Source of the DNA: Abyssibacter profundi | GTDB taxonomy: Bacteria > Pseudomonadota > Gammaproteobacteria > Nevskiales > OUC007 | DNA: 64,000 nt | Assembly (NCBI RefSeq): GCF_003151135.1 | Contig: NZ_QEQK01000017.1 | Coordinates: forward strand, 1-64,000 | Reading direction: 5' to 3' | Shown: piece after piece, positions 1-64,000 of the stretch | Layout of the letters: each line of letters begins with the position of its first letter | Position numbering within the stretch: position 1 is the first letter of the stretch | Program-made: the position numbers and the translations under genes | The notes under the pieces: generated by a model | Databases searched by the model: none | The model's input: only the letters and a program-made list of their open reading frames with translations | Told to the model about the DNA's origin: nothing

Positions 1-274
1 GGCGCGGCTCCAGAAACGCCGGAAAGTAGCTGCCCCGGCGAAGCTTGGGGATCTTCAAATCCACCGCCCCGGCGCGTGTCTCCCAGCGCCGGTCGCGGTA
101 TCCATTGCGGTGATTGATCCGCTCCTGACTGCGCTCGCCGTGGCCAGCACCGCAAAGCGATTCCACCACAAAGTCCATCAGCCGCTGCGCCACCAGCTCC
201 ACCATCTCGCGCAGCAAATCGGCGTGAGAACCCTTTTCAAGCAGTGCGCGCAGCGCCATCCTGTCGTCGGTCAT
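1..274 (-). CDS. IS256-family transposase, N-terminal part
   Basis: The reading frame starts at ATG 274 and runs off the left edge. The 91 residues seen contain the family hallmarks DFVVESLCGAGHGERSQER and NHRNGYRDRRWETRAG, then LKIPKLRRGSYFPAFLEPR, which is the standard N-terminal region of IS256/Mutator transposases ahead of the DDE catalytic core. The core itself is not visible, so activity cannot be judged. The element sits just downstream of jetD and may have helped to assemble the island. Confidence 0.9.
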   Translation of the reverse strand, partial: MTDDRMALRALLEKGSHADLLREMVELVAQRLMDFVVESLCGAGHGERSQERINHRNGYRDRRWETRAGAVDLKIPKLRRGSYFPAFLEPR

Positions 275-370
275 CGTGTCCCTCTTTCGGTTGTCTAAGG
301 TCGTCAAGAAACCTCAGATTACCGCGGGGCACGGTGGCCACTCTTACACCACGTCCGGGGACATGACCCG
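1..370 (-). mobile_element. IS256-family insertion sequence, one end only
   Basis: The element is cut by the window edge. It contains the first 91 codons of a Mutator/IS256-type transposase on the minus strand, followed at about 340-370 by a stretch rich in TTACACC and GTCCGGGGACATGACCC that looks like the terminal inverted repeat beside the transposase start. The other terminus and the target duplication lie outside the window, so the exact boundary at 370 is an estimate. Confidence 0.7.
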
Positions 371-584
371 CAAATCGCCGCTCAAACTCGGCGTTGACTG
401 ACCGCAAAGGGCTGGATTCAGCCTTTGTTGCGTAGGCCAGCGCTTCTCTACTTGAGAACCCCTGTCAGTTTTTCCAACACCGAGGTATGCGCTAGCCTTG
501 TGTTGACGCGACCTGAAATCCTTGCCGGTCTAGTAGGTAGCGCGGGAATGCGCAGTCAGCACGAAACCATGCGCGGAGTGGGCT

Positions 585-1763
585 CTATCCATTTGTTTCG
601 ACTGTTACGCTGGAAGACGCATCGGTAGCAATCCAGCTGCGCATCGCATCGGCAACCAAGTCTTGGGGCAAAAACTCTTGCTCCAATCGCCCAGAGTCTT
701 CGGCCACTAAGTTCATCCATAGCTGCTTCTCTGAGGCAGTCAGCTCGCAATCTGGGAGCGCATCAACGGGCCTCGGCTCAATGACGGCATGCTGCAGGTT
801 GTTTGCGAATGTTGATTCGTCCATCAGTAGCGCGCTTATTTTGGGCTGATGGCGCCGCGCTGTAGCAAGCATCCTCAGGCCCCAGGTGTCGATGTCGCCC
901 CAGTACGCAAGGTCCTTTTCGCCCACTATCGGTGCACGTAACCACTCCAAATTAAGTCCAGCTCCGAGTATGGCAATTGTTCTCGGAAGATCTGGGAGCA
1001 GATACAAGCATCGCTCATTCTCGACGACCAGCAAGCGTTCCCCAGGAAGCACGTAGCTCATCAAGTCCTGGGCGCGTAGACGCATTTGTTTAAAGGGCAG
1101 CAAGCCGCCATCCAGGTCGACGACCAAGAGCCAGTGGTCTGATTCCTCAGCAGCATCCAGGAATGGGCCTAGGCCCAGTTCTGAGGCTAGGCCGCTGTAG
1201 CGAATATCCAGTAGCGCTGTCAGCAGCGGCCCGTGTCGTTCCCCAAACTTGCTGTCGATATCTTGCCCACCCATCATCCGCAGTGGACGACCGCCTAAGC
1301 ACGCTGGTTCCAGTTCAGCCGCGAGCTTGGCCGCAGCGATTACTTCGTCGAGCGGCTTACTCAGCCAGCTCCGCCGCCGGACAAAGTACCTGTGGAAGAC
1401 AGGGTCAGCTGCCGAAATCAAAGCCGATAGTGCAGAAAACTGACTCTGTACTTCACCACTTCCAGAGGCCTGAGCCCAACTGCTTGGGGTGGGCAGTTCC
1501 CATTGTGTAGGGACAGAAACCGCCTGCGTCAGGCCGCGGTAGCGAACTGTTTCCCAGTGCACCTCGCCGATGCTGACATTCCGCCAAGCTGCGAGATGTG
1601 AGCGAACAATGCGAGGTTCTTCAGATACCTGTCGGGCGCTCGGCTTGCCTATTGCCAGTTTCAGCGGCCAGTGTTCAACCGGATTTAGCAAGCGCGCTTC
1701 ACGCGTATCAGCTGAGCGCCACTGTCGCTCCAACCTTTGTACCAGGTCACCTGGCGACTTCAT
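585..1763 (-). CDS. jetD: Wadjet protein JetD (DUF3322/DUF2220, Toprim nuclease subunit)
   Basis: Last gene of a four-gene Wadjet operon. The 392-residue protein has the DUF3322-like N-terminal half (KSPGDLVQRLERQWR) and a C-terminal DUF2220/Toprim-like half in which GEKDLAYWGDIDTWG and the following ALLMDEST carry the expected acidic residues. In type I Wadjet, JetD is the topoisomerase VI/Toprim-related nuclease that cuts small closed circular DNA after the JetABC SMC complex extrudes it. The start overlaps the jetC stop by 4 bp, indicating translational coupling. Length is normal for the family and no frameshift is seen. Assignment rests on motifs plus complete operon context. Confidence 0.93.
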   Translation of the reverse strand: MKSPGDLVQRLERQWRSADTREARLLNPVEHWPLKLAIGKPSARQVSEEPRIVRSHLAAWRNVSIGEVHWETVRYRGLTQAVSVPTQWELPTPSSWAQASGSGEVQSQFSALSALISAADPVFHRYFVRRRSWLSKPLDEVIAAAKLAAELEPACLGGRPLRMMGGQDIDSKFGERHGPLLTALLDIRYSGLASELGLGPFLDAAEESDHWLLVVDLDGGLLPFKQMRLRAQDLMSYVLPGERLLVVENERCLYLLPDLPRTIAILGAGLNLEWLRAPIVGEKDLAYWGDIDTWGLRMLATARRHQPKISALLMDESTFANNLQHAVIEPRPVDALPDCELTASEKQLWMNLVAEDSGRLEQEFLPQDLVADAMRSWIATDASSSVTVETNG

Positions 1764-4700
1764 CGTGCTTCGGTGGATGGCGTCGCCCGCACACGCGCCC
1801 GCGCCTCGGCCTCCAAACGCTCCCAGCTCATAGATGCAAGCGATGATTGCTGGTCTAGACGGTGCACGACGATGGCGGAATGCGTGTGGTCACGCAGAAG
1901 CCGCATTTCCTTGTTCGGTGTGACAAACAGCGGGTGCAGCCCAAACTCCCGAAGTGCTGCGACAATCCGCCCGGCGACAGCCTGTGAGCTCTTTGAGAAC
2001 GCTTCGTCTAATACGACTGTTCCGAACAACGGACGCGTAGCACCTGACGGACACAGTGCATAGCTGAGCGAAGCCGTCAGGATGTAGCTGGCAATAATCT
2101 CCTTCTCACCACCACTACCACCCTGCGACCCTGTGCGTGTTTCGATCACGTAGTCGTCTTCTCGCCGCATGAGCGCCACGGAAAACTCCAGCCGATAACG
2201 CGGATCCAGTAGTGCCAAGGCGCCCACAGTGCGTCTGCGCTCAGACGCATCACGCAGTAGCTCCACAACATTGCGAAGCGCTGCGTACTGGGCTTCGCCA
2301 CCATCGTCCTTCAACGCTGCTGCGCGCAGGTGCCTCTGGGCGCTTTGCAGCTTCTTCAGTCCGTCGTGCACAACCTTGCGCGGTTGCAACCGCAGATAAC
2401 GGCCTGGCTGGAACTCCACACGGCGCAGTGTCTGGTTGAGCTCTTCGATGCGTTCCTCGATAACGCTGACTTCGTTCGAAACTGCGGTCAGGAGTTGAGT
2501 GACGCCTTGGTCCGAGGACTGGTTAAGGTAGGTCTGAAACCGCTGTTGCTTCTCTGGCAAGGCTTCCTGAGTCAACAGCGCCAAGCGCTCGAGGTACTTC
2601 GGCACATCATCGAGCTCGGTGCCGACTTCGGCCAGCGCACCGGTGTCGACCTTCTGCGCCAGCCCCATCAGCCGCACCAGTGTCTTGCCCTTGTCATCAA
2701 GCCGATCCTGCAGACGGCCAAGCTCGGTGCGAATCGCGCCGATTTCCTGCCGTTCTAGCGTGTCAACGCTGTCGAGCGTGACTGTGGCGGCCTTGGCGCG
2801 GTGATCATTGACGAGTTCGCTGGATTCGGCATCTAATGCGGAACCACCAAGCTGAACGGCTTCTGCTCGTGCTGTCTTGGCCCGCTTTAGATCGGCATTG
2901 ACCTCGCCGCGAGCACTTTCCTGGGCCCCGATCTGCTTGCCCAGTCCTTCGACTTCGGCCTCAAGCTGCTGCCAGCGCTGCCGCTGTCTATCCAGATCCG
3001 AATCCGGCGCGCTGAGCGCTGCCAACTCGGCCTGAACCTCACGCATGGCAGATTCGATGGTGGGCAGGTCGATGTTGTCAAATTCCCACTGCGCAAAGCG
3101 CTCGAGAAACGACGACTCCTTGCGCAACGTGTCGACCTCGGCTTTTTTCCCTGCGACCGCCTGATCCAACGTCGCCAACTCGTTGCTGCAGCCCTCGAAT
3201 TCCGCGCGAAGGCTGCGCAGCTGATCTCGGTTGTCAAAGCCGGTCAGCCAGCCCTGATCAAGCGCGTGCTGGTCGTGCTTGTCGAAGCGCCCGCGCTTGC
3301 CGGACATCGTGCCCTGCCGGGTTAGCCCGTGGTCGACCTGCTGCAATGCCGCGCTGTCGGCCACACAGTGCAGATCGATCCCGGCCAAAAAAGCTTTCGC
3401 CGGCTGGATGAGCGCGTGGCGCTTGAAATTGAGTTTGCGCGTAAAGCCGTCTTCCATGAACCGCGCCTCACCAGCATCGGGCTCTGCCTCCAGCAAACGC
3501 ACATGCAGGCGGTTGTTGCGATCGTTGACCCAGCGCAGAGCGACCCTTAGGTGCCGCGCAGGCACCAGCAGCCGCAGACGGTGGCCGCCAATGGCGCGCT
3601 CGACAGCGCCGCGCCAGTCGGTTTGGTCGGCTTTTACCTCGACCAGTTCGGCCAGATACGGCAGCTCAGTCGCGTCGACCTCCAACTGCCGCGCCAGCGC
3701 GGCGCGAAACTGCTGAAACGGATGCGGGATATTTGAATCCGGCCGTGCCTCGACCGCGGCAATCTCTTGCTTCAATTCTTGATGCCTGCTCTGCAGCGGC
3801 ACTCGCTTGCCGCCGAGTTCAAACCACTGTTGTTCGGCGGCCCGCAGCTTACCGGTCCGATCGGCCTGCATTGCTTCGACCTGACGCAGGTTGGCATCGA
3901 AGACCGCCTGGTTGAGCGCTTCATCCAGCGCCAACGCATGGCAGAGCTGCTGATATTGCTGCACATCGGTCTGGCAGCGGCGCCGCTGCGCAGTCAGGCT
4001 GTCGAGCTGCTTTTGCACCAGCTCGATATTGGCCCCACCAAGTTGCTGAAACTGCTTGTAGGCCAGCCGCTCTTTGGCCTGGCGCTCAGCTTGTTGCTGC
4101 CGGAGCTGCTGAATCTCACGCTGCACCGTAACCAGCGCCTGTTCCAGTTCATGTTCGCGCTGTGCCCACAGCGCCGCTTTCTGCTGCGCAAACCAGCGTG
4201 GCAGTAGTTGCTCGAGCCGCTGCGCCTGCTGGCGCTGTGCTTGCAGGACCGCGTATTTCTGTTGCTCAGTGGCGATTGGCTGCAGGGATTTCTGCTGCTG
4301 GCGGGCGCGCTCCAGTTCGGCGTGGATATCCGCCAAGCTGTCGAACTCCGCCGCGACTCTAGCGGCATCATCAAACTTGGCCTGATCGTCCAGCACCAGT
4401 CTGCGAAAAATCTCGTCAATGCTGTTGAGTTGCTTGAGTCCGGCAGCCCGGTTCAACAGAGCAAACGCGTTCTCGCCAACGTCGAAGAACCGGCGTAGTT
4501 CGGCCTGGCATGCCTTGCGCGTCTTAAAAGTCCGCAAGTTCTCCTGTTCATTCGCCACCTGACGCAAGCCTTTTTCTCCAGCTTCCTTGTGGGTTGCGAG
4601 CCATTCGTTGAGTGGTGAACCAACGGCTTGGGCAGTGCGGGCAATCAGCCAGACCTCTTTGCGATCTGCCGCCGCAGTGCTGCTGCTGTTGATCCAGAAC

Positions 4701-5125
4701 AGAACGGCGACGTGGAGCGCCTCCCGCGCTGCGGCGAACGTGGCGCACAGGCCAGTGGTGGTCTTGCCACGGCGTGCCACATGCTCATTGCCCCCGGCCT
4801 CATTGCCAGCGCCGGCGACGCCGCGGATGTAAGACATCAAGTCACGGTCACTCTCGTGCCCACCCGTCGACGCGAGGTTGTACTTTGGCTGATGCACGAT
4901 CAGTGTCATCAGGGCGTCGATCAGTGTTGTCTTTCCGCTGCCTGTCGGGCCGACGATCGCAGAGCCGCGCGGATCGAATTCTGCGCGATGGAAGCCTCCG
5001 AACGGTCCCCAGTTAAAGACCTGCAATTCACGAAGCAAAAAGGCATCGGGCTCGACAGAATTCTCGCTGCTCTTCGCTGAACTCGAATCCAGTTCAGCAC
5101 CCGAGACCTCGAATGCTTCAGTCAT
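1760..5125 (-). CDS. jetC: Wadjet SMC-like ATPase JetC (MukB-like)
   Basis: A 1121-residue SMC-type ATPase. Walker A GPTGSGKT lies at residues 59-66, preceded by FNWGPFGGFHRAEF typical of JetC/MukB-like heads. A very long Q/R/E/A-rich coiled coil fills about residues 290-970, with a hinge-like break around 490-650. The signature QGGSGGEKE is near 1001-1009 and Walker B VVLDEAF near 1037-1043. JetC forms the DNA-loop-extruding motor with the kleisin JetA and the KITE-type JetB. The gene overlaps jetB upstream and jetD downstream by 4 bp each. The head motifs are intact, so the ATPase should be active. Confidence 0.96.
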   Translation of the reverse strand: MTEAFEVSGAELDSSSAKSSENSVEPDAFLLRELQVFNWGPFGGFHRAEFDPRGSAIVGPTGSGKTTLIDALMTLIVHQPKYNLASTGGHESDRDLMSYIRGVAGAGNEAGGNEHVARRGKTTTGLCATFAAAREALHVAVLFWINSSSTAAADRKEVWLIARTAQAVGSPLNEWLATHKEAGEKGLRQVANEQENLRTFKTRKACQAELRRFFDVGENAFALLNRAAGLKQLNSIDEIFRRLVLDDQAKFDDAARVAAEFDSLADIHAELERARQQQKSLQPIATEQQKYAVLQAQRQQAQRLEQLLPRWFAQQKAALWAQREHELEQALVTVQREIQQLRQQQAERQAKERLAYKQFQQLGGANIELVQKQLDSLTAQRRRCQTDVQQYQQLCHALALDEALNQAVFDANLRQVEAMQADRTGKLRAAEQQWFELGGKRVPLQSRHQELKQEIAAVEARPDSNIPHPFQQFRAALARQLEVDATELPYLAELVEVKADQTDWRGAVERAIGGHRLRLLVPARHLRVALRWVNDRNNRLHVRLLEAEPDAGEARFMEDGFTRKLNFKRHALIQPAKAFLAGIDLHCVADSAALQQVDHGLTRQGTMSGKRGRFDKHDQHALDQGWLTGFDNRDQLRSLRAEFEGCSNELATLDQAVAGKKAEVDTLRKESSFLERFAQWEFDNIDLPTIESAMREVQAELAALSAPDSDLDRQRQRWQQLEAEVEGLGKQIGAQESARGEVNADLKRAKTARAEAVQLGGSALDAESSELVNDHRAKAATVTLDSVDTLERQEIGAIRTELGRLQDRLDDKGKTLVRLMGLAQKVDTGALAEVGTELDDVPKYLERLALLTQEALPEKQQRFQTYLNQSSDQGVTQLLTAVSNEVSVIEERIEELNQTLRRVEFQPGRYLRLQPRKVVHDGLKKLQSAQRHLRAAALKDDGGEAQYAALRNVVELLRDASERRRTVGALALLDPRYRLEFSVALMRREDDYVIETRTGSQGGSGGEKEIIASYILTASLSYALCPSGATRPLFGTVVLDEAFSKSSQAVAGRIVAALREFGLHPLFVTPNKEMRLLRDHTHSAIVVHRLDQQSSLASMSWERLEAEARARVRATPSTEAR

Positions 5126-5880
5126 GACTCGCGATTCACCAGCTTGTCGTAATGACCAAGCAGAGCTTTTAGGGCTTCGGGATTAGCCAGGTGCGCAATG
5201 ACAGGACGCAACGTGAATTGCCCCGCAGAATCCACTTCGCTGACGATTGCGTGCGCTTGAAGTTGGTCGAGAAGTTGCCGGACGCGATTTTCATTTTTGC
5301 TATCGCTGCCGCTATCACCAAAGAACACCTGCAACTGAGGCAGTAGATCGTCGATGGACAACGACGCATCGCCTGCACCAATACCAGCATCCTGCTCATG
5401 CACGATGTAGTGCTGCCGCAAGATGGCGACTAGCAATGACTGATCCAATGTCAGACGCTGTCTGCGCACCAGTAGATGACCCGGGTCGCCATCCTCTGAA
5501 TCTTGATCAGCGAACGGTCGATGGATGGCCAGCAATGCCAAACCTCGAATCTCATCTATCCTCAACTCGAAATCCAACGGCTCCAACAATCGATTAAGTT
5601 CAGGCTGGTGCGCCAAAGCTAGCGCGTACTCGTTCGGGCGCCGGTCAGACTCCAGCAAGCCGTGTTTAAGCAGTCGCTGTAGTGTGTGCTTGATGCATTC
5701 CGGTGTGTAATGACCACCGGCACGGTTCTCGATATCGGTCTCGGCGCCCATTCCTTCGCTTACGAACTCGGCGTCGTCATCGTCGCGCAGGTCTACCTCG
5801 CTCGCAGTGCTCGTGACTTCTGAACGTCCGTCCGCGAGAGCACGATCAAACGGATTGCCTGGGTCTTGCTCGTCACTCAT
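5122..5880 (-). CDS. jetB: Wadjet protein JetB (DUF4194, MukE-like)
   Basis: A 252-residue protein with an acidic low-complexity N terminus (about residues 1-55) followed by a winged-helix-like DUF4194 region: YTPECIKHTLQRLLKHGLLE, then DSEDGDPGHLLVRRQRLTLDQSLLVAILRQ split across the middle, and the C-terminal VRQLLDQLQAHAIVSEVD. JetB corresponds to MukE, the KITE subunit bridging the JetA kleisin and the JetC heads. It overlaps jetA and jetC by 4 bp at each end. The sequence alone is weakly conserved; the position between jetA and jetC makes the call firm. Confidence 0.92.
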   Translation of the reverse strand: MSDEQDPGNPFDRALADGRSEVTSTASEVDLRDDDDAEFVSEGMGAETDIENRAGGHYTPECIKHTLQRLLKHGLLESDRRPNEYALALAHQPELNRLLEPLDFELRIDEIRGLALLAIHRPFADQDSEDGDPGHLLVRRQRLTLDQSLLVAILRQHYIVHEQDAGIGAGDASLSIDDLLPQLQVFFGDSGSDSKNENRVRQLLDQLQAHAIVSEVDSAGQFTLRPVIAHLANPEALKALLGHYDKLVNRES

Positions 5881-7370
5881 ACACGACTCACAGCGGCTTC
5901 GAACTGTTCTGCGTGCAGCTTGATCCTGGGGGTATCGAAACGCATTGCTTCACCATCGCTGCCCGCAATCTCAAACTGCTCCCGATCAGTTAACACCGTT
6001 TCACCGGTATCCCGCGCCCATTGCAACCAGCAGCACAAGGTCTCCAAGTCGTGAGTCGGCGGAAGCTTCTCTGCCAGCTCTGCCAGACTGAGGCCTGCGT
6101 CCGCTTGCTCAAGCACGGCAAGAGTGTCGATCTGTAGCTGCCCTGTGTCCAGCGAATCGAAGCTGGACCAAAATTCATCATCCAAGGCATTTAGATCAGC
6201 AGGCTGCTCGCGCAAGTTGAACTCTTCTTCCGCATCCTCAGCAACTTCCTTGAAACGGAGTCGTTCCGCCACTGGAACCCCTGAACAGTCAACCGCAATC
6301 GGCCACAGCGGTGTCACGCTACGCCGCAATGCTGCGTCAGACCAATCAATGTCTACAGCTCGCTCCATCAATGCGTGCAGGAGCTGCCCTACGCGATGGT
6401 GCTCAACCGCAAGGCCGGTCTTGAGAAACCCCTTTACATCCTGCTCGCTGCGAGCTCTGGCCTCAATCACGCGACGTGACTCATTGACGAGTCGATTCAC
6501 CAGCCATCGCAAGTCCTCGCGTTGCCGTCGACCGAGTGCGCGCTCAGTTGTGGGATTGCGAAGAATTTCCTTCAGCTGAGCCCGCATTTGGTCAAGCTCA
6601 GTACTGCGATTTAGTTGCTCGTGGAAACCCTGAAATACCTGTCCTTCGGCGGTTTCAACCAATGCGTCGTGGCTATCCAGCAAGCGGTCAACGATTTCAC
6701 CGCGGTGATGCTCATCGCTGATGATGGACTGCCGTAGGGCACGGTCTGCAGTGCGGTACGAGTCCTCAACGCGACGAAAATCGGCGGGCAAACTCATCGC
6801 CAAGCTGTAGATGTCGCGGATGCCTTCACTCGCCGCGGTTTCGCTGAGCACCTCGACATCACCCGCTTCTACAGCTTTGAGCTGGCTTTCGAGATTCTTA
6901 ATCTGGCGACGGATCATGTCTGCACGAGCGGCTTGGTCGGGATTCAGTGCTGTCGCGAGATTCTCGATCTCACGCTGCACGGTCGCGAGCCGGGAGGCGC
7001 TAGACGTCATGACACGCTGATCCAGCCCGCTCACAAAGGCCATCGCTACTTGGAGCGCATCCGTAGCAAACAGCCTGCCGTCGCGTTCCACAATGAGTCC
7101 TCGGCGGATCCAGTCGCGCAGTTCGCGCAGGGCTTGCGCCGCGGGATCGCTGCCCACCTCGAACTCCGAATCATTTGCGAACCCGCGAAGCATCTGAGCG
7201 AGCTGTTGTTGTGCATCCTCCAGCGGGATACTTCCCTGCTGTTGCTCGAGCAGCGGGCCCAGACAACTAAGCACTAGCGGAGCTCGGCGAGCGGCCAGCA
7301 CTAGCCACGCCGGGTGCTCACGACGCCACGTCAATAGTTGCTGCGCGTGCTCTTGCGGAGAACTAGCCAT
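5877..7370 (-). CDS. jetA: Wadjet protein JetA (DUF3375, MukF-like kleisin)
   Basis: First gene of the jetABCD operon, 497 residues, matching DUF3375 in length and in blocks such as WRREHPAWLVLAARRAPLVL near the N terminus, FASGLDQR-like FVSGLDQRVMTSSASRL around 115-130, and a helical middle. JetA is the kleisin (MukF-like) subunit of the Wadjet SMC complex that protects against plasmid transformation. Its 170-bp upstream region would contain the operon promoter, but no confident -35/-10 pair was found. The start ATG at 7370 is the only sensible one, as the protein begins directly with the family N terminus. Confidence 0.94.
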   Translation of the reverse strand: MASSPQEHAQQLLTWRREHPAWLVLAARRAPLVLSCLGPLLEQQQGSIPLEDAQQQLAQMLRGFANDSEFEVGSDPAAQALRELRDWIRRGLIVERDGRLFATDALQVAMAFVSGLDQRVMTSSASRLATVQREIENLATALNPDQAARADMIRRQIKNLESQLKAVEAGDVEVLSETAASEGIRDIYSLAMSLPADFRRVEDSYRTADRALRQSIISDEHHRGEIVDRLLDSHDALVETAEGQVFQGFHEQLNRSTELDQMRAQLKEILRNPTTERALGRRQREDLRWLVNRLVNESRRVIEARARSEQDVKGFLKTGLAVEHHRVGQLLHALMERAVDIDWSDAALRRSVTPLWPIAVDCSGVPVAERLRFKEVAEDAEEEFNLREQPADLNALDDEFWSSFDSLDTGQLQIDTLAVLEQADAGLSLAELAEKLPPTHDLETLCCWLQWARDTGETVLTDREQFEIAGSDGEAMRFDTPRIKLHAEQFEAAVSRV

Positions 7371-7609
7371 CGTGCGCGATCATTCGAGAAGGCTTTGACC
7401 CAAAGAAATTGACTTGAATGACAACCAGAACAACTACCGACTAGAGTAAGGATACGTATCGCAAAATCGGCAAAACCTCGGTGACGGCAGCCCCTAGTTC
7501 GCTTATCAAATACTAACTTGAGAGATCTACTGTTCGCCTCATGTTCTGCGGGCAGCTCAGAATCGATGGGACGTTGCAAGCTCCTTTATGCCACAAACGT
7601 TGTGCCACG

Positions 7610-7873
7610 ATGCATGTGCCAGAAATTATGGCACGACAATTATCAAATCAATCTATCAGTCAGTGGCAATTCATCTCGCGGCGCTGCTTTGAGCTGTTTG
7701 ATGGAACCAGAACACCTTGGGAAGTTCCGAGTGAACTGCGTAGAAACCTCATTGTCGAGTTGTGGCCGACACGCGACGAGGAACTGAACAAGTGCATTGA
7801 GGATATGGATGCGTTCTGCTCTGCAGCATCAAGCTTATCGGACTCTCTGAAGCGCTATAGAGATTGCCGATAG
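7610..7873 (+). CDS. Possible small protein, unknown
   Basis: An 87-codon open frame starting MHVPEIMARQ, divergent from the Wadjet operon. The product is acidic toward the C terminus, with ELWPTRDEELNKCIEDMD and a final SLSDSLKRYRDCR. There is no clear Shine-Dalgarno sequence before this ATG or the in-frame ATG at 7628, and no recognisable family. It is listed because the codon pattern looks plausible, but it may be a chance frame or a gene remnant in a repeat-rich boundary zone. Confidence 0.25.
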   Translation: MHVPEIMARQLSNQSISQWQFISRRCFELFDGTRTPWEVPSELRRNLIVELWPTRDEELNKCIEDMDAFCSAASSLSDSLKRYRDCR

Positions 7874-7909
7874 AAAGAGCCGGGGCCAAAGAATAAGTTA
7901 CATCCTCGG

Positions 7910-8120
7910 CGACCGCGGGACTACCACTGCGATGCGGTCACTGCTGGGTGGATCAACCCGCGTCGTCACCGAAACTTCCGGTGCCAATGCGATGTGTGTT
8001 CGTATGCATGCATAGAATGACTTCACAGAGCATCGCGTTGCTCACAAAAAGATGCGGGCAAGGATTCGGGCGCTTCTAGCCCGATCGCTACAATGCCTTC
8101 TCCAAGTACACTGCAGACAT
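7910..8120 (+). repeat. Repeat C, copy 1 (211 bp)
   Basis: Aligns without gaps to 9229-9439 at roughly 80 percent identity by eye, in the same orientation. The two copies flank the tacAT module. In copy 2 the repeat forms the end of an open frame (9149-9424). In copy 1 the same frame is closed by a TAG near 8012, so copy 1 is either decayed or non-coding. Confidence 0.8.
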
Positions 8121-8188
8121 TGCGTATAGCCACTCATTTGCTGGGAGTCGCCACCAATTCTGAACGATAGCGCCATCGGTTTCACCAC

Positions 8189-8284
8189 TTGGCGGCAGCA
8201 CAGAAGTTGATCGCCCAAACCCCTGCAACTGCTCAGCGGTGTACGTGACGACTGAGCTGTCCAGCACAGTCCGTTCAGGGCGCA
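8189..8284 (+). repeat. Repeat A, copy 1 (96 bp)
   Basis: Matches 33513-33608 at 93 of 96 positions without gaps, same orientation. Both copies lie just upstream of a toxin-antitoxin module (tacAT here, the broken brnTA there). The repeat contains GCTCAG and CTGAGC as a 6-bp inverted repeat around a 15-bp loop. All three differences would change the amino acid in the longest frame crossing it, so conservation is more likely at DNA level. Confidence 0.9.
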
Positions 8285-8312
8285 AAGCAGGCAGTGACAA
8301 CCCGCGAGCCAT

Positions 8313-8329
8313 TCCGTACAATGTACGGA
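8313..8329. promoter_or_regulatory. Palindromic operator of tacAT
   Basis: TCCGTAC-AAT-GTACGGA is a perfect 7+7 bp inverted repeat 21 bp upstream of the antitoxin start, immediately before CACTATAG, a likely -10 region. Ribbon-helix-helix antitoxins of this class bind such palindromes and repress their own operon. The position fits autoregulation. Confidence 0.7.
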
Positions 8330-8350
8330 CACTATAGAGGGTGATGAATC

Positions 8351-8629
8351 ATGCCAACTGCTGATGAGCGGATCGAGTTTCGGGTCAAGGCCGAGGACAA
8401 GGCGCTGCTGGCCAGGGCCGCCATGCTGGAACATGCAAAGCTGCCTCAGTTTGTGCTCGGGCCTGCACTCAAACGTGCGCGCAAGATAGTGGCTGAAGCC
8501 GACCGAATCGTGACCACCGAGCAGGGCTACCGAGAAGTTCTGGATGCTCTGGCGAATCCTCCGAAACCGACCAAGGCCCTGGTCGATGCGATGCGGGAAT
8601 ACCGTGAAACTGGAATCCAGTGGGGCTGA
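8351..8629 (+). CDS. tacA: TacA-type antitoxin (DUF1778, ribbon-helix-helix)
   Basis: A 92-residue protein with the DUF1778 ribbon-helix-helix start (ERIEFRVKAEDKALLARAA) and a C-terminal toxin-binding tail. It neutralises the acetyltransferase toxin encoded next and should repress the operon through the palindrome at 8313-8329. A GAGGGTGA ribosome site precedes ATG 8351. The toxin frame overlaps its end by 10 bp, normal for these pairs. Confidence 0.9.
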   Translation: MPTADERIEFRVKAEDKALLARAAMLEHAKLPQFVLGPALKRARKIVAEADRIVTTEQGYREVLDALANPPKPTKALVDAMREYRETGIQWG

Positions 8630-9126
8630 TCGTCTGTAGCCTTGACCGATCCATCCACGATCGCAAGGCTTTCGACTGCGGAGAACCGGCCCTCAACGCC
8701 TTTCTCCAGACTCAGGCTGCCAAGCACCAGCGACAGGGCTTTTCTCGCACCTTCGTGCTCGTGGACGACGGGGCTGCTTCCCGGATTCTCGCGTTCTACT
8801 CGCTGACCAACTGCGAGATAGGGCGTAGCTCGATAACCGAGGACGATGCCAAAGGGCTGCCACTGCATCCTGTGCCTTGTGTGATGATGGCTCGGTTAGC
8901 TGTCAATCGAGCCAACCAGGGGGAAAGCCTTGGGAAGTGGATGCTCATGGACGCGATCAAGAGAACGGCTTTGATCAGCCAGCAAACCGGAGTCCATGCC
9001 ATCTTGGTCGATGCGAAAGACGCCAAGGCGAAGCAGTTCTATGAGCGGTTCGGCTTCAAGGAAGTCGCCGAGAACCCGATGAGGCTGTATCTGCCACTGG
9101 CGACTGCGCTCAACGCGTTCCAATGA
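8620..9126 (+). CDS. tacT: TacT-type toxin, GNAT acetyltransferase
   Basis: A 168-residue GNAT protein with the family features FDCGEPALNAFLQTQAAKHQ near the N terminus, ARLAVNRANQGESLGKWML (acetyl-CoA-binding loop) around residues 90-108, and FYERFGFKEV near 143-152. TacT toxins acetylate the amino acid on charged tRNAs and stop translation. The start is taken as GTG 8620, which gives the family N terminus and overlaps the antitoxin by 10 bp. It sits between repeats A and B, so it may have moved as a unit. The reading frame is intact. Confidence 0.9.
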   Translation: MGLIVCSLDRSIHDRKAFDCGEPALNAFLQTQAAKHQRQGFSRTFVLVDDGAASRILAFYSLTNCEIGRSSITEDDAKGLPLHPVPCVMMARLAVNRANQGESLGKWMLMDAIKRTALISQQTGVHAILVDAKDAKAKQFYERFGFKEVAENPMRLYLPLATALNAFQ

Positions 9127-9132
9127 CCGCTC

Positions 9133-9214
9133 CAGGCACTGACCAGACGTGGCCAGACACGTCCGCCTTCCAGCGCCACAGATGATCAAATGCGGTGATG
9201 CCCTATCCGACTCC
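9133..9214 (+). repeat. Repeat B, copy 1 (82 bp)
   Basis: Matches 34014-34095 at 75 of 82 positions without gaps, same orientation, and begins 7 bp after the tacT stop. It holds GACGTG-GCCAGA-CACGTC, a 6-bp hairpin that is one pair shorter in copy 2. Both copies directly follow a toxin-antitoxin module. Confidence 0.88.
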
Positions 9215-9228
9215 TTTACAAATGCTGA

Positions 9229-9439
9229 CGATCGCTGGACTACGGCTGCTCTGCGTTCACTGCTGGGTCCATCAATCCGCGTCGTCACCGAAACTTCCGA
9301 CGCCGAAGCGACATATATTCGCGTGCACGCACAGGATGGTCTCACGGAGCATCGCGTTGCTCACACCAAGGTGCGGGCAGGGATTCGGGCGCTTCTAGCC
9401 CGATCGCTGGGATGCCGGCTCTGAGTACCGTGCTGACAT
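9229..9439 (+). repeat. Repeat C, copy 2 (211 bp)
   Basis: Second copy of the sequence at 7910-8120. Together with repeat B it forms a 91-codon open frame (9149-9424, MARHVRLPAPQ to LLARSLGCRL). That frame has no clear ribosome site. Its first 20 codons are repeat B, which shows several non-synonymous changes between copies, so I do not call it a gene. Confidence 0.75.
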
Positions 9440-9450
9440 CACTGAGTTCT

Positions 9451-11478
9451 TCAGCCGGAAGAAGGAAAACGCAGAAAATGCTCCTCCAAAAGTTCGTACA
9501 CAACATCACGCCGCTGAATTCGAACTGATCCATCGTGTTGCCTGAGCTTATTGGTAGCCGTCAAGAATCCCCGTTTGAGCGAGTCGACACTCGTCAGCTC
9601 CACCAATGACACCCATTCTGAGCAGAGGTCCTCGGGCATATAGGACCATGCGCCCTCGAATGGTGAGATCCCGGCAAACTCTGTCTCCCTGCTCGTCTCG
9701 ACCAACCGCTGGACCTCCGAGGGAGTGTTCAAGGAGTTGCCCGCCACCTCTGCGTACACGCGCGCAGCAGCGTGCATCTCGGAGCTTACCGCCCGATTTC
9801 GATATCCCTTGAGCTGCTCAATCGACACGACGATGCTTCCGGATTCACCAATCGACTTTGTGAGAGACAGGGTGGCGCCATCTTTTCTCTTGTCGGATCC
9901 CCCTATTTGCTGCACGTGCATTATTTCCCGAACGCCACGCGATGCAGACCTTACGTAGCTCGGACTCGCAACACAGTGCCGCATGGCGCTCGCTTCTTCT
10001 GAGAGTTCCTCGTATGAGGAGAGCGGTAAGAAGTCGAAGCCATCAATGCAACAGCGCGGAGCAAGTGTCTCCCACTGATGCGAGTGTTCTGTATCGAAAG
10101 AAGCGGCAAGCGCCTGACCATGACCATCACGCAACCGTGTGGTTCGCAGTTGCCTGACGCAGTTCATCGGAAAGTAATCAGGATCCAGAAGTTGCGGTGC
10201 AAGCACCGCTGTCATCCGGCGTAGCAGTGCATGGGAACGCTTCATGAGCTTGAGAGATCTCCGTAGCCCAGGTGATCCAATCCTGAGAAAGGTGCTGTCA
10301 CCGCCCGGAGTCACTTGCTCCGCCCCCATGAACTCGCTCAATAGTGGCCCAAACAGCAGAAGCATGCTTGCAAACTCACATTTGACTGTGGCTTCTTCAA
10401 GCGTCTGGGACGCCACCCAACGCGTCCCGTTCGTACGGACCTCTTCTACGATCAGATCCGGAAACCTCCAGCCACTCGTGCCCAAACGCCCCAAAATAGC
10501 AGCGACATTGAGAATTTCGGCTCGCCGCTCGCTCTGAACAGAACCGAGAACCGACATGAGGGCGAAAGACGTCTTGAGACCACCCAGCCGAAAGATGAGC
10601 TTTTCGTCGAGTTTGATCGTTTTGCGAACAGCAGCCCTCGGTAGATGTTCGACTTCGGCGATCGCTGTCACGACTGGCTTTCGCGCAAGAACGCTCTGCC
10701 CGATCGCCTCGGCATATCTCGCGTCCTCTGAGAAGGCACAAAGCACGTCGGATCTATGTCGGTGAATCCCGCTGAGCTCTCGGGGCAGCAGCTCGGCGAA
10801 GAGCCACTCATTCGTGGCAATGGACCGAACGCCAGGCATGGCTTCACGGGCTTGTAGCAGGTCCCCCAGCCCTCTCACAAATAAAGGCTCCAACCACGGC
10901 AAGCCGTGCTTCTCAATGATTCTTGGGGATATGAGTAGTTCGTTCGCGAGTGAGATTCGCCAACGCAATAAATGCGTGGCAATGATGCACTGCTCGATGC
11001 ATGGACGAATCATTCTCAGCACAGAACCGAATCGAAGCTGGGTTTGCTCCTTGCAGATACTGCGCAACTCCCTGAACCACGAAGTGACCTCTGCCTCAAG
11101 GCCCATTCGATAGCGAATATCGAGTGCTCGAGCGCGGACGACATCCTTCGGGTTCGTCCGGTAATGCGATCCCCGGCAAGTACTGTGCGCAACAAGTTGG
11201 AACAACCCTGTGCTTGGATCGAACACCGCTATAACTCCGCGGCTCATCATCAGACCGGTGGCAAGCGGATGCCGCGATGCAGGCGGGTTGAGAATCTCGA
11301 TGAATGACGCAGAACTGAAATGCTCGACGGCGCGATCCATAATTACCTGAGCTGTTGTGGATTCGAGCTTCGACATGGCGCCATGAAGACTTGCCCTCCA
11401 CAGCTCCTGCTCAACAGCACTCGCTTTGAGATCGGACCGCAAAACTGCATCGTTTGGAGTCTGCGCTACCCACCTCAT
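9451..11478 (-). CDS. PcfJ-like domain protein
   Basis: A 675-residue protein. Around residues 490-520 it has the PcfJ hallmark: SSYEELSEEASAMRHCVASP followed by a short linker and REIMHVQQIG, i.e. the EE...M-HC-V-S pattern. The rest is unrecognised. PcfJ-like proteins are found on plasmids and in accessory islands; biochemical function is unknown. The longest frame begins at 11559, but ATG 11478 forms a 4-bp ATGA overlap with the stop of the upstream gene and is the better start. The two genes therefore make a coupled pair. Relation to the candidate system is inferred only from a weak shared operator at 12245-12263. Confidence 0.7.
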   Translation of the reverse strand: MRWVAQTPNDAVLRSDLKASAVEQELWRASLHGAMSKLESTTAQVIMDRAVEHFSSASFIEILNPPASRHPLATGLMMSRGVIAVFDPSTGLFQLVAHSTCRGSHYRTNPKDVVRARALDIRYRMGLEAEVTSWFRELRSICKEQTQLRFGSVLRMIRPCIEQCIIATHLLRWRISLANELLISPRIIEKHGLPWLEPLFVRGLGDLLQAREAMPGVRSIATNEWLFAELLPRELSGIHRHRSDVLCAFSEDARYAEAIGQSVLARKPVVTAIAEVEHLPRAAVRKTIKLDEKLIFRLGGLKTSFALMSVLGSVQSERRAEILNVAAILGRLGTSGWRFPDLIVEEVRTNGTRWVASQTLEEATVKCEFASMLLLFGPLLSEFMGAEQVTPGGDSTFLRIGSPGLRRSLKLMKRSHALLRRMTAVLAPQLLDPDYFPMNCVRQLRTTRLRDGHGQALAASFDTEHSHQWETLAPRCCIDGFDFLPLSSYEELSEEASAMRHCVASPSYVRSASRGVREIMHVQQIGGSDKRKDGATLSLTKSIGESGSIVVSIEQLKGYRNRAVSSEMHAAARVYAEVAGNSLNTPSEVQRLVETSRETEFAGISPFEGAWSYMPEDLCSEWVSLVELTSVDSLKRGFLTATNKLRQHDGSVRIQRRDVVYELLEEHFLRFPSSG

Positions 11479-12206
11479 CGCTCTAGATGCATGGGCACGA
11501 CAGCGGCCCAGTAGACCAGGACTCCATCGCGCCCAGAACCAATCAAATCCCCGATCCAAAACGGTTCTGATCTACCAGCCTGTAGCCCAAAGGCGGCCAT
11601 GCTCGCATCCAAGAGCAACCGACTGCGGTCGGACTCTCCTGAAGTAATGACGGCTCCAACCGCGACGAGGCCATCGGGTATTTTCCGAAGTGCGGCGCAG
11701 ATCACCTGCTTAGATGCGACAACGCCAGCAGTGGCGTCTATCTGAATCGGCAAAGCACACACGCTGGATGCCAAGCGAGTGAACGGACGCATCGCTTCGA
11801 GGCGAGCGAGGCCGTTTGTGAGCAATGCATTCTGATTCAACGACAGCAACAGCATCGCGGCCGCAATCCCGGATCGGCATTGCTCGACGCTTGTGATCTG
11901 CAGAGGCGTCTGGACCCCGCTCATATCGATGCAAACTGTCGACGGGTCCGCCGGTTTCAATGACACCTGAGCGCAAAGCCGATCGGACTCTGGGGCACGA
12001 AGCTGGGTAGCCAGCCGCCCCGACTCAGACGATATCCGCTCCATCCGAATTCCGCCGCCCATCGCCTCGATCGCCGCCTCCAAGACACGCAGTTCATTAC
12101 TGCCCCCGAAGTCAGCTAGCTCTTGGACTGGGACTGGGACTGCAACTCCTGGGACCGTTGCCACGGATCCCATCGCCAGTCTCTTGATCAGATCTCTTCG
12201 ATTCAT
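11475..12206 (-). CDS. Unknown protein with Tat-like N terminus
   Basis: A 243-residue protein of unknown family. ATG 12206 is chosen because GGGAG lies 6 bp upstream; the ATG two codons earlier abuts that site. The N terminus MNRRDLIKRLAMGSVATVPG has twin arginines, an LIK segment and a short weakly hydrophobic stretch, resembling a Tat signal, though the hydrophobic core is short and followed by PVPVPVQ. The rest is an alpha/beta-looking globular chain with several alanine/leucine-rich helices and no catalytic motif I recognise. It is the first gene of a two-gene unit with the PcfJ-like gene and has a copy of the regional palindrome 39 bp upstream. Confidence 0.6.
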   Translation of the reverse strand: MNRRDLIKRLAMGSVATVPGVAVPVPVQELADFGGSNELRVLEAAIEAMGGGIRMERISSESGRLATQLRAPESDRLCAQVSLKPADPSTVCIDMSGVQTPLQITSVEQCRSGIAAAMLLLSLNQNALLTNGLARLEAMRPFTRLASSVCALPIQIDATAGVVASKQVICAALRKIPDGLVAVGAVITSGESDRSRLLLDASMAAFGLQAGRSEPFWIGDLIGSGRDGVLVYWAAVVPMHLER

Positions 12207-12244
12207 ACACATCTCCCATGTAAGGCAGAGACGATACGAACCCT

Positions 12245-12263
12245 TGCGTCATTTAATGTCGCT
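12245..12263. promoter_or_regulatory. Operator copy O1 (weak) before the Tat-like/PcfJ genes
   Basis: TGCGTCA-TTTAA-TGTCGCT, a 7-5-7 layout identical in spacing to the other copies at 15964, 15979, 17095, 18056 and 18101. It lies 39 bp upstream of the minus-strand start at 12206. The left half is identical to that of the copy at 18056. Confidence 0.5.
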
Positions 12264-12293
12264 AAAGTGTCATCGTGCTTCTACCCCGTTCTC

Positions 12294-12517
12294 GCGGATG
12301 GGAGACCTTCGCGAGTCAGGTGGGATTGAGCAGGACGCCGACATCATCCTCTTCATCTACCAGGAAGAAATCTAAGAAAGGCAACGGACTGGGAGGGGCG
12401 TGCCGAGACCATTACCGCCAAACAGCGAAATGGACCGATTGGAACTATGAACACGAGTGCCATGGGAGATACACGCGGTTCGACAACTTGATCGGCGAGG
12501 CCGATGACGCCTTTTGA
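12294..12517 (+). pseudogene. Broken 3' fragment of a dnaB-like helicase gene
   Basis: About the last 75 codons of a replicative helicase survive in three frames. First MGDLRESGGIEQDADIILF then IYQEEI and a stop; next GRAETITAKQRNGPIGT in a second frame; then HGRYTRFDNLIGEADDAF and a stop in a third. These match the same order of segments at the C terminus of the intact DnaB at 34351-35733 (MADLRESGGIEQDADIILF, GRAEIIIAKQRNGPIGT, HGRYTRFDNLAED). The DNA differs at many positions, so it is not a recent copy of the resident gene, and its orientation is opposite. Confidence 0.88.
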
Positions 12518-12669
12518 CGATCGATTCCCAACGCTATGAGGCACTACCGGGAACTCAACGCACAGACTATAGATCTTTGATTCCCGAATTCGTTGGATTC
12601 CGGTGCACAGCAAACATCAAGCTTGGTAATGAGAAACTTCGCCCCTCGGGCTTGATACCGGGATGCGTC

Positions 12670-13404
12670 TTATCCGGACTCGGCTCCGGAAATCGCTGAA
12701 AAGTTCATAAAGAGGCTCACTGCGGGATAGATTTCTGAATGCTGCTCATACCCGATGGGCCTCATCATGTGTCCCTTCGGATACAAAAGAAATGAGCAAT
12801 TTGAAACAGGGTTAAGGCTATTAGAAATGCCAGCATGCCGGTCAACCATCTGCTCCTTAGATGGAAATGACTGCGGATCATGGCCTGCCCTAGAAGCTGA
12901 ATAGTGGGTTACTACTAATAATGGTGTCGTCACGACCTCTCCGCTGTCGAACCTCATCTCCTCGTAGCGCTCTTTCGAGACGGATCGAACTTGAGACTCG
13001 GCGTCACTCCATTTTTTTACCAAGTCAGCTTGCGCCCCGGCTTTTCCACGGAACGCAGAATAGCCGTGCTTCAGTTCGAGCACGAAGGTCGTGCGGCGAT
13101 ATGTCGCCCAGAAATCTATCCACCCATGACTGTGTTCTCGACCGACTCGCCTTCTGGTAGGAAGTTCAGAAAACACGGAATCACCTGAAAATTTCGCAAG
13201 CGCCAATGTTATCGCTGGTGCCAATTGCCGCTCGCGGTAGATGTATGGAAGATCTCCAGTCAACTCAAACATTGATTTTGAGTAACGCAGGAAGTGTTTG
13301 GCCAGTTCGGTTCCGAAATCACGCGATATTCGCATTCCCGCACCGTCAGGTATTGAATCAGATATTCCGAGTGAGCCCGCAGAGTGAATTGTCTTGAAGT
13401 TCAT
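12670..13404 (-). CDS. Putative PD-(D/E)XK-type nuclease, unknown family
   Basis: A 244-residue protein not assigned to a named family. HGWIDFWA at residues 93-100 and FVLELKHG at 107-114 give D97 and E110-x-K112, the spacing of a PD-(D/E)XK active site; an R-rich segment LPTRRRVGRE precedes it. The C-terminal half (TTPLLVVTHYSASRAGHD) is alpha/beta-like. The gene is monocistronic, between the dnaB fragment and the PP2C gene, and no copy of the regional palindrome was found upstream of it. Function as an effector nuclease is inference. Confidence 0.6.
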   Translation of the reverse strand: MNFKTIHSAGSLGISDSIPDGAGMRISRDFGTELAKHFLRYSKSMFELTGDLPYIYRERQLAPAITLALAKFSGDSVFSELPTRRRVGREHSHGWIDFWATYRRTTFVLELKHGYSAFRGKAGAQADLVKKWSDAESQVRSVSKERYEEMRFDSGEVVTTPLLVVTHYSASRAGHDPQSFPSKEQMVDRHAGISNSLNPVSNCSFLLYPKGHMMRPIGYEQHSEIYPAVSLFMNFSAISGAESG

Positions 13405-13692
13405 TCTCTTACCAGCATAAAAATATTAGGGAAATGTCTTGTCTCGAGGTAGAGTCGCGCGCTCCCGAGGCTTGCGAATACGAAGTCCGTTCAGGCACTC
13501 GTCTGGCCACCGGACGTTGAGGCTCTCAAAGTAAGGTGAATCGCCACATCAGATGCAGCAACATTAGTCGCAAGGCTCAAAGTAATGAAATTTAGTTCAC
13601 CTGAGTAGTATTAACCGAACACCTTTTGAGCTGCCGCCCTATGTCGCTCGTCGTTCGTACTTCTTCTCGGCAGAAAATCAGAGATAAATCGC

Positions 13693-14514
13693 TCATGTGC
13701 TAAAACTCGCTGCAATACATGTGACGTTGTCGTCACTGCCCAGTTCGCATGCCCGGGCAACCAAGCGCTGCACGTAACTAGACAAGGCCTCGTCCGGCCG
13801 CCGCACAAAGCTTCTGTGCTCGACGACATCGAGCCCGTCTGAGCACAGCACAATCGTTTGCTCGGTGGAAAACTTGAATTCCACCACATCACAACGCATC
13901 GGCGTATGCATCGAGTCTGCTACGAGAAAGCGGTCGAGTCCTTGATAGCGAGAACTCGAGGAATGCCGGGAGGCCTCCGGCGCTAAGCCGTCTTCGATCA
14001 TGGAATTAATGATCGTATGGTCAGTCGTCATCAGACGAGCCTCACGGCTCGAGACGATCCAGGCCTTTGAATCTCCGATGTGAAATATGGTCCCGCTGCC
14101 TTCATCGAGCTCGACGCCGACCAGCGTCGCTGTCATCCCGAATCTGGGATCGTCTCTTGACGACCTTTCGTCGTCATCCTCCTCCAACTCGTCATCCCAA
14201 GCCGGAATTAGCATCTCACCGAGTTCAATCTGTAGGTCGCGGACGCGGCGAGCAGGGAGCTTCGCTGAAGATTGTCGATAGGAACGCTCGAGCAACTCCA
14301 GCACGGTGCGGCTGGCCACGTCTGCACAGGGCGAACTGTGCACCCCATCGCTCACGGCAATAACGTTTGGCGACGCTAGCCTCAGCGTCGCCTCAAGAAA
14401 GACCTCGCCTTGATGGACTGTACCGTTCAGCAGCGCCGCGTCCTCGTTGGCTGTGTTGCCGGCTTCGCGATTTGCTGTTGTCAGCAAGGCTGCCTGCAGC
14501 CTATTCAGCGCCAT
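13693..14514 (-). CDS. PP2C-family protein phosphatase
   Basis: A 273-residue PPM/PP2C phosphatase without membrane segments. Metal-binding motifs are present: NED at residues 23-25, VSDGVHSSPCADVAS from about 54 with D56-G57, FHIGDSKAWI in the middle, LCSDGLD, and the C-terminal GSDDNVTCIA. An acidic insertion (DDELEEDDDERSSRDD) sits near residues 115-130. It removes phosphate from Ser/Thr. No protein kinase gene is seen in the window, so its substrate is unknown. It is the last gene of a three-gene operon; only 1 bp separates it from the upstream nuclease-like gene. Confidence 0.85.
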   Translation of the reverse strand: MALNRLQAALLTTANREAGNTANEDAALLNGTVHQGEVFLEATLRLASPNVIAVSDGVHSSPCADVASRTVLELLERSYRQSSAKLPARRVRDLQIELGEMLIPAWDDELEEDDDERSSRDDPRFGMTATLVGVELDEGSGTIFHIGDSKAWIVSSREARLMTTDHTIINSMIEDGLAPEASRHSSSSRYQGLDRFLVADSMHTPMRCDVVEFKFSTEQTIVLCSDGLDVVEHRSFVRRPDEALSSYVQRLVARACELGSDDNVTCIAASFST

Positions 14515-14515
14515 G

Positions 14516-15403
14516 CTAGCAACTCGTATCAGGATCTACGAAGTGCAGCGACTTGAATCGCAACTCTTCATGGTCCTTGCCCGTCCTAGACGGCGCTACG
14601 ATTGGAAGGTGCCCGGGCCTTAGAGGTATCGTCGGTGCTTTAACTTTTTCCACTGAAAATTCCCAGCCTGCTAGGCAATTTACCCGACCGCCTTCCGACA
14701 CCTGCAATGTCCGAAGGGCCTTTTCGAGTCGGCGCCCCTCCTTGGTTCCTTTCTTTGGCCAGGAGATCGGCAACCTTCCTTCCTCGTCCCAATGGACTGT
14801 CAACGGCGATCTCAGTTTCTTTGGCTGAGCGAGTAGCAATTGGAGATTGAGCGTCGCCGCATTAATCGGCTTGAGAACCTTGGTTAGCCGGTCTAACTTG
14901 CTCGCCAATTGATCCCACTTCCAGCTGCCATCGAACTTCGCCTCGATCATGAGGATATGAAGCTTCCCGTTGTCATCAAGATCGGCCAGAAGTAGATCGA
15001 CGTCTTCCTGGTTCCCCGTCATCAAACAGCCAACATCCTTGACATGGTTATTGCACACTGGTTTGTCGCTAGCGACTTCTTCGCCCGGCAGGAACTCTGG
15101 TGCGTAGAGCGCTGTTGCAAACCAATCAAGGTGGTAATCCATGGCGACGAGGACACTCGCGCTGTTGTTGCCGCCTTCTGAAGTAGCAACGCCGGTCCAG
15201 AAGTCGGCGCTTTCGCGGACTAATTCTGATTCAGGAACTGCTTTGCCAGCAGGAAGCAACGCCTCGGCAGCGCGCCTGAGAAACGCCTTCGACACGGTAA
15301 GGCTTCCCTGATTGCTAACCGCGTTTGCAATCAAGAACCCGCGCTCCTTTCGATTGAAAGCTCGCAGCCGTGACAGCGTCTGCTCCCCGTTGATATCAAC
15401 CAT
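14516..15403 (-). CDS. Putative PD-(D/E)XK-type nuclease in PP2C operon
   Basis: A 295-residue protein of no family I can name. EDVDLLLADLD at residues 133-143 followed by HILMIEAKFDG gives D136 and E154-x-K156 at a strand end, the pattern of PD-(D/E)XK enzymes. ATG 15403 is preferred over the longer frame starting at 15481, because AGGAG lies 8 bp upstream and it begins just after the stop of the preceding gene. It is the middle gene of a tightly packed operon with an unknown protein and the PP2C phosphatase. It could be a DNA-targeting subunit of the larger candidate system. Confidence 0.6.
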   Translation of the reverse strand: MVDINGEQTLSRLRAFNRKERGFLIANAVSNQGSLTVSKAFLRRAAEALLPAGKAVPESELVRESADFWTGVATSEGGNNSASVLVAMDYHLDWFATALYAPEFLPGEEVASDKPVCNNHVKDVGCLMTGNQEDVDLLLADLDDNGKLHILMIEAKFDGSWKWDQLASKLDRLTKVLKPINAATLNLQLLLAQPKKLRSPLTVHWDEEGRLPISWPKKGTKEGRRLEKALRTLQVSEGGRVNCLAGWEFSVEKVKAPTIPLRPGHLPIVAPSRTGKDHEELRFKSLHFVDPDTSC

Positions 15404-15405
15404 CG

Positions 15406-15942
15406 CTAATTCTCCTCTTGAGGGCTTGATCTGGTTTGATGGCATTCGAACAGCCGCTGCTCGAGCAATATGGATTGCCACTGCTGCAAGTTCCTCGGGT
15501 CCTGCTCAGTTGTGTTCCGCTTCAAAAATCGCCGACCCGTGAGATTGAGTAATGGCTCTGAATCCGCTGAAAGAGTCAGCAGCTCGTACAGAGGCCCGGC
15601 AATAAGGCCATCATCTGTCAGGAATCTCCGAAGATCGAATCCGATCAGGAGAACAAGTTGGCGGTATACGTAGCGTGAATTCGCAATTACATTGAATGGT
15701 GCGGACTGGTAGCAATCGATTGATGCAGTGTTCGCGGCCTCCAGAAAATCGCGGCTGAGCGCAGGCACGTCATCGTCAATCGGTAGCGCCGATCTTGTGA
15801 GTGCAAAACGCTGCCCGACGACCAACATGACCTGCACGTTGGACGTTGAAAGCGCGTAACCAGGGTTTATGTCACCCGTCGGAAGCTCGATACAATCGTC
15901 GAGTTTCTCGGCGACACCGGGAATAGTCATTGGGTTCAGCAT
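15406..15942 (-). CDS. Unknown protein, first gene of PP2C operon
   Basis: A 178-residue protein with no recognised domain. Blocks such as YQSAPFNVIANSRYVYRQLVLLIGFDLRRFLTDD (read in two pieces: YQSAPFNVIANSRYVYRQL, VLLIGFDLRRFLTDD) look like a globular, mainly helical fold. No signal peptide or membrane helix is apparent. It is followed after 2 bp by the nuclease-like gene. Two overlapping copies of the palindrome lie 22-55 bp upstream, so the operon is probably under the WYL regulator encoded just upstream on the same strand. Confidence 0.6.
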   Translation of the reverse strand: MLNPMTIPGVAEKLDDCIELPTGDINPGYALSTSNVQVMLVVGQRFALTRSALPIDDDVPALSRDFLEAANTASIDCYQSAPFNVIANSRYVYRQLVLLIGFDLRRFLTDDGLIAGPLYELLTLSADSEPLLNLTGRRFLKRNTTEQDPRNLQQWQSILLEQRLFECHQTRSSPQEEN

Positions 15943-15963
15943 GCGACCATTTAGGCACGCTGA

Positions 15964-15997
15964 TGCGACAAGCTGTGTCGCGACTCTTGTAGTCGGT
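15964..15997. promoter_or_regulatory. Overlapping operator copies O2a and O2b
   Basis: O2a is TGCGACA-AGCTG-TGTCGCG at 15964-15982. O2b is CGCGACT-CTTGT-AGTCGGT at 15979-15997, sharing 4 bp with it. Both keep the 7-5-7 layout. They lie directly upstream of the start at 15942. A further 13-bp palindrome, GTGCGA-G-TCGCAC, is at 16007-16019. Confidence 0.7.
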
Positions 15998-16026
15998 TGA
16001 GATCGCGTGCGAGTCGCACCCGTTAC

Positions 16027-17034
16027 TCAGGAGTCGGCGGAGTAGTAGCTTACAGTTTCCAAGAGTTCTCCCGCGATTTCCTCTCGTAGGGACTGGGGCT
16101 CCAGCACTTCAACGGCGCTACCCAACCCGCGAATCCACCTGCGTAGCTCCCACGAATCAGCGACGGATGCCTCGACGATCACTTCGTCCTCACTGACTTC
16201 TTCTATCTCCTGATCTTGTGACAGCGGCCGCTCGAACAGGTGTTCGGCCACATAAGGGTCGATTGAGAGACGTACTTTCAGTTCGTTGGTTGATTCAAGG
16301 TACGCGAAGGATTCCTGGATGTATGCCTTGAAGTCGAAGCCTTCGGGCTCAACGATCGAATCAGTAAGTGCTTGAACTGACATGATTCGATGAAGAACCA
16401 ACTGCCGCGGATCCGAGTAGTCATTAACCGTCGCGATGAGATACTCCACCCCATCACGAAAAACGAGGCCCAGCGGATGCAGCCTCATCTGAGAAGCCTT
16501 TTTCCGACCGCGCGCCTTGTACGTTACGCTGACCTGCATGCCATCGAAAACCGCTTGGTGGACGATGCCGCGGACGCTTGGGGCAATGCTCGGGGGACGG
16601 AGCGGCATGCCCGGATGCATGATCGCGACTCGGTCATTCCATCGCCTCGTTCGGCGCATCGACTCTGTCTCCAGAACGCCCTTAGCACGATCTAGAAACG
16701 GCTGTATCTCCTCGAGACGCCCCTGCGGGGCCAGCTTTTGTAACAGCGAATCAGCTATAGACCACGCGAGAGCCTGGGTCGGCGTCATGCCAGGAATCGT
16801 CAAGGCCTTAGCATCTGAGGCCCAGCTCCAGTGCTTTGTTCTGCCCCGCTCCTCCTCATAAATGCCGAACTTTGTAGAGAGCATCAACAGATCTCTTTGA
16901 ATTGATCGCACAGTTGTATCGAAGTCCGACGACAGACGCTCGTAGATCTCTCGCACTGTGATCGAGCGCGGATAGGCAGGAATCGTCTGCAGCAACACCC
17001 ACTGCCGGTAGAGAGTGTCCGCGTTACCAGCCAT
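16027..17034 (-). CDS. WYL-domain transcriptional regulator
   Basis: A 335-residue regulator. The N-terminal winged helix-turn-helix (about residues 10-60) includes SITVREIYERLSSDFDT and SIQRDLLMLSTKFGIY. The WYL domain (about 150-225) contains VTYKARGRKKASQMRLHPLG and FRDGVEYLIATV, and a WCX-like C-terminal region ends ELRRWIRGLGSAVEVLEPQS. ATG 17034 is chosen since AAGGA lies 7 bp upstream; the longer frame starts at 17049. WYL repressors such as BrxR and CapW control defence operons and respond to a nucleic-acid-type ligand. Its own promoter carries operator O3, and the same palindrome occurs before the neighbouring units, so it is the likely master regulator of the block. Confidence 0.88.
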   Translation of the reverse strand: MAGNADTLYRQWVLLQTIPAYPRSITVREIYERLSSDFDTTVRSIQRDLLMLSTKFGIYEEERGRTKHWSWASDAKALTIPGMTPTQALAWSIADSLLQKLAPQGRLEEIQPFLDRAKGVLETESMRRTRRWNDRVAIMHPGMPLRPPSIAPSVRGIVHQAVFDGMQVSVTYKARGRKKASQMRLHPLGLVFRDGVEYLIATVNDYSDPRQLVLHRIMSVQALTDSIVEPEGFDFKAYIQESFAYLESTNELKVRLSIDPYVAEHLFERPLSQDQEIEEVSEDEVIVEASVADSWELRRWIRGLGSAVEVLEPQSLREEIAGELLETVSYYSADS

Positions 17035-17094
17035 TTTCCGATCCTTCATTCGTTATGCCGTACCGTCAGAGTATCAGCGATCCTTTCAGGTAAA

Positions 17095-17113
17095 TGCGAC
17101 ACCATACGTCGCA
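17095..17113. promoter_or_regulatory. Operator copy O3 between WYL regulator and DUF6946-like gene
   Basis: TGCGACA-CCATA-CGTCGCA lies in the 100-bp divergent region, 61 bp from the regulator start and 21 bp from the start at 17135. One bound site could control both directions. Confidence 0.72.
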
Positions 17114-17134
17114 CCAACCGGCACACTCGGCCAA

Positions 17135-17848
17135 ATGGCAAATCAAGAGAAGAAGAAAGCAGGGTTCGAGCAACCAACGATATTTGTCCCAAGTGTCGGT
17201 ACCGCATCATGGCGTGAGCGACTCGCGGACCCGGTGAAGCACTGGTCGATTGGACGGTCAGCCAGAGCCATGGCGACGTCATGGCAAAACGCGAGCGGCT
17301 TTCCATCCGAGGTCACAGAAACTTTGCAATCCGACGCGCGCTTCGCAGACATTTCACCGCTGCTGATCTTTCCCGAATGGCAGGTGCCACTGCCGGGTGG
17401 CCAGCGCCCATCCCAGAACGATGCTTGGTGCCTTGCCAGCTGTCACTCGGGTCTCGTCTCCATTGCGGTCGAGGGCAATGTCGATGAAACCTTCGGCCCG
17501 ACAGTCGGCGAGTGGCTGAAGAATGCGAGCGCTGGAAAGCAGGAGCGCCTCGCATCCCTTCAGAAGGAACTGGGGATGCCGAACGCACCGACGCCACAAA
17601 CACGCTATCAACTGCTGCATCGCACAGCGTCAGCGGTGAGCGAGGCGAAGCGATTCCACGCGATGGCGGCGATCATGGTTGTTCATTCGTTCAGCCAAGA
17701 GCATGCGTGGTTCGATGACTATCGCCACTTTGCCAAGCAATTCGGGGCAGCCTCATCGATCGGCGAATTAGTACAGCTGGGGGTAGTGAGCGGCATACCC
17801 GTGCTCACCGCCTGGTGCACTGGCCATGCGAAGTACCTACATATGTAA
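17135..17848 (+). CDS. DUF6946-like protein
   Basis: A 237-residue protein resembling, from memory, the DUF6946 family: PTIFVPSVGTASWRERLADP then KHWSIGRSARAMATSWQ near the N terminus, PEWQVPLPGGQRPSQND and VEGNVDETFGPTVGEW in the middle, and TRYQLLHRTASAVSEAKRF later. The family function is unknown. VEGNVDE sits where relatives as I recall them have VEGKVDE; if that Lys is part of a nuclease-like site, this copy may be altered. ATG 17135 is selected because the conserved part begins about 12 residues later; the open frame extends back to 17015, over the regulator start. It is divergent from the WYL gene with operator O3 between them. Confidence 0.6.
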   Translation: MANQEKKKAGFEQPTIFVPSVGTASWRERLADPVKHWSIGRSARAMATSWQNASGFPSEVTETLQSDARFADISPLLIFPEWQVPLPGGQRPSQNDAWCLASCHSGLVSIAVEGNVDETFGPTVGEWLKNASAGKQERLASLQKELGMPNAPTPQTRYQLLHRTASAVSEAKRFHAMAAIMVVHSFSQEHAWFDDYRHFAKQFGAASSIGELVQLGVVSGIPVLTAWCTGHAKYLHM

Positions 17849-17864
17849 CCCGAGGAGCAAGCGC

Positions 17865-18011
17865 TCAAAAGATTCCGACGGATATGCATCCAGCGATGGC
17901 GACAGCTGCGAGCAGCAGCACGGCGATCAACTTGGGCAGCATCCGCAGAACGTGGGGAATGGCTGAAAGCAATACGACCGCCAGCACCGAAATCAACAAC
18001 AGATCGAGCAT
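17865..18011 (-). CDS. Small hydrophobic protein, 48 residues
   Basis: A short frame (MLDLLLISVLAVVLLSAIPH at the start, then LIAVLLLAAVAIAGCISVGIF at the end in two pieces) encoding two hydrophobic stretches separated by VLRMLPK, i.e. a likely one- or two-helix membrane peptide. GGAG lies 6 bp before ATG 18011, a good ribosome site. It is convergent with the DUF6946-like gene and divergent from the tandem AAA+ gene, with operator O4a 45 bp upstream. Small membrane proteins are common effectors in abortive-infection systems, but that role here is inference. Confidence 0.55.
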   Translation of the reverse strand: MLDLLLISVLAVVLLSAIPHVLRMLPKLIAVLLLAAVAIAGCISVGIF

Positions 18012-18055
18012 CAGCGTCTCCAGAGTAGTTGGCTCGACCTAACACTACGCCCCAT

Positions 18056-18074
18056 TGCGTCATTATGCGTCGCT
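18056..18074. promoter_or_regulatory. Operator copy O4a
   Basis: TGCGTCA-TTATG-CGTCGCT with the 7-5-7 layout. It lies between the small hydrophobic ORF (minus) and the AAA+ operon (plus). A TATAGT at 18087-18092 would place a -35 region inside this site. Confidence 0.6.
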
Positions 18075-18100
18075 TCAATTGAGCTTTATAGTCGCTTGAA

Positions 18101-18119
18101 CGCGACTCCTTTTGTCGCA
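18101..18119. promoter_or_regulatory. Operator copy O4b before the AAA+ operon
   Basis: CGCGACT-CCTTT-TGTCGCA, same layout, 45 bp downstream of O4a. It overlaps an everted pair AGTCGC-TTGAAC-GCGACT at 18090-18107. It lies just downstream of the possible -10 at 18087-18092, a position suited to repression. Confidence 0.68.
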
Positions 18120-18161
18120 TTTGGCGACCAAACTACGCCTCCATTGATCGGAGTGTGTGTG

Positions 18162-20297
18162 ATGCCAAAATCAAAGACTCGCAAACGGGGGCGGAGAGCA
18201 GATGAGGCGCTCTCAGGATACTTTTCCGCCGTGCTCATACGTTACGCGTTCGGCAAGCCCGGCATCCATCGTACGCGCCCCGACCGGATCACTCGGCGCT
18301 TCGCCGGGAAGCGTTACCGGAAACTTGACACACTGGCGGACGCCCTTGGGTTCGAGGAGTGGGACGACGACCTTCATTCATTGGATGAAGTCATGAGTGA
18401 TCTGCGTCATCTGATCGAGAATTTTGATCTAAGGAAGAACAGAGAGTCGTCACTTGCAGTCGCCAAGGTTGATCACGCTAGACAAGCGATGGGACTGTCG
18501 ACTACGGAGGCGGAGTTGTTGCTCCTTGCACTTCTTTCCGCGACATGCCCGCAACTTCAAACGGCCATGTCAAACCTAGAAGCGGGCTCCGAGTTGGCTG
18601 CAAATAGGATGATTTCTCATGCCTTGGATATCAAGCCGGATAGCGTGCACGCAGCCCTCTCAAGCACTGCTCTTCTAAAGTCAGGAGGATTTCTTGAAGA
18701 ATGCCATTATGCAAGCAGTCAGCCTCGCACCCTGCAAGATCACCTTGCACTTGAAGATGACACACAACACTGGGCACGGCAGCCTCAAATCAATTCTGAC
18801 GCACTTATACATAAGGTCCTGACAAAGGCAGAACGTACGAGCCTGAATGCTTCAGATTTCAGTTACTTGGCTGATGAATTTGATCTGATGAAGGATCTGC
18901 TGCGTGGCGCCGACAGGAATGACTCAAGGGGAATTCACATACTAATCCACGGCGTCCCGGGAAGTGGCAAATCGGAACTGAGTCGTCTGTTGATCCAGAC
19001 CATTGAGGGTACGGGTTACGATATTGTTTCGGCCGAGACCGGGGGGCGACGCGACTACCTCAGCGGTGGCGAGCGCCTTGGGCGATACAGAGTCGCTCAG
19101 CAGATCCTGCGGAATAGCAAGAAGTCGTTCGTTCTATTTGATGAATGCGAAGACGCGCTGACGGCGAATGACGGGTTCGCTGCCATGTTCCGGAACGTAC
19201 GGTCTGCCATCGGGAAAGGCTGGATGACAAAACTGTTGGAATCCTCGCCCCGCCCGACCATATGGATTGCGAACGATGTAGGATGGATTGACCCAGCGTT
19301 GCTTCGGCGCTTCACATACACGCTCCACATGAAGCGGCCACCAAGACATAAGCGGCTATCGCTCGCAAAGGCAAGGGTCGGTAGCCACATAAAGGACCCA
19401 AGAATCTTGGAGTCGATTGCAGACTCATCGAGCCTGACGGCGGCGGACCTCGAACGCGCCGCGCGTGCTATGAAGCTCACTGCCACAGGCAATGCAGACG
19501 AGGACGTCAAGCGATACTTGAAAATCCTTGCGTCACGTCACGAGTCAGAGTTCAAGCCCCCAAGCGTTAACCGACTTGCAACACTTCCCTACAAATTTGA
19601 CTGGATTAACTCGTCAGTCTGCGCTGACTCCATTGCAGCGGGATTCAGGCGATGCAATCAAGGCCGCGCGGGTCTTTATGGACCACCAGGGACCGGTAAG
19701 ACGGCATTCGTAAAAGCACTAGCGCGCCAACTTGAAATCCCATTGATTCAGAAGAATGCCTCGGATCTTCTGGGGATGTATTTGGGACAGACAGAGCAGG
19801 CCATTCGAAGCGCGTTCGAGGAAGCTTCCGATGAAAATGGACTCCTCTTTTTTGACGAGGCTGACAGCCTGCTGCGCTCCAGGGGCATGGCACGCCATTC
19901 GTGGGAAGTGTCACAGGTGAATGAGTTACTCGCTCAGATCGATAACTTCCAAGGGTGCTTGGTCATCGCGAGCAACCATCATGAGAATTTTGACCCAGCC
20001 GTTGTTCGTCGAATAGACCTCAAGATCGACTTCGGCCCTCTTAAAGGCAGAGCTATTCAAGAAGTCCTAGAAGCCGCATGCACTGCACTTGGGCTCCCCG
20101 ATTCAGTCTCGGCTCAAACGATTCAACAGTCCGAACTCGAACCGAGGGACATACGGCTTGGAGATGTCGCCACAGCCCTACGGGCGACGCAGATTGCTGG
20201 GTGCCAACCAACGCTGGATGACTTATTGGCTGCAGTTGTCAGAGAACAAAAAGCGCGTGGCGCGACGGGGGCAAAGAGAATCGGTTTCATTCACTAG
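18162..20297 (+). CDS. Tandem AAA+ ATPase
   Basis: A 711-residue protein with two AAA+ modules. The first has Walker A GVPGSGKSE at about 265-273 and Walker B SFVLFDECEDAL near 323-334. The second has Walker A GPPGTGKTA near 506-514, Walker B GLLFFDEADSLL near 560-571 and the arginine-bearing AVVRRIDLKIDF further on. Residues 1-250 are unassigned and start with a basic tail (KSKTRKRGRR). ATG 18162 with GGAG 8 bp upstream is preferred over the longer frame. It opens the six-gene plus-strand run and follows two operator copies. It could be a remodelling motor that loads or licenses the nucleases encoded downstream; this is inferred. Confidence 0.82.
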   Translation: MPKSKTRKRGRRADEALSGYFSAVLIRYAFGKPGIHRTRPDRITRRFAGKRYRKLDTLADALGFEEWDDDLHSLDEVMSDLRHLIENFDLRKNRESSLAVAKVDHARQAMGLSTTEAELLLLALLSATCPQLQTAMSNLEAGSELAANRMISHALDIKPDSVHAALSSTALLKSGGFLEECHYASSQPRTLQDHLALEDDTQHWARQPQINSDALIHKVLTKAERTSLNASDFSYLADEFDLMKDLLRGADRNDSRGIHILIHGVPGSGKSELSRLLIQTIEGTGYDIVSAETGGRRDYLSGGERLGRYRVAQQILRNSKKSFVLFDECEDALTANDGFAAMFRNVRSAIGKGWMTKLLESSPRPTIWIANDVGWIDPALLRRFTYTLHMKRPPRHKRLSLAKARVGSHIKDPRILESIADSSSLTAADLERAARAMKLTATGNADEDVKRYLKILASRHESEFKPPSVNRLATLPYKFDWINSSVCADSIAAGFRRCNQGRAGLYGPPGTGKTAFVKALARQLEIPLIQKNASDLLGMYLGQTEQAIRSAFEEASDENGLLFFDEADSLLRSRGMARHSWEVSQVNELLAQIDNFQGCLVIASNHHENFDPAVVRRIDLKIDFGPLKGRAIQEVLEAACTALGLPDSVSAQTIQQSELEPRDIRLGDVATALRATQIAGCQPTLDDLLAAVVREQKARGATGAKRIGFIH

Positions 20298-20451
20298 CGC
20301 CGGTAAGCAATTCGCTTTAGCTTCATAAGTCCTTTCTAACGGTGCTTGGTAGCTTGAAGCTAACAGAGAGCATTTCGGCTTGGTCGAAAATTTTCTTGGC
20401 CTCGAGAGGAGCAACTCAAATGCAGAGCGTGCAAATGATGCGAGGAAGACC

Positions 20452-23151
20452 GTGAATCAGACCCCCAGAGTGTTCGTTCTGGCACCTGACGCCGAGTTCG
20501 CTCGTGGGCTGCGCCGCCATCTGGCAGAAGCAACTGGAGCGGTCCTTGTTCGTGTCGGGACATGGCTGGACTTGATCGAGCAGTGCCGCTCAGCGTACCT
20601 GATCGGCCCGGACCGATCAGTTGACGCGAATCTGAAAGTCGCCCAATCGGTTCCCGATGCGTTCTGGAAGGGATCACTCGCAGTCGATCCATCTGGTGTA
20701 ATGCATCACCTGCTCGCGGGCTGGCGCACAGTCCGTTGTGGCTCGTCGCCATTGACAGACTGGGCATCCCCGACGGCGGACAATTCCCGGATCGCAGAAC
20801 GCCTCCATGACTTGCAGCGGCTACAGGATTCGGCCGACTTTGCGATGCCCGATGATCTGAGAGTCATCCTTGAGATCACGCGCAAACGCCCATCACCACT
20901 CAAAACAATCAGCGTCATCATTAGCCAGCACGTGGGGTACCTTGATGAGTGGCAGAAGGCACTCTTGCAGCACTTGCGCAGGGACAGCAGGGCGAGCGCC
21001 GGGCAGCTGGAAGAACTGGTTGCAGCGTATGACGGACAGGTTGCCGCTTCGGCGGCCAGGAGCGGTTCGACGCTGCGCGCCGTCCAAGACCACTTGTTCA
21101 CGGAAAATGTGACTGAGTACCCAGGCGAGTCCAGCTTCTCCATCGCCGGCGTTCGTGACGCGTGGGAATCAGTCGATGTCACGCTGACCGCAATTCAACA
21201 TCGACTCAAAGCGGATCCGGCGCTGCGTCCAAATGACTTCGGCATCCTGCTCGTCGGGGGCAGCAACACCGAGAATCAATTACATCGTGTAGCAGCGCGT
21301 TACAGCTTGCCGATCGCAAACGCGGAGCGCAGCGTGACGATCCCCGACTACGGCGCTGAGGCGATCAAGCTCGCACTCATGGGCTGGTCTGACTTGATTC
21401 CGATCACGGCTGCCAAGTCACTTCTCACGAACCCGTTGATGCCGTGGAGCGACGCTGTCGGACGTGAGTTGGCGGCATCGCTGGATGACCGTCGCTGGGG
21501 ACTGAGGTTTTCGCGAGAGCTACCGCGGTCGGTCCGCAGTTTCGCAGAGTTCCTGTTGACGGGACTGGAGGTTCAGACACTTCCGGACGCTTTACACCGG
21601 CTCATTGAGACGCTCGACGTGACGCAAGATGAGCACTGCGCGGCTCGCACCCGAGAAGTGGCTGCAAATGTTCTCAATGCGTTCACCAGTGGCATCCGAG
21701 ACTGGGATGACTTGATCACCCAAGTGTCCGTCGGCGCCCGCCATGAGCGACTAGCCGACCCGGTCTATCAGGATGGAATCACCATCTTGCGCGAGGGCCA
21801 TCTGCCTTGGCGGCCGGTGCGCCATTTGTTCGTCCTTGATTTCGTCGACGGCCACTTTCCGACCGTTACAGGACTGCCACAGATCTTCTCGATCTCGGAG
21901 TGGACTGAGATCGTCAAGGGTGGCCTGCGAATCGAGCTGCCGCGCGACAGCGCGCAGCGAGCCCGTCAGGTATTCAAATCGCAGCTCAAGGCCGCGTCTG
22001 ACTCCGTGACGATCCTGATTCCAAGACGAGACACCTTGGGCAAGCGCGTAGAGGCATCGTCCTCGCTCTACGACATCGCCGCACTCTTCGGAGATGCGAA
22101 CGATGCGGAGTCTTTGATCCACGAGCTCGAAACGGAAACGGGCCGGAAGCATATGCCGCAGATTCCCGCTGCCGTGCCCCCTGTGGGACGAGCCCCTCGC
22201 ATGGTCGAGCCGAAGGATCTCCGGCTCCAGCAGAATCTTCTGCGCTTGAACTGTGGCGAAGGCGATCCACAACGACCGCTCTCCCCAAGCGCGATGGACA
22301 AAATGCTGGTGAGTCCTGTCGGATGGCTTCTGGCTCAGCTGGGAGCCGAACCCGGATTGTGGGAGCCGGAAGACTTTTCACCCGGGCTGACAGGATCAGC
22401 AGCACACGCAGTCTTCGAGACGCTGTTCCCCGTTGACCGCCGACCAACAGTCGCAGTGATTCGCGAGCGGACGCGCCCGTTGTTCGTGGCAGCGCTGAAA
22501 CGCCTGTCCCCATACTTGCTGGCACCGCAGTTCAGAATCGAACGCGAGTACCAAATTGGGCAAATCCAGCGTGCTGCCGAGCGCTGGTTGCAGATCCTGG
22601 AAACACTCGATGCGTCTGTGATCGAACCGGAGATCTGGCTGCAGGGCACATGGCAGAAACTCCCAATTCACGGCCAAGCCGACGCGGTGATCGACATTCC
22701 CGATGCGGGGCTCGTCATCGTCGACTTCAAGAACAGCTCTCACAAAAAGTACTTTGCAAGGATGGAGTCCGGCATGGACCTCCAAGCATCGATGTATCGC
22801 ACGATGATGGAGACAGGGGCACCGAAGCCGCGCCGCGGCACAGCCGTTGTATTGCCTGAAAACAGACCGCTCTGCGGCATCCTGTACTTCACACTCCGAG
22901 ACGGCACCGTCAGCGCCGATTTCCAACCTGCCGTCAGCATGCGCGACTGGCGCTCGACGAGCGTTGATGTCGCCGAACACGCCTCAAAAGCACTGAAAGC
23001 GCGCGTGCGCGACGCGACCCGCGGGTGCGTCAGAATCCCGCGGAAATCCGAGCTCGACGCCTGGGCAGACAACGGCGTTCCAATGTTCGCGATCGATGCG
23101 TCGCCGCTGACCCAGCGGCTTCTAATCGATGATTCGGGGGACAAGGCATGA
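20452..23151 (+). CDS. AddB-like PD-(D/E)XK nuclease
   Basis: An 899-residue protein laid out like AddB: a degenerate helicase-like N-terminal two thirds and a C-terminal RecB-family nuclease. Around residues 740-770 are ADAVIDIPDAGLVIVDFKNS and DLQASMYRTMM, giving the D...D-x-K and Q-x-x-x-Y residues. LSPSAMDKMLVSPVGW occupies the position where AddB/Cas4-type proteins have a Cys-Pro, so the iron-sulphur cluster seems absent, and no Walker A is visible near the N terminus (VFVLAPDAEFARGL). GTG 20452 after AGGAAG is the likely start; the open frame reaches back to 20380. It overlaps the AddA-like gene by 4 bp, as expected for a two-subunit helicase-nuclease. Confidence 0.8.
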   Translation: MNQTPRVFVLAPDAEFARGLRRHLAEATGAVLVRVGTWLDLIEQCRSAYLIGPDRSVDANLKVAQSVPDAFWKGSLAVDPSGVMHHLLAGWRTVRCGSSPLTDWASPTADNSRIAERLHDLQRLQDSADFAMPDDLRVILEITRKRPSPLKTISVIISQHVGYLDEWQKALLQHLRRDSRASAGQLEELVAAYDGQVAASAARSGSTLRAVQDHLFTENVTEYPGESSFSIAGVRDAWESVDVTLTAIQHRLKADPALRPNDFGILLVGGSNTENQLHRVAARYSLPIANAERSVTIPDYGAEAIKLALMGWSDLIPITAAKSLLTNPLMPWSDAVGRELAASLDDRRWGLRFSRELPRSVRSFAEFLLTGLEVQTLPDALHRLIETLDVTQDEHCAARTREVAANVLNAFTSGIRDWDDLITQVSVGARHERLADPVYQDGITILREGHLPWRPVRHLFVLDFVDGHFPTVTGLPQIFSISEWTEIVKGGLRIELPRDSAQRARQVFKSQLKAASDSVTILIPRRDTLGKRVEASSSLYDIAALFGDANDAESLIHELETETGRKHMPQIPAAVPPVGRAPRMVEPKDLRLQQNLLRLNCGEGDPQRPLSPSAMDKMLVSPVGWLLAQLGAEPGLWEPEDFSPGLTGSAAHAVFETLFPVDRRPTVAVIRERTRPLFVAALKRLSPYLLAPQFRIEREYQIGQIQRAAERWLQILETLDASVIEPEIWLQGTWQKLPIHGQADAVIDIPDAGLVIVDFKNSSHKKYFARMESGMDLQASMYRTMMETGAPKPRRGTAVVLPENRPLCGILYFTLRDGTVSADFQPAVSMRDWRSTSVDVAEHASKALKARVRDATRGCVRIPRKSELDAWADNGVPMFAIDASPLTQRLLIDDSGDKA

Positions 23152-26100
23152 GCAATTCGCTTGATGGATTGACGCTCCTGCCCGCGAGCGCTGGGTCCGG
23201 CAAGACATATACGTTGACCGAGCGGTTGACCAATGCGCTGGCCGAGGGCGATGTCCAAGCCGAGCGGATCTTGGCCGTGACGTTCACGGAAGCGGCGGCA
23301 TCCGAGTTGCGTGGTCGCATCCGGGCCCGCGTTTTGGGGAGTGGCGACCTCGTGGCGGCCCAAGGCCTGGATGAGGCTTATATCTCCACGATCCACGGTC
23401 TCGGCCTGCGAATCCTCAAGGAGTTCGCATTCGATCTTCAGAGTTCGATTGCGCCCAGACTGCTGATGGAGAACGAGCAGACGCTGTTGATCCAACTTGC
23501 GCTGTCGCGTTCTGACGCGATTCGAGAGATCGCACCGGATCTTAAGCGATTCGGATATCAGTGGACGGCGTGGTCAGGCAGCGAGGCCAGTCAGTTTCGG
23601 AACGTCGTCGCAACGCTCATTCGGCTTCTGCGCGATCTCGGAGAACCCAAACCGATCAGCGCTTTGGCCGACCAGTGCGAAAGTGAGATTCGGAGCGCCT
23701 ACGGGCAGGTGCTGAAGAAATCTACCCAAGCGCTCGCGACGTCACTTCGCAGCGCCTGTCAGGCCCTCCTCAGCGAGCATCCACACTCCCTCGTTGATAC
23801 CTGCGCCAATTCGAAGACCGCAGAGCGTGAGTTTCGGGCGGATTACGATAATCTGAGAAAGGCGGCAGACACCGACGCTGCCGAGTTCGACTGGTCACTC
23901 TGGTCCAATCTGCGAAATCTCAGGCTGCTCAAACGCGGATCACCGCCACTCCCGGACGGCTATGAATATCTGGCCACAGCGGTCATGAGTGTTGCGGCGA
24001 AGATCGAGCGACACCCGGGACCACTGAACGATGCCGTCGCGCACATGCGTGCGCTGTTCCGCTGCGCCGAGGATGCCTTGGGCGCCTACGCAGAAATGAA
24101 GCAAGCGCGCGCAGCCGTTGATTTCACCGATATGGTGACACTGGCCGCGCAATGCATGGAACAAGACCAGCTAGCCAAGCTATTGGCCAAGCGTCTGGAT
24201 CGCATTGTTGTCGACGAATTTCAAGATACGAACCCGACTCAGTTCAGTCTGATCTGGCATTTGGTGCGACAGGCGGTTCCCGCCATTTTGGTCGGTGACC
24301 CAAAGCAGTCGATCATGGGCTTTCAGGGCGCTGACGTTCGATTGTTCTCGACTCTGTTGGAGAGTTACCCGGATGCAGTGGAACCATTGCCCGGTAACTG
24401 GCGCTCCGCCCCCGGCGTCATGGACTTTATCAACGCCGCCTCGAAGGGGCTTTTTTCGAACTACGCACGGCTCAAAGCCAATGCCAAAGCGTCTGCACTC
24501 ACGCCCCTTCATGTCATCAACTTTGAGGGCAAGCGGTGGAGCAAACGGGCACGCGCGCCGCACATCGCAGATGTCATTCGGCGAAAACTGGCGAACCCTG
24601 AATGCGTGGTGAACGACAGGCACACCGGCAAGCAACGCCGCGCCCGAGGCAGTGATGTCGCGATCTTGTGCCCGACGAACAAGGATCTCGAAATCTATGC
24701 CTCCGCACTGGCGGACCTTGGCCTGCCCGCAAAATTCAAACGCGACGGATGGTTCGAGTCCGAAGAGGTGCAGATTGCATGGCACGCCCTTCAACTGGCT
24801 GCGGATCCAGAGGATCGCCATGCACAGCTGTTTTTGGCAACGAGCGATATCGGAACCCTGGACCTGCCGAAATCAGTCACCTCACTGCTGGACGACGGAG
24901 CCATCGCTGACCCGGTGGTTGATCAACTGCGGCAACTTGCGACGGGCGCAAGTGTCGATGTCTGCGACGCCGTGCCGCACATTCTGGAATCGATCGGCCT
25001 GTTTGAACACATCAGTCAGTGGGACTCGGCCCGGCAGGCCCGAGCCAACCTGCTCGCGGTCATTGGTTACGCTGAGGAATTCTCGGCCTTGCCTGCCGAC
25101 ACGCTCGCAGCGCAGGGCTTTCACGGCAAGAACCTGTCGATCTTTGTGAGCTGGCTTCTCACAGTCAAAGACCTCGATAACACCTGCCCGGATGCCGGAG
25201 TGATTGAGGAGGACGCCGTGAACATCGTCACCTGGCATTCCTCCAAGGGACGCGAGTGGCCAATTGTTGTGGTGTGCGGCTGGGACAAGAAGATCGCTCC
25301 CCGTCTTCCAGATCAATCCATCCGCTACCCCTCATTTGACGACCTCGAGCAACTCAGTCAAAAGGCCGCAATTCGATTTGTACCGAACTACGCCGTTAAA
25401 GAGAAACGCGATGCTGCGATGACTGCGTTGCAGCCAGAAGCCGAGGACGCGGCGCGGCGGGAGATCTACGTTGCCATCTCACGAGCCCGCGAACAGGTTG
25501 TACTGGAATGGCCTGAGGCCGCCCTCGCGTCTTCAGCGACAACCCGAGCCGCGCTCTTCGCAACGGAGACATCCCTCACGCTAGACGACGAACACGTTGT
25601 ACTCGGTAAGGCAAAAATCCCTGCGAGGTACACACACCTGACAGATGCTGATGCGGCGCCTGATTCAGCTGTTGGCGGCGACCAAACGAGCCAAGCGGTA
25701 TATGGACGCGCCCTGCTTCAATCAGACAACCCGGAGAGTCGAAGGGCTTTCGATTCAATCAGTCCCTCGAAGCTGCACGAGGCGGAAGGGGCCGCCGAAG
25801 ATATAGTTGTACCCATTGAGGTGCTCAAGTACGCCGATCCAATTGTATTCCCCGACACCGACGATCCCGCCGCTCTCGGCATACTGGCCCATCGCTTCTT
25901 CGAAGCCGGTAGCGAGCATCTCGATCAAGTTCGCCGCTGCGTTGAACATGAGACAGCGGCACTGTGGGGCGATGCGGCTGAGCCAATCCTGCAGTCGCTG
26001 GAACAACAGGTACTGGCTTTCGAGCGCGCGCTCGAGCGTGAGTTGGAGGTGGTCAGCATCGACGCGGAAGTCGATGTCATCGCGCTGAGTGGGGAAGCGA

Positions 26101-26327
26101 CCATCGTCTCAGGGGCGATCGACCTGGTTGCGCGAGCCCGAGACAAGACTTGGATCATCGACCACAAGACAGATCGAGATACTGACCCACACCGCGTAGC
26201 TGTGCGGCATTTGGCGCAGATAAAGGCATATCGCGAGATGCTGGAGCGACTGGAGGACTCACCAATCTCAGGCGCGATCAATCTGGTTCGATCAGGACAA
26301 CTGATCTTGCTTGGGCAAATTCGTTAG
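23148..26327 (+). CDS. AddA-like UvrD-family helicase with C-terminal nuclease
   Basis: A 1059-residue superfamily 1 helicase. Walker A ASAGSGKTYTL is at residues 13-23, motif Ia VTFTEAAASELR near 45-56, motif II IVVDEFQDTNPTQF around 355-368, motif III VGDPKQSIMGFQG near 383-395, motif V TWHSSKGREWPIVVV near 695-709 and motif VI YVAISRAREQVVL near 775-787. A PD-(D/E)XK nuclease follows (VSGAIDLVARARDK, WIIDHKTDRD, LAQIKAYREML, about 985-1035). The protein resembles AddA/RecB and should unwind and degrade DNA ends together with the AddB-like partner that overlaps it by 4 bp. It is distinct from housekeeping recombinases by its neighbours. Confidence 0.88.
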   Translation: MSNSLDGLTLLPASAGSGKTYTLTERLTNALAEGDVQAERILAVTFTEAAASELRGRIRARVLGSGDLVAAQGLDEAYISTIHGLGLRILKEFAFDLQSSIAPRLLMENEQTLLIQLALSRSDAIREIAPDLKRFGYQWTAWSGSEASQFRNVVATLIRLLRDLGEPKPISALADQCESEIRSAYGQVLKKSTQALATSLRSACQALLSEHPHSLVDTCANSKTAEREFRADYDNLRKAADTDAAEFDWSLWSNLRNLRLLKRGSPPLPDGYEYLATAVMSVAAKIERHPGPLNDAVAHMRALFRCAEDALGAYAEMKQARAAVDFTDMVTLAAQCMEQDQLAKLLAKRLDRIVVDEFQDTNPTQFSLIWHLVRQAVPAILVGDPKQSIMGFQGADVRLFSTLLESYPDAVEPLPGNWRSAPGVMDFINAASKGLFSNYARLKANAKASALTPLHVINFEGKRWSKRARAPHIADVIRRKLANPECVVNDRHTGKQRRARGSDVAILCPTNKDLEIYASALADLGLPAKFKRDGWFESEEVQIAWHALQLAADPEDRHAQLFLATSDIGTLDLPKSVTSLLDDGAIADPVVDQLRQLATGASVDVCDAVPHILESIGLFEHISQWDSARQARANLLAVIGYAEEFSALPADTLAAQGFHGKNLSIFVSWLLTVKDLDNTCPDAGVIEEDAVNIVTWHSSKGREWPIVVVCGWDKKIAPRLPDQSIRYPSFDDLEQLSQKAAIRFVPNYAVKEKRDAAMTALQPEAEDAARREIYVAISRAREQVVLEWPEAALASSATTRAALFATETSLTLDDEHVVLGKAKIPARYTHLTDADAAPDSAVGGDQTSQAVYGRALLQSDNPESRRAFDSISPSKLHEAEGAAEDIVVPIEVLKYADPIVFPDTDDPAALGILAHRFFEAGSEHLDQVRRCVEHETAALWGDAAEPILQSLEQQVLAFERALERELEVVSIDAEVDVIALSGEATIVSGAIDLVARARDKTWIIDHKTDRDTDPHRVAVRHLAQIKAYREMLERLEDSPISGAINLVRSGQLILLGQIR

Positions 26328-26471
26328 CCGTTCGGGTCCATCAGACCTGTGCACAACCGAGTATCGGATTCGATGTCTGTGACCACATCAAGCTTTCTAC
26401 AACCCGAGACGACCGTGAGAGCGCATACATGATTGGCCTTCCCTGCCGTTTAAGCAATTCAGTTCAAAGCG

Positions 26472-27695
26472 ATGCGATTCGATGAGTTGGTTGCGATGAA
26501 GCCGTCGTTTACTTGGCTCGACCTAACTTCCCAGGACCGCGACAAAATGCGTCGGGTGATGGACTTGCTCAAGGAGGAAGGAACTGTCGATGAGATGGGT
26601 CTTGGGACGCTGCGTGACACGATCTCAGACGCGCTGTTTCCAGGTACTTCAGTGCTGCACACGCGTCTGCGGTACGTCTTGTTTATTCCTTGGATGTACC
26701 AGGAATTTGAGCGCAAACGATTGGCAGGAAATGCCATCGAAGAAAAAGGTCGCGATTACGAGATCAGTCTCATTTCGGCGCTGGGTAACTCCGACGACTC
26801 TGAGGGCACAATTGGGAGTCGCGCAAAGGCGACGTTGAGTCGTTTGCCTAGTTCGGCCTACTGGGCCGCACTGGTGAGGTGGGGCCTGTTTCGTCACGAA
26901 CAAAGTCAAGGCTGGTACCACCGGCATTTCTCCGAGCTCGTTAGAAGGAGCAGAGAGTCTGGGCGTGCCGACGATCCAGGCGTCGTTTGGGGGCGCGAAC
27001 CCAACTGGCATCCGCGGCTCCCGCCAGCACCCGCCGGGTTTCCAGGGGAGGCTTCGTTCGCATTGACCCGAGAAGAAGCGGCGTTCATTCAAGGCCGGAT
27101 TGAGGAGCGCTGCCATGGCAGCTTGTTCGCTTGGTTGTCCAAGGAAGACGCCGTTCAATTTGCCGATCATCTCTGGGATGAGCCTGCCGTCGGCGTAGCC
27201 AACATCAAAATCCAGCAGGTGGTTGAGTGGGCTCGGCGCTTTTCGCTGCACGTCGAAGGCTTGCCGCTCTTCTATAACTTGTTGTTGGCCGAGCGAAAAC
27301 GGGACGAACATCAGGGCGATACCGATCTCATCGAGCGCTATCGGGCGGAAGCCCAGCGCTGGATTCAGGAAGAACTGCAGGAGTCGCCATTCGACACCAA
27401 GGGCTTTGAGAACTTCATGATTCTTCGGGGGCGTTCGATTTCGACTCCACAATCCAGATTCTTAAACGCATGGGCTGATCGCGTGCGGCTATGCGGGGAA
27501 TCCCTGGTCGATGATCGCAATGTCCGTGATCTGATCGAGCGACGAGAGCGGCAGCTCAAGGGCCATCGCGCACGGCTGTTCAATTCCGTGCGGTTGCAGC
27601 AATGGGACGGTGGTGTCGGTGTTGGTCGCATGGAGTTTCGCTGGTCCAGCGTGCGTCAGCTGCTCAAAGATCTTCACCAAGGCTTGGCGAACTGA
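26472..27695 (+). CDS. DUF6361 family protein
   Basis: A 407-residue protein recognised by its N terminus (FTWLDLTSQDRDKMRRVMDL, then GTLRDTISDALFPGTSVLHT and RLRYVLFIPWMYQ), which I know as DUF6361. No catalytic motif is obvious; the middle contains SSAYWAALVRWGLFRH. Function is unknown. A 144-bp gap without a palindrome copy separates it from the AddA-like gene, so it may have a promoter of its own. Its TGA overlaps the ATG of the phospholipase-D-like gene (TGATG), which in turn overlaps the helicase gene, making a tight three-gene unit. Confidence 0.72.
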   Translation: MRFDELVAMKPSFTWLDLTSQDRDKMRRVMDLLKEEGTVDEMGLGTLRDTISDALFPGTSVLHTRLRYVLFIPWMYQEFERKRLAGNAIEEKGRDYEISLISALGNSDDSEGTIGSRAKATLSRLPSSAYWAALVRWGLFRHEQSQGWYHRHFSELVRRSRESGRADDPGVVWGREPNWHPRLPPAPAGFPGEASFALTREEAAFIQGRIEERCHGSLFAWLSKEDAVQFADHLWDEPAVGVANIKIQQVVEWARRFSLHVEGLPLFYNLLLAERKRDEHQGDTDLIERYRAEAQRWIQEELQESPFDTKGFENFMILRGRSISTPQSRFLNAWADRVRLCGESLVDDRNVRDLIERRERQLKGHRARLFNSVRLQQWDGGVGVGRMEFRWSSVRQLLKDLHQGLAN

Positions 27696-29479
27696 TGCTG
27701 CCTCCTGATAGCCGTGTTGTCGCAGTGGAACTGCTGCGAGCCCCCGAGGGATACACCTTGGACTCTGCGGTGCTCACGAGTTACAGCCTGGACCTTGAAA
27801 CGTTGCTTGCTCTTCCGCTGGCGGTACTTTCCCAGGCTGATGCGGGCATCGAGCAGCTTCTTCGTGATCCGCTGCTCCTGTTGGAATCACTGCGCGAGTC
27901 GGGCCAGAAGATTCATGTCTTCGTAGATGAATCGGCTATCGCCGTGCCCCGAACCGAACGGCCGTTATTCTCGATGCTGGAAGCGAGCGTCCATTCCGTC
28001 AAAGCCCCGAACGGTGGAGCATTTCACCCGAAAGTCTGGGCGGCGAGGTTCGTTGCCCCGGGCCGCAAGCCGATGTTGCGTGTTGCGGTCTTGTCGCGAA
28101 ACCTGACCTACGACCGGTCCTGGGATCTCGGCATAGTTAGTTGTGCCACCGAGAAATCCGGAGCCGAAGCGTCGAGCAGCCGAGATCTGGCACGTTTGTT
28201 CGCTACGTTGCCCTCGCTCTGCACGGAATCCCTTCCGACAATCGCCTCAGATCTGGTCAGCTCGATGTCGGAATCGCTCGGCAGAACCCTGTTTCCCGCG
28301 CCAGAGGGGTTTACCGGCAACATCGAGTACACGGTCTTTGGTCTTGATTCAGGCGTCCAGTCACCTTGGCAACCATTACAAAGCGCAAGCCGCGTGCTTG
28401 CCATGGCGCCGTTCGTAAACCAAACCGCGCTGTCCGTACTGGCTCAGCTGGGTTCAAAGGACAAGCGTTCCTTGATCAGTCGTCAGGACTCACTCGACGC
28501 GTTGCCTGAATCTGGGCTTGAGCCATGGGGTGATGTTCGAGTTATGAGCGAGTCGATCGAGGACGAAAGCGAGGATGGTGTTCCCACTGAACTCAGCGGG
28601 CTGCACGCGAAGTTGCTCGGCCTTGAGCATTCTTGGGACGTCACCTGGTTTGCAGGGTCCAGCAATCTCACCGCTGCGGCATTCACAGGTGCGAATGTTG
28701 AGATGATGGCGTCAGTTACAGGTCGGCGGTCCAAGTCCGGCATCGAGCGCTTCGAAGAGGCCGGCATTGGTCGGATGCTGGAACCTTATCGTCGTATCGA
28801 ACGCCCCGTTGAAGACGCGGCACTGACGAAGGCCATCGAAGAACTCGAAAGCGCCAAGCGCACTGTCATCGACTCTGCACTGCGAATCGCGACAGCCGAA
28901 GCAGACACTGACTGGCAGTGGACGCTCGAGGGCAAGGTTGAATTGCCTGACAGCGTCGCCGTTCACCACTGGCCAATTAGCTTATCCGCAAGCGCCTCTC
29001 GTCCACTGGTGCTGCCAGTCTCCTGGCGCATACCCACCTCTCATTTAACCGCTTTCGTCGCGTTTCACTGCAAGTCCTCCCATCCCAAAGTAGAAGACAT
29101 TCACTTCGTGCTCAAGCTGCCCACTCAAGGCTTTCCGGAGAATCGCGTTAATCAAGTATTACGCACCTTGATCGACTCGCCGGAGCGGTTCCTGCAGTTC
29201 CTTCGTGCTTTACTCGGCGGCCTAGAAGGCCTGGTTGATTGGGCTGACGGCAGGAATGAACCCGGAACAGGTGAATCTTGGAACCTCCCTGCTCTTGGTG
29301 ACGAGACCTTATTGGAAGACTTGCTACGTATGGCTTCACGGGATCCACAACGCCTGGAACCGATACGACGTCTGATTTACGACTTGGAGCAATCCGATGG
29401 GGACAAGTTGGTTATTCCGCGGGAGTTCCTGCACATCTGGAAAGTCGTCGAACGAAGCTTGGCTGAGCGCAAAGCATGA
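27695..29479 (+). CDS. Phospholipase-D-like protein
   Basis: A 594-residue protein with two HKD-like half-sites: AFHPKVWAARF followed by VLSRNLTYDRSWD at about 107-140, and LHAKLLGLEH followed by WFAGSSNLTAAAF at about 303-330. Each half-site keeps the H-x-K and the S-x-N-L-T strand of PLD nucleases. The C-terminal 200 residues are unassigned. In defence loci such proteins act as nucleases (for instance DrmC in DISARM). Start ATG 27695 shares bases with the stop of the DUF6361 gene; the open frame to 27602 is only upstream overlap. It overlaps the helicase gene by 4 bp. Confidence 0.8.
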   Translation: MLPPDSRVVAVELLRAPEGYTLDSAVLTSYSLDLETLLALPLAVLSQADAGIEQLLRDPLLLLESLRESGQKIHVFVDESAIAVPRTERPLFSMLEASVHSVKAPNGGAFHPKVWAARFVAPGRKPMLRVAVLSRNLTYDRSWDLGIVSCATEKSGAEASSSRDLARLFATLPSLCTESLPTIASDLVSSMSESLGRTLFPAPEGFTGNIEYTVFGLDSGVQSPWQPLQSASRVLAMAPFVNQTALSVLAQLGSKDKRSLISRQDSLDALPESGLEPWGDVRVMSESIEDESEDGVPTELSGLHAKLLGLEHSWDVTWFAGSSNLTAAAFTGANVEMMASVTGRRSKSGIERFEEAGIGRMLEPYRRIERPVEDAALTKAIEELESAKRTVIDSALRIATAEADTDWQWTLEGKVELPDSVAVHHWPISLSASASRPLVLPVSWRIPTSHLTAFVAFHCKSSHPKVEDIHFVLKLPTQGFPENRVNQVLRTLIDSPERFLQFLRALLGGLEGLVDWADGRNEPGTGESWNLPALGDETLLEDLLRMASRDPQRLEPIRRLIYDLEQSDGDKLVIPREFLHIWKVVERSLAERKA

Positions 29480-32400
29480 AGCGCCCTGATCTGGAATCCA
29501 TCCTCAGGCCACTCAAGTCGTTCCAGCGACGCACGGTGGATCACGCGTTCCATCAGATGTTCTATGCGCCCAACAGCACGTCCCGTTTCCTGGTGGCCGA
29601 CGAAGTTGGTCTCGGCAAGACCTTGGTGGCGAGAGGGATCATCGCTCGCACCATTGATGCCTTGTGGGACGACGTTGATCGCATTGATGTGATCTATATC
29701 TGTAGCAACTCGAGCATTGCGCGCTCCAATTTGCCGAAATTACAGATCGGCAGTGGAGATGAGCGATCCGTTGCCCTCGCCACGCGACTGACAATGCTGG
29801 CGACACAGCTGGCGCCGCGCGCTGGTCGCGCCGGATTGGCCCATAGCAAGCTGAATTTCGTCAGCTTCACCCCGGGCACCTCGTTCGAGATGGGTCATTC
29901 CACCGGTCAAGCACCCGAACGAGTCGTACTCTTCCGGCTACTGGCGCCGTTGTTTCCGGAACAGCGCACAGCACTGATGAATCTACTTCAAGGCTGGGTC
30001 ACGAATACCGAGCGCTGGCGGACACGGCTTAAGCACGATCACGTCCCGCTAGACCCTGGTATTGAGAAAAGCTTTCATGCGGAGGTGCTTTCTAACGTCG
30101 AGCTGCGAGAACGAATCACTGAAGTTCTGGATGAATGGTTTGCACGCCAACGCAAGCATTTACCGGATGAAGCAGTGCATGCACGCAATGCCATTGTTGG
30201 GGAACTGCGTAAGCTGCTCGCACGAATTTGCGTGCAGGGGCTGGAACCCGATCTTGTGATCCTCGACGAGTTCCAACGCTTCAAGACGCTGTTTGATGCA
30301 CCACCGGATTCGCATAATCCGGCTGTCCAGCTAGCACGGGCGCTATTCGATGCTCAAACGCCGGAGGGCCATCCAGTTCGAAGCCTGCTGCTTTCAGCTA
30401 CACCTTACAAGCTCTACACCGCAGATGCCGAAATCGATCAGGAGGATCATTACGAGGATTTCCTGTCGACGACACGTTTCCTGTTCCGCCACGATGAATC
30501 CAGAGTCGCAACATTACGCCACCAATTGGCTGACTTTGGCAGAGCCCTGAAACATGCGGCGCATGGCGATGATTCCGGCGTTTACAAAGCAAAAGCAGCG
30601 GTTGAAGTGACCCTGCGCAGTGTCATGGCCAGGACCGAACGCGTTGCCGCCAGCGATGACCGTGATGCTATGGTCGAGGAGCCCTCGCTGGCGGTCACTA
30701 TGCAGCCAGAAGATGTCGAACAGTACCTGGCAGCGGATGCGCTGTTTCGTGCTGTCGGCGACCGAGACCCGATGCCGTTTTGGAAATCGGCACCGTATCT
30801 CGCGCACTTTATGCACGGTTATCGGTTCAATGACCGCCTCACCGACGCGCTCGATGTGTCGCCTGGCAAGGTCGATGAGGTACTTCAAAACCATCAACCG
30901 GCGTTTATTGCCTCAGATCAGCTGGCGACTTGGCAGGAACTGCCGCTTGCGAACGCTAAACTGCGTCAGCTAGCACATGAATTGTTGGACGGCGGGCTCT
31001 GGAAGCTGCTTTGGATACCGCCCACTGTGCCCTATTGGTCACTCGAAGGCCCGTTTGAAAATCAGCAAGCCACCAAGACGCTGATCTTCTCTGCATGGAA
31101 CGTCGTGCCAGATGTCCTCAGTGCGGTTCTGAGTTATGAAGCGGAGCGGCGGATGGTTGACGATGTCTGGGGGCACTACGACCAGTACAGCCGACAAGCG
31201 ACTTTGCTGCAGCTGTCGAAAGAAACTGATGGGACGCTCAATCGTCACCGCCTTCTGTTGCTGCTGTTGCCTTGTCTGCCCTTGGCGGACGGAGCCCATC
31301 CGCTTCATGCGCCGCCATCGCAAGATCGACGTGAGTGGGTTCGGTCTCGGGTGGGCACTCTGCTGAGTGACCTTTCACTCCCGAATCCCATCGATGGCGA
31401 AGTCGATGATCGCTGGGAGTGGGCCTGGCCGGTCCTTCTCGACCCGGAGCTCAAAAACTTTATTCGTAGTTGGGTCGGAGATGAGCAGCTACCCAAACCA
31501 AGTGAAGACCTGTTTGCTGGCTACGCAAAGGAACTGATCGACATCACCCCCCAGAGTATGGGGCGGAGGCCAGAGAGCCTGGAGGAACTAATCGTCGACG
31601 CGGCATTGGGTGCGCCAGGTGTTTTGGCTGCGCGTACATTGGCCTCCACCAAACTGTCAGAAAACGATCGGCGTTGGTATTCGGTGTACATCGCCGACGC
31701 GTTCTGGAAATTGTTCAACAGGCCTCCTGTTACCAAGTTGCTCCCGCAGCTGGCCCAGCAATTCAGCCCAGAGGCTTCTCGTCAGGACCTTTTCTATTGG
31801 CGCTTGGTCATGCGATATTGCAGAGACGGCAACCTTCAAGCGGTCCTGGATGAAAGCTGGCACTTGATCTGGGAGCAACACGGCTGGTCAGCGGACAAGG
31901 ATTACGGTGATGCCATTGATGACGCAGTCGTCCAACTGGCTGACTCAATTCAGCCGCCGCGATCCAGTGTTCAGGCGCGTTTCTTCAATCGCAAGGGCGG
32001 CAGTACGGCATTTGAAGAGATGCGCCTGCGCACGGCTCTTGCACTTCGATTTGGTGATATCCGCACTGAGGAGCGCTTGATTAGCCAGGATGGTGTTCGC
32101 AACGCGTTCAACAGTCCATTTCGACCATTCGTGCTGGCGAGCACCTCGGTTGGGCAGGAGGGGCTCGACTTTCATCCATGGTGTCGCCGCATCGTGCATT
32201 GGGATCTGCCCGGGAATCCGGTCGATCTGGAGCAACGCGAAGGGCGCGTCCACCGCTACAAGGGACTTGCAGTGCGCCAAAACGTCGCGCTCGCTCACGG
32301 ACAACATGCCCTCGACCAATGGGAGATTGGCAAGGATCTGTGGGAGTTGATCTTCTCACTGGCGTTCGACAAAGCACGGAGCGATGGTAAAAGTGATCTT

Positions 32401-32640
32401 GAGCCTCATTGGATGGCGCCAGGCCCCGTCAAGGTCCAACGGCACGTACCGCTGCTACCCTTCAGCGCTGAAGTCGAAGCCTTCCGTCGGCTAAAAAGGC
32501 AGCTTGCCGCCTATCGAGTCGTCTTCGGCCAGCCTCGCCAGGAGGAACTGGTTACGTTGCTGGATCACGCGCAGCTCGACTCAGAAAAGCTAATGTCTTG
32601 GGCCATCGATTTGCAGCCTGATGCACACGAACTAGGTTGA
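29476..32640 (+). CDS. SNF2/DEAD-type helicase
   Basis: A 1054-residue superfamily 2 helicase. Motif I ADEVGLGKTLVARG is at 41-54, motif II LVILDEFQRF near 259-268, motif III LLLSATPYKLYT near 303-314. The C-terminal helicase domain has ASTSVGQEGLDFHPW and a motif VI of form LEQREGRVHRYKG around 888-930. A long unassigned insertion lies between the two RecA-like lobes. The DE-F-Q motif II and the Q-x-x-GRVHR-x-K block resemble helicases of DISARM and Dnd/Ssp-like loci. It is the last gene of the plus-strand run, overlapped by the PLD-like gene. Confidence 0.85.
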   Translation: MKRPDLESILRPLKSFQRRTVDHAFHQMFYAPNSTSRFLVADEVGLGKTLVARGIIARTIDALWDDVDRIDVIYICSNSSIARSNLPKLQIGSGDERSVALATRLTMLATQLAPRAGRAGLAHSKLNFVSFTPGTSFEMGHSTGQAPERVVLFRLLAPLFPEQRTALMNLLQGWVTNTERWRTRLKHDHVPLDPGIEKSFHAEVLSNVELRERITEVLDEWFARQRKHLPDEAVHARNAIVGELRKLLARICVQGLEPDLVILDEFQRFKTLFDAPPDSHNPAVQLARALFDAQTPEGHPVRSLLLSATPYKLYTADAEIDQEDHYEDFLSTTRFLFRHDESRVATLRHQLADFGRALKHAAHGDDSGVYKAKAAVEVTLRSVMARTERVAASDDRDAMVEEPSLAVTMQPEDVEQYLAADALFRAVGDRDPMPFWKSAPYLAHFMHGYRFNDRLTDALDVSPGKVDEVLQNHQPAFIASDQLATWQELPLANAKLRQLAHELLDGGLWKLLWIPPTVPYWSLEGPFENQQATKTLIFSAWNVVPDVLSAVLSYEAERRMVDDVWGHYDQYSRQATLLQLSKETDGTLNRHRLLLLLLPCLPLADGAHPLHAPPSQDRREWVRSRVGTLLSDLSLPNPIDGEVDDRWEWAWPVLLDPELKNFIRSWVGDEQLPKPSEDLFAGYAKELIDITPQSMGRRPESLEELIVDAALGAPGVLAARTLASTKLSENDRRWYSVYIADAFWKLFNRPPVTKLLPQLAQQFSPEASRQDLFYWRLVMRYCRDGNLQAVLDESWHLIWEQHGWSADKDYGDAIDDAVVQLADSIQPPRSSVQARFFNRKGGSTAFEEMRLRTALALRFGDIRTEERLISQDGVRNAFNSPFRPFVLASTSVGQEGLDFHPWCRRIVHWDLPGNPVDLEQREGRVHRYKGLAVRQNVALAHGQHALDQWEIGKDLWELIFSLAFDKARSDGKSDLEPHWMAPGPVKVQRHVPLLPFSAEVEAFRRLKRQLAAYRVVFGQPRQEELVTLLDHAQLDSEKLMSWAIDLQPDAHELG

Positions 32641-33141
32641 GGTCGCCGAATAGCACAGCGAGCTTTGAACTCGTAATCTTTTTGGATCTCTCTCGCCTAA
32701 AGAGCCGAGTGTTAGTGGGAGCCGAACGTCAACGGTCTCTGGCCGACATGGCAACGCCCATTCTGGATAGTGCTGCACTCGTCTCCTGAGACTACGCATG
32801 CGGCCATCGCTTTCGTTACGAGCGCAACATGTCCAATTGATACATCGCACATCCCGCCCACAACGGATATGCAAAGCGGATATACAGGGGTTATCCGGCA
32901 GAACTTGGTAGCTCTTTCAAGAGTAATCGTAGTCAGGCGGTTCGGATGCCAAAGGCCATTGCACTTCCCAACTCAGTGAGGCAGCTCGACAGGGGCACGT
33001 GCAGATACGCCATTAAGCGCAAGCCGGATTCCTTTGACTTCTCGATTCCGACGACGGCGTCACGGGAACCTCAGAGTACGACTGGCAGCCATCGTTAGAG
33101 CGCGAGACAACGAGTCAGTGGCGCTCATCGAGATCGTTCGG
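32641..33141. other. Intergenic region without recognised gene
   Basis: Five hundred bases between the helicase stop and a small minus-strand frame. Both strands were read: only short frames without ribosome sites, no operator copy, no clear terminator and no similarity to repeats A-C. It probably marks the right border of the candidate system. Confidence 0.5.
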
Positions 33142-33348
33142 CTAAGTTGGAATCTTGGGGGGTGTCGGGCGAAACGCCTTGCGAACGCGAACTCCCTTCG
33201 TGCGAGCCATTCCCTCTCGAACCTGCCGGACCATCCGCTTAAATTCAGGTGTTTCTGCGGCTTTGATGAGATCCACGGAGAAGGAACCGTGACGGTCAAA
33301 CTTGCCGAGGCTCATCAAATGAACCTCTCTAGTCTGCTTGTTCGCCAT
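33142..33348 (-). CDS. Small basic protein, unknown
   Basis: A 68-residue frame beginning MANKQTREVHLMSLGKFDRH and ending in a basic, proline-rich tail (VRVRKAFRPTPPKIPT). GGAG lies 6 bp before ATG 33348, a good ribosome site. No family is recognised. A longer in-frame version would reach into repeat A copy 2, but that part is repeat sequence. It could be a gene carried next to the brnTA remnant. Confidence 0.4.
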   Translation of the reverse strand: MANKQTREVHLMSLGKFDRHGSFSVDLIKAAETPEFKRMVRQVREGMARTKGVRVRKAFRPTPPKIPT

Positions 33349-33512
33349 AAACTTCTCCAGCGCGGAACAGTTGAGCGTAATCAATCCTGAGCATACCACC
33401 ATCTTAGCCTGACCAATCGTGGTTGAGCGACCGCATCCAGAGCAAGCATGGCCTGCTATTGGCACTGAACAGACCGATCTCAGCGCGTCTGCTGTAAGCC
33501 ATCTTCCGTCGG

Positions 33513-33608
33513 TTGGCGGCAGCAGAGAAGTTGATCGCCCAACCCCCTGCAACTGCTCAGCGGTGTACGTGACGACTGAGCTGTCCAGCACAGCCCGTTC
33601 AGGGCGCA
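33513..33608 (+). repeat. Repeat A, copy 2 (96 bp)
   Basis: Direct repeat of 8189-8284 with three substitutions and no gaps. It ends 45 bp before the surviving frame of the truncated brnT toxin and probably replaced its 5' part. On the minus strand it can be drawn as an imperfect palindrome from GCCCTGAAC to GTTGGGC. Confidence 0.9.
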
Positions 33609-33653
33609 TAGCGGACCAACGGATAGGGCCTCAGCGGCTTGCCGAATGAGTGA

Positions 33654-33767
33654 AAGAAGATTGACCAGAAGCATTGGTCGGCAGTGGTGACGTACCGAGG
33701 TGACAAAATTCGGATCATCTCGGTCAGGCGATCCCGACGCCAGGAGGTTGAGTTATATGAAGGCTAA
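33654..33767 (+). pseudogene. brnT: Truncated brnT toxin (C-terminal remnant)
   Basis: A frame without start codon reads DQKHWSAVVTYRGDKIRIIS then VRRSRRQEVELYEG and TAA at 33767, which is the C-terminal strand-rich part of BrnT ribonuclease toxins (R-I-I-S-x-R-x-x-x-x-E). An in-frame TGA at 33651 and repeat A replace the first half, so no functional toxin can be made. Its end overlaps the antitoxin start by 11 bp in the normal brnTA arrangement. Confidence 0.85.
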
Positions 33768-33996
33768 GACATTGGATCGTAAATTCGAGTCCGGAGAAGA
33801 CATCAGCGCGCAGCTTGACCTATCCAAGGCTCGGCGCCCCAATCAGGAGCAACGTCGTGTCAATGTGGATTTCCCCACTTGGATGATTGAGCGTCTGGAT
33901 CGGGAGGCCAAGCGGCTTGGTGTAACGCGCCAATCCATCATCAAAGTCTGGCTTGCAGAACGCTTGGAGCACTCTGACTCCCACCGAGCTGCTTGA
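33757..33996 (+). CDS. brnA: BrnA-type antitoxin, orphan
   Basis: A 79-residue antitoxin. The N terminus MKAKTLDRKFESGEDISAQL and the following ARRPNQEQRRVNVDFPTWMI are typical of BrnA, and LDREAKRLGVTRQSIIKVWL forms the C-terminal ribbon-helix-helix DNA-binding part. AGGAGG lies 9 bp before ATG 33757. BrnA normally binds BrnT and represses the operon. Here the partner is only a fragment, so the antitoxin is an orphan that may still bind DNA or neutralise a BrnT elsewhere. Confidence 0.88.
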   Translation: MKAKTLDRKFESGEDISAQLDLSKARRPNQEQRRVNVDFPTWMIERLDREAKRLGVTRQSIIKVWLAERLEHSDSHRAA

Positions 33997-34013
33997 GGTA
34001 CTTGCGTCTGCTT

Positions 34014-34095
34014 CAGGCACTGACCAAACGTGGCCAGACACGTCAACCTTCCAGCGCCACAGATAATCATATGCGGTGATGCCCCATCCAACTCC
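34014..34095 (+). repeat. Repeat B, copy 2 (82 bp)
   Basis: Direct repeat of 9133-9214 with seven substitutions, beginning 17 bp after the brnA stop. The 255 bases from here to the dnaB stop hold only a weak frame continuing the repeat (to 34302) and no recognised gene. Confidence 0.88.
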
Positions 34096-34350
34096 AATGC
34101 TGTCGCCACGTCAGTCAATCTGCTGGCGCTGCGGCTTGAAGCTTGTGGCGACTACGTAAGAATCTGCGCTCCGCCGCAACTCGTTGGCTCCCCAGCAAAT
34201 GACCGCCACAAGAGCCGTACAGCTGCAAGAAACAATGGCGATCGCTCTACCCGTGAAATCCATGCCCATCTGTTGCGGGTACGGAGACGCTTGCGACTAT
34301 GAATGATCGCGAGCGACCGGCGGGCAACCGCGTTGTTAAATAGGAGGTGT

Positions 34351-35733
34351 TCATTCCTTAGCGTACGCCGTATCTTCGGCCAGGTTATCAAACCGGGTGT
34401 AACGACCATGGAAGGTGGCATCGACAGTTCCTATCGGGCCATTCCGCTGCTTGGCAATGATGATCTCAGCCCGGCCCTTTTTGTCAGTTCCCTTGTTGTA
34501 AACCTCATCGCGGTAGATGAACAAGATGATGTCGGCGTCCTGTTCGATGCCACCTGACTCACGAAGATCCGCCATCCGCGGGCGCTTATCCTCCCGGTTT
34601 TCCACACCGCGGTTCAGCTGCGAGAGCGCGATCACCGGCACTTCGAGCTCCTTTGCTAGTGACTTCAACCCTCGCGAAATCATCCCGATCTCATTCGTCC
34701 GATTCTCCTTGAATCCGGGCACCTGCATCAATTGAAGGTAGTCGACAAGAATCAGCCCTAGTTCCATTCCTTCTGGGTATTCCTCCGTTTTCCGATTGGC
34801 TAGTTCGCGTTTCAGACGCCGGGCACGAGAACGAAGCTCGGTCGGCGAGAGCTGACCATCGTCGTCGATGTAGATTGGCGCGCGGTGAAGCAATTCCATC
34901 GCTGAGTGGATCTTGTCCCAGTCAAAATTATCGAGGTTGCCTGATCGCAACCTCCCCTGATCAACCCGCCCAAATGACGAGACCATCCGCATCATCAGCT
35001 GATCGCCTGGCATTTCAAGGCTGAAGACCAAGACCGCCTTCGGCTTTTTAGGGTCAGTCGAAACCGCTTCGGCTATGTTCATCGCAAAGCTGGTCTTTCC
35101 CATAGATGGGCGGCCCGCAACAATGATTAAATCCCCAGCGTGCATACCGGTTGTTTGTCCATCCAAATCCCTCAGGCCAGTCGACGTCCCTGCAAGCTGA
35201 CCGGACACAATTTGTTCGAGATTGTCGAAGACTTGGTCAAGATAATCGGCACCGTGTCGAGGCCCGACACCACTGCGCCGCGACGACTCCGCAATCTCTA
35301 GCACGGACCGTTCGGCCGCATCGATTAGGTCGGTCGCAGACCGACCTTCTGGTGCGAAACCAAGATCTAAGATGCTCGTCCCGACAGCGATCAGGCGCCG
35401 AAGGACTGACCGCTCTCGGACAATATCGGCATAGGCTTTTATGTTGGCTGCGCTGCCACGCTCATTCGCGAGCGTCGCCAAATATGCGAGCCCACCGGCG
35501 TTTTCTAGTTGGCCCCGAGAGGCCAAACATTCACTGACTGTGACAATGTCGCGTGGCTGATCTGCCCCCGCGAGCACCTCGGCAGCTTCGAAAATGAGTC
35601 GATGATCGTGACGATAGAAGTCATCCTTCCGGATTCTGTCAGCGACTTGGTCCCAGGCGTCGTCACCCAACATCAGCCCGCCCAGCACAGCTTGTTCGGC
35701 TTCCAAAAAATGGGGTGGGAGGCGTTTGTCCAT
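34351..35733 (-). CDS. dnaB: Replicative DNA helicase DnaB
   Basis: A 460-residue hexameric replicative helicase. The N-terminal domain starts MDKRLPPHFLEAEQAVLGGL; the RecA-like domain has Walker A GRPSMGKT at 207-214, the DnaB motifs LVFSLEMPGDQLMMRM and LILVDYLQLM, then QLNRGVENREDKRPRMADLR, SGGIEQDADIILFIYRDEVY and the C-terminal HGRYTRFDN. It unwinds DNA at the replication fork. Length and motifs are complete, so this is the housekeeping copy. It lies between the island and a tRNA-Arg gene and marks the core genome. A decayed second dnaB 3' end is at 12294-12517. Confidence 0.97.
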   Translation of the reverse strand: MDKRLPPHFLEAEQAVLGGLMLGDDAWDQVADRIRKDDFYRHDHRLIFEAAEVLAGADQPRDIVTVSECLASRGQLENAGGLAYLATLANERGSAANIKAYADIVRERSVLRRLIAVGTSILDLGFAPEGRSATDLIDAAERSVLEIAESSRRSGVGPRHGADYLDQVFDNLEQIVSGQLAGTSTGLRDLDGQTTGMHAGDLIIVAGRPSMGKTSFAMNIAEAVSTDPKKPKAVLVFSLEMPGDQLMMRMVSSFGRVDQGRLRSGNLDNFDWDKIHSAMELLHRAPIYIDDDGQLSPTELRSRARRLKRELANRKTEEYPEGMELGLILVDYLQLMQVPGFKENRTNEIGMISRGLKSLAKELEVPVIALSQLNRGVENREDKRPRMADLRESGGIEQDADIILFIYRDEVYNKGTDKKGRAEIIIAKQRNGPIGTVDATFHGRYTRFDNLAEDTAYAKE

Positions 35734-35936
35734 ACCTCCAGCGTAGTTGCATAAGCGACATATGGCGTCGCAACTGGTGACGGTCTCTGGATTGGGCAGG
35801 GCATGGGTCGCCAGGGCGTGGTCCTGTTCCCAACGCTAGGACAGGTAGCTAAGTTCTTCGGCCGGATTACACCTCTAGGAGCCGCCACGCTGGTCGCTGG
35901 ATTTGTCCCGAACGTGTGATGCTGCAGACACAAAAA

Positions 35937-35962
35937 AACCAGTCACCGCTAAGTGACTGGTT
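35937..35962 (-). terminator. Rho-independent terminator after tRNA-Arg
   Basis: AACCAGTCAC and GTGACTGGTT form a 10-bp stem with a short loop. On the minus strand the stem is followed by a run of T (AAAAAAA at 35932-35938 on the plus strand), just downstream of the tRNA 3' end. Confidence 0.9.
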
Positions 35963-35976
35963 TTCTTGATAAATAA

Positions 35977-36053
35977 TGGCGGGCCCGGAGCGATTCGAAC
36001 GCCCGACCCCCTGGTTCGTAGCCAGGTACTCTATCCAACTGAGCTACGGGCCC
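35977..36053 (-). tRNA. tRNA-Arg (anticodon ACG)
   Basis: The 77-base gene folds as a standard cloverleaf. The acceptor GGGCCCG pairs with CGGGCCC and the gene ends G-CCA. The D arm contains AGCTCAGTTGGATAGAGT. The anticodon stem CCTGG/CCAGG encloses CTACGAA, giving anticodon ACG. The T arm has GTTCGAATC. CCA is encoded. No second copy of its 3' end was noticed in the window. Confidence 0.97.
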
Positions 36054-36250
36054 GCGATGTTCGCGGCGCCGAATGGCGACCAGCGAGGCGCGCATTGTAA
36101 AGATTTTGCCGAATCGCGCAAGCGTTTTTGATGCACCGGCCTGCGGATGCTCCCGCCCGAAGCGCTCGGTGCGGGGTTACCAAAACGTTCACTTGTGCGT
36201 TGTTAGCCTGCGACCAGACCCTGCGACAGCCCCATTTTGGAGGACGACAC

Positions 36251-36679
36251 GTGCTAAACGCTGATTCGATGGAAAGCTCTACAGGTCAACATGAGCGCCG
36301 ACAGCGCGCCCCTGCTCGTGAGTACATCGAGCTGACCGAGATTGCGATTCTCGACGCGGCGCTGTCGCTAGGCACGCTGGACGGACCGGGCGCAACGCCG
36401 CAGGCCTTGGTTGACGAGGTACTGCGCAGCCTCATTGTGCGGGACGCCGATTTCGCGCGTGCCATTGGCCGGCTTGTCGCCAGCGACTACCTGAATGTCG
36501 CGCATGGTGACCGGGGGTGGACGTACGCGCTCACCCGATCCGGACAACAGCACGCCGCAGACTGGCGCCAGCACCTGGATGTCAGCGAGCCCACCGGACC
36601 GACTCGAAAACTAAAGACCGTGCGGCGCGAGCTGGCCAGTCGCCGCGCACCTGTGTTGCCGGTCATGGCCACACACTAG
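36251..36679 (+). CDS. Small protein of unknown function
   Basis: A 142-residue protein starting at GTG 36251, chosen because GGAGG lies 7 bp upstream. The middle (YIELTEIAILDAALSLGTLD, then DADFARAIGRLVASDYLNV and GWTYALTRSGQQHAADW) has the look of a winged-helix-like segment, with a basic C terminus (RKLKTVRRELASRRAP). No family is recognised. It stands just before a histidine kinase gene on the same strand with a 37-bp gap, so co-transcription is possible. Confidence 0.6.
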   Translation: MLNADSMESSTGQHERRQRAPAREYIELTEIAILDAALSLGTLDGPGATPQALVDEVLRSLIVRDADFARAIGRLVASDYLNVAHGDRGWTYALTRSGQQHAADWRQHLDVSEPTGPTRKLKTVRRELASRRAPVLPVMATH

Positions 36680-36716
36680 CCTGAACGGATGCAATCGCAG
36701 CGCAGCGACCACCTAA

Positions 36717-38240
36717 ATGAGCGGCCGAGATATGACCTCTTGCCCGGATAGCGCTCCGCGTCAGTTCAACGCAGGGGTCGACAACGCGCGCCTCTATCAG
36801 CAGATGATCGCCGAAGTAGCGGACTTCGCCATCATCCGCATCGATCCGAATGGGAAGATCCAGACGTGGAATCTGGGTGCCGAGCGCATCAAGGGCTACG
36901 GCGAAAGCGAAATCCTCGGCCTGAACTTCCGGCGGTTCTACACCGATGCTGACCGCGCTGCGGGCAAGCCTGACCGACTACTCGATCAGGCACGCCGCGA
37001 GGGCCGTGCTCACGATGAAGGCTGGCGGGTGCGCAAGGATGGCAGCGGCTTCTGGGCCAGTGTGGTCATCACCGCGCTGCACGATGACCAGGGCCAGACC
37101 GTTGGCTACACCAAGGTCACGCGCGACCTCACCGAACGCAAGCGGGTCGAAGAGTCGCTGCGACGGTCGGAAGAGCGCTTTCAGCGGATGGTCGAAGAGG
37201 TTGCGGACTACGCAATTCTGATGCTCGACACATCGGGCCACGTCGAAACATGGAATTCGGGGGCCCGATTGCTCAAAGGCTACACCGCCGATGAGATCAT
37301 TGGTCAGCACTTCAGTCGCTTTTACCTGGACTCGGATCGGGCGGCCGACAAGCCGGCACGCCTATTAGCCGAAGCACGCGAGCACGGCCGGGCGCAGGAT
37401 GAAGGCTGGCGCCTGCGCAAGAACGGCACGCGATTCTGGGCGAGCGTGACCATCACCGCCCTGCATGATCAGTATGCCGAGGTCGTGGGTTTCACCAAGG
37501 TGACACGTGATCTGACCGAACGGATGACCGCGGAAACTCGCCTGAAGGCGCTCGCCGAGAAGCTTCAGTTCAAAAATACAGAGCTGGAACAGTTCGCCTA
37601 CATCACCTCTCACGACCTGCAGGAGCCGTTGCGCACGGTGGCCAGCTATTCGAAGTTGATGCAGCGGCGCTACGGCACTCAGCTTGATGCCGATGCGACT
37701 GAATGGCTGGGCTATGTCACCGATGCCGTCGGCCGAATGAGCCGGATGATCGACGATTTACTCCAGCACAGCCGCATCGGCCGGGACTCGGAACCCGAGC
37801 CTGTCAACTTGCGCCAGGTGGCCGCTGCCGTCTGCCATGATCTGCAGGCGTTGATCGCCAAACGCAGTGCCCGCGTTCACACCAGCGAGTTGCCGACTGT
37901 CCAGGGCATGCCAACCGAATTGCGACTACTGCTTCAGAATCTCGTGGGCAACGCACTGAAGTTCGTGCCAGCGGACCGCACACCTGAGGTCGAGATCTGG
38001 GCGGAAAAGTGCCCTGGGGCGTGGTGCATCTACGTGCAGGACAACGGCATCGGCATCGATCCGGAGCAGACGGATCGCATCTTCCGAATCTTCCAACGCT
38101 TGAACACACGCGAGGAATTCGAAGGCACGGGCATGGGTCTGGCACACTGCCAGAAGATTATCGAATCCCATCAAGGCACCATCGGTGTCGAACCCGCGCC
38201 GGAAAACGGCAGCCGGTTCTACTTCACGCTGCCGGAGTAA
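36717..38240 (+). CDS. PAS-PAS sensor histidine kinase
   Basis: A 507-residue kinase without membrane helices, so cytoplasmic. Two similar PAS/PAC units fill about 22-145 and 150-275; each contains a W-N-x-G-A-x-x-x-K-G-Y segment and ends in TKVTRDLTER. HisKA begins near 280, with the phospho-acceptor H299 in TSHDLQEPLRTVASYSKLM. The HATPase domain has QNLVGNALKF, VQDNGIGIDPEQ and GTGMGLAHCQKII. The architecture resembles phytochrome-type kinases lacking the chromophore domain. It is followed after 3 bp by a CheY-like receiver, its likely partner. Signal unknown. Confidence 0.9.
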   Translation: MSGRDMTSCPDSAPRQFNAGVDNARLYQQMIAEVADFAIIRIDPNGKIQTWNLGAERIKGYGESEILGLNFRRFYTDADRAAGKPDRLLDQARREGRAHDEGWRVRKDGSGFWASVVITALHDDQGQTVGYTKVTRDLTERKRVEESLRRSEERFQRMVEEVADYAILMLDTSGHVETWNSGARLLKGYTADEIIGQHFSRFYLDSDRAADKPARLLAEAREHGRAQDEGWRLRKNGTRFWASVTITALHDQYAEVVGFTKVTRDLTERMTAETRLKALAEKLQFKNTELEQFAYITSHDLQEPLRTVASYSKLMQRRYGTQLDADATEWLGYVTDAVGRMSRMIDDLLQHSRIGRDSEPEPVNLRQVAAAVCHDLQALIAKRSARVHTSELPTVQGMPTELRLLLQNLVGNALKFVPADRTPEVEIWAEKCPGAWCIYVQDNGIGIDPEQTDRIFRIFQRLNTREEFEGTGMGLAHCQKIIESHQGTIGVEPAPENGSRFYFTLPE

Positions 38241-38243
38241 TGC

Positions 38244-38645
38244 ATGAGCCAAGCCCCACGCGTGCTGTTGGTGGACGACAGCACGCCCGATCTCGTCCTG
38301 CACCAGATTGCCTTCGAAGAAGCGGGCTATCCGGTCGAGCTAGAGAGTTACCAAAAGGCGGCTGAGGCCCTGCGCGATATTGAGGCGGGCACGCTGAAGC
38401 CGGACCTCATCCTGCTGGACATCAACATGCCGGGGATGGATGGCTGGGAGTTCGCCGAGGCGTACGACCAGCTCCGGGAGAGCCAGCGCACCGGAACCAT
38501 CGTGATGATGCTGACGACCTCACTCAACCCCAGTGATCGCGAGCGCGCCGAACGCTGCGGCGTGATCGAGCGCTTTTTCAACAAGCCCCTGACCGCCGAG
38601 ATGATCGAAACCATGCTGCGCACTCACGGCTTCCTGGACGATTAG
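38244..38645 (+). CDS. CheY-like single-domain response regulator
   Basis: A 133-residue receiver domain only. D11-D12 (LLVDDS), phospho-acceptor D59 in LILLDINMPGMDGW, MMLTTS and FNKPL with the conserved K are present, the pattern of Rcp1-type regulators paired with phytochrome-like kinases. There is no output domain, so it must act through protein contact or phosphotransfer. It lies 3 bp after the kinase gene. Confidence 0.92.
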   Translation: MSQAPRVLLVDDSTPDLVLHQIAFEEAGYPVELESYQKAAEALRDIEAGTLKPDLILLDINMPGMDGWEFAEAYDQLRESQRTGTIVMMLTTSLNPSDRERAERCGVIERFFNKPLTAEMIETMLRTHGFLDD

Positions 38646-38662
38646 TCAGGCTGGCTGGGTCG

Positions 38663-39292
38663 ATGTGCGGTCGCTTTGAACAACACGTCGCGCGCATGCG
38701 CGCCTGGACACAGCTGCTCGATGACTGGCCCGGCTCGGTCGTGGACCGCCACAACATCTGCCCCACCCAATCTGCTGCCACGTTCGACGCCGAAGGCTAT
38801 CGAGAACGCCACTGGTCCCTCATCCCCCGCTGGGCGCGCGATCCCAAGCTGAAGTTTGCGACGTTTAACGCACGCGGCGAAACGCTGGCCGACAAGAACA
38901 CGTTTCGCGGCGCCTGGCAGCACTCACAGCGCTGTGTCGTACCCGCCAGCGGCTACTTTGAGTGGACCGGGCCGAAGGGCAACAAGCAGTGCCACTACGT
39001 GACCAGCGGCGACGAGGCCGGGCTCGCCTTAGCCGGCCTGTGGGAGTGTTGGCAACGTGCCGATGCGACCGTACACAGCTTTACGATCGTCACGGTGGCA
39101 GCCGCAGAGCACATTAGCTGGCTGCACCACCGCATGCCGCTGATGCTGCGCCCTGATCAACTCGATACTTGGTTAACCGGGGCGCCTGAACACGCCAACG
39201 AGCTGATCCGCGCGGCTGAGGCACCGCAGCTGTCAGTGCGGCCGGTGGCCCACCCTAACGCAACAGCCCCGCCTGACTCGACTGAGGATTAA
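38663..39292 (+). CDS. SRAP/HMCES abasic-site protein (YedK-like)
   Basis: A 209-residue SOS-response-associated-peptidase-family protein. MCGRF gives the catalytic Cys2, exposed after Met removal. NARGETLADKNTFRGAW, RCVVPASGYFEWTG and HHRMPLML supply the conserved Asn, Glu and His residues. It crosslinks to abasic sites in single-stranded DNA and shields them. It is encoded 17 bp after the response regulator on the same strand, probably only by chance in function. Length is normal. Confidence 0.93.
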   Translation: MCGRFEQHVARMRAWTQLLDDWPGSVVDRHNICPTQSAATFDAEGYRERHWSLIPRWARDPKLKFATFNARGETLADKNTFRGAWQHSQRCVVPASGYFEWTGPKGNKQCHYVTSGDEAGLALAGLWECWQRADATVHSFTIVTVAAAEHISWLHHRMPLMLRPDQLDTWLTGAPEHANELIRAAEAPQLSVRPVAHPNATAPPDSTED

Positions 39293-39631
39293 AGCGGCGC
39301 AAGCCCGTAGTCCTGCGCGCTGTTGCTGCACCGCCGGGACCGAGCCCACCGCAATTGAACTATAATCCGCGACTTGCGGCCGGACATCGCCGGCCATTGA
39401 CCTTGGGGAGGTCTGCAACTCGCTCTGACCCGGATTGCCATCGGAGGCTCTGCGACGCTGTCCGCAGCACGTCAACCGGCACTCGCCGCGCGCCGGCCAT
39501 TGCGCCCCGGCTTTCAAGCCCCGCCAGGCGCAGCGCTGCCAACCGTCCCCCGACCAGCGGCCAGCCTGGATCCAGACGCGACACCACCTCGCCCGACACC
39601 CTGCATTCACTCTGCATCGAGAAACTGAACT
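39293..39631 (+). promoter_or_regulatory. Leader region of acnB
   Basis: This 339-bp gap has no gene. A perfect TATAAT is at 39361-39366 with only a weak -35 match 17 bp upstream (GACCGA), giving a transcript leader of about 260 bases. The leader is GC-rich with a GCGGCCGG...CCGGCC inverted pair near 39376-39395. No known riboswitch or RNA motif was recognised. Confidence 0.45.
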
Positions 39632-42406
39632 ATGAGCTTGTATCTGGACTATCTGAAAGAGATTGAATCCCGCAAGGAACAGGGCCTGAGCCCTAAGCCG
39701 ATTGAAGACAGCGCGCTTCTTGCCGAGATCATCGCCCAGATCAAGGACCCGGCTCACGAGCACCGGGCCGACTCGCTCAAGTACTTCATTTACAACACAT
39801 TGCCGGGTACAACCAGCGCTGCAGCCGAAAAGGCCGGTTTTCTCAAGGAGATCATCCTGCGGCGCGCGACGGTCGAGGAAATCTCTCCGAATTTCGCCTT
39901 CGAGCTGCTGGCCCATATGAAGGGCGGCCCGTCCATCACCGTGCTGCTGGACCTTGCGCTGGGTGAGGACATCGCCATTGCCGAGCAGGCTGCCGAGGTT
40001 CTGAAGACGCAGGTCTTCCTCTATGAGGCAGACACGGATCGTCTGGCCGCTGCCCACACCAGCGGCAATGCCGTGGCCACGGACATTCTGACGAGCTACG
40101 CCAACGCCGAGTTCTTCACCAAGCTGCCGGATGTCGAAGAAACCATCCAGGTCGTGACCTATGTGGCGGCCGAGGGTGACGTGTCGACTGACTTGCTGTC
40201 ACCAGGCAATCAGGCGCATTCGCGCTCCGACCGGGAGCTGCACGGCAAGTGCATGATCTCGGAGGCCGCCCAGGCCGAAATCGAGGCGCTCAAGGCCGAG
40301 CACCCGGACAAGCGAGTCATGCTGGTTGCCGAGAAAGGCACCATGGGCGTGGGCTCGTCGCGCATGTCTGGCGTGAACAACGTGGCACTGTGGACAGGCA
40401 AGCAGGCCAGCCCCTACGTGCCCTTCGTCAACATAGCCCCCATCGTTGGCGGCACGAACGGTATCTCCCCCATCTTCCTGACCACGGTCGGCGTTACCGG
40501 TGGTATCGGACTGGACCTCAAGAACTGGGTGAAGAAGCTCGATGCCGACGGCCAGGCGGTTAAGGACGCCAACGGCGACCCCGTGCTGGAACAGCGCTAT
40601 TCCATCGACACCGGCACGGTGCTGACGATCAACACGCGCACCAAGACGCTCTACGACGCAACGGGAACGCAGGAACTCGCGGACATCTCCTCGGCCTTTA
40701 CGCCACAGAAGCTGGAGTTCATCCGTGCCGGCGGTTCCTACGCCGTGGTCTTTGGCAAGAAACTGCAAACCTTTGCGGCCGAAACCCTGGGCGTGGATGC
40801 CCCGGATGTCTTCGCGCCCTCCAAAGAAGTGTCCCACGCCGGCCAGGGCCTGACCGCCGTCGAGAAAATCTTCAACCGCAATGCGGTGGGTGTCGAAGAA
40901 GGCAAGGTGCTGCATGCCGGCTCCGATGTCCGCGTCAACGTCAACATCGTCGGCTCCCAGGACACCACCGGGCTGATGACCGTGCAGGAACTGGAAGCCA
41001 TGGCCGCCACGGTGATCTCACCGAAGGTCGATGGCGCATACCAGTCCGGCTGCCACACGGCCTCGGTCTGGGATCTCAAGGCGCAGAAAAACATTCCGAA
41101 GCTGATGGGCTTCATGAACGCCTTTGGCCTGATCACCGCTCGCGACCCCAAGGGCGTTTACCACCCGATGACCGACGTCATCCACAAGGTGCTGAACGAC
41201 ATTACCGTGGATGACCGCGCTGTGATCATTGGCGGCGACTCGCATACCCGCATGTCCAAGGGCGTGGCGTTTGGTGCCGACTCCGGCACCGTGGCCCTGG
41301 CTCTGGCCACCGGCGAGGCCACCATGCCGATTCCCGAGTCCGTCAAGGTCACGTTCAAGGGCCGGCTGAAGGACCACATGGACTTCCGTGATGTCGTCCA
41401 TGCCACCCAGGCGCAAATGCTCAAGCAGTTCGGCGACAACGTCTTCCAGGGGCGCGTGGTCGAGGTGCACATCGGCACGCTGCTGGCTGACCAAGCGTTC
41501 ACCTTCACCGATTGGACCGCCGAAATGAAGGCCAAGGCGGCCGTTTGCATCTCCAACGACGACACCCTGATCGAGTCGCTGGAGCTGGCCAAGAGCCGCA
41601 TCCAGATCATGATCGACAAGGGCATGGAGAACGACGCCCGCACGCTGCACGGCCTGATCGAAAAAGCCGACCAGCGCATTGCCGAGATCCGCTCCGGCAG
41701 CGAGCCCGCTCTCAAGCCCGACAGCAATGCCCAGTACTTCGCCGAGTTCGTTGTCGATCTGGATCAAATCGACGAGCCGATGATCGCCGACCCAGACGTC
41801 AACAACGCGGATGTTTCGCGTCGTTACACCCACGACACCATCCGCCCGGTCTCCTACTACAAGGCCGAGAAGAAGGTCGACCTGGGCTTTGTCGGCTCCT
41901 GCATGGTGCACAAGGGCGACATGAAGATCATTGCCCACATGCTCCGCAACCTGGAAAAGCAGAACAGCAAGATCGAGTTCAAGGCGCCGCTGGTGGTCGC
42001 ACCGCCGACCTACAACATCATCGATGAACTCAAGGCCGAGGGTGACTGGGAAATTTTCCAGAAGCACGCCGGCTTCGAGTTCGACGATGCGGCACCCAAG
42101 AGCAGTGCGCGCGTGAAGTACGAGAACATCATGTACCTCGAACGCCCCGGCTGTAATCTCTGCATGGGCAACCAGGAAAAGGCCGAAAAGGGCGACACTG
42201 TCATGGCCACCTCCACCCGTCTCTTCCAGGGTCGCGTCGTGGAAGACGCCGACGACAAGAAGGGTGAGTCCCTGCTGGCCTCCACACCGGTTGTGGTGCT
42301 GTCGACGATCCTGGGCCGCACGCCCAGCGTGGATGAGTACAAGGCGGCTGTCGAAGGCATCGAACTGACCCAGTTCGCACCACCGCTGGACGCAGCCCGG
42401 GCGTAG
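39632..42406 (+). CDS. acnB: Aconitate hydratase B / 2-methylisocitrate dehydratase
   Basis: A 924-residue AcnB that interconverts citrate and isocitrate in the TCA cycle. The N-terminal HEAT-like domain starts MSLYLDYLKEIESRKEQGL. The iron-sulphur ligands are in VGSCMVHKGDMK and PGCNLCMGNQEKAEKG, and the substrate-binding GGDSHTRMSKGVAFGADSG is present. It is some 60 residues longer than the E. coli protein, mainly from an insertion around residues 300-370 (LDADGQAVKDANGDPVLEQ and onward). A strong terminator follows the gene. No neighbouring TCA genes are present. Confidence 0.97.
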   Translation: MSLYLDYLKEIESRKEQGLSPKPIEDSALLAEIIAQIKDPAHEHRADSLKYFIYNTLPGTTSAAAEKAGFLKEIILRRATVEEISPNFAFELLAHMKGGPSITVLLDLALGEDIAIAEQAAEVLKTQVFLYEADTDRLAAAHTSGNAVATDILTSYANAEFFTKLPDVEETIQVVTYVAAEGDVSTDLLSPGNQAHSRSDRELHGKCMISEAAQAEIEALKAEHPDKRVMLVAEKGTMGVGSSRMSGVNNVALWTGKQASPYVPFVNIAPIVGGTNGISPIFLTTVGVTGGIGLDLKNWVKKLDADGQAVKDANGDPVLEQRYSIDTGTVLTINTRTKTLYDATGTQELADISSAFTPQKLEFIRAGGSYAVVFGKKLQTFAAETLGVDAPDVFAPSKEVSHAGQGLTAVEKIFNRNAVGVEEGKVLHAGSDVRVNVNIVGSQDTTGLMTVQELEAMAATVISPKVDGAYQSGCHTASVWDLKAQKNIPKLMGFMNAFGLITARDPKGVYHPMTDVIHKVLNDITVDDRAVIIGGDSHTRMSKGVAFGADSGTVALALATGEATMPIPESVKVTFKGRLKDHMDFRDVVHATQAQMLKQFGDNVFQGRVVEVHIGTLLADQAFTFTDWTAEMKAKAAVCISNDDTLIESLELAKSRIQIMIDKGMENDARTLHGLIEKADQRIAEIRSGSEPALKPDSNAQYFAEFVVDLDQIDEPMIADPDVNNADVSRRYTHDTIRPVSYYKAEKKVDLGFVGSCMVHKGDMKIIAHMLRNLEKQNSKIEFKAPLVVAPPTYNIIDELKAEGDWEIFQKHAGFEFDDAAPKSSARVKYENIMYLERPGCNLCMGNQEKAEKGDTVMATSTRLFQGRVVEDADDKKGESLLASTPVVVLSTILGRTPSVDEYKAAVEGIELTQFAPPLDAARA

Positions 42407-42435
42407 CAGCCGGGCGACAGCTTCGCCTTCAGGCA

Positions 42436-42467
42436 CGCAACGCGGCTCCTTCGGGGGCCGCGTTGCG
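42436..42467 (+). terminator. Rho-independent terminator of acnB
   Basis: CGCAACGCGGC and GCCGCGTTGCG form an 11-bp GC-rich stem with a TCCTTCGGGG loop region, followed by TTT, 30 bp after the acnB stop. Confidence 0.85.
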
Positions 42468-42493
42468 TTTGGCCTGGGCGTGCCGCCCGCGTC

Positions 42494-42817
42494 TTAGTCG
42501 AACGCCACGTCGATGCCCGCGAACAGGGTTCTCGGATCGCCCGCACGGAAGCGGCCAAACGCGCGCTGCGTGAGATAAAAGCGATCGAGCAGATTGCGAC
42601 CCGCCACATACACCTCGGCGCGGGCGAAGCGCCAGGCAATCCGGCCATTGAGTAGCGCATAGGCATCGCTGCGCTGCTCCGGATTATTGTCAGCCTGGCG
42701 GAACTGGGCATCCACGTAGCTCAGATCCAGCTGCGCCTGAAGACCCAGCGCCGCCCTGATAGCGCGCGAATAGCTAAGCACTGCTCTGGACTGCCCGTAA
42801 ACATCAAATTGACGTCA
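42494..42817 (-). pseudogene. C-terminal remnant of a TonB-dependent receptor
   Basis: About the last 105 codons of an outer-membrane receptor: QAQLDLSYVDAQFRQADNNP, NGRIAWRFARAEVYVAGRNLL, DRFYLTQRAFGRFRAGDPRT and the final aromatic FAGIDVAFD of a beta-barrel. An in-frame stop lies upstream of 42818, and there is neither signal peptide nor plug domain, so the gene has lost its 5' nine tenths. It adjoins an iron-type membrane cluster, suggesting it was the receptor of that locus. Confidence 0.82.
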
Positions 42818-42846
42818 CTCGATATGACCCCGACGATAATCCGGGT

Positions 42847-42865
42847 GATACTTATTCGCATTCTC
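42847..42865. promoter_or_regulatory. Possible Fur box
   Basis: GATACTTATTCGCATTCTC matches 13 of 19 positions of the classical Fur consensus and sits 14 bp before the start at 42880. A TTGACG at 42809 and GATAAT near 42834 lie upstream, but their 20-bp spacing is not ideal. Confidence 0.4.
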
Positions 42866-42879
42866 ATGCCTTGATCACG

Positions 42880-43200
42880 ATGACCACCGCCACCCGTTCC
42901 GCCCCGCCGCCTGCGGCTGCAGCACCTCGACTCCGCGCCTGGATACGCGGTCTGTTGGCCGGCCCGATCGCCTTCATCGCCAGCTGGGTACTCATGGCCG
43001 GCGCCGCACTTTATCTACCCAAGGGCGCGGCTGGCATCGACAATCTCGTCTTCCCAGTCGTCCTGTTCCCGCTTATCTGGGCGCTGCTGTTTCTGTACAG
43101 CTTGACCGACCCGCGCCTGTTACGCGCTGGCGCAGTCATGGCCGCAATCCTGCTCACCCATGGCGGACTGATCGCCTACCACCTCGGGGCGACCGCATGA
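42880..43200 (+). CDS. Small membrane protein of iron-uptake-type cluster
   Basis: A 106-residue protein with a P/A-rich N terminus and three hydrophobic stretches (LAGPIAFIASWVLMAGAALY, FPVVLFPLIWALLFLYSL, AGAVMAAILLTHGGLIAYHL). It occupies the place of DUF3649-type proteins beside PepSY-domain membrane proteins and is probably of that kind, but similarity is weak. ATG 42880 is preferred to the TTG at 42871. Its end overlaps the PepSY gene by 4 bp. Confidence 0.65.
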   Translation: MTTATRSAPPPAAAAPRLRAWIRGLLAGPIAFIASWVLMAGAALYLPKGAAGIDNLVFPVVLFPLIWALLFLYSLTDPRLLRAGAVMAAILLTHGGLIAYHLGATA

Positions 43201-44822
43201 TCAAACTGTCGCAAGAGCGGACCAAGCACCTGCTCTCCATCCATGGCTGGTCAGGCGTCCTGCTGGGCTTGCTGCTCTACGCAGTCATCTGCACCGGGAC
43301 GGTGGCCGTGTTCTCGACCGAGATTGGTGACTGGTCCAACCCCCTCGCTACCCCTTCTGAAACCGGCCTGCCCAGCGGTATCAACACCCTGGTGCAGACT
43401 CTGGCCGACCAGGTCGATCCGGCGTATCGGGAGGAGTTCTTTCTGTTCTCGTCTGCCGGTGGTCGACTGATGCTCCAGTTCGAAGGTCATCAGCCTGCAA
43501 GCCCGACGCCCGGATCAAGCGAGCCGGCACCGCACTACGGTGTGCTCTACGCAATCGATCCAAATCGGCTGCAGGTGATCAACCGTGTGGAAGGGCCGGA
43601 AGCGGTGTTGGACGAGGCCCGTCACGTCGCTGACGCGCTGGCGGATTTTTTTGTCGAGTTGCATGTTCGCCTGCATATTCCCAGCCCCTGGGGTTTATTT
43701 GTCACCGGCGTCCTCGGTTTGATCATGATGGTGGCTGCAATCACGGGGTTTCTTGTTCACCGACACCTGATACGCGAACTCTTCACCATCCGCCGTCATA
43801 AGGATGGGCTGCTGCGGGCCCGTGACGCCCATGTCATCGCGGGCACCTGGACACTCCCCTTCGCTTTCGTGCTGGCGTTCACCGGCAGCTTCTTCAGCTT
43901 CGCAACCAGTCTGGGACTACCTGCGATGGCCATGGTGGTCTTCGAAGGTGACCAGGAACGGGCACTGGCGGAGGTGTTTGGTGAACCGGCCACCATCGAG
44001 GATCGCGATGTCCCGGTCGCCAACCTCGATGCCATCCTGAATGATGCAGAGCAACGCACAGGCGTACGCCCCAATTTTGTCGCCGGAGGCCACTGGGGCA
44101 AGGCGGGCGCTGAAATCCGCGTCTTCTCACCCGCGCGCGAGGGCATGCTAACGGGCCGCTCACCGGTTTATGCCGCCGAATCAGGACAGTTCCTGCGTGA
44201 CCAGCCGGTGCTGGTGGGTCAGCAACCGTCTGCAGGTAATACGGTGGCGGCGTTAATGGCGCCGTTGCATTTCGGACACTTCGCCGGACTGGCGTCCAAG
44301 GCTGCCTGGTTCGCGCTTGGATTCGCGGGCGCTTATGTCGCCCTGACCGGCCTGTTGCTGTGGACACAGCGTCGTGCAACCCAACCTTTCTGGCAGCGGA
44401 TGACTCGCGTCGTCCATTGGGTCGGCTATGGCTTGCCCTTGTCCATGGCCATGACCCCCTATGGCACCTTCGTGGCCCAGTCCAAGGGCTGGCCGGTGCT
44501 CAGCGCACAGTGGTGGGTCTTCGGCTGTGGCGTGTTGCTCAGTCTTTTCATTGCTGGCCTTGCCCGTAGCAGCCTACATATTCGCAGGTGCATCGTTGCG
44601 CTGACCGGCCTGGCGTTGCTCGGCTTGCCGGCCGTTCGCATGCTCACCGGAGGACCCGGGTGGGCTGAAGCCTTGAGCACCGGTCGCAACGGCATTGTGG
44701 CCGGCGATTTGGTCATGCTCTGTGGAGCCCTGGCCTGCTGGCTGCTGTGCTGGTTTGGTGCCAGACCGGCCGACCAGCGCAAACCCGTCCACGCCGCATC
44801 AACGCAGGAGGCCGTCGTATGA
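43197..44822 (+). CDS. PepSY-associated TM-helix protein
   Basis: A 541-residue inner-membrane protein of the PepSY_TM family, which includes ferric-siderophore reductase-like proteins. The first helix (SIHGWSGVLLGLLLYAVICT) carries the conserved His, and LHVRLHIPSPWGLFVTGVLG and DAHVIAGTWTLPFAFVLAFT begin further helices with paired His residues likely to bind haem. Two periplasmic PepSY-like segments lie between helices. Family knowledge suggests electron transfer for iron release from imported chelates. It overlaps both neighbours by 4 bp. The receptor remnant and possible Fur box upstream support an iron role. Confidence 0.85.
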   Translation: MIKLSQERTKHLLSIHGWSGVLLGLLLYAVICTGTVAVFSTEIGDWSNPLATPSETGLPSGINTLVQTLADQVDPAYREEFFLFSSAGGRLMLQFEGHQPASPTPGSSEPAPHYGVLYAIDPNRLQVINRVEGPEAVLDEARHVADALADFFVELHVRLHIPSPWGLFVTGVLGLIMMVAAITGFLVHRHLIRELFTIRRHKDGLLRARDAHVIAGTWTLPFAFVLAFTGSFFSFATSLGLPAMAMVVFEGDQERALAEVFGEPATIEDRDVPVANLDAILNDAEQRTGVRPNFVAGGHWGKAGAEIRVFSPAREGMLTGRSPVYAAESGQFLRDQPVLVGQQPSAGNTVAALMAPLHFGHFAGLASKAAWFALGFAGAYVALTGLLLWTQRRATQPFWQRMTRVVHWVGYGLPLSMAMTPYGTFVAQSKGWPVLSAQWWVFGCGVLLSLFIAGLARSSLHIRRCIVALTGLALLGLPAVRMLTGGPGWAEALSTGRNGIVAGDLVMLCGALACWLLCWFGARPADQRKPVHAASTQEAVV

Positions 44823-45079
44823 GCCTGGCCTGGTTGCTGGCACTGCTCAGTGCGCTTCCCATGGCCTGGCTGGCCTGGGGAGACCCCAAAAGGCTCAGGG
44901 TTTCTGGCCAACGTAGACGCAAGGCGCATGCCCCCCGTATGCGGGCGTTGCTAGCGATTGCGGCACTGCTCCCGGGTGTGAGCCTGGCCTTTCATAGCGT
45001 GGCAGCGGTGCTGATCTGGTTGGGTGCGGTGACGACACTGGGTTGGGTCATTGCCGAGGCGTTTGCACCCCGGAGCTAG
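44819..45079 (+). CDS. DUF3325-like small membrane protein
   Basis: An 86-residue protein beginning MSLAWLLALLSALPMAWLAW, with a basic loop (KRLRVSGQRRRKAHAPRMR) and two more hydrophobic segments. It resembles DUF3325, the usual third member of PepSY_TM/DUF3649 iron clusters. ATG 44819 overlaps the upstream stop by 4 bp. Its TAG stop is formed by the CTAG at 45076-45079, which is the left border of the MITE. Confidence 0.72.
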   Translation: MSLAWLLALLSALPMAWLAWGDPKRLRVSGQRRRKAHAPRMRALLAIAALLPGVSLAFHSVAAVLIWLGAVTTLGWVIAEAFAPRS

Positions 45080-45491
45080 GGAAGCACTGATCTATTCGCA
45101 CCGCCAAATTGCTGCCTGCAAACAGGCCAGGCAAGGCGCGAGGAGCGAAGTTTGGTCATTCCCAATGAACGACGAGCACCCATTCGCCGGGAGCAAATTG
45201 AAACCGCCGAAGGCGGGCGCACCGGGGGAGGCGCGTGGATGCACCGGCCAACGCAGTCTGGCCTGTTTGCAGGCGCAATCCAGACGGAACGGGCCGGGTT
45301 TCCAGCGATCCTACGTTGCGAAACGCATCCGTGCGCTTCGCCCTACGGGCCGGCCTTCAGTCGTCCGAATACGTTCCCAACGCATTCGTGTCGTTCGCTG
45401 ACTTGGAATCACCAAGCGGCACTCACTCCGCCTGGACTCGCACGCAAACCGGCTCCGTCTTGGCGGCGCGAATAGAGCAGTGTTTCCCTAG
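45076..45491. mobile_element. MITE with 24-bp terminal inverted repeats
   Basis: The ends 45076-45099 (CTAGGGAAGCACTG...) and 45468-45491 (...CAGTGTTTCCCTAG) are inverted repeats matching at 22 of 24 positions, including CTAG at each edge. CTAG is the kind of YTAR target duplicated by IS5-group elements, so the element proper is 45080-45487. Inside are further inverted copies of GCCTGCAAACAGGCCAG at 45114-45130 and 45258-45274 (17 of 17). No transposase frame exists; the internal frames are not genes. It needs a related full element for movement. Confidence 0.85.
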
Positions 45492-46027
45492 GACTTGGCG
45501 TCCAGTTCTGCGAACAGAAATGCTCTTGCCTTGACCCAGTCGCGGCGCACCGTGCGCTCGGTGACCTCCAGAATGTCGGCCGTTTCCTGCTCTGAATAGC
45601 CGGCAAAGTAACGGCACTCGACCACCCGTGCCAGCCGTTCGTTATGAGCGGCCAAGCGCACCAACGCCGCATCGATGCCCAGAGTCATATTGGGATCGTC
45701 GTGGCTGCCCGGCACGATGTCGGCCATCCCCGTCTTGTCCAGCGACAACGGGACCTCACCAGACCCGCGCTTTTCCGCAAGTCGGGCCCTGGCCTCGTCG
45801 ACCAGAACCTGGCGCATCGCGGCCGCCGCGGTCCGTAGAAAATGCTGCCTGGAATGCCAAAGGTCCGAACGCATGAGCTTGAGGTAGCTCTCGTTGACCA
45901 ATGCGGTCGTATCGACCCCGCCGCCCACGCGACGCCGCTGCTTGCGGGCTTCCTGCCGCAGCTGCTGGTAGAGCGCCGAAAAGAGACCATCGGTCCCGCC
46001 AGCCGTCAGTTCACCGGTGTCTTGCAC
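45488..46027 (-). CDS. ECF-type RNA polymerase sigma factor
   Basis: A 179-residue sigma factor of the Sigma70_ECF (TIGR02999-like) group. Region 2 includes LFSALYQQLRQEARKQRRR, TTALVNESYLKLMRSD and HFLRTAAAAMRQVLVDEARA; region 4 includes LARVVECRYFAGYSEQETAD and VTERTVRRDWVKARAFLFAE. No anti-sigma gene adjoins it. Its TAG stop is supplied by the CTAG at the right edge of the MITE, and the gene is convergent with the DUF3325-like gene. The regulon is unknown. Confidence 0.9.
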   Translation of the reverse strand: MQDTGELTAGGTDGLFSALYQQLRQEARKQRRRVGGGVDTTALVNESYLKLMRSDLWHSRQHFLRTAAAAMRQVLVDEARARLAEKRGSGEVPLSLDKTGMADIVPGSHDDPNMTLGIDAALVRLAAHNERLARVVECRYFAGYSEQETADILEVTERTVRRDWVKARAFLFAELDAKS

Positions 46028-46185
46028 GCCGTTGTGTCCTCGGTCACATCTTCCGTTGGCCGGCCTAAGCTACCTTGCACTGTCTGGCCTGTGAAGAGAA
46101 TTCTTTTCTTTCAGTCCGTTTTGAACAATAGAACCCGATTCCGTCATCAATTTCAATGATGACTCTCCACGGAGGGAGTGCAGCA

Positions 46186-47385
46186 ATGGGTTTTTCTGCA
46201 ACATCGCGGCAACGTTTCCGGCCCGGTGACACGCTGATCGCTACGGCGGATGACAGCGCGAATGCGTACATCATCGAGCGCGGAGAAGTCGCGGTCTGGC
46301 GCGAAACCGCCGATGGACGAACACTGCTGGCCCGACTGGGCGAGGGGCAGATGGTGGGCGAGCTATCGCTGATCGACGGTGAAGGTCGAACCGCAACCGT
46401 CACCGCCCTGACCGAGTGCACGGTCCGAGTCGTCACCACTGAAGACTTGACCAACCACCTGGAAGGCGTCCATCCGATCATCCACACGCTGATCGATGCC
46501 CTGCTCGAGCGCATTCGCGCCAATGACCGGGCGGCTCGCGGATTCTCACTACCCGGCCTGCCGGCCAACGAAACAAAGCATGCCTCGCCGTTTTCCGGAA
46601 GCATTCGTGATGGCGCCCTGCAATTGCAGTACGAGCCGGTCATCGAGGGGCGTGGCGCCCAGACAGTGCAGTACCGCTCCACCCTGGCCTGGGTGAACGC
46701 GGCCGACGGTCGCGCGCCCGCTTCGGAACTGCTGAAAACCGAGCCGGCCGGCGACACACTCGCAGAACTCACCAGCTGGACCCTGCTCCGGGCGACGGCA
46801 GACTATGCGGCATTACGAGCGCGGACGGGGGCTGGCTGTGTCAGTGTGGCGCTCAGCCATCAACAGCTCATGGGCGACAGCCTGGTTGATGATGTGTTCG
46901 CTGCCATCTCCAATGCCTGCCTGCCACCCGAGACGCTAACGCTGGAGGTACATGAGGCAGACCTGCCGGAACCCGGCTCGCGCGTAGCCGAGCGCTTGCT
47001 GCGCTGCGTGGAAGGTGGGGTTCGACTGGCGGTGGGCCACTTCGGACAGCGGATGGCCCCGATTGCCCGGCTGGTCGATTTGCCTATTCAGCAGGTCATG
47101 ATCGATCCCAACATGCTGCGAGACGCCACCCACGCCCTGACGCTGGTCAAGGCCGTGCTCGGAATGGCCGAGCCCCTGCAATTAACACTCACCGCACAGG
47201 ACATCCAAACCGCCGAGCAGGCTGACCGGGCCCGGCGAGCCGGCATCGACCGTCTGCACAGGCCGCAGCGAGTGGATGCCGATGGCGGGGGTCTGCGCTC
47301 AGCTCGATCCGGGTTTGATGTTTCCCCCGACGACGGCCTGGTGGTCGACGGCGTGTTGAATCAACCGGCGTCGCTCGCCGGCTGA
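46186..47385 (+). CDS. Cyclic-nucleotide-binding protein with degenerate EAL domain
   Basis: A 399-residue protein. The N-terminal cNMP-binding domain (about 5-120) has RFRPGDTLIATADDSANAYI, ERGEVAVWRETADGR and GEGQMVGELSLIDGEGRTA. The C-terminal half has the outline of an EAL domain (YEPVIEGR, CVSVALSHQQL, LTLEVHEADL, HFGQRMAPIARLVDLPIQQV). The EAL triad reads RSTL, the DDFG motif reads VGHFG, and the following Lys is Met, so phosphodiesterase activity is unlikely and it probably acts as a sensor or scaffold. ATG 46186 follows GGAGGGAG; a longer frame starts at 46156. Its end overlaps the convergent atuF by 25 bp. Confidence 0.8.
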   Translation: MGFSATSRQRFRPGDTLIATADDSANAYIIERGEVAVWRETADGRTLLARLGEGQMVGELSLIDGEGRTATVTALTECTVRVVTTEDLTNHLEGVHPIIHTLIDALLERIRANDRAARGFSLPGLPANETKHASPFSGSIRDGALQLQYEPVIEGRGAQTVQYRSTLAWVNAADGRAPASELLKTEPAGDTLAELTSWTLLRATADYAALRARTGAGCVSVALSHQQLMGDSLVDDVFAAISNACLPPETLTLEVHEADLPEPGSRVAERLLRCVEGGVRLAVGHFGQRMAPIARLVDLPIQQVMIDPNMLRDATHALTLVKAVLGMAEPLQLTLTAQDIQTAEQADRARRAGIDRLHRPQRVDADGGGLRSARSGFDVSPDDGLVVDGVLNQPASLAG

Positions 47386-49355
47386 ATCTTGACCAACAGC
47401 TGTCGATTGCTGACCTGATCGCCCGCGGCCGCCTCAACCGATTCCACTTCGCCGGCCACCGGGGTGGTGAGTTGAAACTCCATTTTCATGGCTTCCAGCA
47501 CGGCCACCGTCTGCCCGGCCTCAACCGAATCACCGGCCTGCACCCGCACGTCCAACAACTTGCCGTCACTGCTGGCAACGATACGCCCATCGGCGCCGGG
47601 GGCCGCGGCCTGCGCCGGTTCCAGGGTCACGTCACGGAAGCAGTAGCTGCGGCCTTGGGCCGTTAACCAAAGCGCATCCCCGACTCGGGTGTATTCGATC
47701 CGGGCAGAAACGCCATCGATTTGCAGGCGGGTGTAGTCGGCACCAGACGCCTCGACAATGAACTCGTGCTGTTCGTCGGCTAGCGTGACCATGTACCGAC
47801 CGCCGCGTGCATGGACCAGCGTGATCGCGTGGCGCTGCGCGTCCCAGGCCACGGTCATCCCGATATCGCCGCCAGGCGCGCTGTGCCAATCTGCCAGCTC
47901 CGTGGGCAATTCGGCCTGCGCCTGCAGGCTCGCGGCATCCGAGCGATAAATCGCCAGGGCCGCCAATGCGTAAAGCAATGGCTCAGGTGCTAGCTCCGCG
48001 AGGCTTTGCTCGCTGAAATGCTGGGGCATGTAGCCGGTGTGGAAGTCGCCTGCAGCAAAATGAGGCTCAGCCAGGATGTCCTTGAGCAAATCGAGGTTGG
48101 AGACCACACCATGCAGGCGCGTGGCGGCCAGGGCCCGCAGCAGCCGGGTGCGAGCGGACTCACGGTCCTCGCCCCAGGCAATGACCTTGGCCACCATTGA
48201 GTCGTAGTACGGACTGATCTCGCCATCAGGCAACAGGCCATGGTCGACCCGAATGCCCTCACCGGAAGGAATCGTCCAGGCAGCGATCGGGCCGGTCTGC
48301 GGCACGTAACCCGTGCGCGGGTCCTCCGCGCATAGCCGGACTTCGATGGCATGGCCTCGCTGCTCAACGGCGTCCTGGGCCAGTGGAAGCGGGTCACCCT
48401 GGGCAATCCGCAGCTGCCAGGCCACCAGATCGATCCCCGTGACGAGCTCGGTCACAGGATGCTCTACCTGCAACCGGGTATTCATTTCCAAGAAGTAGAA
48501 CGCCCCATCCGCACCCAGCAAGAATTCCACCGTGCCAGCGCCGACATAGTTAATGGACCGGGCGGCAGACACTGCGGCCTCACCCATGCGCGCACGCAGA
48601 TCGGGGTCAACCGCGGGTGACGGAGATTCCTCAACGATTTTCTGATTGCGGCGCTGGACAGAGCAGTCGCGTTCGCCCAGATGAATCACGTGGCCGTGGG
48701 TGTCGCCGAAGACCTGAATCTCGACATGCCGGGCCCCAACCACGGCCTTCTCCAGAATCAGCTCGCCATTGCCGAAGGCGTTCTGCGCCTCGCTACGCGC
48801 CGAGCGGATCATGTCACCCAACTTGGAGGCATCATCACAAAGGCGCATGCCGCGCCCCCCACCGCCGGCAGCCGCCTTGATCATCACCGGCACGCCGATC
48901 TTCTCGGCTTCCGCCGTCAGCACGGCATCGTCCTGGTCACCGCCCTCATAGCCGGGAACACAGGGCACGCCCGCATCGATCATCTTGATCTTGGACTGCC
49001 GCTTGTTACCCATCAGCGTGATGGCTTCGGGCGACGGTCCGATGAACACAATGCCGGCGTCTGCGCAGGCCTGTGCAAACTCGGCGTTCTCGGCCAGAAA
49101 CCCATAACCAGGATGGATGGCATCAGCTCCGGAACGTCGAGCCGCATCGATGATCTTGTCGATGACCAGGTAGGACTCACCCACCGGCGCCGGCCCAAGA
49201 CGGACAGCCTCGTCCGCCAGGGTGACGTGGCGGGCCGCCCGGTCGGCGTCCGAGTAAACCGCGACGGTCTGGTAGCCGGCGCTGCCCGCGCCCTCGATGA
49301 CCCGACAGGCAATCTCGCCGCGATTGGCGACCAGCACTTTTGAAAAACGTCCCAT
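47361..49355 (-). CDS. atuF: Geranyl-CoA carboxylase alpha subunit (biotin carboxylase + BCCP)
   Basis: A 664-residue subunit that carboxylates biotin with ATP and bicarbonate. The biotin carboxylase part starts FSKVLVANRGEIACRVIEGA and contains KAAAGGGGRGMRL and NTRLQVEHPVTELVTGIDLV. A linker domain follows, then the biotinyl domain VLEAMKMEF with Lys624. Length is close to P. aeruginosa AtuF. The same family includes LiuD (methylcrotonyl-CoA); the AtuF call rests on gene order with atuA and on absence of leucine-pathway genes such as ivd and HMG-CoA lyase. It ends the operon, 45 bp after atuE. Confidence 0.85.
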   Translation of the reverse strand: MGRFSKVLVANRGEIACRVIEGAGSAGYQTVAVYSDADRAARHVTLADEAVRLGPAPVGESYLVIDKIIDAARRSGADAIHPGYGFLAENAEFAQACADAGIVFIGPSPEAITLMGNKRQSKIKMIDAGVPCVPGYEGGDQDDAVLTAEAEKIGVPVMIKAAAGGGGRGMRLCDDASKLGDMIRSARSEAQNAFGNGELILEKAVVGARHVEIQVFGDTHGHVIHLGERDCSVQRRNQKIVEESPSPAVDPDLRARMGEAAVSAARSINYVGAGTVEFLLGADGAFYFLEMNTRLQVEHPVTELVTGIDLVAWQLRIAQGDPLPLAQDAVEQRGHAIEVRLCAEDPRTGYVPQTGPIAAWTIPSGEGIRVDHGLLPDGEISPYYDSMVAKVIAWGEDRESARTRLLRALAATRLHGVVSNLDLLKDILAEPHFAAGDFHTGYMPQHFSEQSLAELAPEPLLYALAALAIYRSDAASLQAQAELPTELADWHSAPGGDIGMTVAWDAQRHAITLVHARGGRYMVTLADEQHEFIVEASGADYTRLQIDGVSARIEYTRVGDALWLTAQGRSYCFRDVTLEPAQAAAPGADGRIVASSDGKLLDVRVQAGDSVEAGQTVAVLEAMKMEFQLTTPVAGEVESVEAAAGDQVSNRQLLVKIQPASDAG

Positions 49356-49400
49356 GTTGCGTCCTCGTCTCCTCGATGCCCGGCCTCGCGGCCCGGCTGG

Positions 49401-50216
49401 CTAGTCCTTGGCGGCCCAGTTCGGCAGCCGTTTTTCGATAAAGGCCATCGTGCCTTCGGTCCCCTCATCGCCTCGCAGGCATTCGGCAAAATCCCGTGCG
49501 GCGTCATCCAGCAAATCGTCAGGATCGGCGCGAGACACGCCGAGCATGATGCGTTTGGTCACGGCATTGGCCTGCGGCGCACACCGACGGATTTGGTCGA
49601 GTACCTCGTCCAGCCGGGCCTCCAGAGAGGCCGCGTCCGATTCGACGAAATGCACCAAGCCCAGGCGGGCCGCCTCGGCACCGTCAAATCGACCGCCGCA
49701 AACACCCAGGCGACGTGCCTCGGTCAACCCGACTCGCTCCACCACGAAGGGTGCGATCTGGGCCGGCGGCAATCCCAGGCCGGTTTCGGGCAGCCCGAAC
49801 CGGGCGTCTGCAACGGCGATGGCCACATCGCTGACACAGCAAAGGCCAAACCCGCCACCCAGCACGGCGCCTTCGATCAGCGCGATCGTGGCCTGTGGTG
49901 CCTCGTTGACCTTGCGCAGCATGGTTCCGAAGGCCCGTGAATAGTCGATCACCGGGTCGGAATGCTGGGTGCGAGGCGCCTGCCGGGCAGAGGCCATGTC
50001 CTTGATATCACCCCCTGCACAGAAATTGCCGCCGGCCCCGCGCAGTACGACAGCGCGGATCGACCGATCCTCCGCAATGGCATCGAAGGTGTTGCAAAGG
50101 TCGTTCAGCAAACCGACCGACATGGCATTGCGGGCGTCCGGTCGGTTGAAGGTGAAATGCAGGACTCCCGAGCGGAGCTCGACCAGGGCATTCGGGGTTT
50201 CGGGCAATGTGGTCAT
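49401..50216 (-). CDS. atuE: Enoyl-CoA hydratase (isohexenylglutaconyl-CoA hydratase)
   Basis: A 271-residue crotonase-fold protein. The oxyanion-hole segments are LRGAGGNFCAGGDIKDMASA and IEGAVLGGGFGLCCVSDVAI, followed by FGLPETGLGLPPAQIAPFVV. In the atu pathway AtuE hydrates isohexenylglutaconyl-CoA after carboxylation; the leucine counterpart LiuC is similar in sequence. GGAG precedes ATG 50216 closely and the gene follows atuD by 11 bp. Position between atuD and atuF matches the P. aeruginosa order. Confidence 0.83.
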   Translation of the reverse strand: MTTLPETPNALVELRSGVLHFTFNRPDARNAMSVGLLNDLCNTFDAIAEDRSIRAVVLRGAGGNFCAGGDIKDMASARQAPRTQHSDPVIDYSRAFGTMLRKVNEAPQATIALIEGAVLGGGFGLCCVSDVAIAVADARFGLPETGLGLPPAQIAPFVVERVGLTEARRLGVCGGRFDGAEAARLGLVHFVESDAASLEARLDEVLDQIRRCAPQANAVTKRIMLGVSRADPDDLLDDAARDFAECLRGDEGTEGTMAFIEKRLPNWAAKD

Positions 50217-50227
50217 GTGGATCTCCT

Positions 50228-51397
50228 TCAGCCTGACTTGCGCTTGCCGCCCAGACCCAGCCGCTTGCTGATAATTTGCAGCATGACTTCATCCGCGCCC
50301 CCGCCAATCGAGTGCAGGCGCAGGTCGCGATAGAACTGGGCCACGGTGGACTCCCACATGAAGCCCTGACCGCCCCAGAACTGCAGCGAGGCATCGCAGA
50401 CCTCACGCGCCACCCGCGCACTCTTGAGCTTGGCCATGGAGGCCAGCAGCGTCACGTCCTCACCGGCCAGCAACGCGCCCACGGCCTTGTCGATAATGCC
50501 GCGCACGGCCTCGATCTCGGTGGCCAGCTCGGCGAGCCGGAACTGCACGTACTGGTTGTCCAACACGCTCTGCCCGAAGGCCTTACGGCCGCGGGTGTAG
50601 TCGATGGTGTCGTCCAGCACCCGGTCCATGGCCTTGAGGATGCTGGCCGATAGAAACAGCCGCTCTTCCTGGAACTGCATCATCTGGTAGACGAAACCCT
50701 TGCCCTCCTCGCCAATCAGATGCTTGGCCGGCACACGCACGTCATCGAAAAAAATGATCGCCGTGTCCGAGCTGCGCTGACCGAGCTTGTCGAGCTTGGT
50801 CGTGCGGTCCACACCCTTGGCGTCCAGCGGGATGACGATGAGCGACTTGTTTCCGTGGCGGCTGCTGGGGTCGGCGTCCCCTGTGTTGACCAGGGTGCAG
50901 GCCCAATCAGCCTGGGTGCCATTGGTAATCCACTGCTTGGAGCCGCTGATGACGTACTCATCGCCCTCGCGCCGGGCGGTGGTCTTGATCCCCGCCACAT
51001 CGGAGCCTGCCCCCGGTTCGCTGACGGCGATGGCAGCCACCTGATCCCCGGCGACCGCAGGCTTGAGAAAATGATCCTTCAGAAAATCGGAGCCGAAGCG
51101 GGCCAGCGCCGGCGTCGCCATATCGGTCTGCACGCCGATGGCCATCGGAATCCCGCCGCAGGTGCAGGCACCAAGCGCTTCGGCGAACTCCATTTGGTAG
51201 CTGTAATCCAGCCCCATGCCGCCCACCTCTTCGGGCTTGTTGATGCCCAGAATTCCGAGGTCGCCCATTTTCTTGAAGACTTCATGGGCGGGGAACACGC
51301 CGTCGCGCTCCCATTCGGCCACATGTGGGTTGATTTCATCGACGACGAACCGTTCGACGGTCCGATAGATTTCCTGATGTTCGTGCGTGCGCTGCAT
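50228..51397 (-). CDS. atuD: Acyl-CoA dehydrogenase (citronellyl-CoA dehydrogenase)
   Basis: A 389-residue flavin acyl-CoA dehydrogenase. It contains AIAVSEPGAGSDVAGIKTTA, YVISGSKQWITNGTQADWAC, QMMQFQEERLFLSASILKAM and the C-terminal LQFWGGQGFMWESTVAQFYR and DLRLHSIGGGADEVMLQII. AtuD oxidises citronellyl-CoA to geranyl-CoA and passes electrons to ETF, whose genes lie in the same run. GGAG precedes ATG 51397. Liu-pathway isovaleryl-CoA dehydrogenase is the main alternative, disfavoured by context. Confidence 0.85.
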   Translation of the reverse strand: MQRTHEHQEIYRTVERFVVDEINPHVAEWERDGVFPAHEVFKKMGDLGILGINKPEEVGGMGLDYSYQMEFAEALGACTCGGIPMAIGVQTDMATPALARFGSDFLKDHFLKPAVAGDQVAAIAVSEPGAGSDVAGIKTTARREGDEYVISGSKQWITNGTQADWACTLVNTGDADPSSRHGNKSLIVIPLDAKGVDRTTKLDKLGQRSSDTAIIFFDDVRVPAKHLIGEEGKGFVYQMMQFQEERLFLSASILKAMDRVLDDTIDYTRGRKAFGQSVLDNQYVQFRLAELATEIEAVRGIIDKAVGALLAGEDVTLLASMAKLKSARVAREVCDASLQFWGGQGFMWESTVAQFYRDLRLHSIGGGADEVMLQIISKRLGLGGKRKSG

Positions 51398-51521
51398 CGC
51401 TGTCTCCGCTAGTTATCTGCGCTGATTCTGGGTGTGGCAACCGCCAACGGATGGTTGGCGAGCCCGATCGCACCTCCGCGCGAGCCGGGCGGTCGTGATG
51501 ACCTGCCCGAGTCCTGATGGT

Positions 51522-53138
51522 CTACATGCGCGCCACACCAAAGCTGTTCGGGGCCACCTCGCGCCGTTTGGCGTCCTGGCAGATCGACAAGGTGAAACCC
51601 AATACCCGCCGGGTGTCGCGGGGATCGATCAGGCCGTCGTCGAATAACCGGGCGGTGGCCGCCAGAGCATCCGCTTCCTTGTTGAATAGGCCCACCAGAT
51701 TGGCCTCAGCCTTGGCCGCCTGCTCTTCGGGAAATTCCTGTCCTGCAGCCTGCGCCTTGGCCTTATTGATGATGGTCATGACCTTGGCCGCCTGCTCGCC
51801 GCCCATGACAGCGGTTCGGGAGTTGGGCCAGGCGAAAATGAAATCCGGGTCGAAGCCGCGTCCGCACATGCCGTAGTTGCCGGCCCCAAAGCTGCCACCC
51901 ATGACAATGGTGATTCTGGGCACGGATGCATTCGCGACGGCCTGGACCATCTTGGAGCCATGCTTGACGATACCGCCCTGCTCCGACTCGGTGCCCACCA
52001 TGTAGCCGGTGGTGTTCATCAGGTAGACCAAGGGCGTCTGGGTTTGCACACACAGTTGCATGAACTGCGCAGCCTTGGTCGCCCCCTTGGTCGTGATTGG
52101 ACCGTTATTGCTCACGATCCCGATGGGCTGCCCATAAATACTGGCGCGACCGCAAATGGTCTGCTGGTCGTATTCGTTCTTGTACTCCAGAAACTCGCTG
52201 CCATCGACCAGCCGGGCGATGACCTCGCGGCAATCATACGGGCGGCGGTAATCCGCCGGCACCACGCCCAGCAGTTCCTCGGGGGCATAACGCGGCGCTT
52301 CGAAGGCCTTGAGCTGTGGGGCTGGCGCCGTGGTGTTCCACCCCAGCTTGGCAACCACCTCGCGGGCCAGACGAATACCGTCGGCATCGTCCTCGGCAAT
52401 AAATTCCGAGGTGCCGGCCACCTGACAGTGCATCTCGGCGCCGCCCAGGTCCTCATCCTTGGCAATCTCACCGGTGGCCGCGCGCAACAGCGGCGGCCCG
52501 GCCAGAAACACCTTGGCCTTCTTACGCACCATGATCACGTGATCGGACAGGCCCGGCATGTAGGCGCCGCCCGCCGTCGACGAGCCATGTACGACCGTCA
52601 CCTGGGGAATACCAGCCGCCGACAGCCGAGCCTGGTTGGCGAAGGTCTTGCCGCCGGGAATGAACACCTCGGCCTGATACAACAGGTTGGCACCGCCGGA
52701 TTCGATCAGCGAGACCACAGGCAGCTTCTGCTTCAGCGCGATCTCCTGAATGCGCAGCGTCTTCTGCACGCCGAACGGCGTCATCGTGCCGCCCTTCACC
52801 GCCGAATTCGACGCGGAGATCATGCAGCGCACGCCGGAGACATAGCCGATGCCGATGATCGTGTTGCCACCGGCCAGCGACCCGTCCTTGTCGTCGTGAT
52901 GCTTATAGCCACAAAGCGTCGACAGCTCCAGGAACGGGGACCCGCGATCCAGCAGCAGGTGCACGCGTTCGCGCGGCAATAACTGTCCGCGTCCATGGAA
53001 TTTCTCGCGCTTGGCTTCCTCGGTCGCATGGACCTTGGCCTCGACGTCGCGAAAGCGCTTGATCTCGGCCAGCATGTCCTCTCGGTTCTTCTGAAAATCC
53101 GCAGAGGTCGGGCTGATCTTTGATTCAATGGCCGGCAT
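51522..53138 (-). CDS. atuC: Geranyl-CoA carboxylase beta subunit (carboxyltransferase)
   Basis: A 538-residue carboxyltransferase, the same length as I recall for P. aeruginosa AtuC. Blocks include FHGRGQLLPRERVHLLLDRG, SLIESGGANLLYQAEVFIPG, VTVVHGSSTAGGAYMPGLSD, and the C-terminal VMGGSFGAGNYGMCGRGFDP and WPNSRTAVMGGEQAAKVM. It transfers the carboxyl group from biotin of AtuF to the gamma-methyl carbon of geranyl-CoA. GAGGAG precedes ATG 53138. Methylcrotonyl-CoA carboxylase beta is very similar; substrate assignment is by context. Confidence 0.87.
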   Translation of the reverse strand: MPAIESKISPTSADFQKNREDMLAEIKRFRDVEAKVHATEEAKREKFHGRGQLLPRERVHLLLDRGSPFLELSTLCGYKHHDDKDGSLAGGNTIIGIGYVSGVRCMISASNSAVKGGTMTPFGVQKTLRIQEIALKQKLPVVSLIESGGANLLYQAEVFIPGGKTFANQARLSAAGIPQVTVVHGSSTAGGAYMPGLSDHVIMVRKKAKVFLAGPPLLRAATGEIAKDEDLGGAEMHCQVAGTSEFIAEDDADGIRLAREVVAKLGWNTTAPAPQLKAFEAPRYAPEELLGVVPADYRRPYDCREVIARLVDGSEFLEYKNEYDQQTICGRASIYGQPIGIVSNNGPITTKGATKAAQFMQLCVQTQTPLVYLMNTTGYMVGTESEQGGIVKHGSKMVQAVANASVPRITIVMGGSFGAGNYGMCGRGFDPDFIFAWPNSRTAVMGGEQAAKVMTIINKAKAQAAGQEFPEEQAAKAEANLVGLFNKEADALAATARLFDDGLIDPRDTRRVLGFTLSICQDAKRREVAPNSFGVARM

Positions 53139-53246
53139 GGTGTCTCCTCATCCCTGTCACTGGAGCCGGGCCAACCCGCCCGGCGTTTATTGAAGTGTTG
53201 TCCGCGGCGCGCCGGTCAGCGCTACCCCCGCGGGTGGGCGCGCGGC

Positions 53247-54119
53247 CTAATCGCTATCAGCCACGGCCTTGGGCGGCTGATAGCGATGAAAACCCTGGTA
53301 GGGCCTGGAGCGGTCGTGATCCGGCAGCGGAAACAATTTGGCATTCAAGCTGGCCGCGCCGTCGATCTTCACGCAGCTGCCCGAGATGAAGGCCGCGCCC
53401 TCGGACAGCAAAAAGCAAATGGCCGAACTGACCTCGGCCTCGGTAGACATGCGCTTGAGCGGCACCAGCTCCGACATCATGGGGATGATCTGCTGGGTGA
53501 ACGCGGGGTCGTAACTGTCCATGCCGCTAGATGCGACCCAGCCAGGCGCCACCGCATTCACGCGGACCCCAAACTGGGCCCATTCGACGGCCAGTGTCTC
53601 GGTCAGGTTGACCATTCCGGCACGCGCGGCGCCTGAATGGGCCATGCCGGGCATCCCGCCCCACATGTCGGCCACGATGTTGACGATGGCACCGCCGGTA
53701 TCTCGCATGGATTGCAGCAGCACCTCCCGCGCCACCAGAAATCCACCCGTGAGGTTGTTGCGGACCACGGCATCGAAACCATTCTTGCTCATCATCATCG
53801 CCGGGCTGGGAAACTGCCCGCCGGCATTATTGACCAGGCCGTGAATCGGCCCGTGCTGAGTCACCATCGCCTGCACCGCAGTCTTGACGGCGTCTTCATC
53901 GCGGATGTCGAAGGCCTGGGCGCTGGCTGTACCGCCATCCGCGGTGATCTCGGCCACCACGGCGTCCAGCTTGGACTGGGTGCGGCCGGTGACGATGACA
54001 TGAGCACCGAGCGCGGCCAACTCATGTGCGGTGCAGCGACCAATGCCTGACCCACCGCCCGTGACGACGTGAGTCTGGCCGGCAAAGAGTCCTGGCTTGA
54101 GGACTGAGGCGTAGCTCAA
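53247..54119 (-). CDS. atuB: SDR-family oxidoreductase of the atu cluster
   Basis: A 290-residue short-chain dehydrogenase. The NAD(P)-binding motif VTGGGSGIGR and NNAGGQFPSPAMMM are clear. The position of the usual catalytic YxxxK reads AHSGAARAGM, so Tyr and Lys of the standard site are replaced, as in dienoyl-CoA-reductase-like SDRs. The start is TTG 54119, because GGAGGAG lies 6 bp upstream; the frame extends to 54134. The gene holds the atuB place, directly before atuC. Function in terpene catabolism is not established. Confidence 0.78.
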   Translation of the reverse strand: MSYASVLKPGLFAGQTHVVTGGGSGIGRCTAHELAALGAHVIVTGRTQSKLDAVVAEITADGGTASAQAFDIRDEDAVKTAVQAMVTQHGPIHGLVNNAGGQFPSPAMMMSKNGFDAVVRNNLTGGFLVAREVLLQSMRDTGGAIVNIVADMWGGMPGMAHSGAARAGMVNLTETLAVEWAQFGVRVNAVAPGWVASSGMDSYDPAFTQQIIPMMSELVPLKRMSTEAEVSSAICFLLSEGAAFISGSCVKIDGAASLNAKLFPLPDHDRSRPYQGFHRYQPPKAVADSD

Positions 54120-54272
54120 CGAATGCTCCTCCAAATCACACTGAACAAATGTTCAATACAAAGCCATCCTGATCCCGTCTTGTCTGGGCCCTGGGCCGGG
54201 CACGCGGGTTCTTCGGTGGATGGTTTGCGAGCGGCTGGCAGGTTCCATCCCCGCCAGCCGCCCGGTCAGGCG

Positions 54273-55211
54273 CTACAGCTTGGATTCAAGCTCCGGGATG
54301 ACCTCGAACAGGTCACCCACCAGGCCGATATCCGCCACCTCGAAGATCGAGGCTTCCTCGTCCTTGTTCACGGCCACGATGCAACCGGCGTCCTTGATAC
54401 CCGCCAGATGCTGGATCGCACCCGAAATGCCGAAACACATGTACAGCTCAGGCGCGATGACCTTACCGGTCTGGCCGACCTGCATGTCATTGGCGCAGAA
54501 GCCGGAATCGACCGCCGCACGCGATGCACCCACGGCAGCGCCGATCTTGTCGGCCATGCGGTAAATGATCTCGAAGTTTTCTTCGCTGCCCACGCCACGT
54601 CCGCCCGATACCACTTTGGGCGCGGACTGCAGGTCGGGGCGATCGCCGCCGGCACCTTCACGCTTCACAAAGCGGGTATGGGTCGGCAGCTCGGCGTCCA
54701 CGGTCACCGCTTCCACCGGGCAGGCGGACTGTTCGCCGACAGCCTTAAAGGATGCGGTACGAGCCGAGCCGACCAGAATGCCGTCCTGCGGCGCGTCGAC
54801 AGACACGATGGCGTTGCCGGCGTAGATCGGGCGCTGGAAGCTGTACGGACCCTCGACCGACATGATGTCGGTGACCATGACGCTGTCGAGCAGCGCGGCC
54901 ACGCGTGGCATCAAATCTTTGCCAAAGGTGGTGTTCGGGCCAACCACGTGGCTGACACCCAGGTCCTGGGCCAGCTTGGCGATCTGGGGCGCCAGGATGG
55001 CGGCGACCGGTTCGGCGTTCTCGGCCCGGTCCACCAGCACGACCTTGCTCGCGCCTTCCAGCGTGGCGGCGGCATCGGCCACGGCCTGGCCGGATTCGGC
55101 GAACACCGCCACGGTCACGTCACCGATGGCCTTGGCACAGGCCATGGCCTTGGACGTCGAGCTATTCAGCTCACCGCCGAGATGTTGCGCAATCAGCAAT
55201 ACAGAAGCCAT
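54273..55211 (-). CDS. etfA: Electron transfer flavoprotein alpha subunit
   Basis: A 312-residue ETF alpha subunit. The N-terminal domain starts MASVLLIAQHLGGELNSSTS; the FAD domain contains VVSGGRGVGSEENFEIIYRM, DMQVGQTGKVIAPELYMCFG and SGAIQHLAGIKDAGCIVAVN. With EtfB it carries electrons from acyl-CoA dehydrogenases to ETF-QO. Its start shares one base with the etfB stop (TAATG). The copy stands inside the atu cluster and is thus likely matched to AtuD. Confidence 0.96.
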   Translation of the reverse strand: MASVLLIAQHLGGELNSSTSKAMACAKAIGDVTVAVFAESGQAVADAAATLEGASKVVLVDRAENAEPVAAILAPQIAKLAQDLGVSHVVGPNTTFGKDLMPRVAALLDSVMVTDIMSVEGPYSFQRPIYAGNAIVSVDAPQDGILVGSARTASFKAVGEQSACPVEAVTVDAELPTHTRFVKREGAGGDRPDLQSAPKVVSGGRGVGSEENFEIIYRMADKIGAAVGASRAAVDSGFCANDMQVGQTGKVIAPELYMCFGISGAIQHLAGIKDAGCIVAVNKDEEASIFEVADIGLVGDLFEVIPELESKL

Positions 55212-55957
55212 TAGAGCAACCCCTTGTCTTTCAATGCAGAAATCAGTTCATCGGTGGACTTGACCATGACACCGGCCTCGCGCTCGGGCGGCGGTGCGGT
55301 CTTGGTGACGGTGAGGCCGGCCTTGGGCGTCACGCCCAGGTCGTCCAGCGTCTTGGTATCCACCGGCTTACGCTTGGCCTTCATGATGTCCGGCAGCTTG
55401 AGGTAGCGCGGTTCGTTCAGGCGCAGGTCCGTGGTGATCACGGCGGGCAGATCCACTTCGATGGTTTCCAGGCCTTCATCGACCTCTCGCGCCACCGTGG
55501 CCTTGCCGTCGGCAATCTCGATGGTCGAGGCGAAGGTTGCCTGCGGCCAGCCCAGCTTGGCCGACGTCATCTGACCGGTCTGGTTGCTATCGTCATCGAT
55601 GGCCTGCTTGCCCATCAGGAACACGTCCGGGCCTTCGGCCTCGGCCAGCTTGGCGAATACAGCGGCCGCCGTCGTCGGTGCAACGGCCTCATCGGTCTTG
55701 ACGTGGATGGCCTTGTCGCAGCCGAAGGCCAGCGCCGTGCGCAGGGTTTCCACAGCCTTGTCGTCACCGATGGTCACGGCAATGACCTCGGACGCCGTGC
55801 CGGCCTCCTTCATGCGAATGGCCTGCTCGACCGCGATCTCGTCAAACGGATTCATGGAGTGCTTGACACCTTCGGTCTGCACGCCGGATCCGTCTCCCTT
55901 CACCTGGATTCGCACGTTGTAATCCACAACGCGCTTCACGCTCACAAGTACTTTCAT
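55211..55957 (-). CDS. etfB: Electron transfer flavoprotein beta subunit
   Basis: A 248-residue ETF beta subunit, starting MKVLVSVKRVVDYNVRIQVK and containing MNPFDEIAVEQAIRMKEAG, VFLMGKQAIDDDSNQTGQMT and TDLRLNEPRYLKLPDIMKAK, the standard AMP-binding and recognition-loop segments. It is translated with etfA and follows the ETF-QO gene by 72 bp. Confidence 0.96.
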   Translation of the reverse strand: MKVLVSVKRVVDYNVRIQVKGDGSGVQTEGVKHSMNPFDEIAVEQAIRMKEAGTASEVIAVTIGDDKAVETLRTALAFGCDKAIHVKTDEAVAPTTAAAVFAKLAEAEGPDVFLMGKQAIDDDSNQTGQMTSAKLGWPQATFASTIEIADGKATVAREVDEGLETIEVDLPAVITTDLRLNEPRYLKLPDIMKAKRKPVDTKTLDDLGVTPKAGLTVTKTAPPPEREAGVMVKSTDELISALKDKGLL

Positions 55958-56029
55958 GTTGTTAGGCTCAACAGTTCTCTGAGTTCCGTGTATGTCGGAC
56001 CCGCGCCCGGCGCCAGTCCGCCCAATGCC

Positions 56030-57643
56030 CTACAAGTTCTGGTAGTTCGGCCCGGATCCGCCTTCCGGCGTGACCCAGTTAATCACTTGATAGGGATCCT
56101 TAATATCGCACGTCTTGCAGTGCACGCAGTTGGCCGAGTTGATCTGCAGGCGCTTACCTGCGGCCTCCTCGACGACCTCGTACACCCCTGCCGGGCAGAA
56201 CCGCGTGCAGGGATTGGCGTACTCCTCCTCGCATTTCGTGAAGCAGACATCCGGATCGGTCACCTTGAGGTGAATTGGCTGATCCTCATCATGCTCCGTG
56301 GCCGCAAAATACACCGAGGCCAGTCGATCCTTGGGCGCCAAATCACGCGGTGCCTCGGGGAATGCCGGCTCAGGCGGCAGCTCGGCCAGCTTCTTGGTCT
56401 GGGACCAGTCCGCCTTGGAGGACAACGTCCAGGGCGAGAACCCGGCGGTCGCGGTCTCCCAGGCGGCATTGAACATGCCGAACCACAGGCCCTTCTTGAA
56501 GCCTGGCTTGATGTTGCGGACTTTCTTGAGTTCCTTGGCCACCGCGGACTCCCGCAGCTTGGCATCGAAACCCTTTGCGTCGAGCTGCGCAGTCAGGTGC
56601 TCGGCGGCGAGCATGCCCGACCGCATGGCGGTGTGAACGCCTTTGATTTTCGGCACGTTCAGCGTGCCGGCCGCACAGCCGATCAGCATGGCACCGGGCA
56701 TTTCTGTGGTCGGCAGCGACTGCCAGCCCCCCGTGACAATCGCCCGGGCACCTGCGGAGAGAATCTTGCCTCCCTCCAGCAACGGCTTGACCTGGGGATG
56801 ATGCTTCCACTGCTGGAACATCTCGAAGGGCTTGAGCCGCGGATCGCCGTAGCCCAGACCCACGACATAGCCCAGCGCAATGCGGTTGTCGGTCAGGTGG
56901 TAGAGAAAGCTGCCACCGTACACATCATTGGGCAGCGGCCAGCCCACAGTGTGGACGATCTTGCCCGGCTCGACGCGGCCTTCCGGCACCTCCCACAGCT
57001 CCTTCAGCCCGATGCTGTAGTTCTGAGGATCATGCCCTTCGGCCAGCTTGTAGCGCTTGATCAGCTGCTTGGAGACGGAGCCGCGCGCCCCTTCGGCCAG
57101 CACGGTGACCTTGGCGCGCAGGTCCATGCCCGGCGTGTATCCATCTTTTTGCGAACCGTCCTTGGCCACGCCCATGTCGCCGGTGCGCACACCCACAACC
57201 ACGTCGTTCTCGATCAGCGCCTCGGCGGCTGGAAAGCCCGGGTAGATCTCCACGCCTAGGGCCTCGGCCTTTTCGGCCAGCCAACCCATCATGTTCATCA
57301 GGCTGACGATGAAATGCCCCTTGTTGTGCATCTGCGGGGGCGTCGGCAGCTTCATGGAGCCGGATTCGCTCAGCTTGAGGAACTCGTCCTTGGTCGCCGG
57401 CACGCAGATCTCTGGTGGATCATCCCGCCAGCCCGGCACCAGTTCGTCCAGCGGCTCTGGTTCGATGACGGCACCCGCCAGCGCGTGCGCGCCCACGAAA
57501 CTGCCCTTCTCAAGCACACAAACTGCCAGATCGGCATTCGCCTGCTTGAGTTTCATGGCGCAGGCCAGACCAGCCGGTCCGGCGCCGACGATGACGACGT
57601 CGTATTCCATGACGTCGCGTTCGATGTCGCTCCCGTTCGTCAT
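56030..57643 (-). CDS. Electron transfer flavoprotein-ubiquinone oxidoreductase
   Basis: A 537-residue ETF-QO. The FAD site DVVIVGAGPAGLACAMKLKQ is at the N terminus, with EYDVV ahead of it. KITE-like quinone-domain blocks such as GWPLPNDVYGGSFLYHLTD and GCAAGTLNVPKIKGVHTAMR fill the middle. The C-terminal 4Fe-4S cluster is bound by Cys in NPCTRFCPAGVYEV and NSANCVHCKTCDIKDPYQVI. It feeds electrons from ETF into the ubiquinone pool at the inner membrane. It lies between atuA and etfB, an insertion relative to the P. aeruginosa atu order. Confidence 0.96.
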   Translation of the reverse strand: MTNGSDIERDVMEYDVVIVGAGPAGLACAMKLKQANADLAVCVLEKGSFVGAHALAGAVIEPEPLDELVPGWRDDPPEICVPATKDEFLKLSESGSMKLPTPPQMHNKGHFIVSLMNMMGWLAEKAEALGVEIYPGFPAAEALIENDVVVGVRTGDMGVAKDGSQKDGYTPGMDLRAKVTVLAEGARGSVSKQLIKRYKLAEGHDPQNYSIGLKELWEVPEGRVEPGKIVHTVGWPLPNDVYGGSFLYHLTDNRIALGYVVGLGYGDPRLKPFEMFQQWKHHPQVKPLLEGGKILSAGARAIVTGGWQSLPTTEMPGAMLIGCAAGTLNVPKIKGVHTAMRSGMLAAEHLTAQLDAKGFDAKLRESAVAKELKKVRNIKPGFKKGLWFGMFNAAWETATAGFSPWTLSSKADWSQTKKLAELPPEPAFPEAPRDLAPKDRLASVYFAATEHDEDQPIHLKVTDPDVCFTKCEEEYANPCTRFCPAGVYEVVEEAAGKRLQINSANCVHCKTCDIKDPYQVINWVTPEGGSGPNYQNL

Positions 57644-57679
57644 TGTGTCCTGATGTCAGGTGGGATGGGGGCCCACACT

Positions 57680-59449
57680 TTAGTCGAATCGGGAGGCAAT
57701 TTCTGCCGAAACCGGGATTGGATAGCTCAACAGCATCTGTGCGTGGCACTTGCCCTGGGGGTCGGTTCGAAGTGACGCCACGCCCCCGCCACCCAGCGAA
57801 TGCCGCAGCAGGAAGTTGAATCCGCCGATGCCCGGCATGGCCCAACGGGTCACATCACCGGCCAGCAAGTACTCGAAATACGCGGCCACGGCCTCGGCGG
57901 TCAGCGCCTGTTCGATATAGGGCAGATACGCTGGATCGCGCGCGATGACACCGATATTGCTGTGATCCCCCTTATCGCCTGACCGGGCAACCGCAAGACG
58001 AACCAGCGGCACGCTGACGGCAGCATCCGATGCGGGCGGCTGGCCACTGCCAGCGTCAGCGGGCGACACATCGTCGCCGGCAAATTCTGTAGGAATGGCG
58101 ACCGGATGCTCGCCGTCGTCAGAGACGATCGCGGCCGAGATCTGTGCCTTGGGTACTAGCGTGGTGAACAGGCGGACGATCGGCGTGACACTGGGCCGCC
58201 CCGAGTAACCGGTAATGCCCGGCACCATGCCTGTCGCCGCCTGGGCGATCTCGCGCCCGAAAAGCTTGAGCGCGTCCCGGTTCGTATGCGTCGCAACGAT
58301 GCGCACGGTGACCTCCCGCGTTGATGCCGCGCTATGAGGGCCGTACATGGCCTCGGCACCCACGATCTCGATCTGAGTTTGCAAAAAACCGCCCAGCCCA
58401 CGCGCATCCAGCAAGCGGCCGATCTTCTTCAGCAGGGCCTCGGCTGCTGCGCGGCCTTTTGACGCCGCGTCCAGCCCGCCCACAACGAAACTGGCCAGGC
58501 TGCGGAACCCCGATGGGTAGGTCGCCGACACCTTGTACTGGTCCGTCGGCTGGCGCCCGCGGGCGCCCGCTACTCGCACCCGATCCTCGCCCGCAGCTTC
58601 CAGCCTGACCTGGGTCCAATCGCAGACCACATCCGGCAGGATGTAGGCACCCGGATCAGCGATCTCGTAGACCAATTGCTCGCCGACAGTCAGCGGCGTC
58701 ACCAGGCCACCGGTTCCCTCCGGCTTGGTCACGATGAACTGACCGTCGGGCTCGACCTCCACGATGGGAAAGCCCATGTTGTCGAAGCCGGGCACCTGCT
58801 CCCAGTCCGTGAAGTTCCCCCCTGTGCACTGCGCGCCACATTCGATGATGTGGCCTGCCAGCGAGCCCGCCGACAGGCGGTCGTAGTCTTCCTCGCCCCA
58901 ACCGAACTCCGCCATGAGCGGCCCGAGCACAAGCGCGGAATCGGCGCAGCGGCCCGTCACCACAATATCGGCGCCGGCCAACAGGGCATCGCGCACCGGC
59001 AACGCACCCAGGTAGGCATTCATCGTCACCAAGCCGCGAGGCATTTCGGCGCCGGTGTCCATGTCCACGCAGTGGGTGAACTCAGCCTGGCGCGGCAGTA
59101 AATCGTCCCCGGTGACGGCAGCGATCTTCAAATCCACGCCGGCCTGCTCGGCAGCTGCGGCCAGCGCGTCCCGACACGCTTGCGGATTCAGCCCCCCGGC
59201 ATTGGCCGCCACGCGGATCCCTTGTGACTTGATCGACTGCAACAAGGGCGCGAGCACCTGCACAAAGTCTTCGCAGTAGCCCGCTTTCGGGTCACGCATG
59301 CGTTTGAGAGCCAAGATCGACATGGTGATCTCGGCCAGATAATCGGCCACCAGGTAATCAATGTTTCCACTCTCGACCAGCTGCGCCGCAGCGGTGGACG
59401 TATCGCCCCAAAAAGCCGACGAGCAACCGATCCGCACTGTTTTTCCCAT
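57680..59449 (-). CDS. atuA: Acyclic terpene utilization protein AtuA (DUF1446)
   Basis: A 589-residue protein with the DUF1446 N-terminal region ([79 protein letters not shown]) and the C-terminal AtuA ferredoxin-fold domain ([40 protein letters not shown]). It is required for growth on citronellol and geraniol in Pseudomonas; the reaction is uncertain. ATG 59449 is used instead of the in-frame TTG one codon earlier. Its presence at the head of the operon is the main evidence that the carboxylase acts on geranyl-CoA. Confidence 0.9.
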
Positions 59450-59714
59450 CAATTCTACCTACTGGAACCACCGCAGAGCAGCGACGGAGCACGCAATATG
59501 CCTGTGGCCCGAAGCATGCCAGCGCATCCGTATGACAAGCAAGGGTAATTATCATTTCCCCGCCATCACTAGCGCAGCTTGGCGTCGCGGCACCCCACAG
59601 GATCCGCGGTCGGTCAGGACAGGCGCCCGCAGACGAGCCGGGGCACGGGCAGACAGCGGCCCAATGTGCGGTGCATCATTGGCGCCCGCATTCGCATTCA
59701 AAGGACCTGAACGC

Positions 59715-61064
59715 ATGGCCAGCCTGAGTTGTTTCAAAGCCTATGACATACGCGGCAAGGTGCCGGACGACCTGTCTCCGGAACTGGCCTTTCGCATCGG
59801 GCGCGCGTACGCGGCCGAGTTGCGACCCAAGCGTGTCGTCGTCGGCCGCGATGTTCGCGACTCCAGCGAGGCCCTGGTCGATGCACTGGCGCTGGGACTG
59901 CAGCAGGGTGGCTGCGAAGTCCATGACATCGGGCTCTGCGGCACCGAAGAGGTTTATTTCGCCACGTTCCATTTCGAAATGGATGGCGGAATCATGGTGA
60001 CGGCCAGCCATAACCCGATCGGCTACAACGGCATGAAGCTCGTCCGCGCCGGCGCCCAGCCGATTAGTGGAGACACCGGCCTTAAATCCATCGAAGCCCG
60101 GGCGGCGGAAGACAGCACGCCCCTGCCCGACATCCGCCCCACGCTGGTCCCGCTGGAACATCGGGCGGCCTATATCCAGCACCTGCTGGGCTATCTCAAT
60201 ACCGACACGCTGCGCCCGCTCAAGATCGTCACGAATGCAGGCAATGGCGGCGCGGGCGTGGTCATCGACGCCCTTGCACCGTTTCTGCCGTTTGAGTTCA
60301 TCAAGGTCCATCACGAGCCGGACCCGACCTTCCCCAACGGCATCCCCAACCCCTTGCTTCCGGAAAACCGCGCTGCGACGGCAGAGGCCGTCAAGGCGCA
60401 TGGTGCGGATTTCGGCGTGGCCTGGGATGGCGATTTCGACCGCTGTTTCCTGTTTGATGAGAACGCCCGCTTCATCGAGGGCTATTACATCGTCGGCCTG
60501 CTCGCCAAGGCGTTACTGATCAAGTCCCCCGGCGACAAAATCATTCACGACCCTCGCCTGACCTGGAACACGGTGGATGAGGTCACGCAGGCGGGCGGCA
60601 TGCCGATCATGTCCAAGACCGGCCATGCCTTCATCAAGGAGCGGATGCGCAAGGAGAACGCGGTCTACGGCGGCGAGATGAGCGCGCACCACTACTTCCG
60701 CGACTTCGCCTACTGCGACAACGGCAATATTCCGTGGCTGATGGTGGCCGAGCTGATCTGCCGCGAGGGCAAATCCCTGTCCCAGCTGGTGGACGAGCGC
60801 ATCGAGGCCTACCCGGCCAGCGGCGAAATCAACCGCAAGGTTGCCGATGCCGATGCCACCATCGCGGCGATCGAGGCTGAGTTCGCGGGCGACGGCCGCA
60901 TCGATCGCACCGACGGGCTATCCGTGGATTTTGCCGACTGGCGATTCAACCTGCGCAAGTCCAACACCGAACCGGTCATCCGTCTGAATGTGGAGTCGCG
61001 TGGCGACATGGCGCTGATGCAGGAGAAAACAGACGCCATTCTGAAGTTCGTCGACGCGCTGTAA
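59715..61064 (+). CDS. cpsG: Phosphomannomutase (CpsG/ManB type)
   Basis: A 449-residue phosphohexomutase closest in motif layout to E. coli CpsG. It begins [20 protein letters not shown], with the active-site serine in [18 protein letters not shown], the metal loop [13 protein letters not shown], the sugar-binding [13 protein letters not shown] and the phosphate-binding [15 protein letters not shown]. It converts mannose-6-phosphate to mannose-1-phosphate for GDP-sugars. ATG 59715 follows AAGGA; the frame is open back to 59361, overlapping the divergent atuA start. The 265-bp divergent region shows no clear promoter. Confidence 0.93.
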
Positions 61065-61135
61065 CCTGCGACAACGACCGCTGATGCTGCCCGGCGGGCT
61101 GTGCCCGCCGAGGCAGCCGGCGGATCGAGATCGGC

Positions 61136-61621
61136 TTACCTGTGCTCAGCGGCCTGTCGCGGCCGCGCGGCCATAGCAAAACCATGCCCCTGGTCCAGCA
61201 GGTAGCCCAGCCACTTGTAAACCATCAGGTTGCGGGCGTGCTGGCGCTGCAGCCAGCCACCGACTTCGGGATCGATATCACGCAGGAAATCGCAGCGGGA
61301 TCGACAGGAGTCGACCACTTCGGCCACACCAGCGTCGTGGTAGAGGCGTAGGCGTACATCGGGGTCGGCGCGCCGTTCTCCCGGCTGCGTTTCGAACCAG
61401 TAGGTCAGGTGCACGGTGGTCGTGTATCGGCAGCGCTCCAAGACCGTCAGGTGGAGGTCATAATCCGATGTGCTGCGTGACACGGCGGTTTCATACGGCA
61501 GCGGATGATCGGGCACAAGACGCTGAAACCGGTTGTAGTTTTCGTCGACCAGGTTCATCAATCCGGAAAAGCTGTCCGGGCGGCCGAGTCGCAGCAATCG
61601 TTTGGGGTTGGCGAGTTCCAT
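61136..61621 (-). CDS. DUF1249 family protein
   Basis: A 161-residue protein of DUF1249 (YqiB-like), with GLMNLVDENYNRFQRLVPDH, YDLHLTVLERCRYTTTVHLT and DVRLRLYHDAGVAEVVDSCR as family blocks. In many gammaproteobacteria it is encoded beside the 3',5'-cAMP phosphodiesterase cpdA, not the case here. Function is unknown. ATG 61621 begins the conserved part; the open frame extends to 61747 without a better start. It is divergent from the phosphoglucomutase gene. Confidence 0.9.
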   Translation of the reverse strand: MELANPKRLLRLGRPDSFSGLMNLVDENYNRFQRLVPDHPLPYETAVSRSTSDYDLHLTVLERCRYTTTVHLTYWFETQPGERRADPDVRLRLYHDAGVAEVVDSCRSRCDFLRDIDPEVGGWLQRQHARNLMVYKWLGYLLDQGHGFAMAARPRQAAEHR

Positions 61622-61756
61622 GTCTCCACTATGCCCAGCGCCTTCCACGGCACGCAAGCGCTTGACGCACAGGGGCCGACGTGCGATCCACTGGGCCCCG
61701 CGAGAGGTCGATCCCCCTCGCCCGACCTTCGATACCCAGCAGAACAAGGCCAGTCC

Positions 61757-63397
61757 ATGAACGCAGCCGTCCAGACCATCTCATCCACGCCTTTTGATGA
61801 CCAGCAAGTCGGCACGGCCGGCCTGCGCAAACAGGTTCGCGTGTTCCAGCAGCCGCATTATCTGGAGAATTTCATCCAGTCCGTCTTCGACACCCACCCT
61901 GGATTCGAGGACAGCACGCTGGTGGTCGGCGGCGATGGTCGCTATCACAACGATGTGGCCATTCAGACGCTGCTGGCGATGGCGGCTGCCCGAGGCATTG
62001 CCCGCGTCATCGTGGGTAAAAACGGCCTGCTGTCCACACCGGCTGCCTCACACCTGATTCGCAAACATGACGCCCATGGGGGCTTTGTGCTCTCTGCCAG
62101 CCACAACCCGGCCGGACCGGATGGCGACTTCGGGATCAAGTTCAGCGTGCGCGGCGGGGGCCAGGCACCATCGACGCTGACGGATGCCATCTATGCCCGC
62201 AGCCGGGCCATCACGGCCTACCAGCGCCTGGATGTACCGCCGATCGACCTCGGCCAGGTTGGTGAAACCCGACTCGGCGGCATGACCGTACAAATCGTGG
62301 ATTCGACCCAGGACTACGCCGACCTCATGGAGACGCAGTTCGACTTCGATGCCATCCGCAGCCTGCTCGACTCTGGCTTCCAGTTTGCGTTCGATGCCAT
62401 GCACGCCGTGACCGGCCCCTACGCACGCGAGCTATTTGTTCATCGCCTGGGGGCGCCTGAATCCGTGCTGCGTAACGCGGTACCCCAATCCGATTTTGGT
62501 GGAGGGCACCCGGACCCGAACCTGGTCTACGCCGCCGAACTGGCCGACGAGGTCGTGACCCGACAGGCGCTGGACTTTGCCGCCGCGTCGGATGGAGACG
62601 GCGACCGCAACATGATTCTAGGCCGCGGGCTGTTCGTCTCGCCGGGAGACAGCCTCGCCGTCATCGCTGCCAATACCCGCTGTATGCCGGGTCACCGTGA
62701 CGGCATCGCAGGTGCTGCACGCTCCATGCCGACCAGTCGCGCATTGGACGCCGTGGCCGCACGCCAGGGATTCGAGGCGCATGAAACCCCGACCGGCTGG
62801 AAGTTTTTCTGCAACTTGCTGGACGCCGGGCGCATCCATGTCTGCGGTGAAGAATCCTTTGGCACCGGCTCCGACCACGTGCGCGAAAAAGATGGCCTGT
62901 GGGCGGTGCTCGCCTGGCTCAACCTGTTGGCCAGCCGACCCGGTCAAAGCGTGGCCGACATCATGCTCGACCACTGGTCAACTTACGGTCGGCACTACTA
63001 CGAGCGGCATGACTACGAAGGCTTGAAAGCCGAAGACGCCGAAGCGGTCATGGACGCGCTGCGGCAGCAGCTGTCGCAGCTCCCCGGCCAGCAGTTCGAC
63101 GCGCTCACGGTGACGGCTGCAGACGAGTTCGCCTACGTGGACCCCATTGACGGCAGCCAGGCCAAGGGCCAGGGCCTGCGGGTGATCTTCGGGGACACGG
63201 CACGTATCGTCCTGCGCAAATCGGGCACCGGCACCAGCGGTGCGACGCTGCGGCTTTATCTTGAATGGCTGCGCGAGGACCAGTGGGAACTACGACTGCC
63301 CACGCAGGAAGTCCTGACACCGCTGGCCCTGATCGCCGACCGACTCTGCCGACTTAAGGTCATCACGGGTCGGGACCAGCCCTCGCTGGTGACCTGA
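61757..63397 (+). CDS. pgm: Phosphoglucomutase
   Basis: A 546-residue alpha-D-phosphohexomutase, the same length as E. coli Pgm. It has FGTAGLRKQ-like VGTAGLRKQVRVF at the N terminus, the serine loop VLSASHNPAGPDGDFGIKF, the metal loop AASDGDGDRNMI, the sugar loop CGEESFGTGSDHVREKDGLW and the C-terminal RKSGTGTSGATLRLY. It interconverts glucose-1- and glucose-6-phosphate. ATG 61757 is preferred since the conserved region begins 18 residues later; the frame is open to 61505. Confidence 0.95.
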   Translation: MNAAVQTISSTPFDDQQVGTAGLRKQVRVFQQPHYLENFIQSVFDTHPGFEDSTLVVGGDGRYHNDVAIQTLLAMAAARGIARVIVGKNGLLSTPAASHLIRKHDAHGGFVLSASHNPAGPDGDFGIKFSVRGGGQAPSTLTDAIYARSRAITAYQRLDVPPIDLGQVGETRLGGMTVQIVDSTQDYADLMETQFDFDAIRSLLDSGFQFAFDAMHAVTGPYARELFVHRLGAPESVLRNAVPQSDFGGGHPDPNLVYAAELADEVVTRQALDFAAASDGDGDRNMILGRGLFVSPGDSLAVIAANTRCMPGHRDGIAGAARSMPTSRALDAVAARQGFEAHETPTGWKFFCNLLDAGRIHVCGEESFGTGSDHVREKDGLWAVLAWLNLLASRPGQSVADIMLDHWSTYGRHYYERHDYEGLKAEDAEAVMDALRQQLSQLPGQQFDALTVTAADEFAYVDPIDGSQAKGQGLRVIFGDTARIVLRKSGTGTSGATLRLYLEWLREDQWELRLPTQEVLTPLALIADRLCRLKVITGRDQPSLVT

Positions 63398-63428
63398 ACC
63401 GGCAGGCATCCGGCCGCTGCGCCCGGGC

Positions 63429-64000
63429 CTAGTCCAGCCCAGGCATTCGACGGCCTGTCGCCGTCAATGTGGGCTCGGTATTCGGCGCAGGTTCGGCCGC
63501 GGCCGGGCGATCGGTGTCTGGCGCGGCCTCCAAATCGACAGACGGCGGCCGGTAGGGCAGCAGCAAGTGCAGCTTGAGGCCTCGCTCGGTCTCCGTATCC
63601 ACGCGAATACGACCGCCGTGGACTAGCAGGATCTTTTTCGCCAACGCCAAGCCCAGACCGTTCCCCGCGTAGGTGCCGATGGTGTGCAGCTGGGCAAACA
63701 ACTCGAACACCTTCTCGGCGTGTTCGGGCGGGATGCCCGGTCCGTTGTCGGTCACCGTCAGCGCCCATTCTTCAGCCTGGGGGCTGCAATCGATGGTGAC
63801 CGACGGCGTGCTGCTGTCACTGAACTTCACCGTGTTGTCGAACAGCTGCTCGAACAGCTGCGTCAACAGCGCGGGATCGGCGGTCACAATCGGCAGCGCC
63901 CCCTTGATGCAGATCAGTTCGCGATCGGGATAGCGCTTGGCGATGGTCTGCTGTGCGGCGTTGACCACCGCCTGCAAATCGACTGAGCTGCGCATCTTGG
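63429..64000 (-). CDS. Histidine kinase, C-terminal part
   Basis: The frame enters from the right edge (a Lys codon precedes the first in-window ATG at 63995), so only the ATP-binding end is seen. The HATPase motifs are LFDNTVKFSD (N box), VTDNGPGIPPEH (G1) and GNGLGLALAKKI (G2), followed by GGRIRVDTETERGLKLHLLL. About 50 residues rich in P and A end the chain. The HisKA and sensor parts lie outside, so signal and partner are unknown. Confidence 0.88.
   Translation of the reverse strand, partial: KMRSSVDLQAVVNAAQQTIAKRYPDRELICIKGALPIVTADPALLTQLFEQLFDNTVKFSDSSTPSVTIDCSPQAEEWALTVTDNGPGIPPEHAEKVFELFAQLHTIGTYAGNGLGLALAKKILLVHGGRIRVDTETERGLKLHLLLPYRPPSVDLEAAPDTDRPAAAEPAPNTEPTLTATGRRMPGLD

Follow-up and report, generated by a model that had tools for sequence, protein, structure and literature searches.

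Gene content of the locus and its surroundings

The window, i.e. the whole stretch of DNA that was analysed, comprises 64,000 nt of Abyssibacter profundi (assembly GCF_003151135.1, contig NZ_QEQK01000017.1, positions 1–64,000 of the forward strand). A gene for a WYL-WCX transcriptional regulator (16027..17049, minus strand) is oriented divergently to a series of genes on the plus strand. These encode, in this order, a Pfam DUF6946 protein (17015..17848), the membership of which is uncertain, a double AAA ATPase domain protein with an IetA-like second domain (18096..20297), an AddB-like subunit (20452..23151), an AddA-like subunit (23148..26327), and the three subunits of an Azaca system. The frames of the AddB-like and AddA-like subunits overlap by 4 bp, and 144 bp separate the AddA-like gene from zacA. 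ZacA (26472..27695) was recognized by its PADLOC model (E 6.7e-122) and by Pfam as DUF6361. ZacB (27695..29479, PADLOC E 4.7e-149) is phospholipase-D-like (PLD) and has two HxK motifs, which are invariant in an alignment of relatives; its probable ATG is at 27695, in a frame that is open from 27602. ZacC (29476..32640, PADLOC E 0, 1040 bits) is an SF2 helicase-like subunit, and its frame overlaps that of ZacB by 4 bp. The Azaca system is thus complete, with all three genes adjacent and each at full model length. The AddAB-like pair is not a part of Azaca as it is modelled in PADLOC.

The pair is situated in a defence island with a lower G+C content, which also contains a complete Wadjet type I system (JetA, JetB, JetC, JetD; 585-7370, minus strand). 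A tRNA-Arg gene (35977-36053, minus strand) is found at the edge where the G+C content climbs from about 56% to 62%, which is likely to be the island boundary. Direct repeats at 8189-8288/33513-33612 (96% alike) and 9129-9214/34010-34095 (91%), the copies of which are about 25 kb apart, flank the operon segment and are possible insertion or recombination scars. In addition, an inverted 76-nt repeat is present (12293-12368 and 34505-34580, 84% complementary). An ORF at 12275-12517 contains the string HGRYTRFDNL, which resembles the end of a DnaB-like gene (34351-35733), and therefore the opposite side of the island seems to hold a 3′ fragment of dnaB in inverted orientation. A gene for a PP2C-type phosphatase (13693-14514, minus strand) is located near the operon.

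Sequence features and predicted structures of the two subunits

The AddB-like frame is open from a TTG at 20380 and ends at 23151. The alternative start, a GTG at 20452, was favoured because AGGAAG is found just 5′ of it and because in close relatives, too, the FLLxPD motif follows within a few residues of the start. The resulting protein has 899 aa, an inactive helicase-like fold and an intact C-terminal PD-(D/E)XK nuclease (PDDEXK_1, Pfam E 1.9e-12), in which H652, D744, D758, K760, Q778, and Y782 are invariant in an alignment of 47 sequences. The AddA-like subunit (1059 aa, including its own nuclease) is a UvrD/RecB-type SF1A helicase with a UvrD-helicase domain (Pfam) and a C-terminal PD-(D/E)XK nuclease (PDDEXK_1, Pfam E 1.2e-8). 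In an alignment of 36 sequences, Walker A and B as well as the nuclease residues D992, D1005, K1007, Q1024, and Y1028 are invariant. Open reading frames, Pfam domains, and invariant residues therefore confirm what an earlier sequence-only reading had described, i.e. the AddB-AddA order, the 4-bp overlap, and a PD-(D/E)XK nuclease in each subunit.

The same reading had characterized the AddB-like subunit as a “stripped-down” AddB that lacks Walker A and has SPVGW in place of the iron-sulphur (Fe-S) Cys-Pro, and had suggested that the pair is adapted to defence rather than a housekeeping enzyme. Both observations were borne out. We looked for Walker A in the AddB-like subunit and found none. SPVGW is part of a V-S-P-x-x-W motif, with V620, S621, P622, and W625 in 47 of 47 sequences, so that Ser-Pro occupies the site of the Fe-S Cys-Pro, and in the same alignment cysteines are scarce near the C-terminus. 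Accordingly, the four-Cys Fe-S motif of the Gram-positive AddB nuclease is not present (S621 in 47/47). In about half of the aligned relatives, the N-terminal domain is without the first strand that it has in the window protein. The term “stripped-down” is justified in comparison with Gram-positive AddB only, but not in comparison with the other AddB-type protein of the host, which belongs to TIGR03623 (899 versus 889 aa).

For comparison, we inspected 20 housekeeping AddB-type proteins (8 alphaproteobacterial AddB and 12 gammaproteobacterial AddB-type proteins), and none of them has a Walker A. Alphaproteobacterial AddB has the sequence RDPYAIYA, i.e. Asp-Pro, at the site of the Fe-S Cys-Pro. 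Because ordinary proteobacterial AddB proteins share both absences, these do not alone indicate defence. They are marks of the family, and the two reasons that had been given for a role in defence are, taken alone, not discriminating. AddAB-like pairs of a sister group (L169, L171-L173) have retained the Fe-S cysteines, which suggests that the AddB-like family has probably lost the Fe-S cluster.

Structure prediction for the single chains agreed with these assignments. The model of the AddB-like subunit (pLDDT 88.0, pTM 0.80) had B. subtilis AddB as its best Foldseek match (3u4q, 4ceh; E about 1e-20), and VIA-align superimposed the two with Z values of 20.9-21.4 and rmsd values of 12.6-12.8 over 798-833 aligned residues. 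The next structural matches were UvrD-type helicases, AdnA, and RecC. As modelled, the fold is that of AddB. In profile comparisons, the AddB-like subunit matched the sister group with a probability of 99.9%, TIGR03623 with 99.3%, and alphaproteobacterial AddB with 97.1%. The model of the AddA-like subunit (pLDDT 87.7) matched UvrD, AddA, and RecB at Z 25-28.

The pair is separate from housekeeping enzymes

AddAB of B. subtilis and of Alphaproteobacteria shares with the pair the AddB-AddA order, one active SF1A motor, a nuclease domain in each subunit, and the AddB fold, and with this gene order, overlap, and domain content the pair could be taken for the ordinary housekeeping AddAB of the organism. 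However, the host genome encodes a second pair (locus L111, G000:C10), in which an AddB-type gene of 889 aa that scores above the cut-off of TIGR03623 (371 bits) overlaps by 4 bp with the RecB-like gene behind it, which encodes 1120 aa. This pair is similar to the window pair in AddB length, gene order, and overlap, but it is chromosomal, common among relatives (16 of 21 related genomes), and falls into another tree clade. The cut-offs of the NCBIfam housekeeping models were missed widely by the AddA-like subunit (recB 203 versus 696 bits, addA_Gpos 186 versus 708, addA_alphas 150 versus 861), and the AddB-like subunit had neither an NCBIfam nor a PADLOC match.

Trees of AddA proteins were calculated with quick searches and SH-aLRT support only, and with a sampling from which Firmicute AddA and AdnB/AdnAB were absent. 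The AddA-like family forms a single clade (SH-aLRT 100), which is sister to a second AddAB-like group (support values of 99 and 98), and both together are placed outside alphaproteobacterial AddA, the partners of TIGR03623, and RecB. Neither of the two findings that would have spoken against the sequence-only reading was obtained: the trees placed the AddA-like subunit outside the sampled housekeeping AddA/RecB clades, and the genome has a second AddAB-type pair. Furthermore, all 11 genomes of relatives that were checked, several of which are metagenome assemblies, have one or several additional open frames of the AddA/RecB type with lengths from about 1100 aa upwards; in one Chlorobium genome, this gene is RecB. 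The trees, the second host pair, and the missed NCBIfam cut-offs show that the AddAB-like pair is not the housekeeping enzyme. Together with the location in an island of defence genes, the G+C content of which is lower, they leave an identity with housekeeping AddAB hardly conceivable; the second pair and the trees refute it, unless the pair at C10 is inactive.

The members of the sister group (L113, L169, L171-L174) are AddAB-like pairs, some of which have WYL-, DUF262- or SNF2-like neighbours. This group may represent a second defence branch.

Other known systems resemble the pair in part. The AddA-like subunit is similar to RecB of RecBCD, but recC and recD are absent from the locus, the nuclease residues of the AddB-like subunit are intact, and the clade is a separate one; a match to recC was not found in the host genome, nor a RecD-like gene in the operon. 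AdnAB, which was outside the tree sampling, likewise has two subunits with a nuclease in each and is structurally similar, but it carries Walker A in both subunits, in contrast to the AddB-like subunit. Gabija (GajAB) also combines a UvrD-like helicase with a nuclease partner, and the AddA-like subunit matches GajB at 2e-38, which is explained by the shared UvrD core. The neighbours of the AddA-like gene are the genes for the AddB-like subunit and ZacA, whereas a GajA (ATPase plus TOPRIM) does not adjoin it, and therefore an identity with Gabija was rejected.

Distribution of relatives and their gene neighbourhoods

A single-sequence scan of genome contigs yielded no relatives, whereas an alignment-based scan recovered 80 genome loci, to which 10 plasmids were added. 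Viral contigs contained no AddAB-like relatives, and similar DNA was not found at the nucleotide level in phage records and E. coli genomes. The 80 loci are spread over Alphaproteobacteria, Chlorobi, Acidobacteria, Deltaproteobacteria, Nitrospinota, one member of the Methylococcaceae, and Rhodothermales. Across the 80 loci and the 10 plasmids, the AddA-like gene follows the AddB-like gene.

We then estimated the frequencies of neighbouring genes at the 78 informative loci, i.e. those with at least 2 kb of downstream sequence; the loci are related, and therefore the counts are not independent. A zac-type cassette is located directly downstream of the pair in 34 of the 78 loci and directly upstream in three more, so that it adjoins the pair on either side in 37 and is not directly beside it in 41. 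The gap between the AddA-like gene and the first cassette gene, measured on the longest ORFs, is zero or negative in 25 of the 34 downstream cases. Genes for WYL proteins, which recur beside the pair, occur near it in 42 loci, AAA genes in 27, and ADP-ribosylglycohydrolase genes in 17. Relatives of the double-AAA protein are likewise found repeatedly near the pair in other genomes. BREX genes (PglX-PglZ-BrxL) are located directly upstream of the pair in eight loci. An ADP-ribosylglycohydrolase with an N-terminal dual-specificity-phosphatase-like domain, exemplified by L023:12192-13760, lies between the WYL and AddB-like genes in many loci. On a Komagataeibacter plasmid, the AddB-like gene is split into two frames (L026:11753-14298), possibly representing a decayed copy.

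Two types of cassettes occupy the same place beside the pair, the Azaca type of the window and an Azaca-like type (L023, L024, L030, and others), which consists of a new 400-aa first gene without a PADLOC match, a PLD protein, and an SF2 helicase. ZacB2 of this cassette is related to ZacB (hhalign 93%), but a relation of ZacA2 to ZacA was not detectable, and for this reason the cassette is termed only Azaca-like; its classification as a true Azaca (“Zac type 2”) was rejected.

Within the part of the literature that was covered, Azaca appears only in lists and in one helicase comparison (PMC12278908), and the searches retrieved neither an account of the Azaca mechanism nor a description of an AddAB-like defence pair. 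A 2026 survey of BREX does not mention AddA, AddB, RecB, or UvrD (PMC12839542).

A predicted role in defence

Azaca downstream and Wadjet upstream of the pair in the window, together with the recurring Zac, BREX, WYL, and AAA neighbours elsewhere, link the pair to defence, and this link has good support. We regard it as fairly likely that the pair is an uncatalogued defence-associated AddAB-type helicase-nuclease, which in A. profundi is one module of an operon with zacABC. The earlier view of a defence-adapted rather than housekeeping enzyme therefore stands, based on the trees, the second pair, and the neighbourhood.

A different explanation would be that the pair is a horizontally acquired second repair or recombination enzyme, or a backup when phages inhibit RecBCD/AddAB of the host. 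The catalytic parts of AddAB are all intact, and members in Terriglobia and Desulfuromonadaceae are found among ordinary metabolic genes, with no obvious defence island. Furthermore, inhibitors of RecBCD are common in phages, and there are other systems that react to these inhibitors (PMC12904381). However, the distribution is patchy, with strong matches in only 2 of the 398 genomes that were sampled from the phylum, the pair occurs on plasmids and beside defence genes, and the genomes examined already contain another AddA/RecB-type gene. This explanation thus appears improbable.

RecBCD and AddAB are double-edged, because they repair the chromosome and also destroy linear phage DNA, and Chi is the switch between these functions. 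The pair belongs to a separate AddAB-like branch, which is found together with antiviral gene clusters, and it is probably a dedicated shredder of phage DNA rather than a repair enzyme of the cell, and a degradation of phage DNA ends is plausible. The two subunits would form one heterodimer with a single 3′-5′ motor (AddA-like) and two nucleases, which would load onto double-stranded DNA ends and degrade processively. The ends could be those of linear injected phage DNA or breaks made by a partner, i.e. the ZacC ATPase together with the ZacB PLD nuclease, or BREX elsewhere; such partner modules would supply recognition and breaks. The Fe-S anchor is missing and the N-terminal region is not conserved, and from these sequence features it is predicted that the pair probably does not obey the Chi signal of the host, with a conserved Chi response being unlikely; the pair would then continue to degrade DNA. 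Expression is probably under the control of the WYL protein, and the AAA protein may have a part in regulating or remodelling the complex.

A cooperation of the pair with Azaca is likely. Tentatively, and with slightly less than even confidence, we propose that the pair and the PLD/helicase (Zac-type) cassette constitute one uncatalogued multi-subunit defence system, in which ZacABC or its variant would sense and cut, and hand the breaks to a dedicated, Chi-independent AddAB-type machine for removal of the foreign genome. Zac and BREX would then be interchangeable as the cutters that act upstream, and control would lie with WYL proteins. Alternatively, the pair could act as a defence system on its own, independently of ZacABC, and have only the islands and the WYL control in common with Azaca, BREX, and others. 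This would be compatible with the plasmids of Agrobacterium (L021), Novosphingobium humi (L027), and others, which carry the pair and a WYL regulator but no zac genes, and with the existence of Azaca without the pair: ZacC was found in 5 of the 398 genomes sampled from the phylum, and three of these five lack an AddB-like match. Yet this rarity of ZacC contrasts with the frequency of zac-type cassettes directly downstream of the pair, mostly in overlapping or touching frames, and we consider a self-contained system unlikely. The partnership of the pair with Azaca is modular, because 41 of the 78 loci lack an adjoining cassette and Azaca occurs without the pair.

If the proposed role is true, this defence-associated branch of AddAB would illustrate how the destructive activity of the enzyme has naturally been split off for immunity, and Azaca would be extended by a two-subunit nuclease. 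The VSP..W motif could serve as a marker for finding defence loci that are as yet unlabelled.
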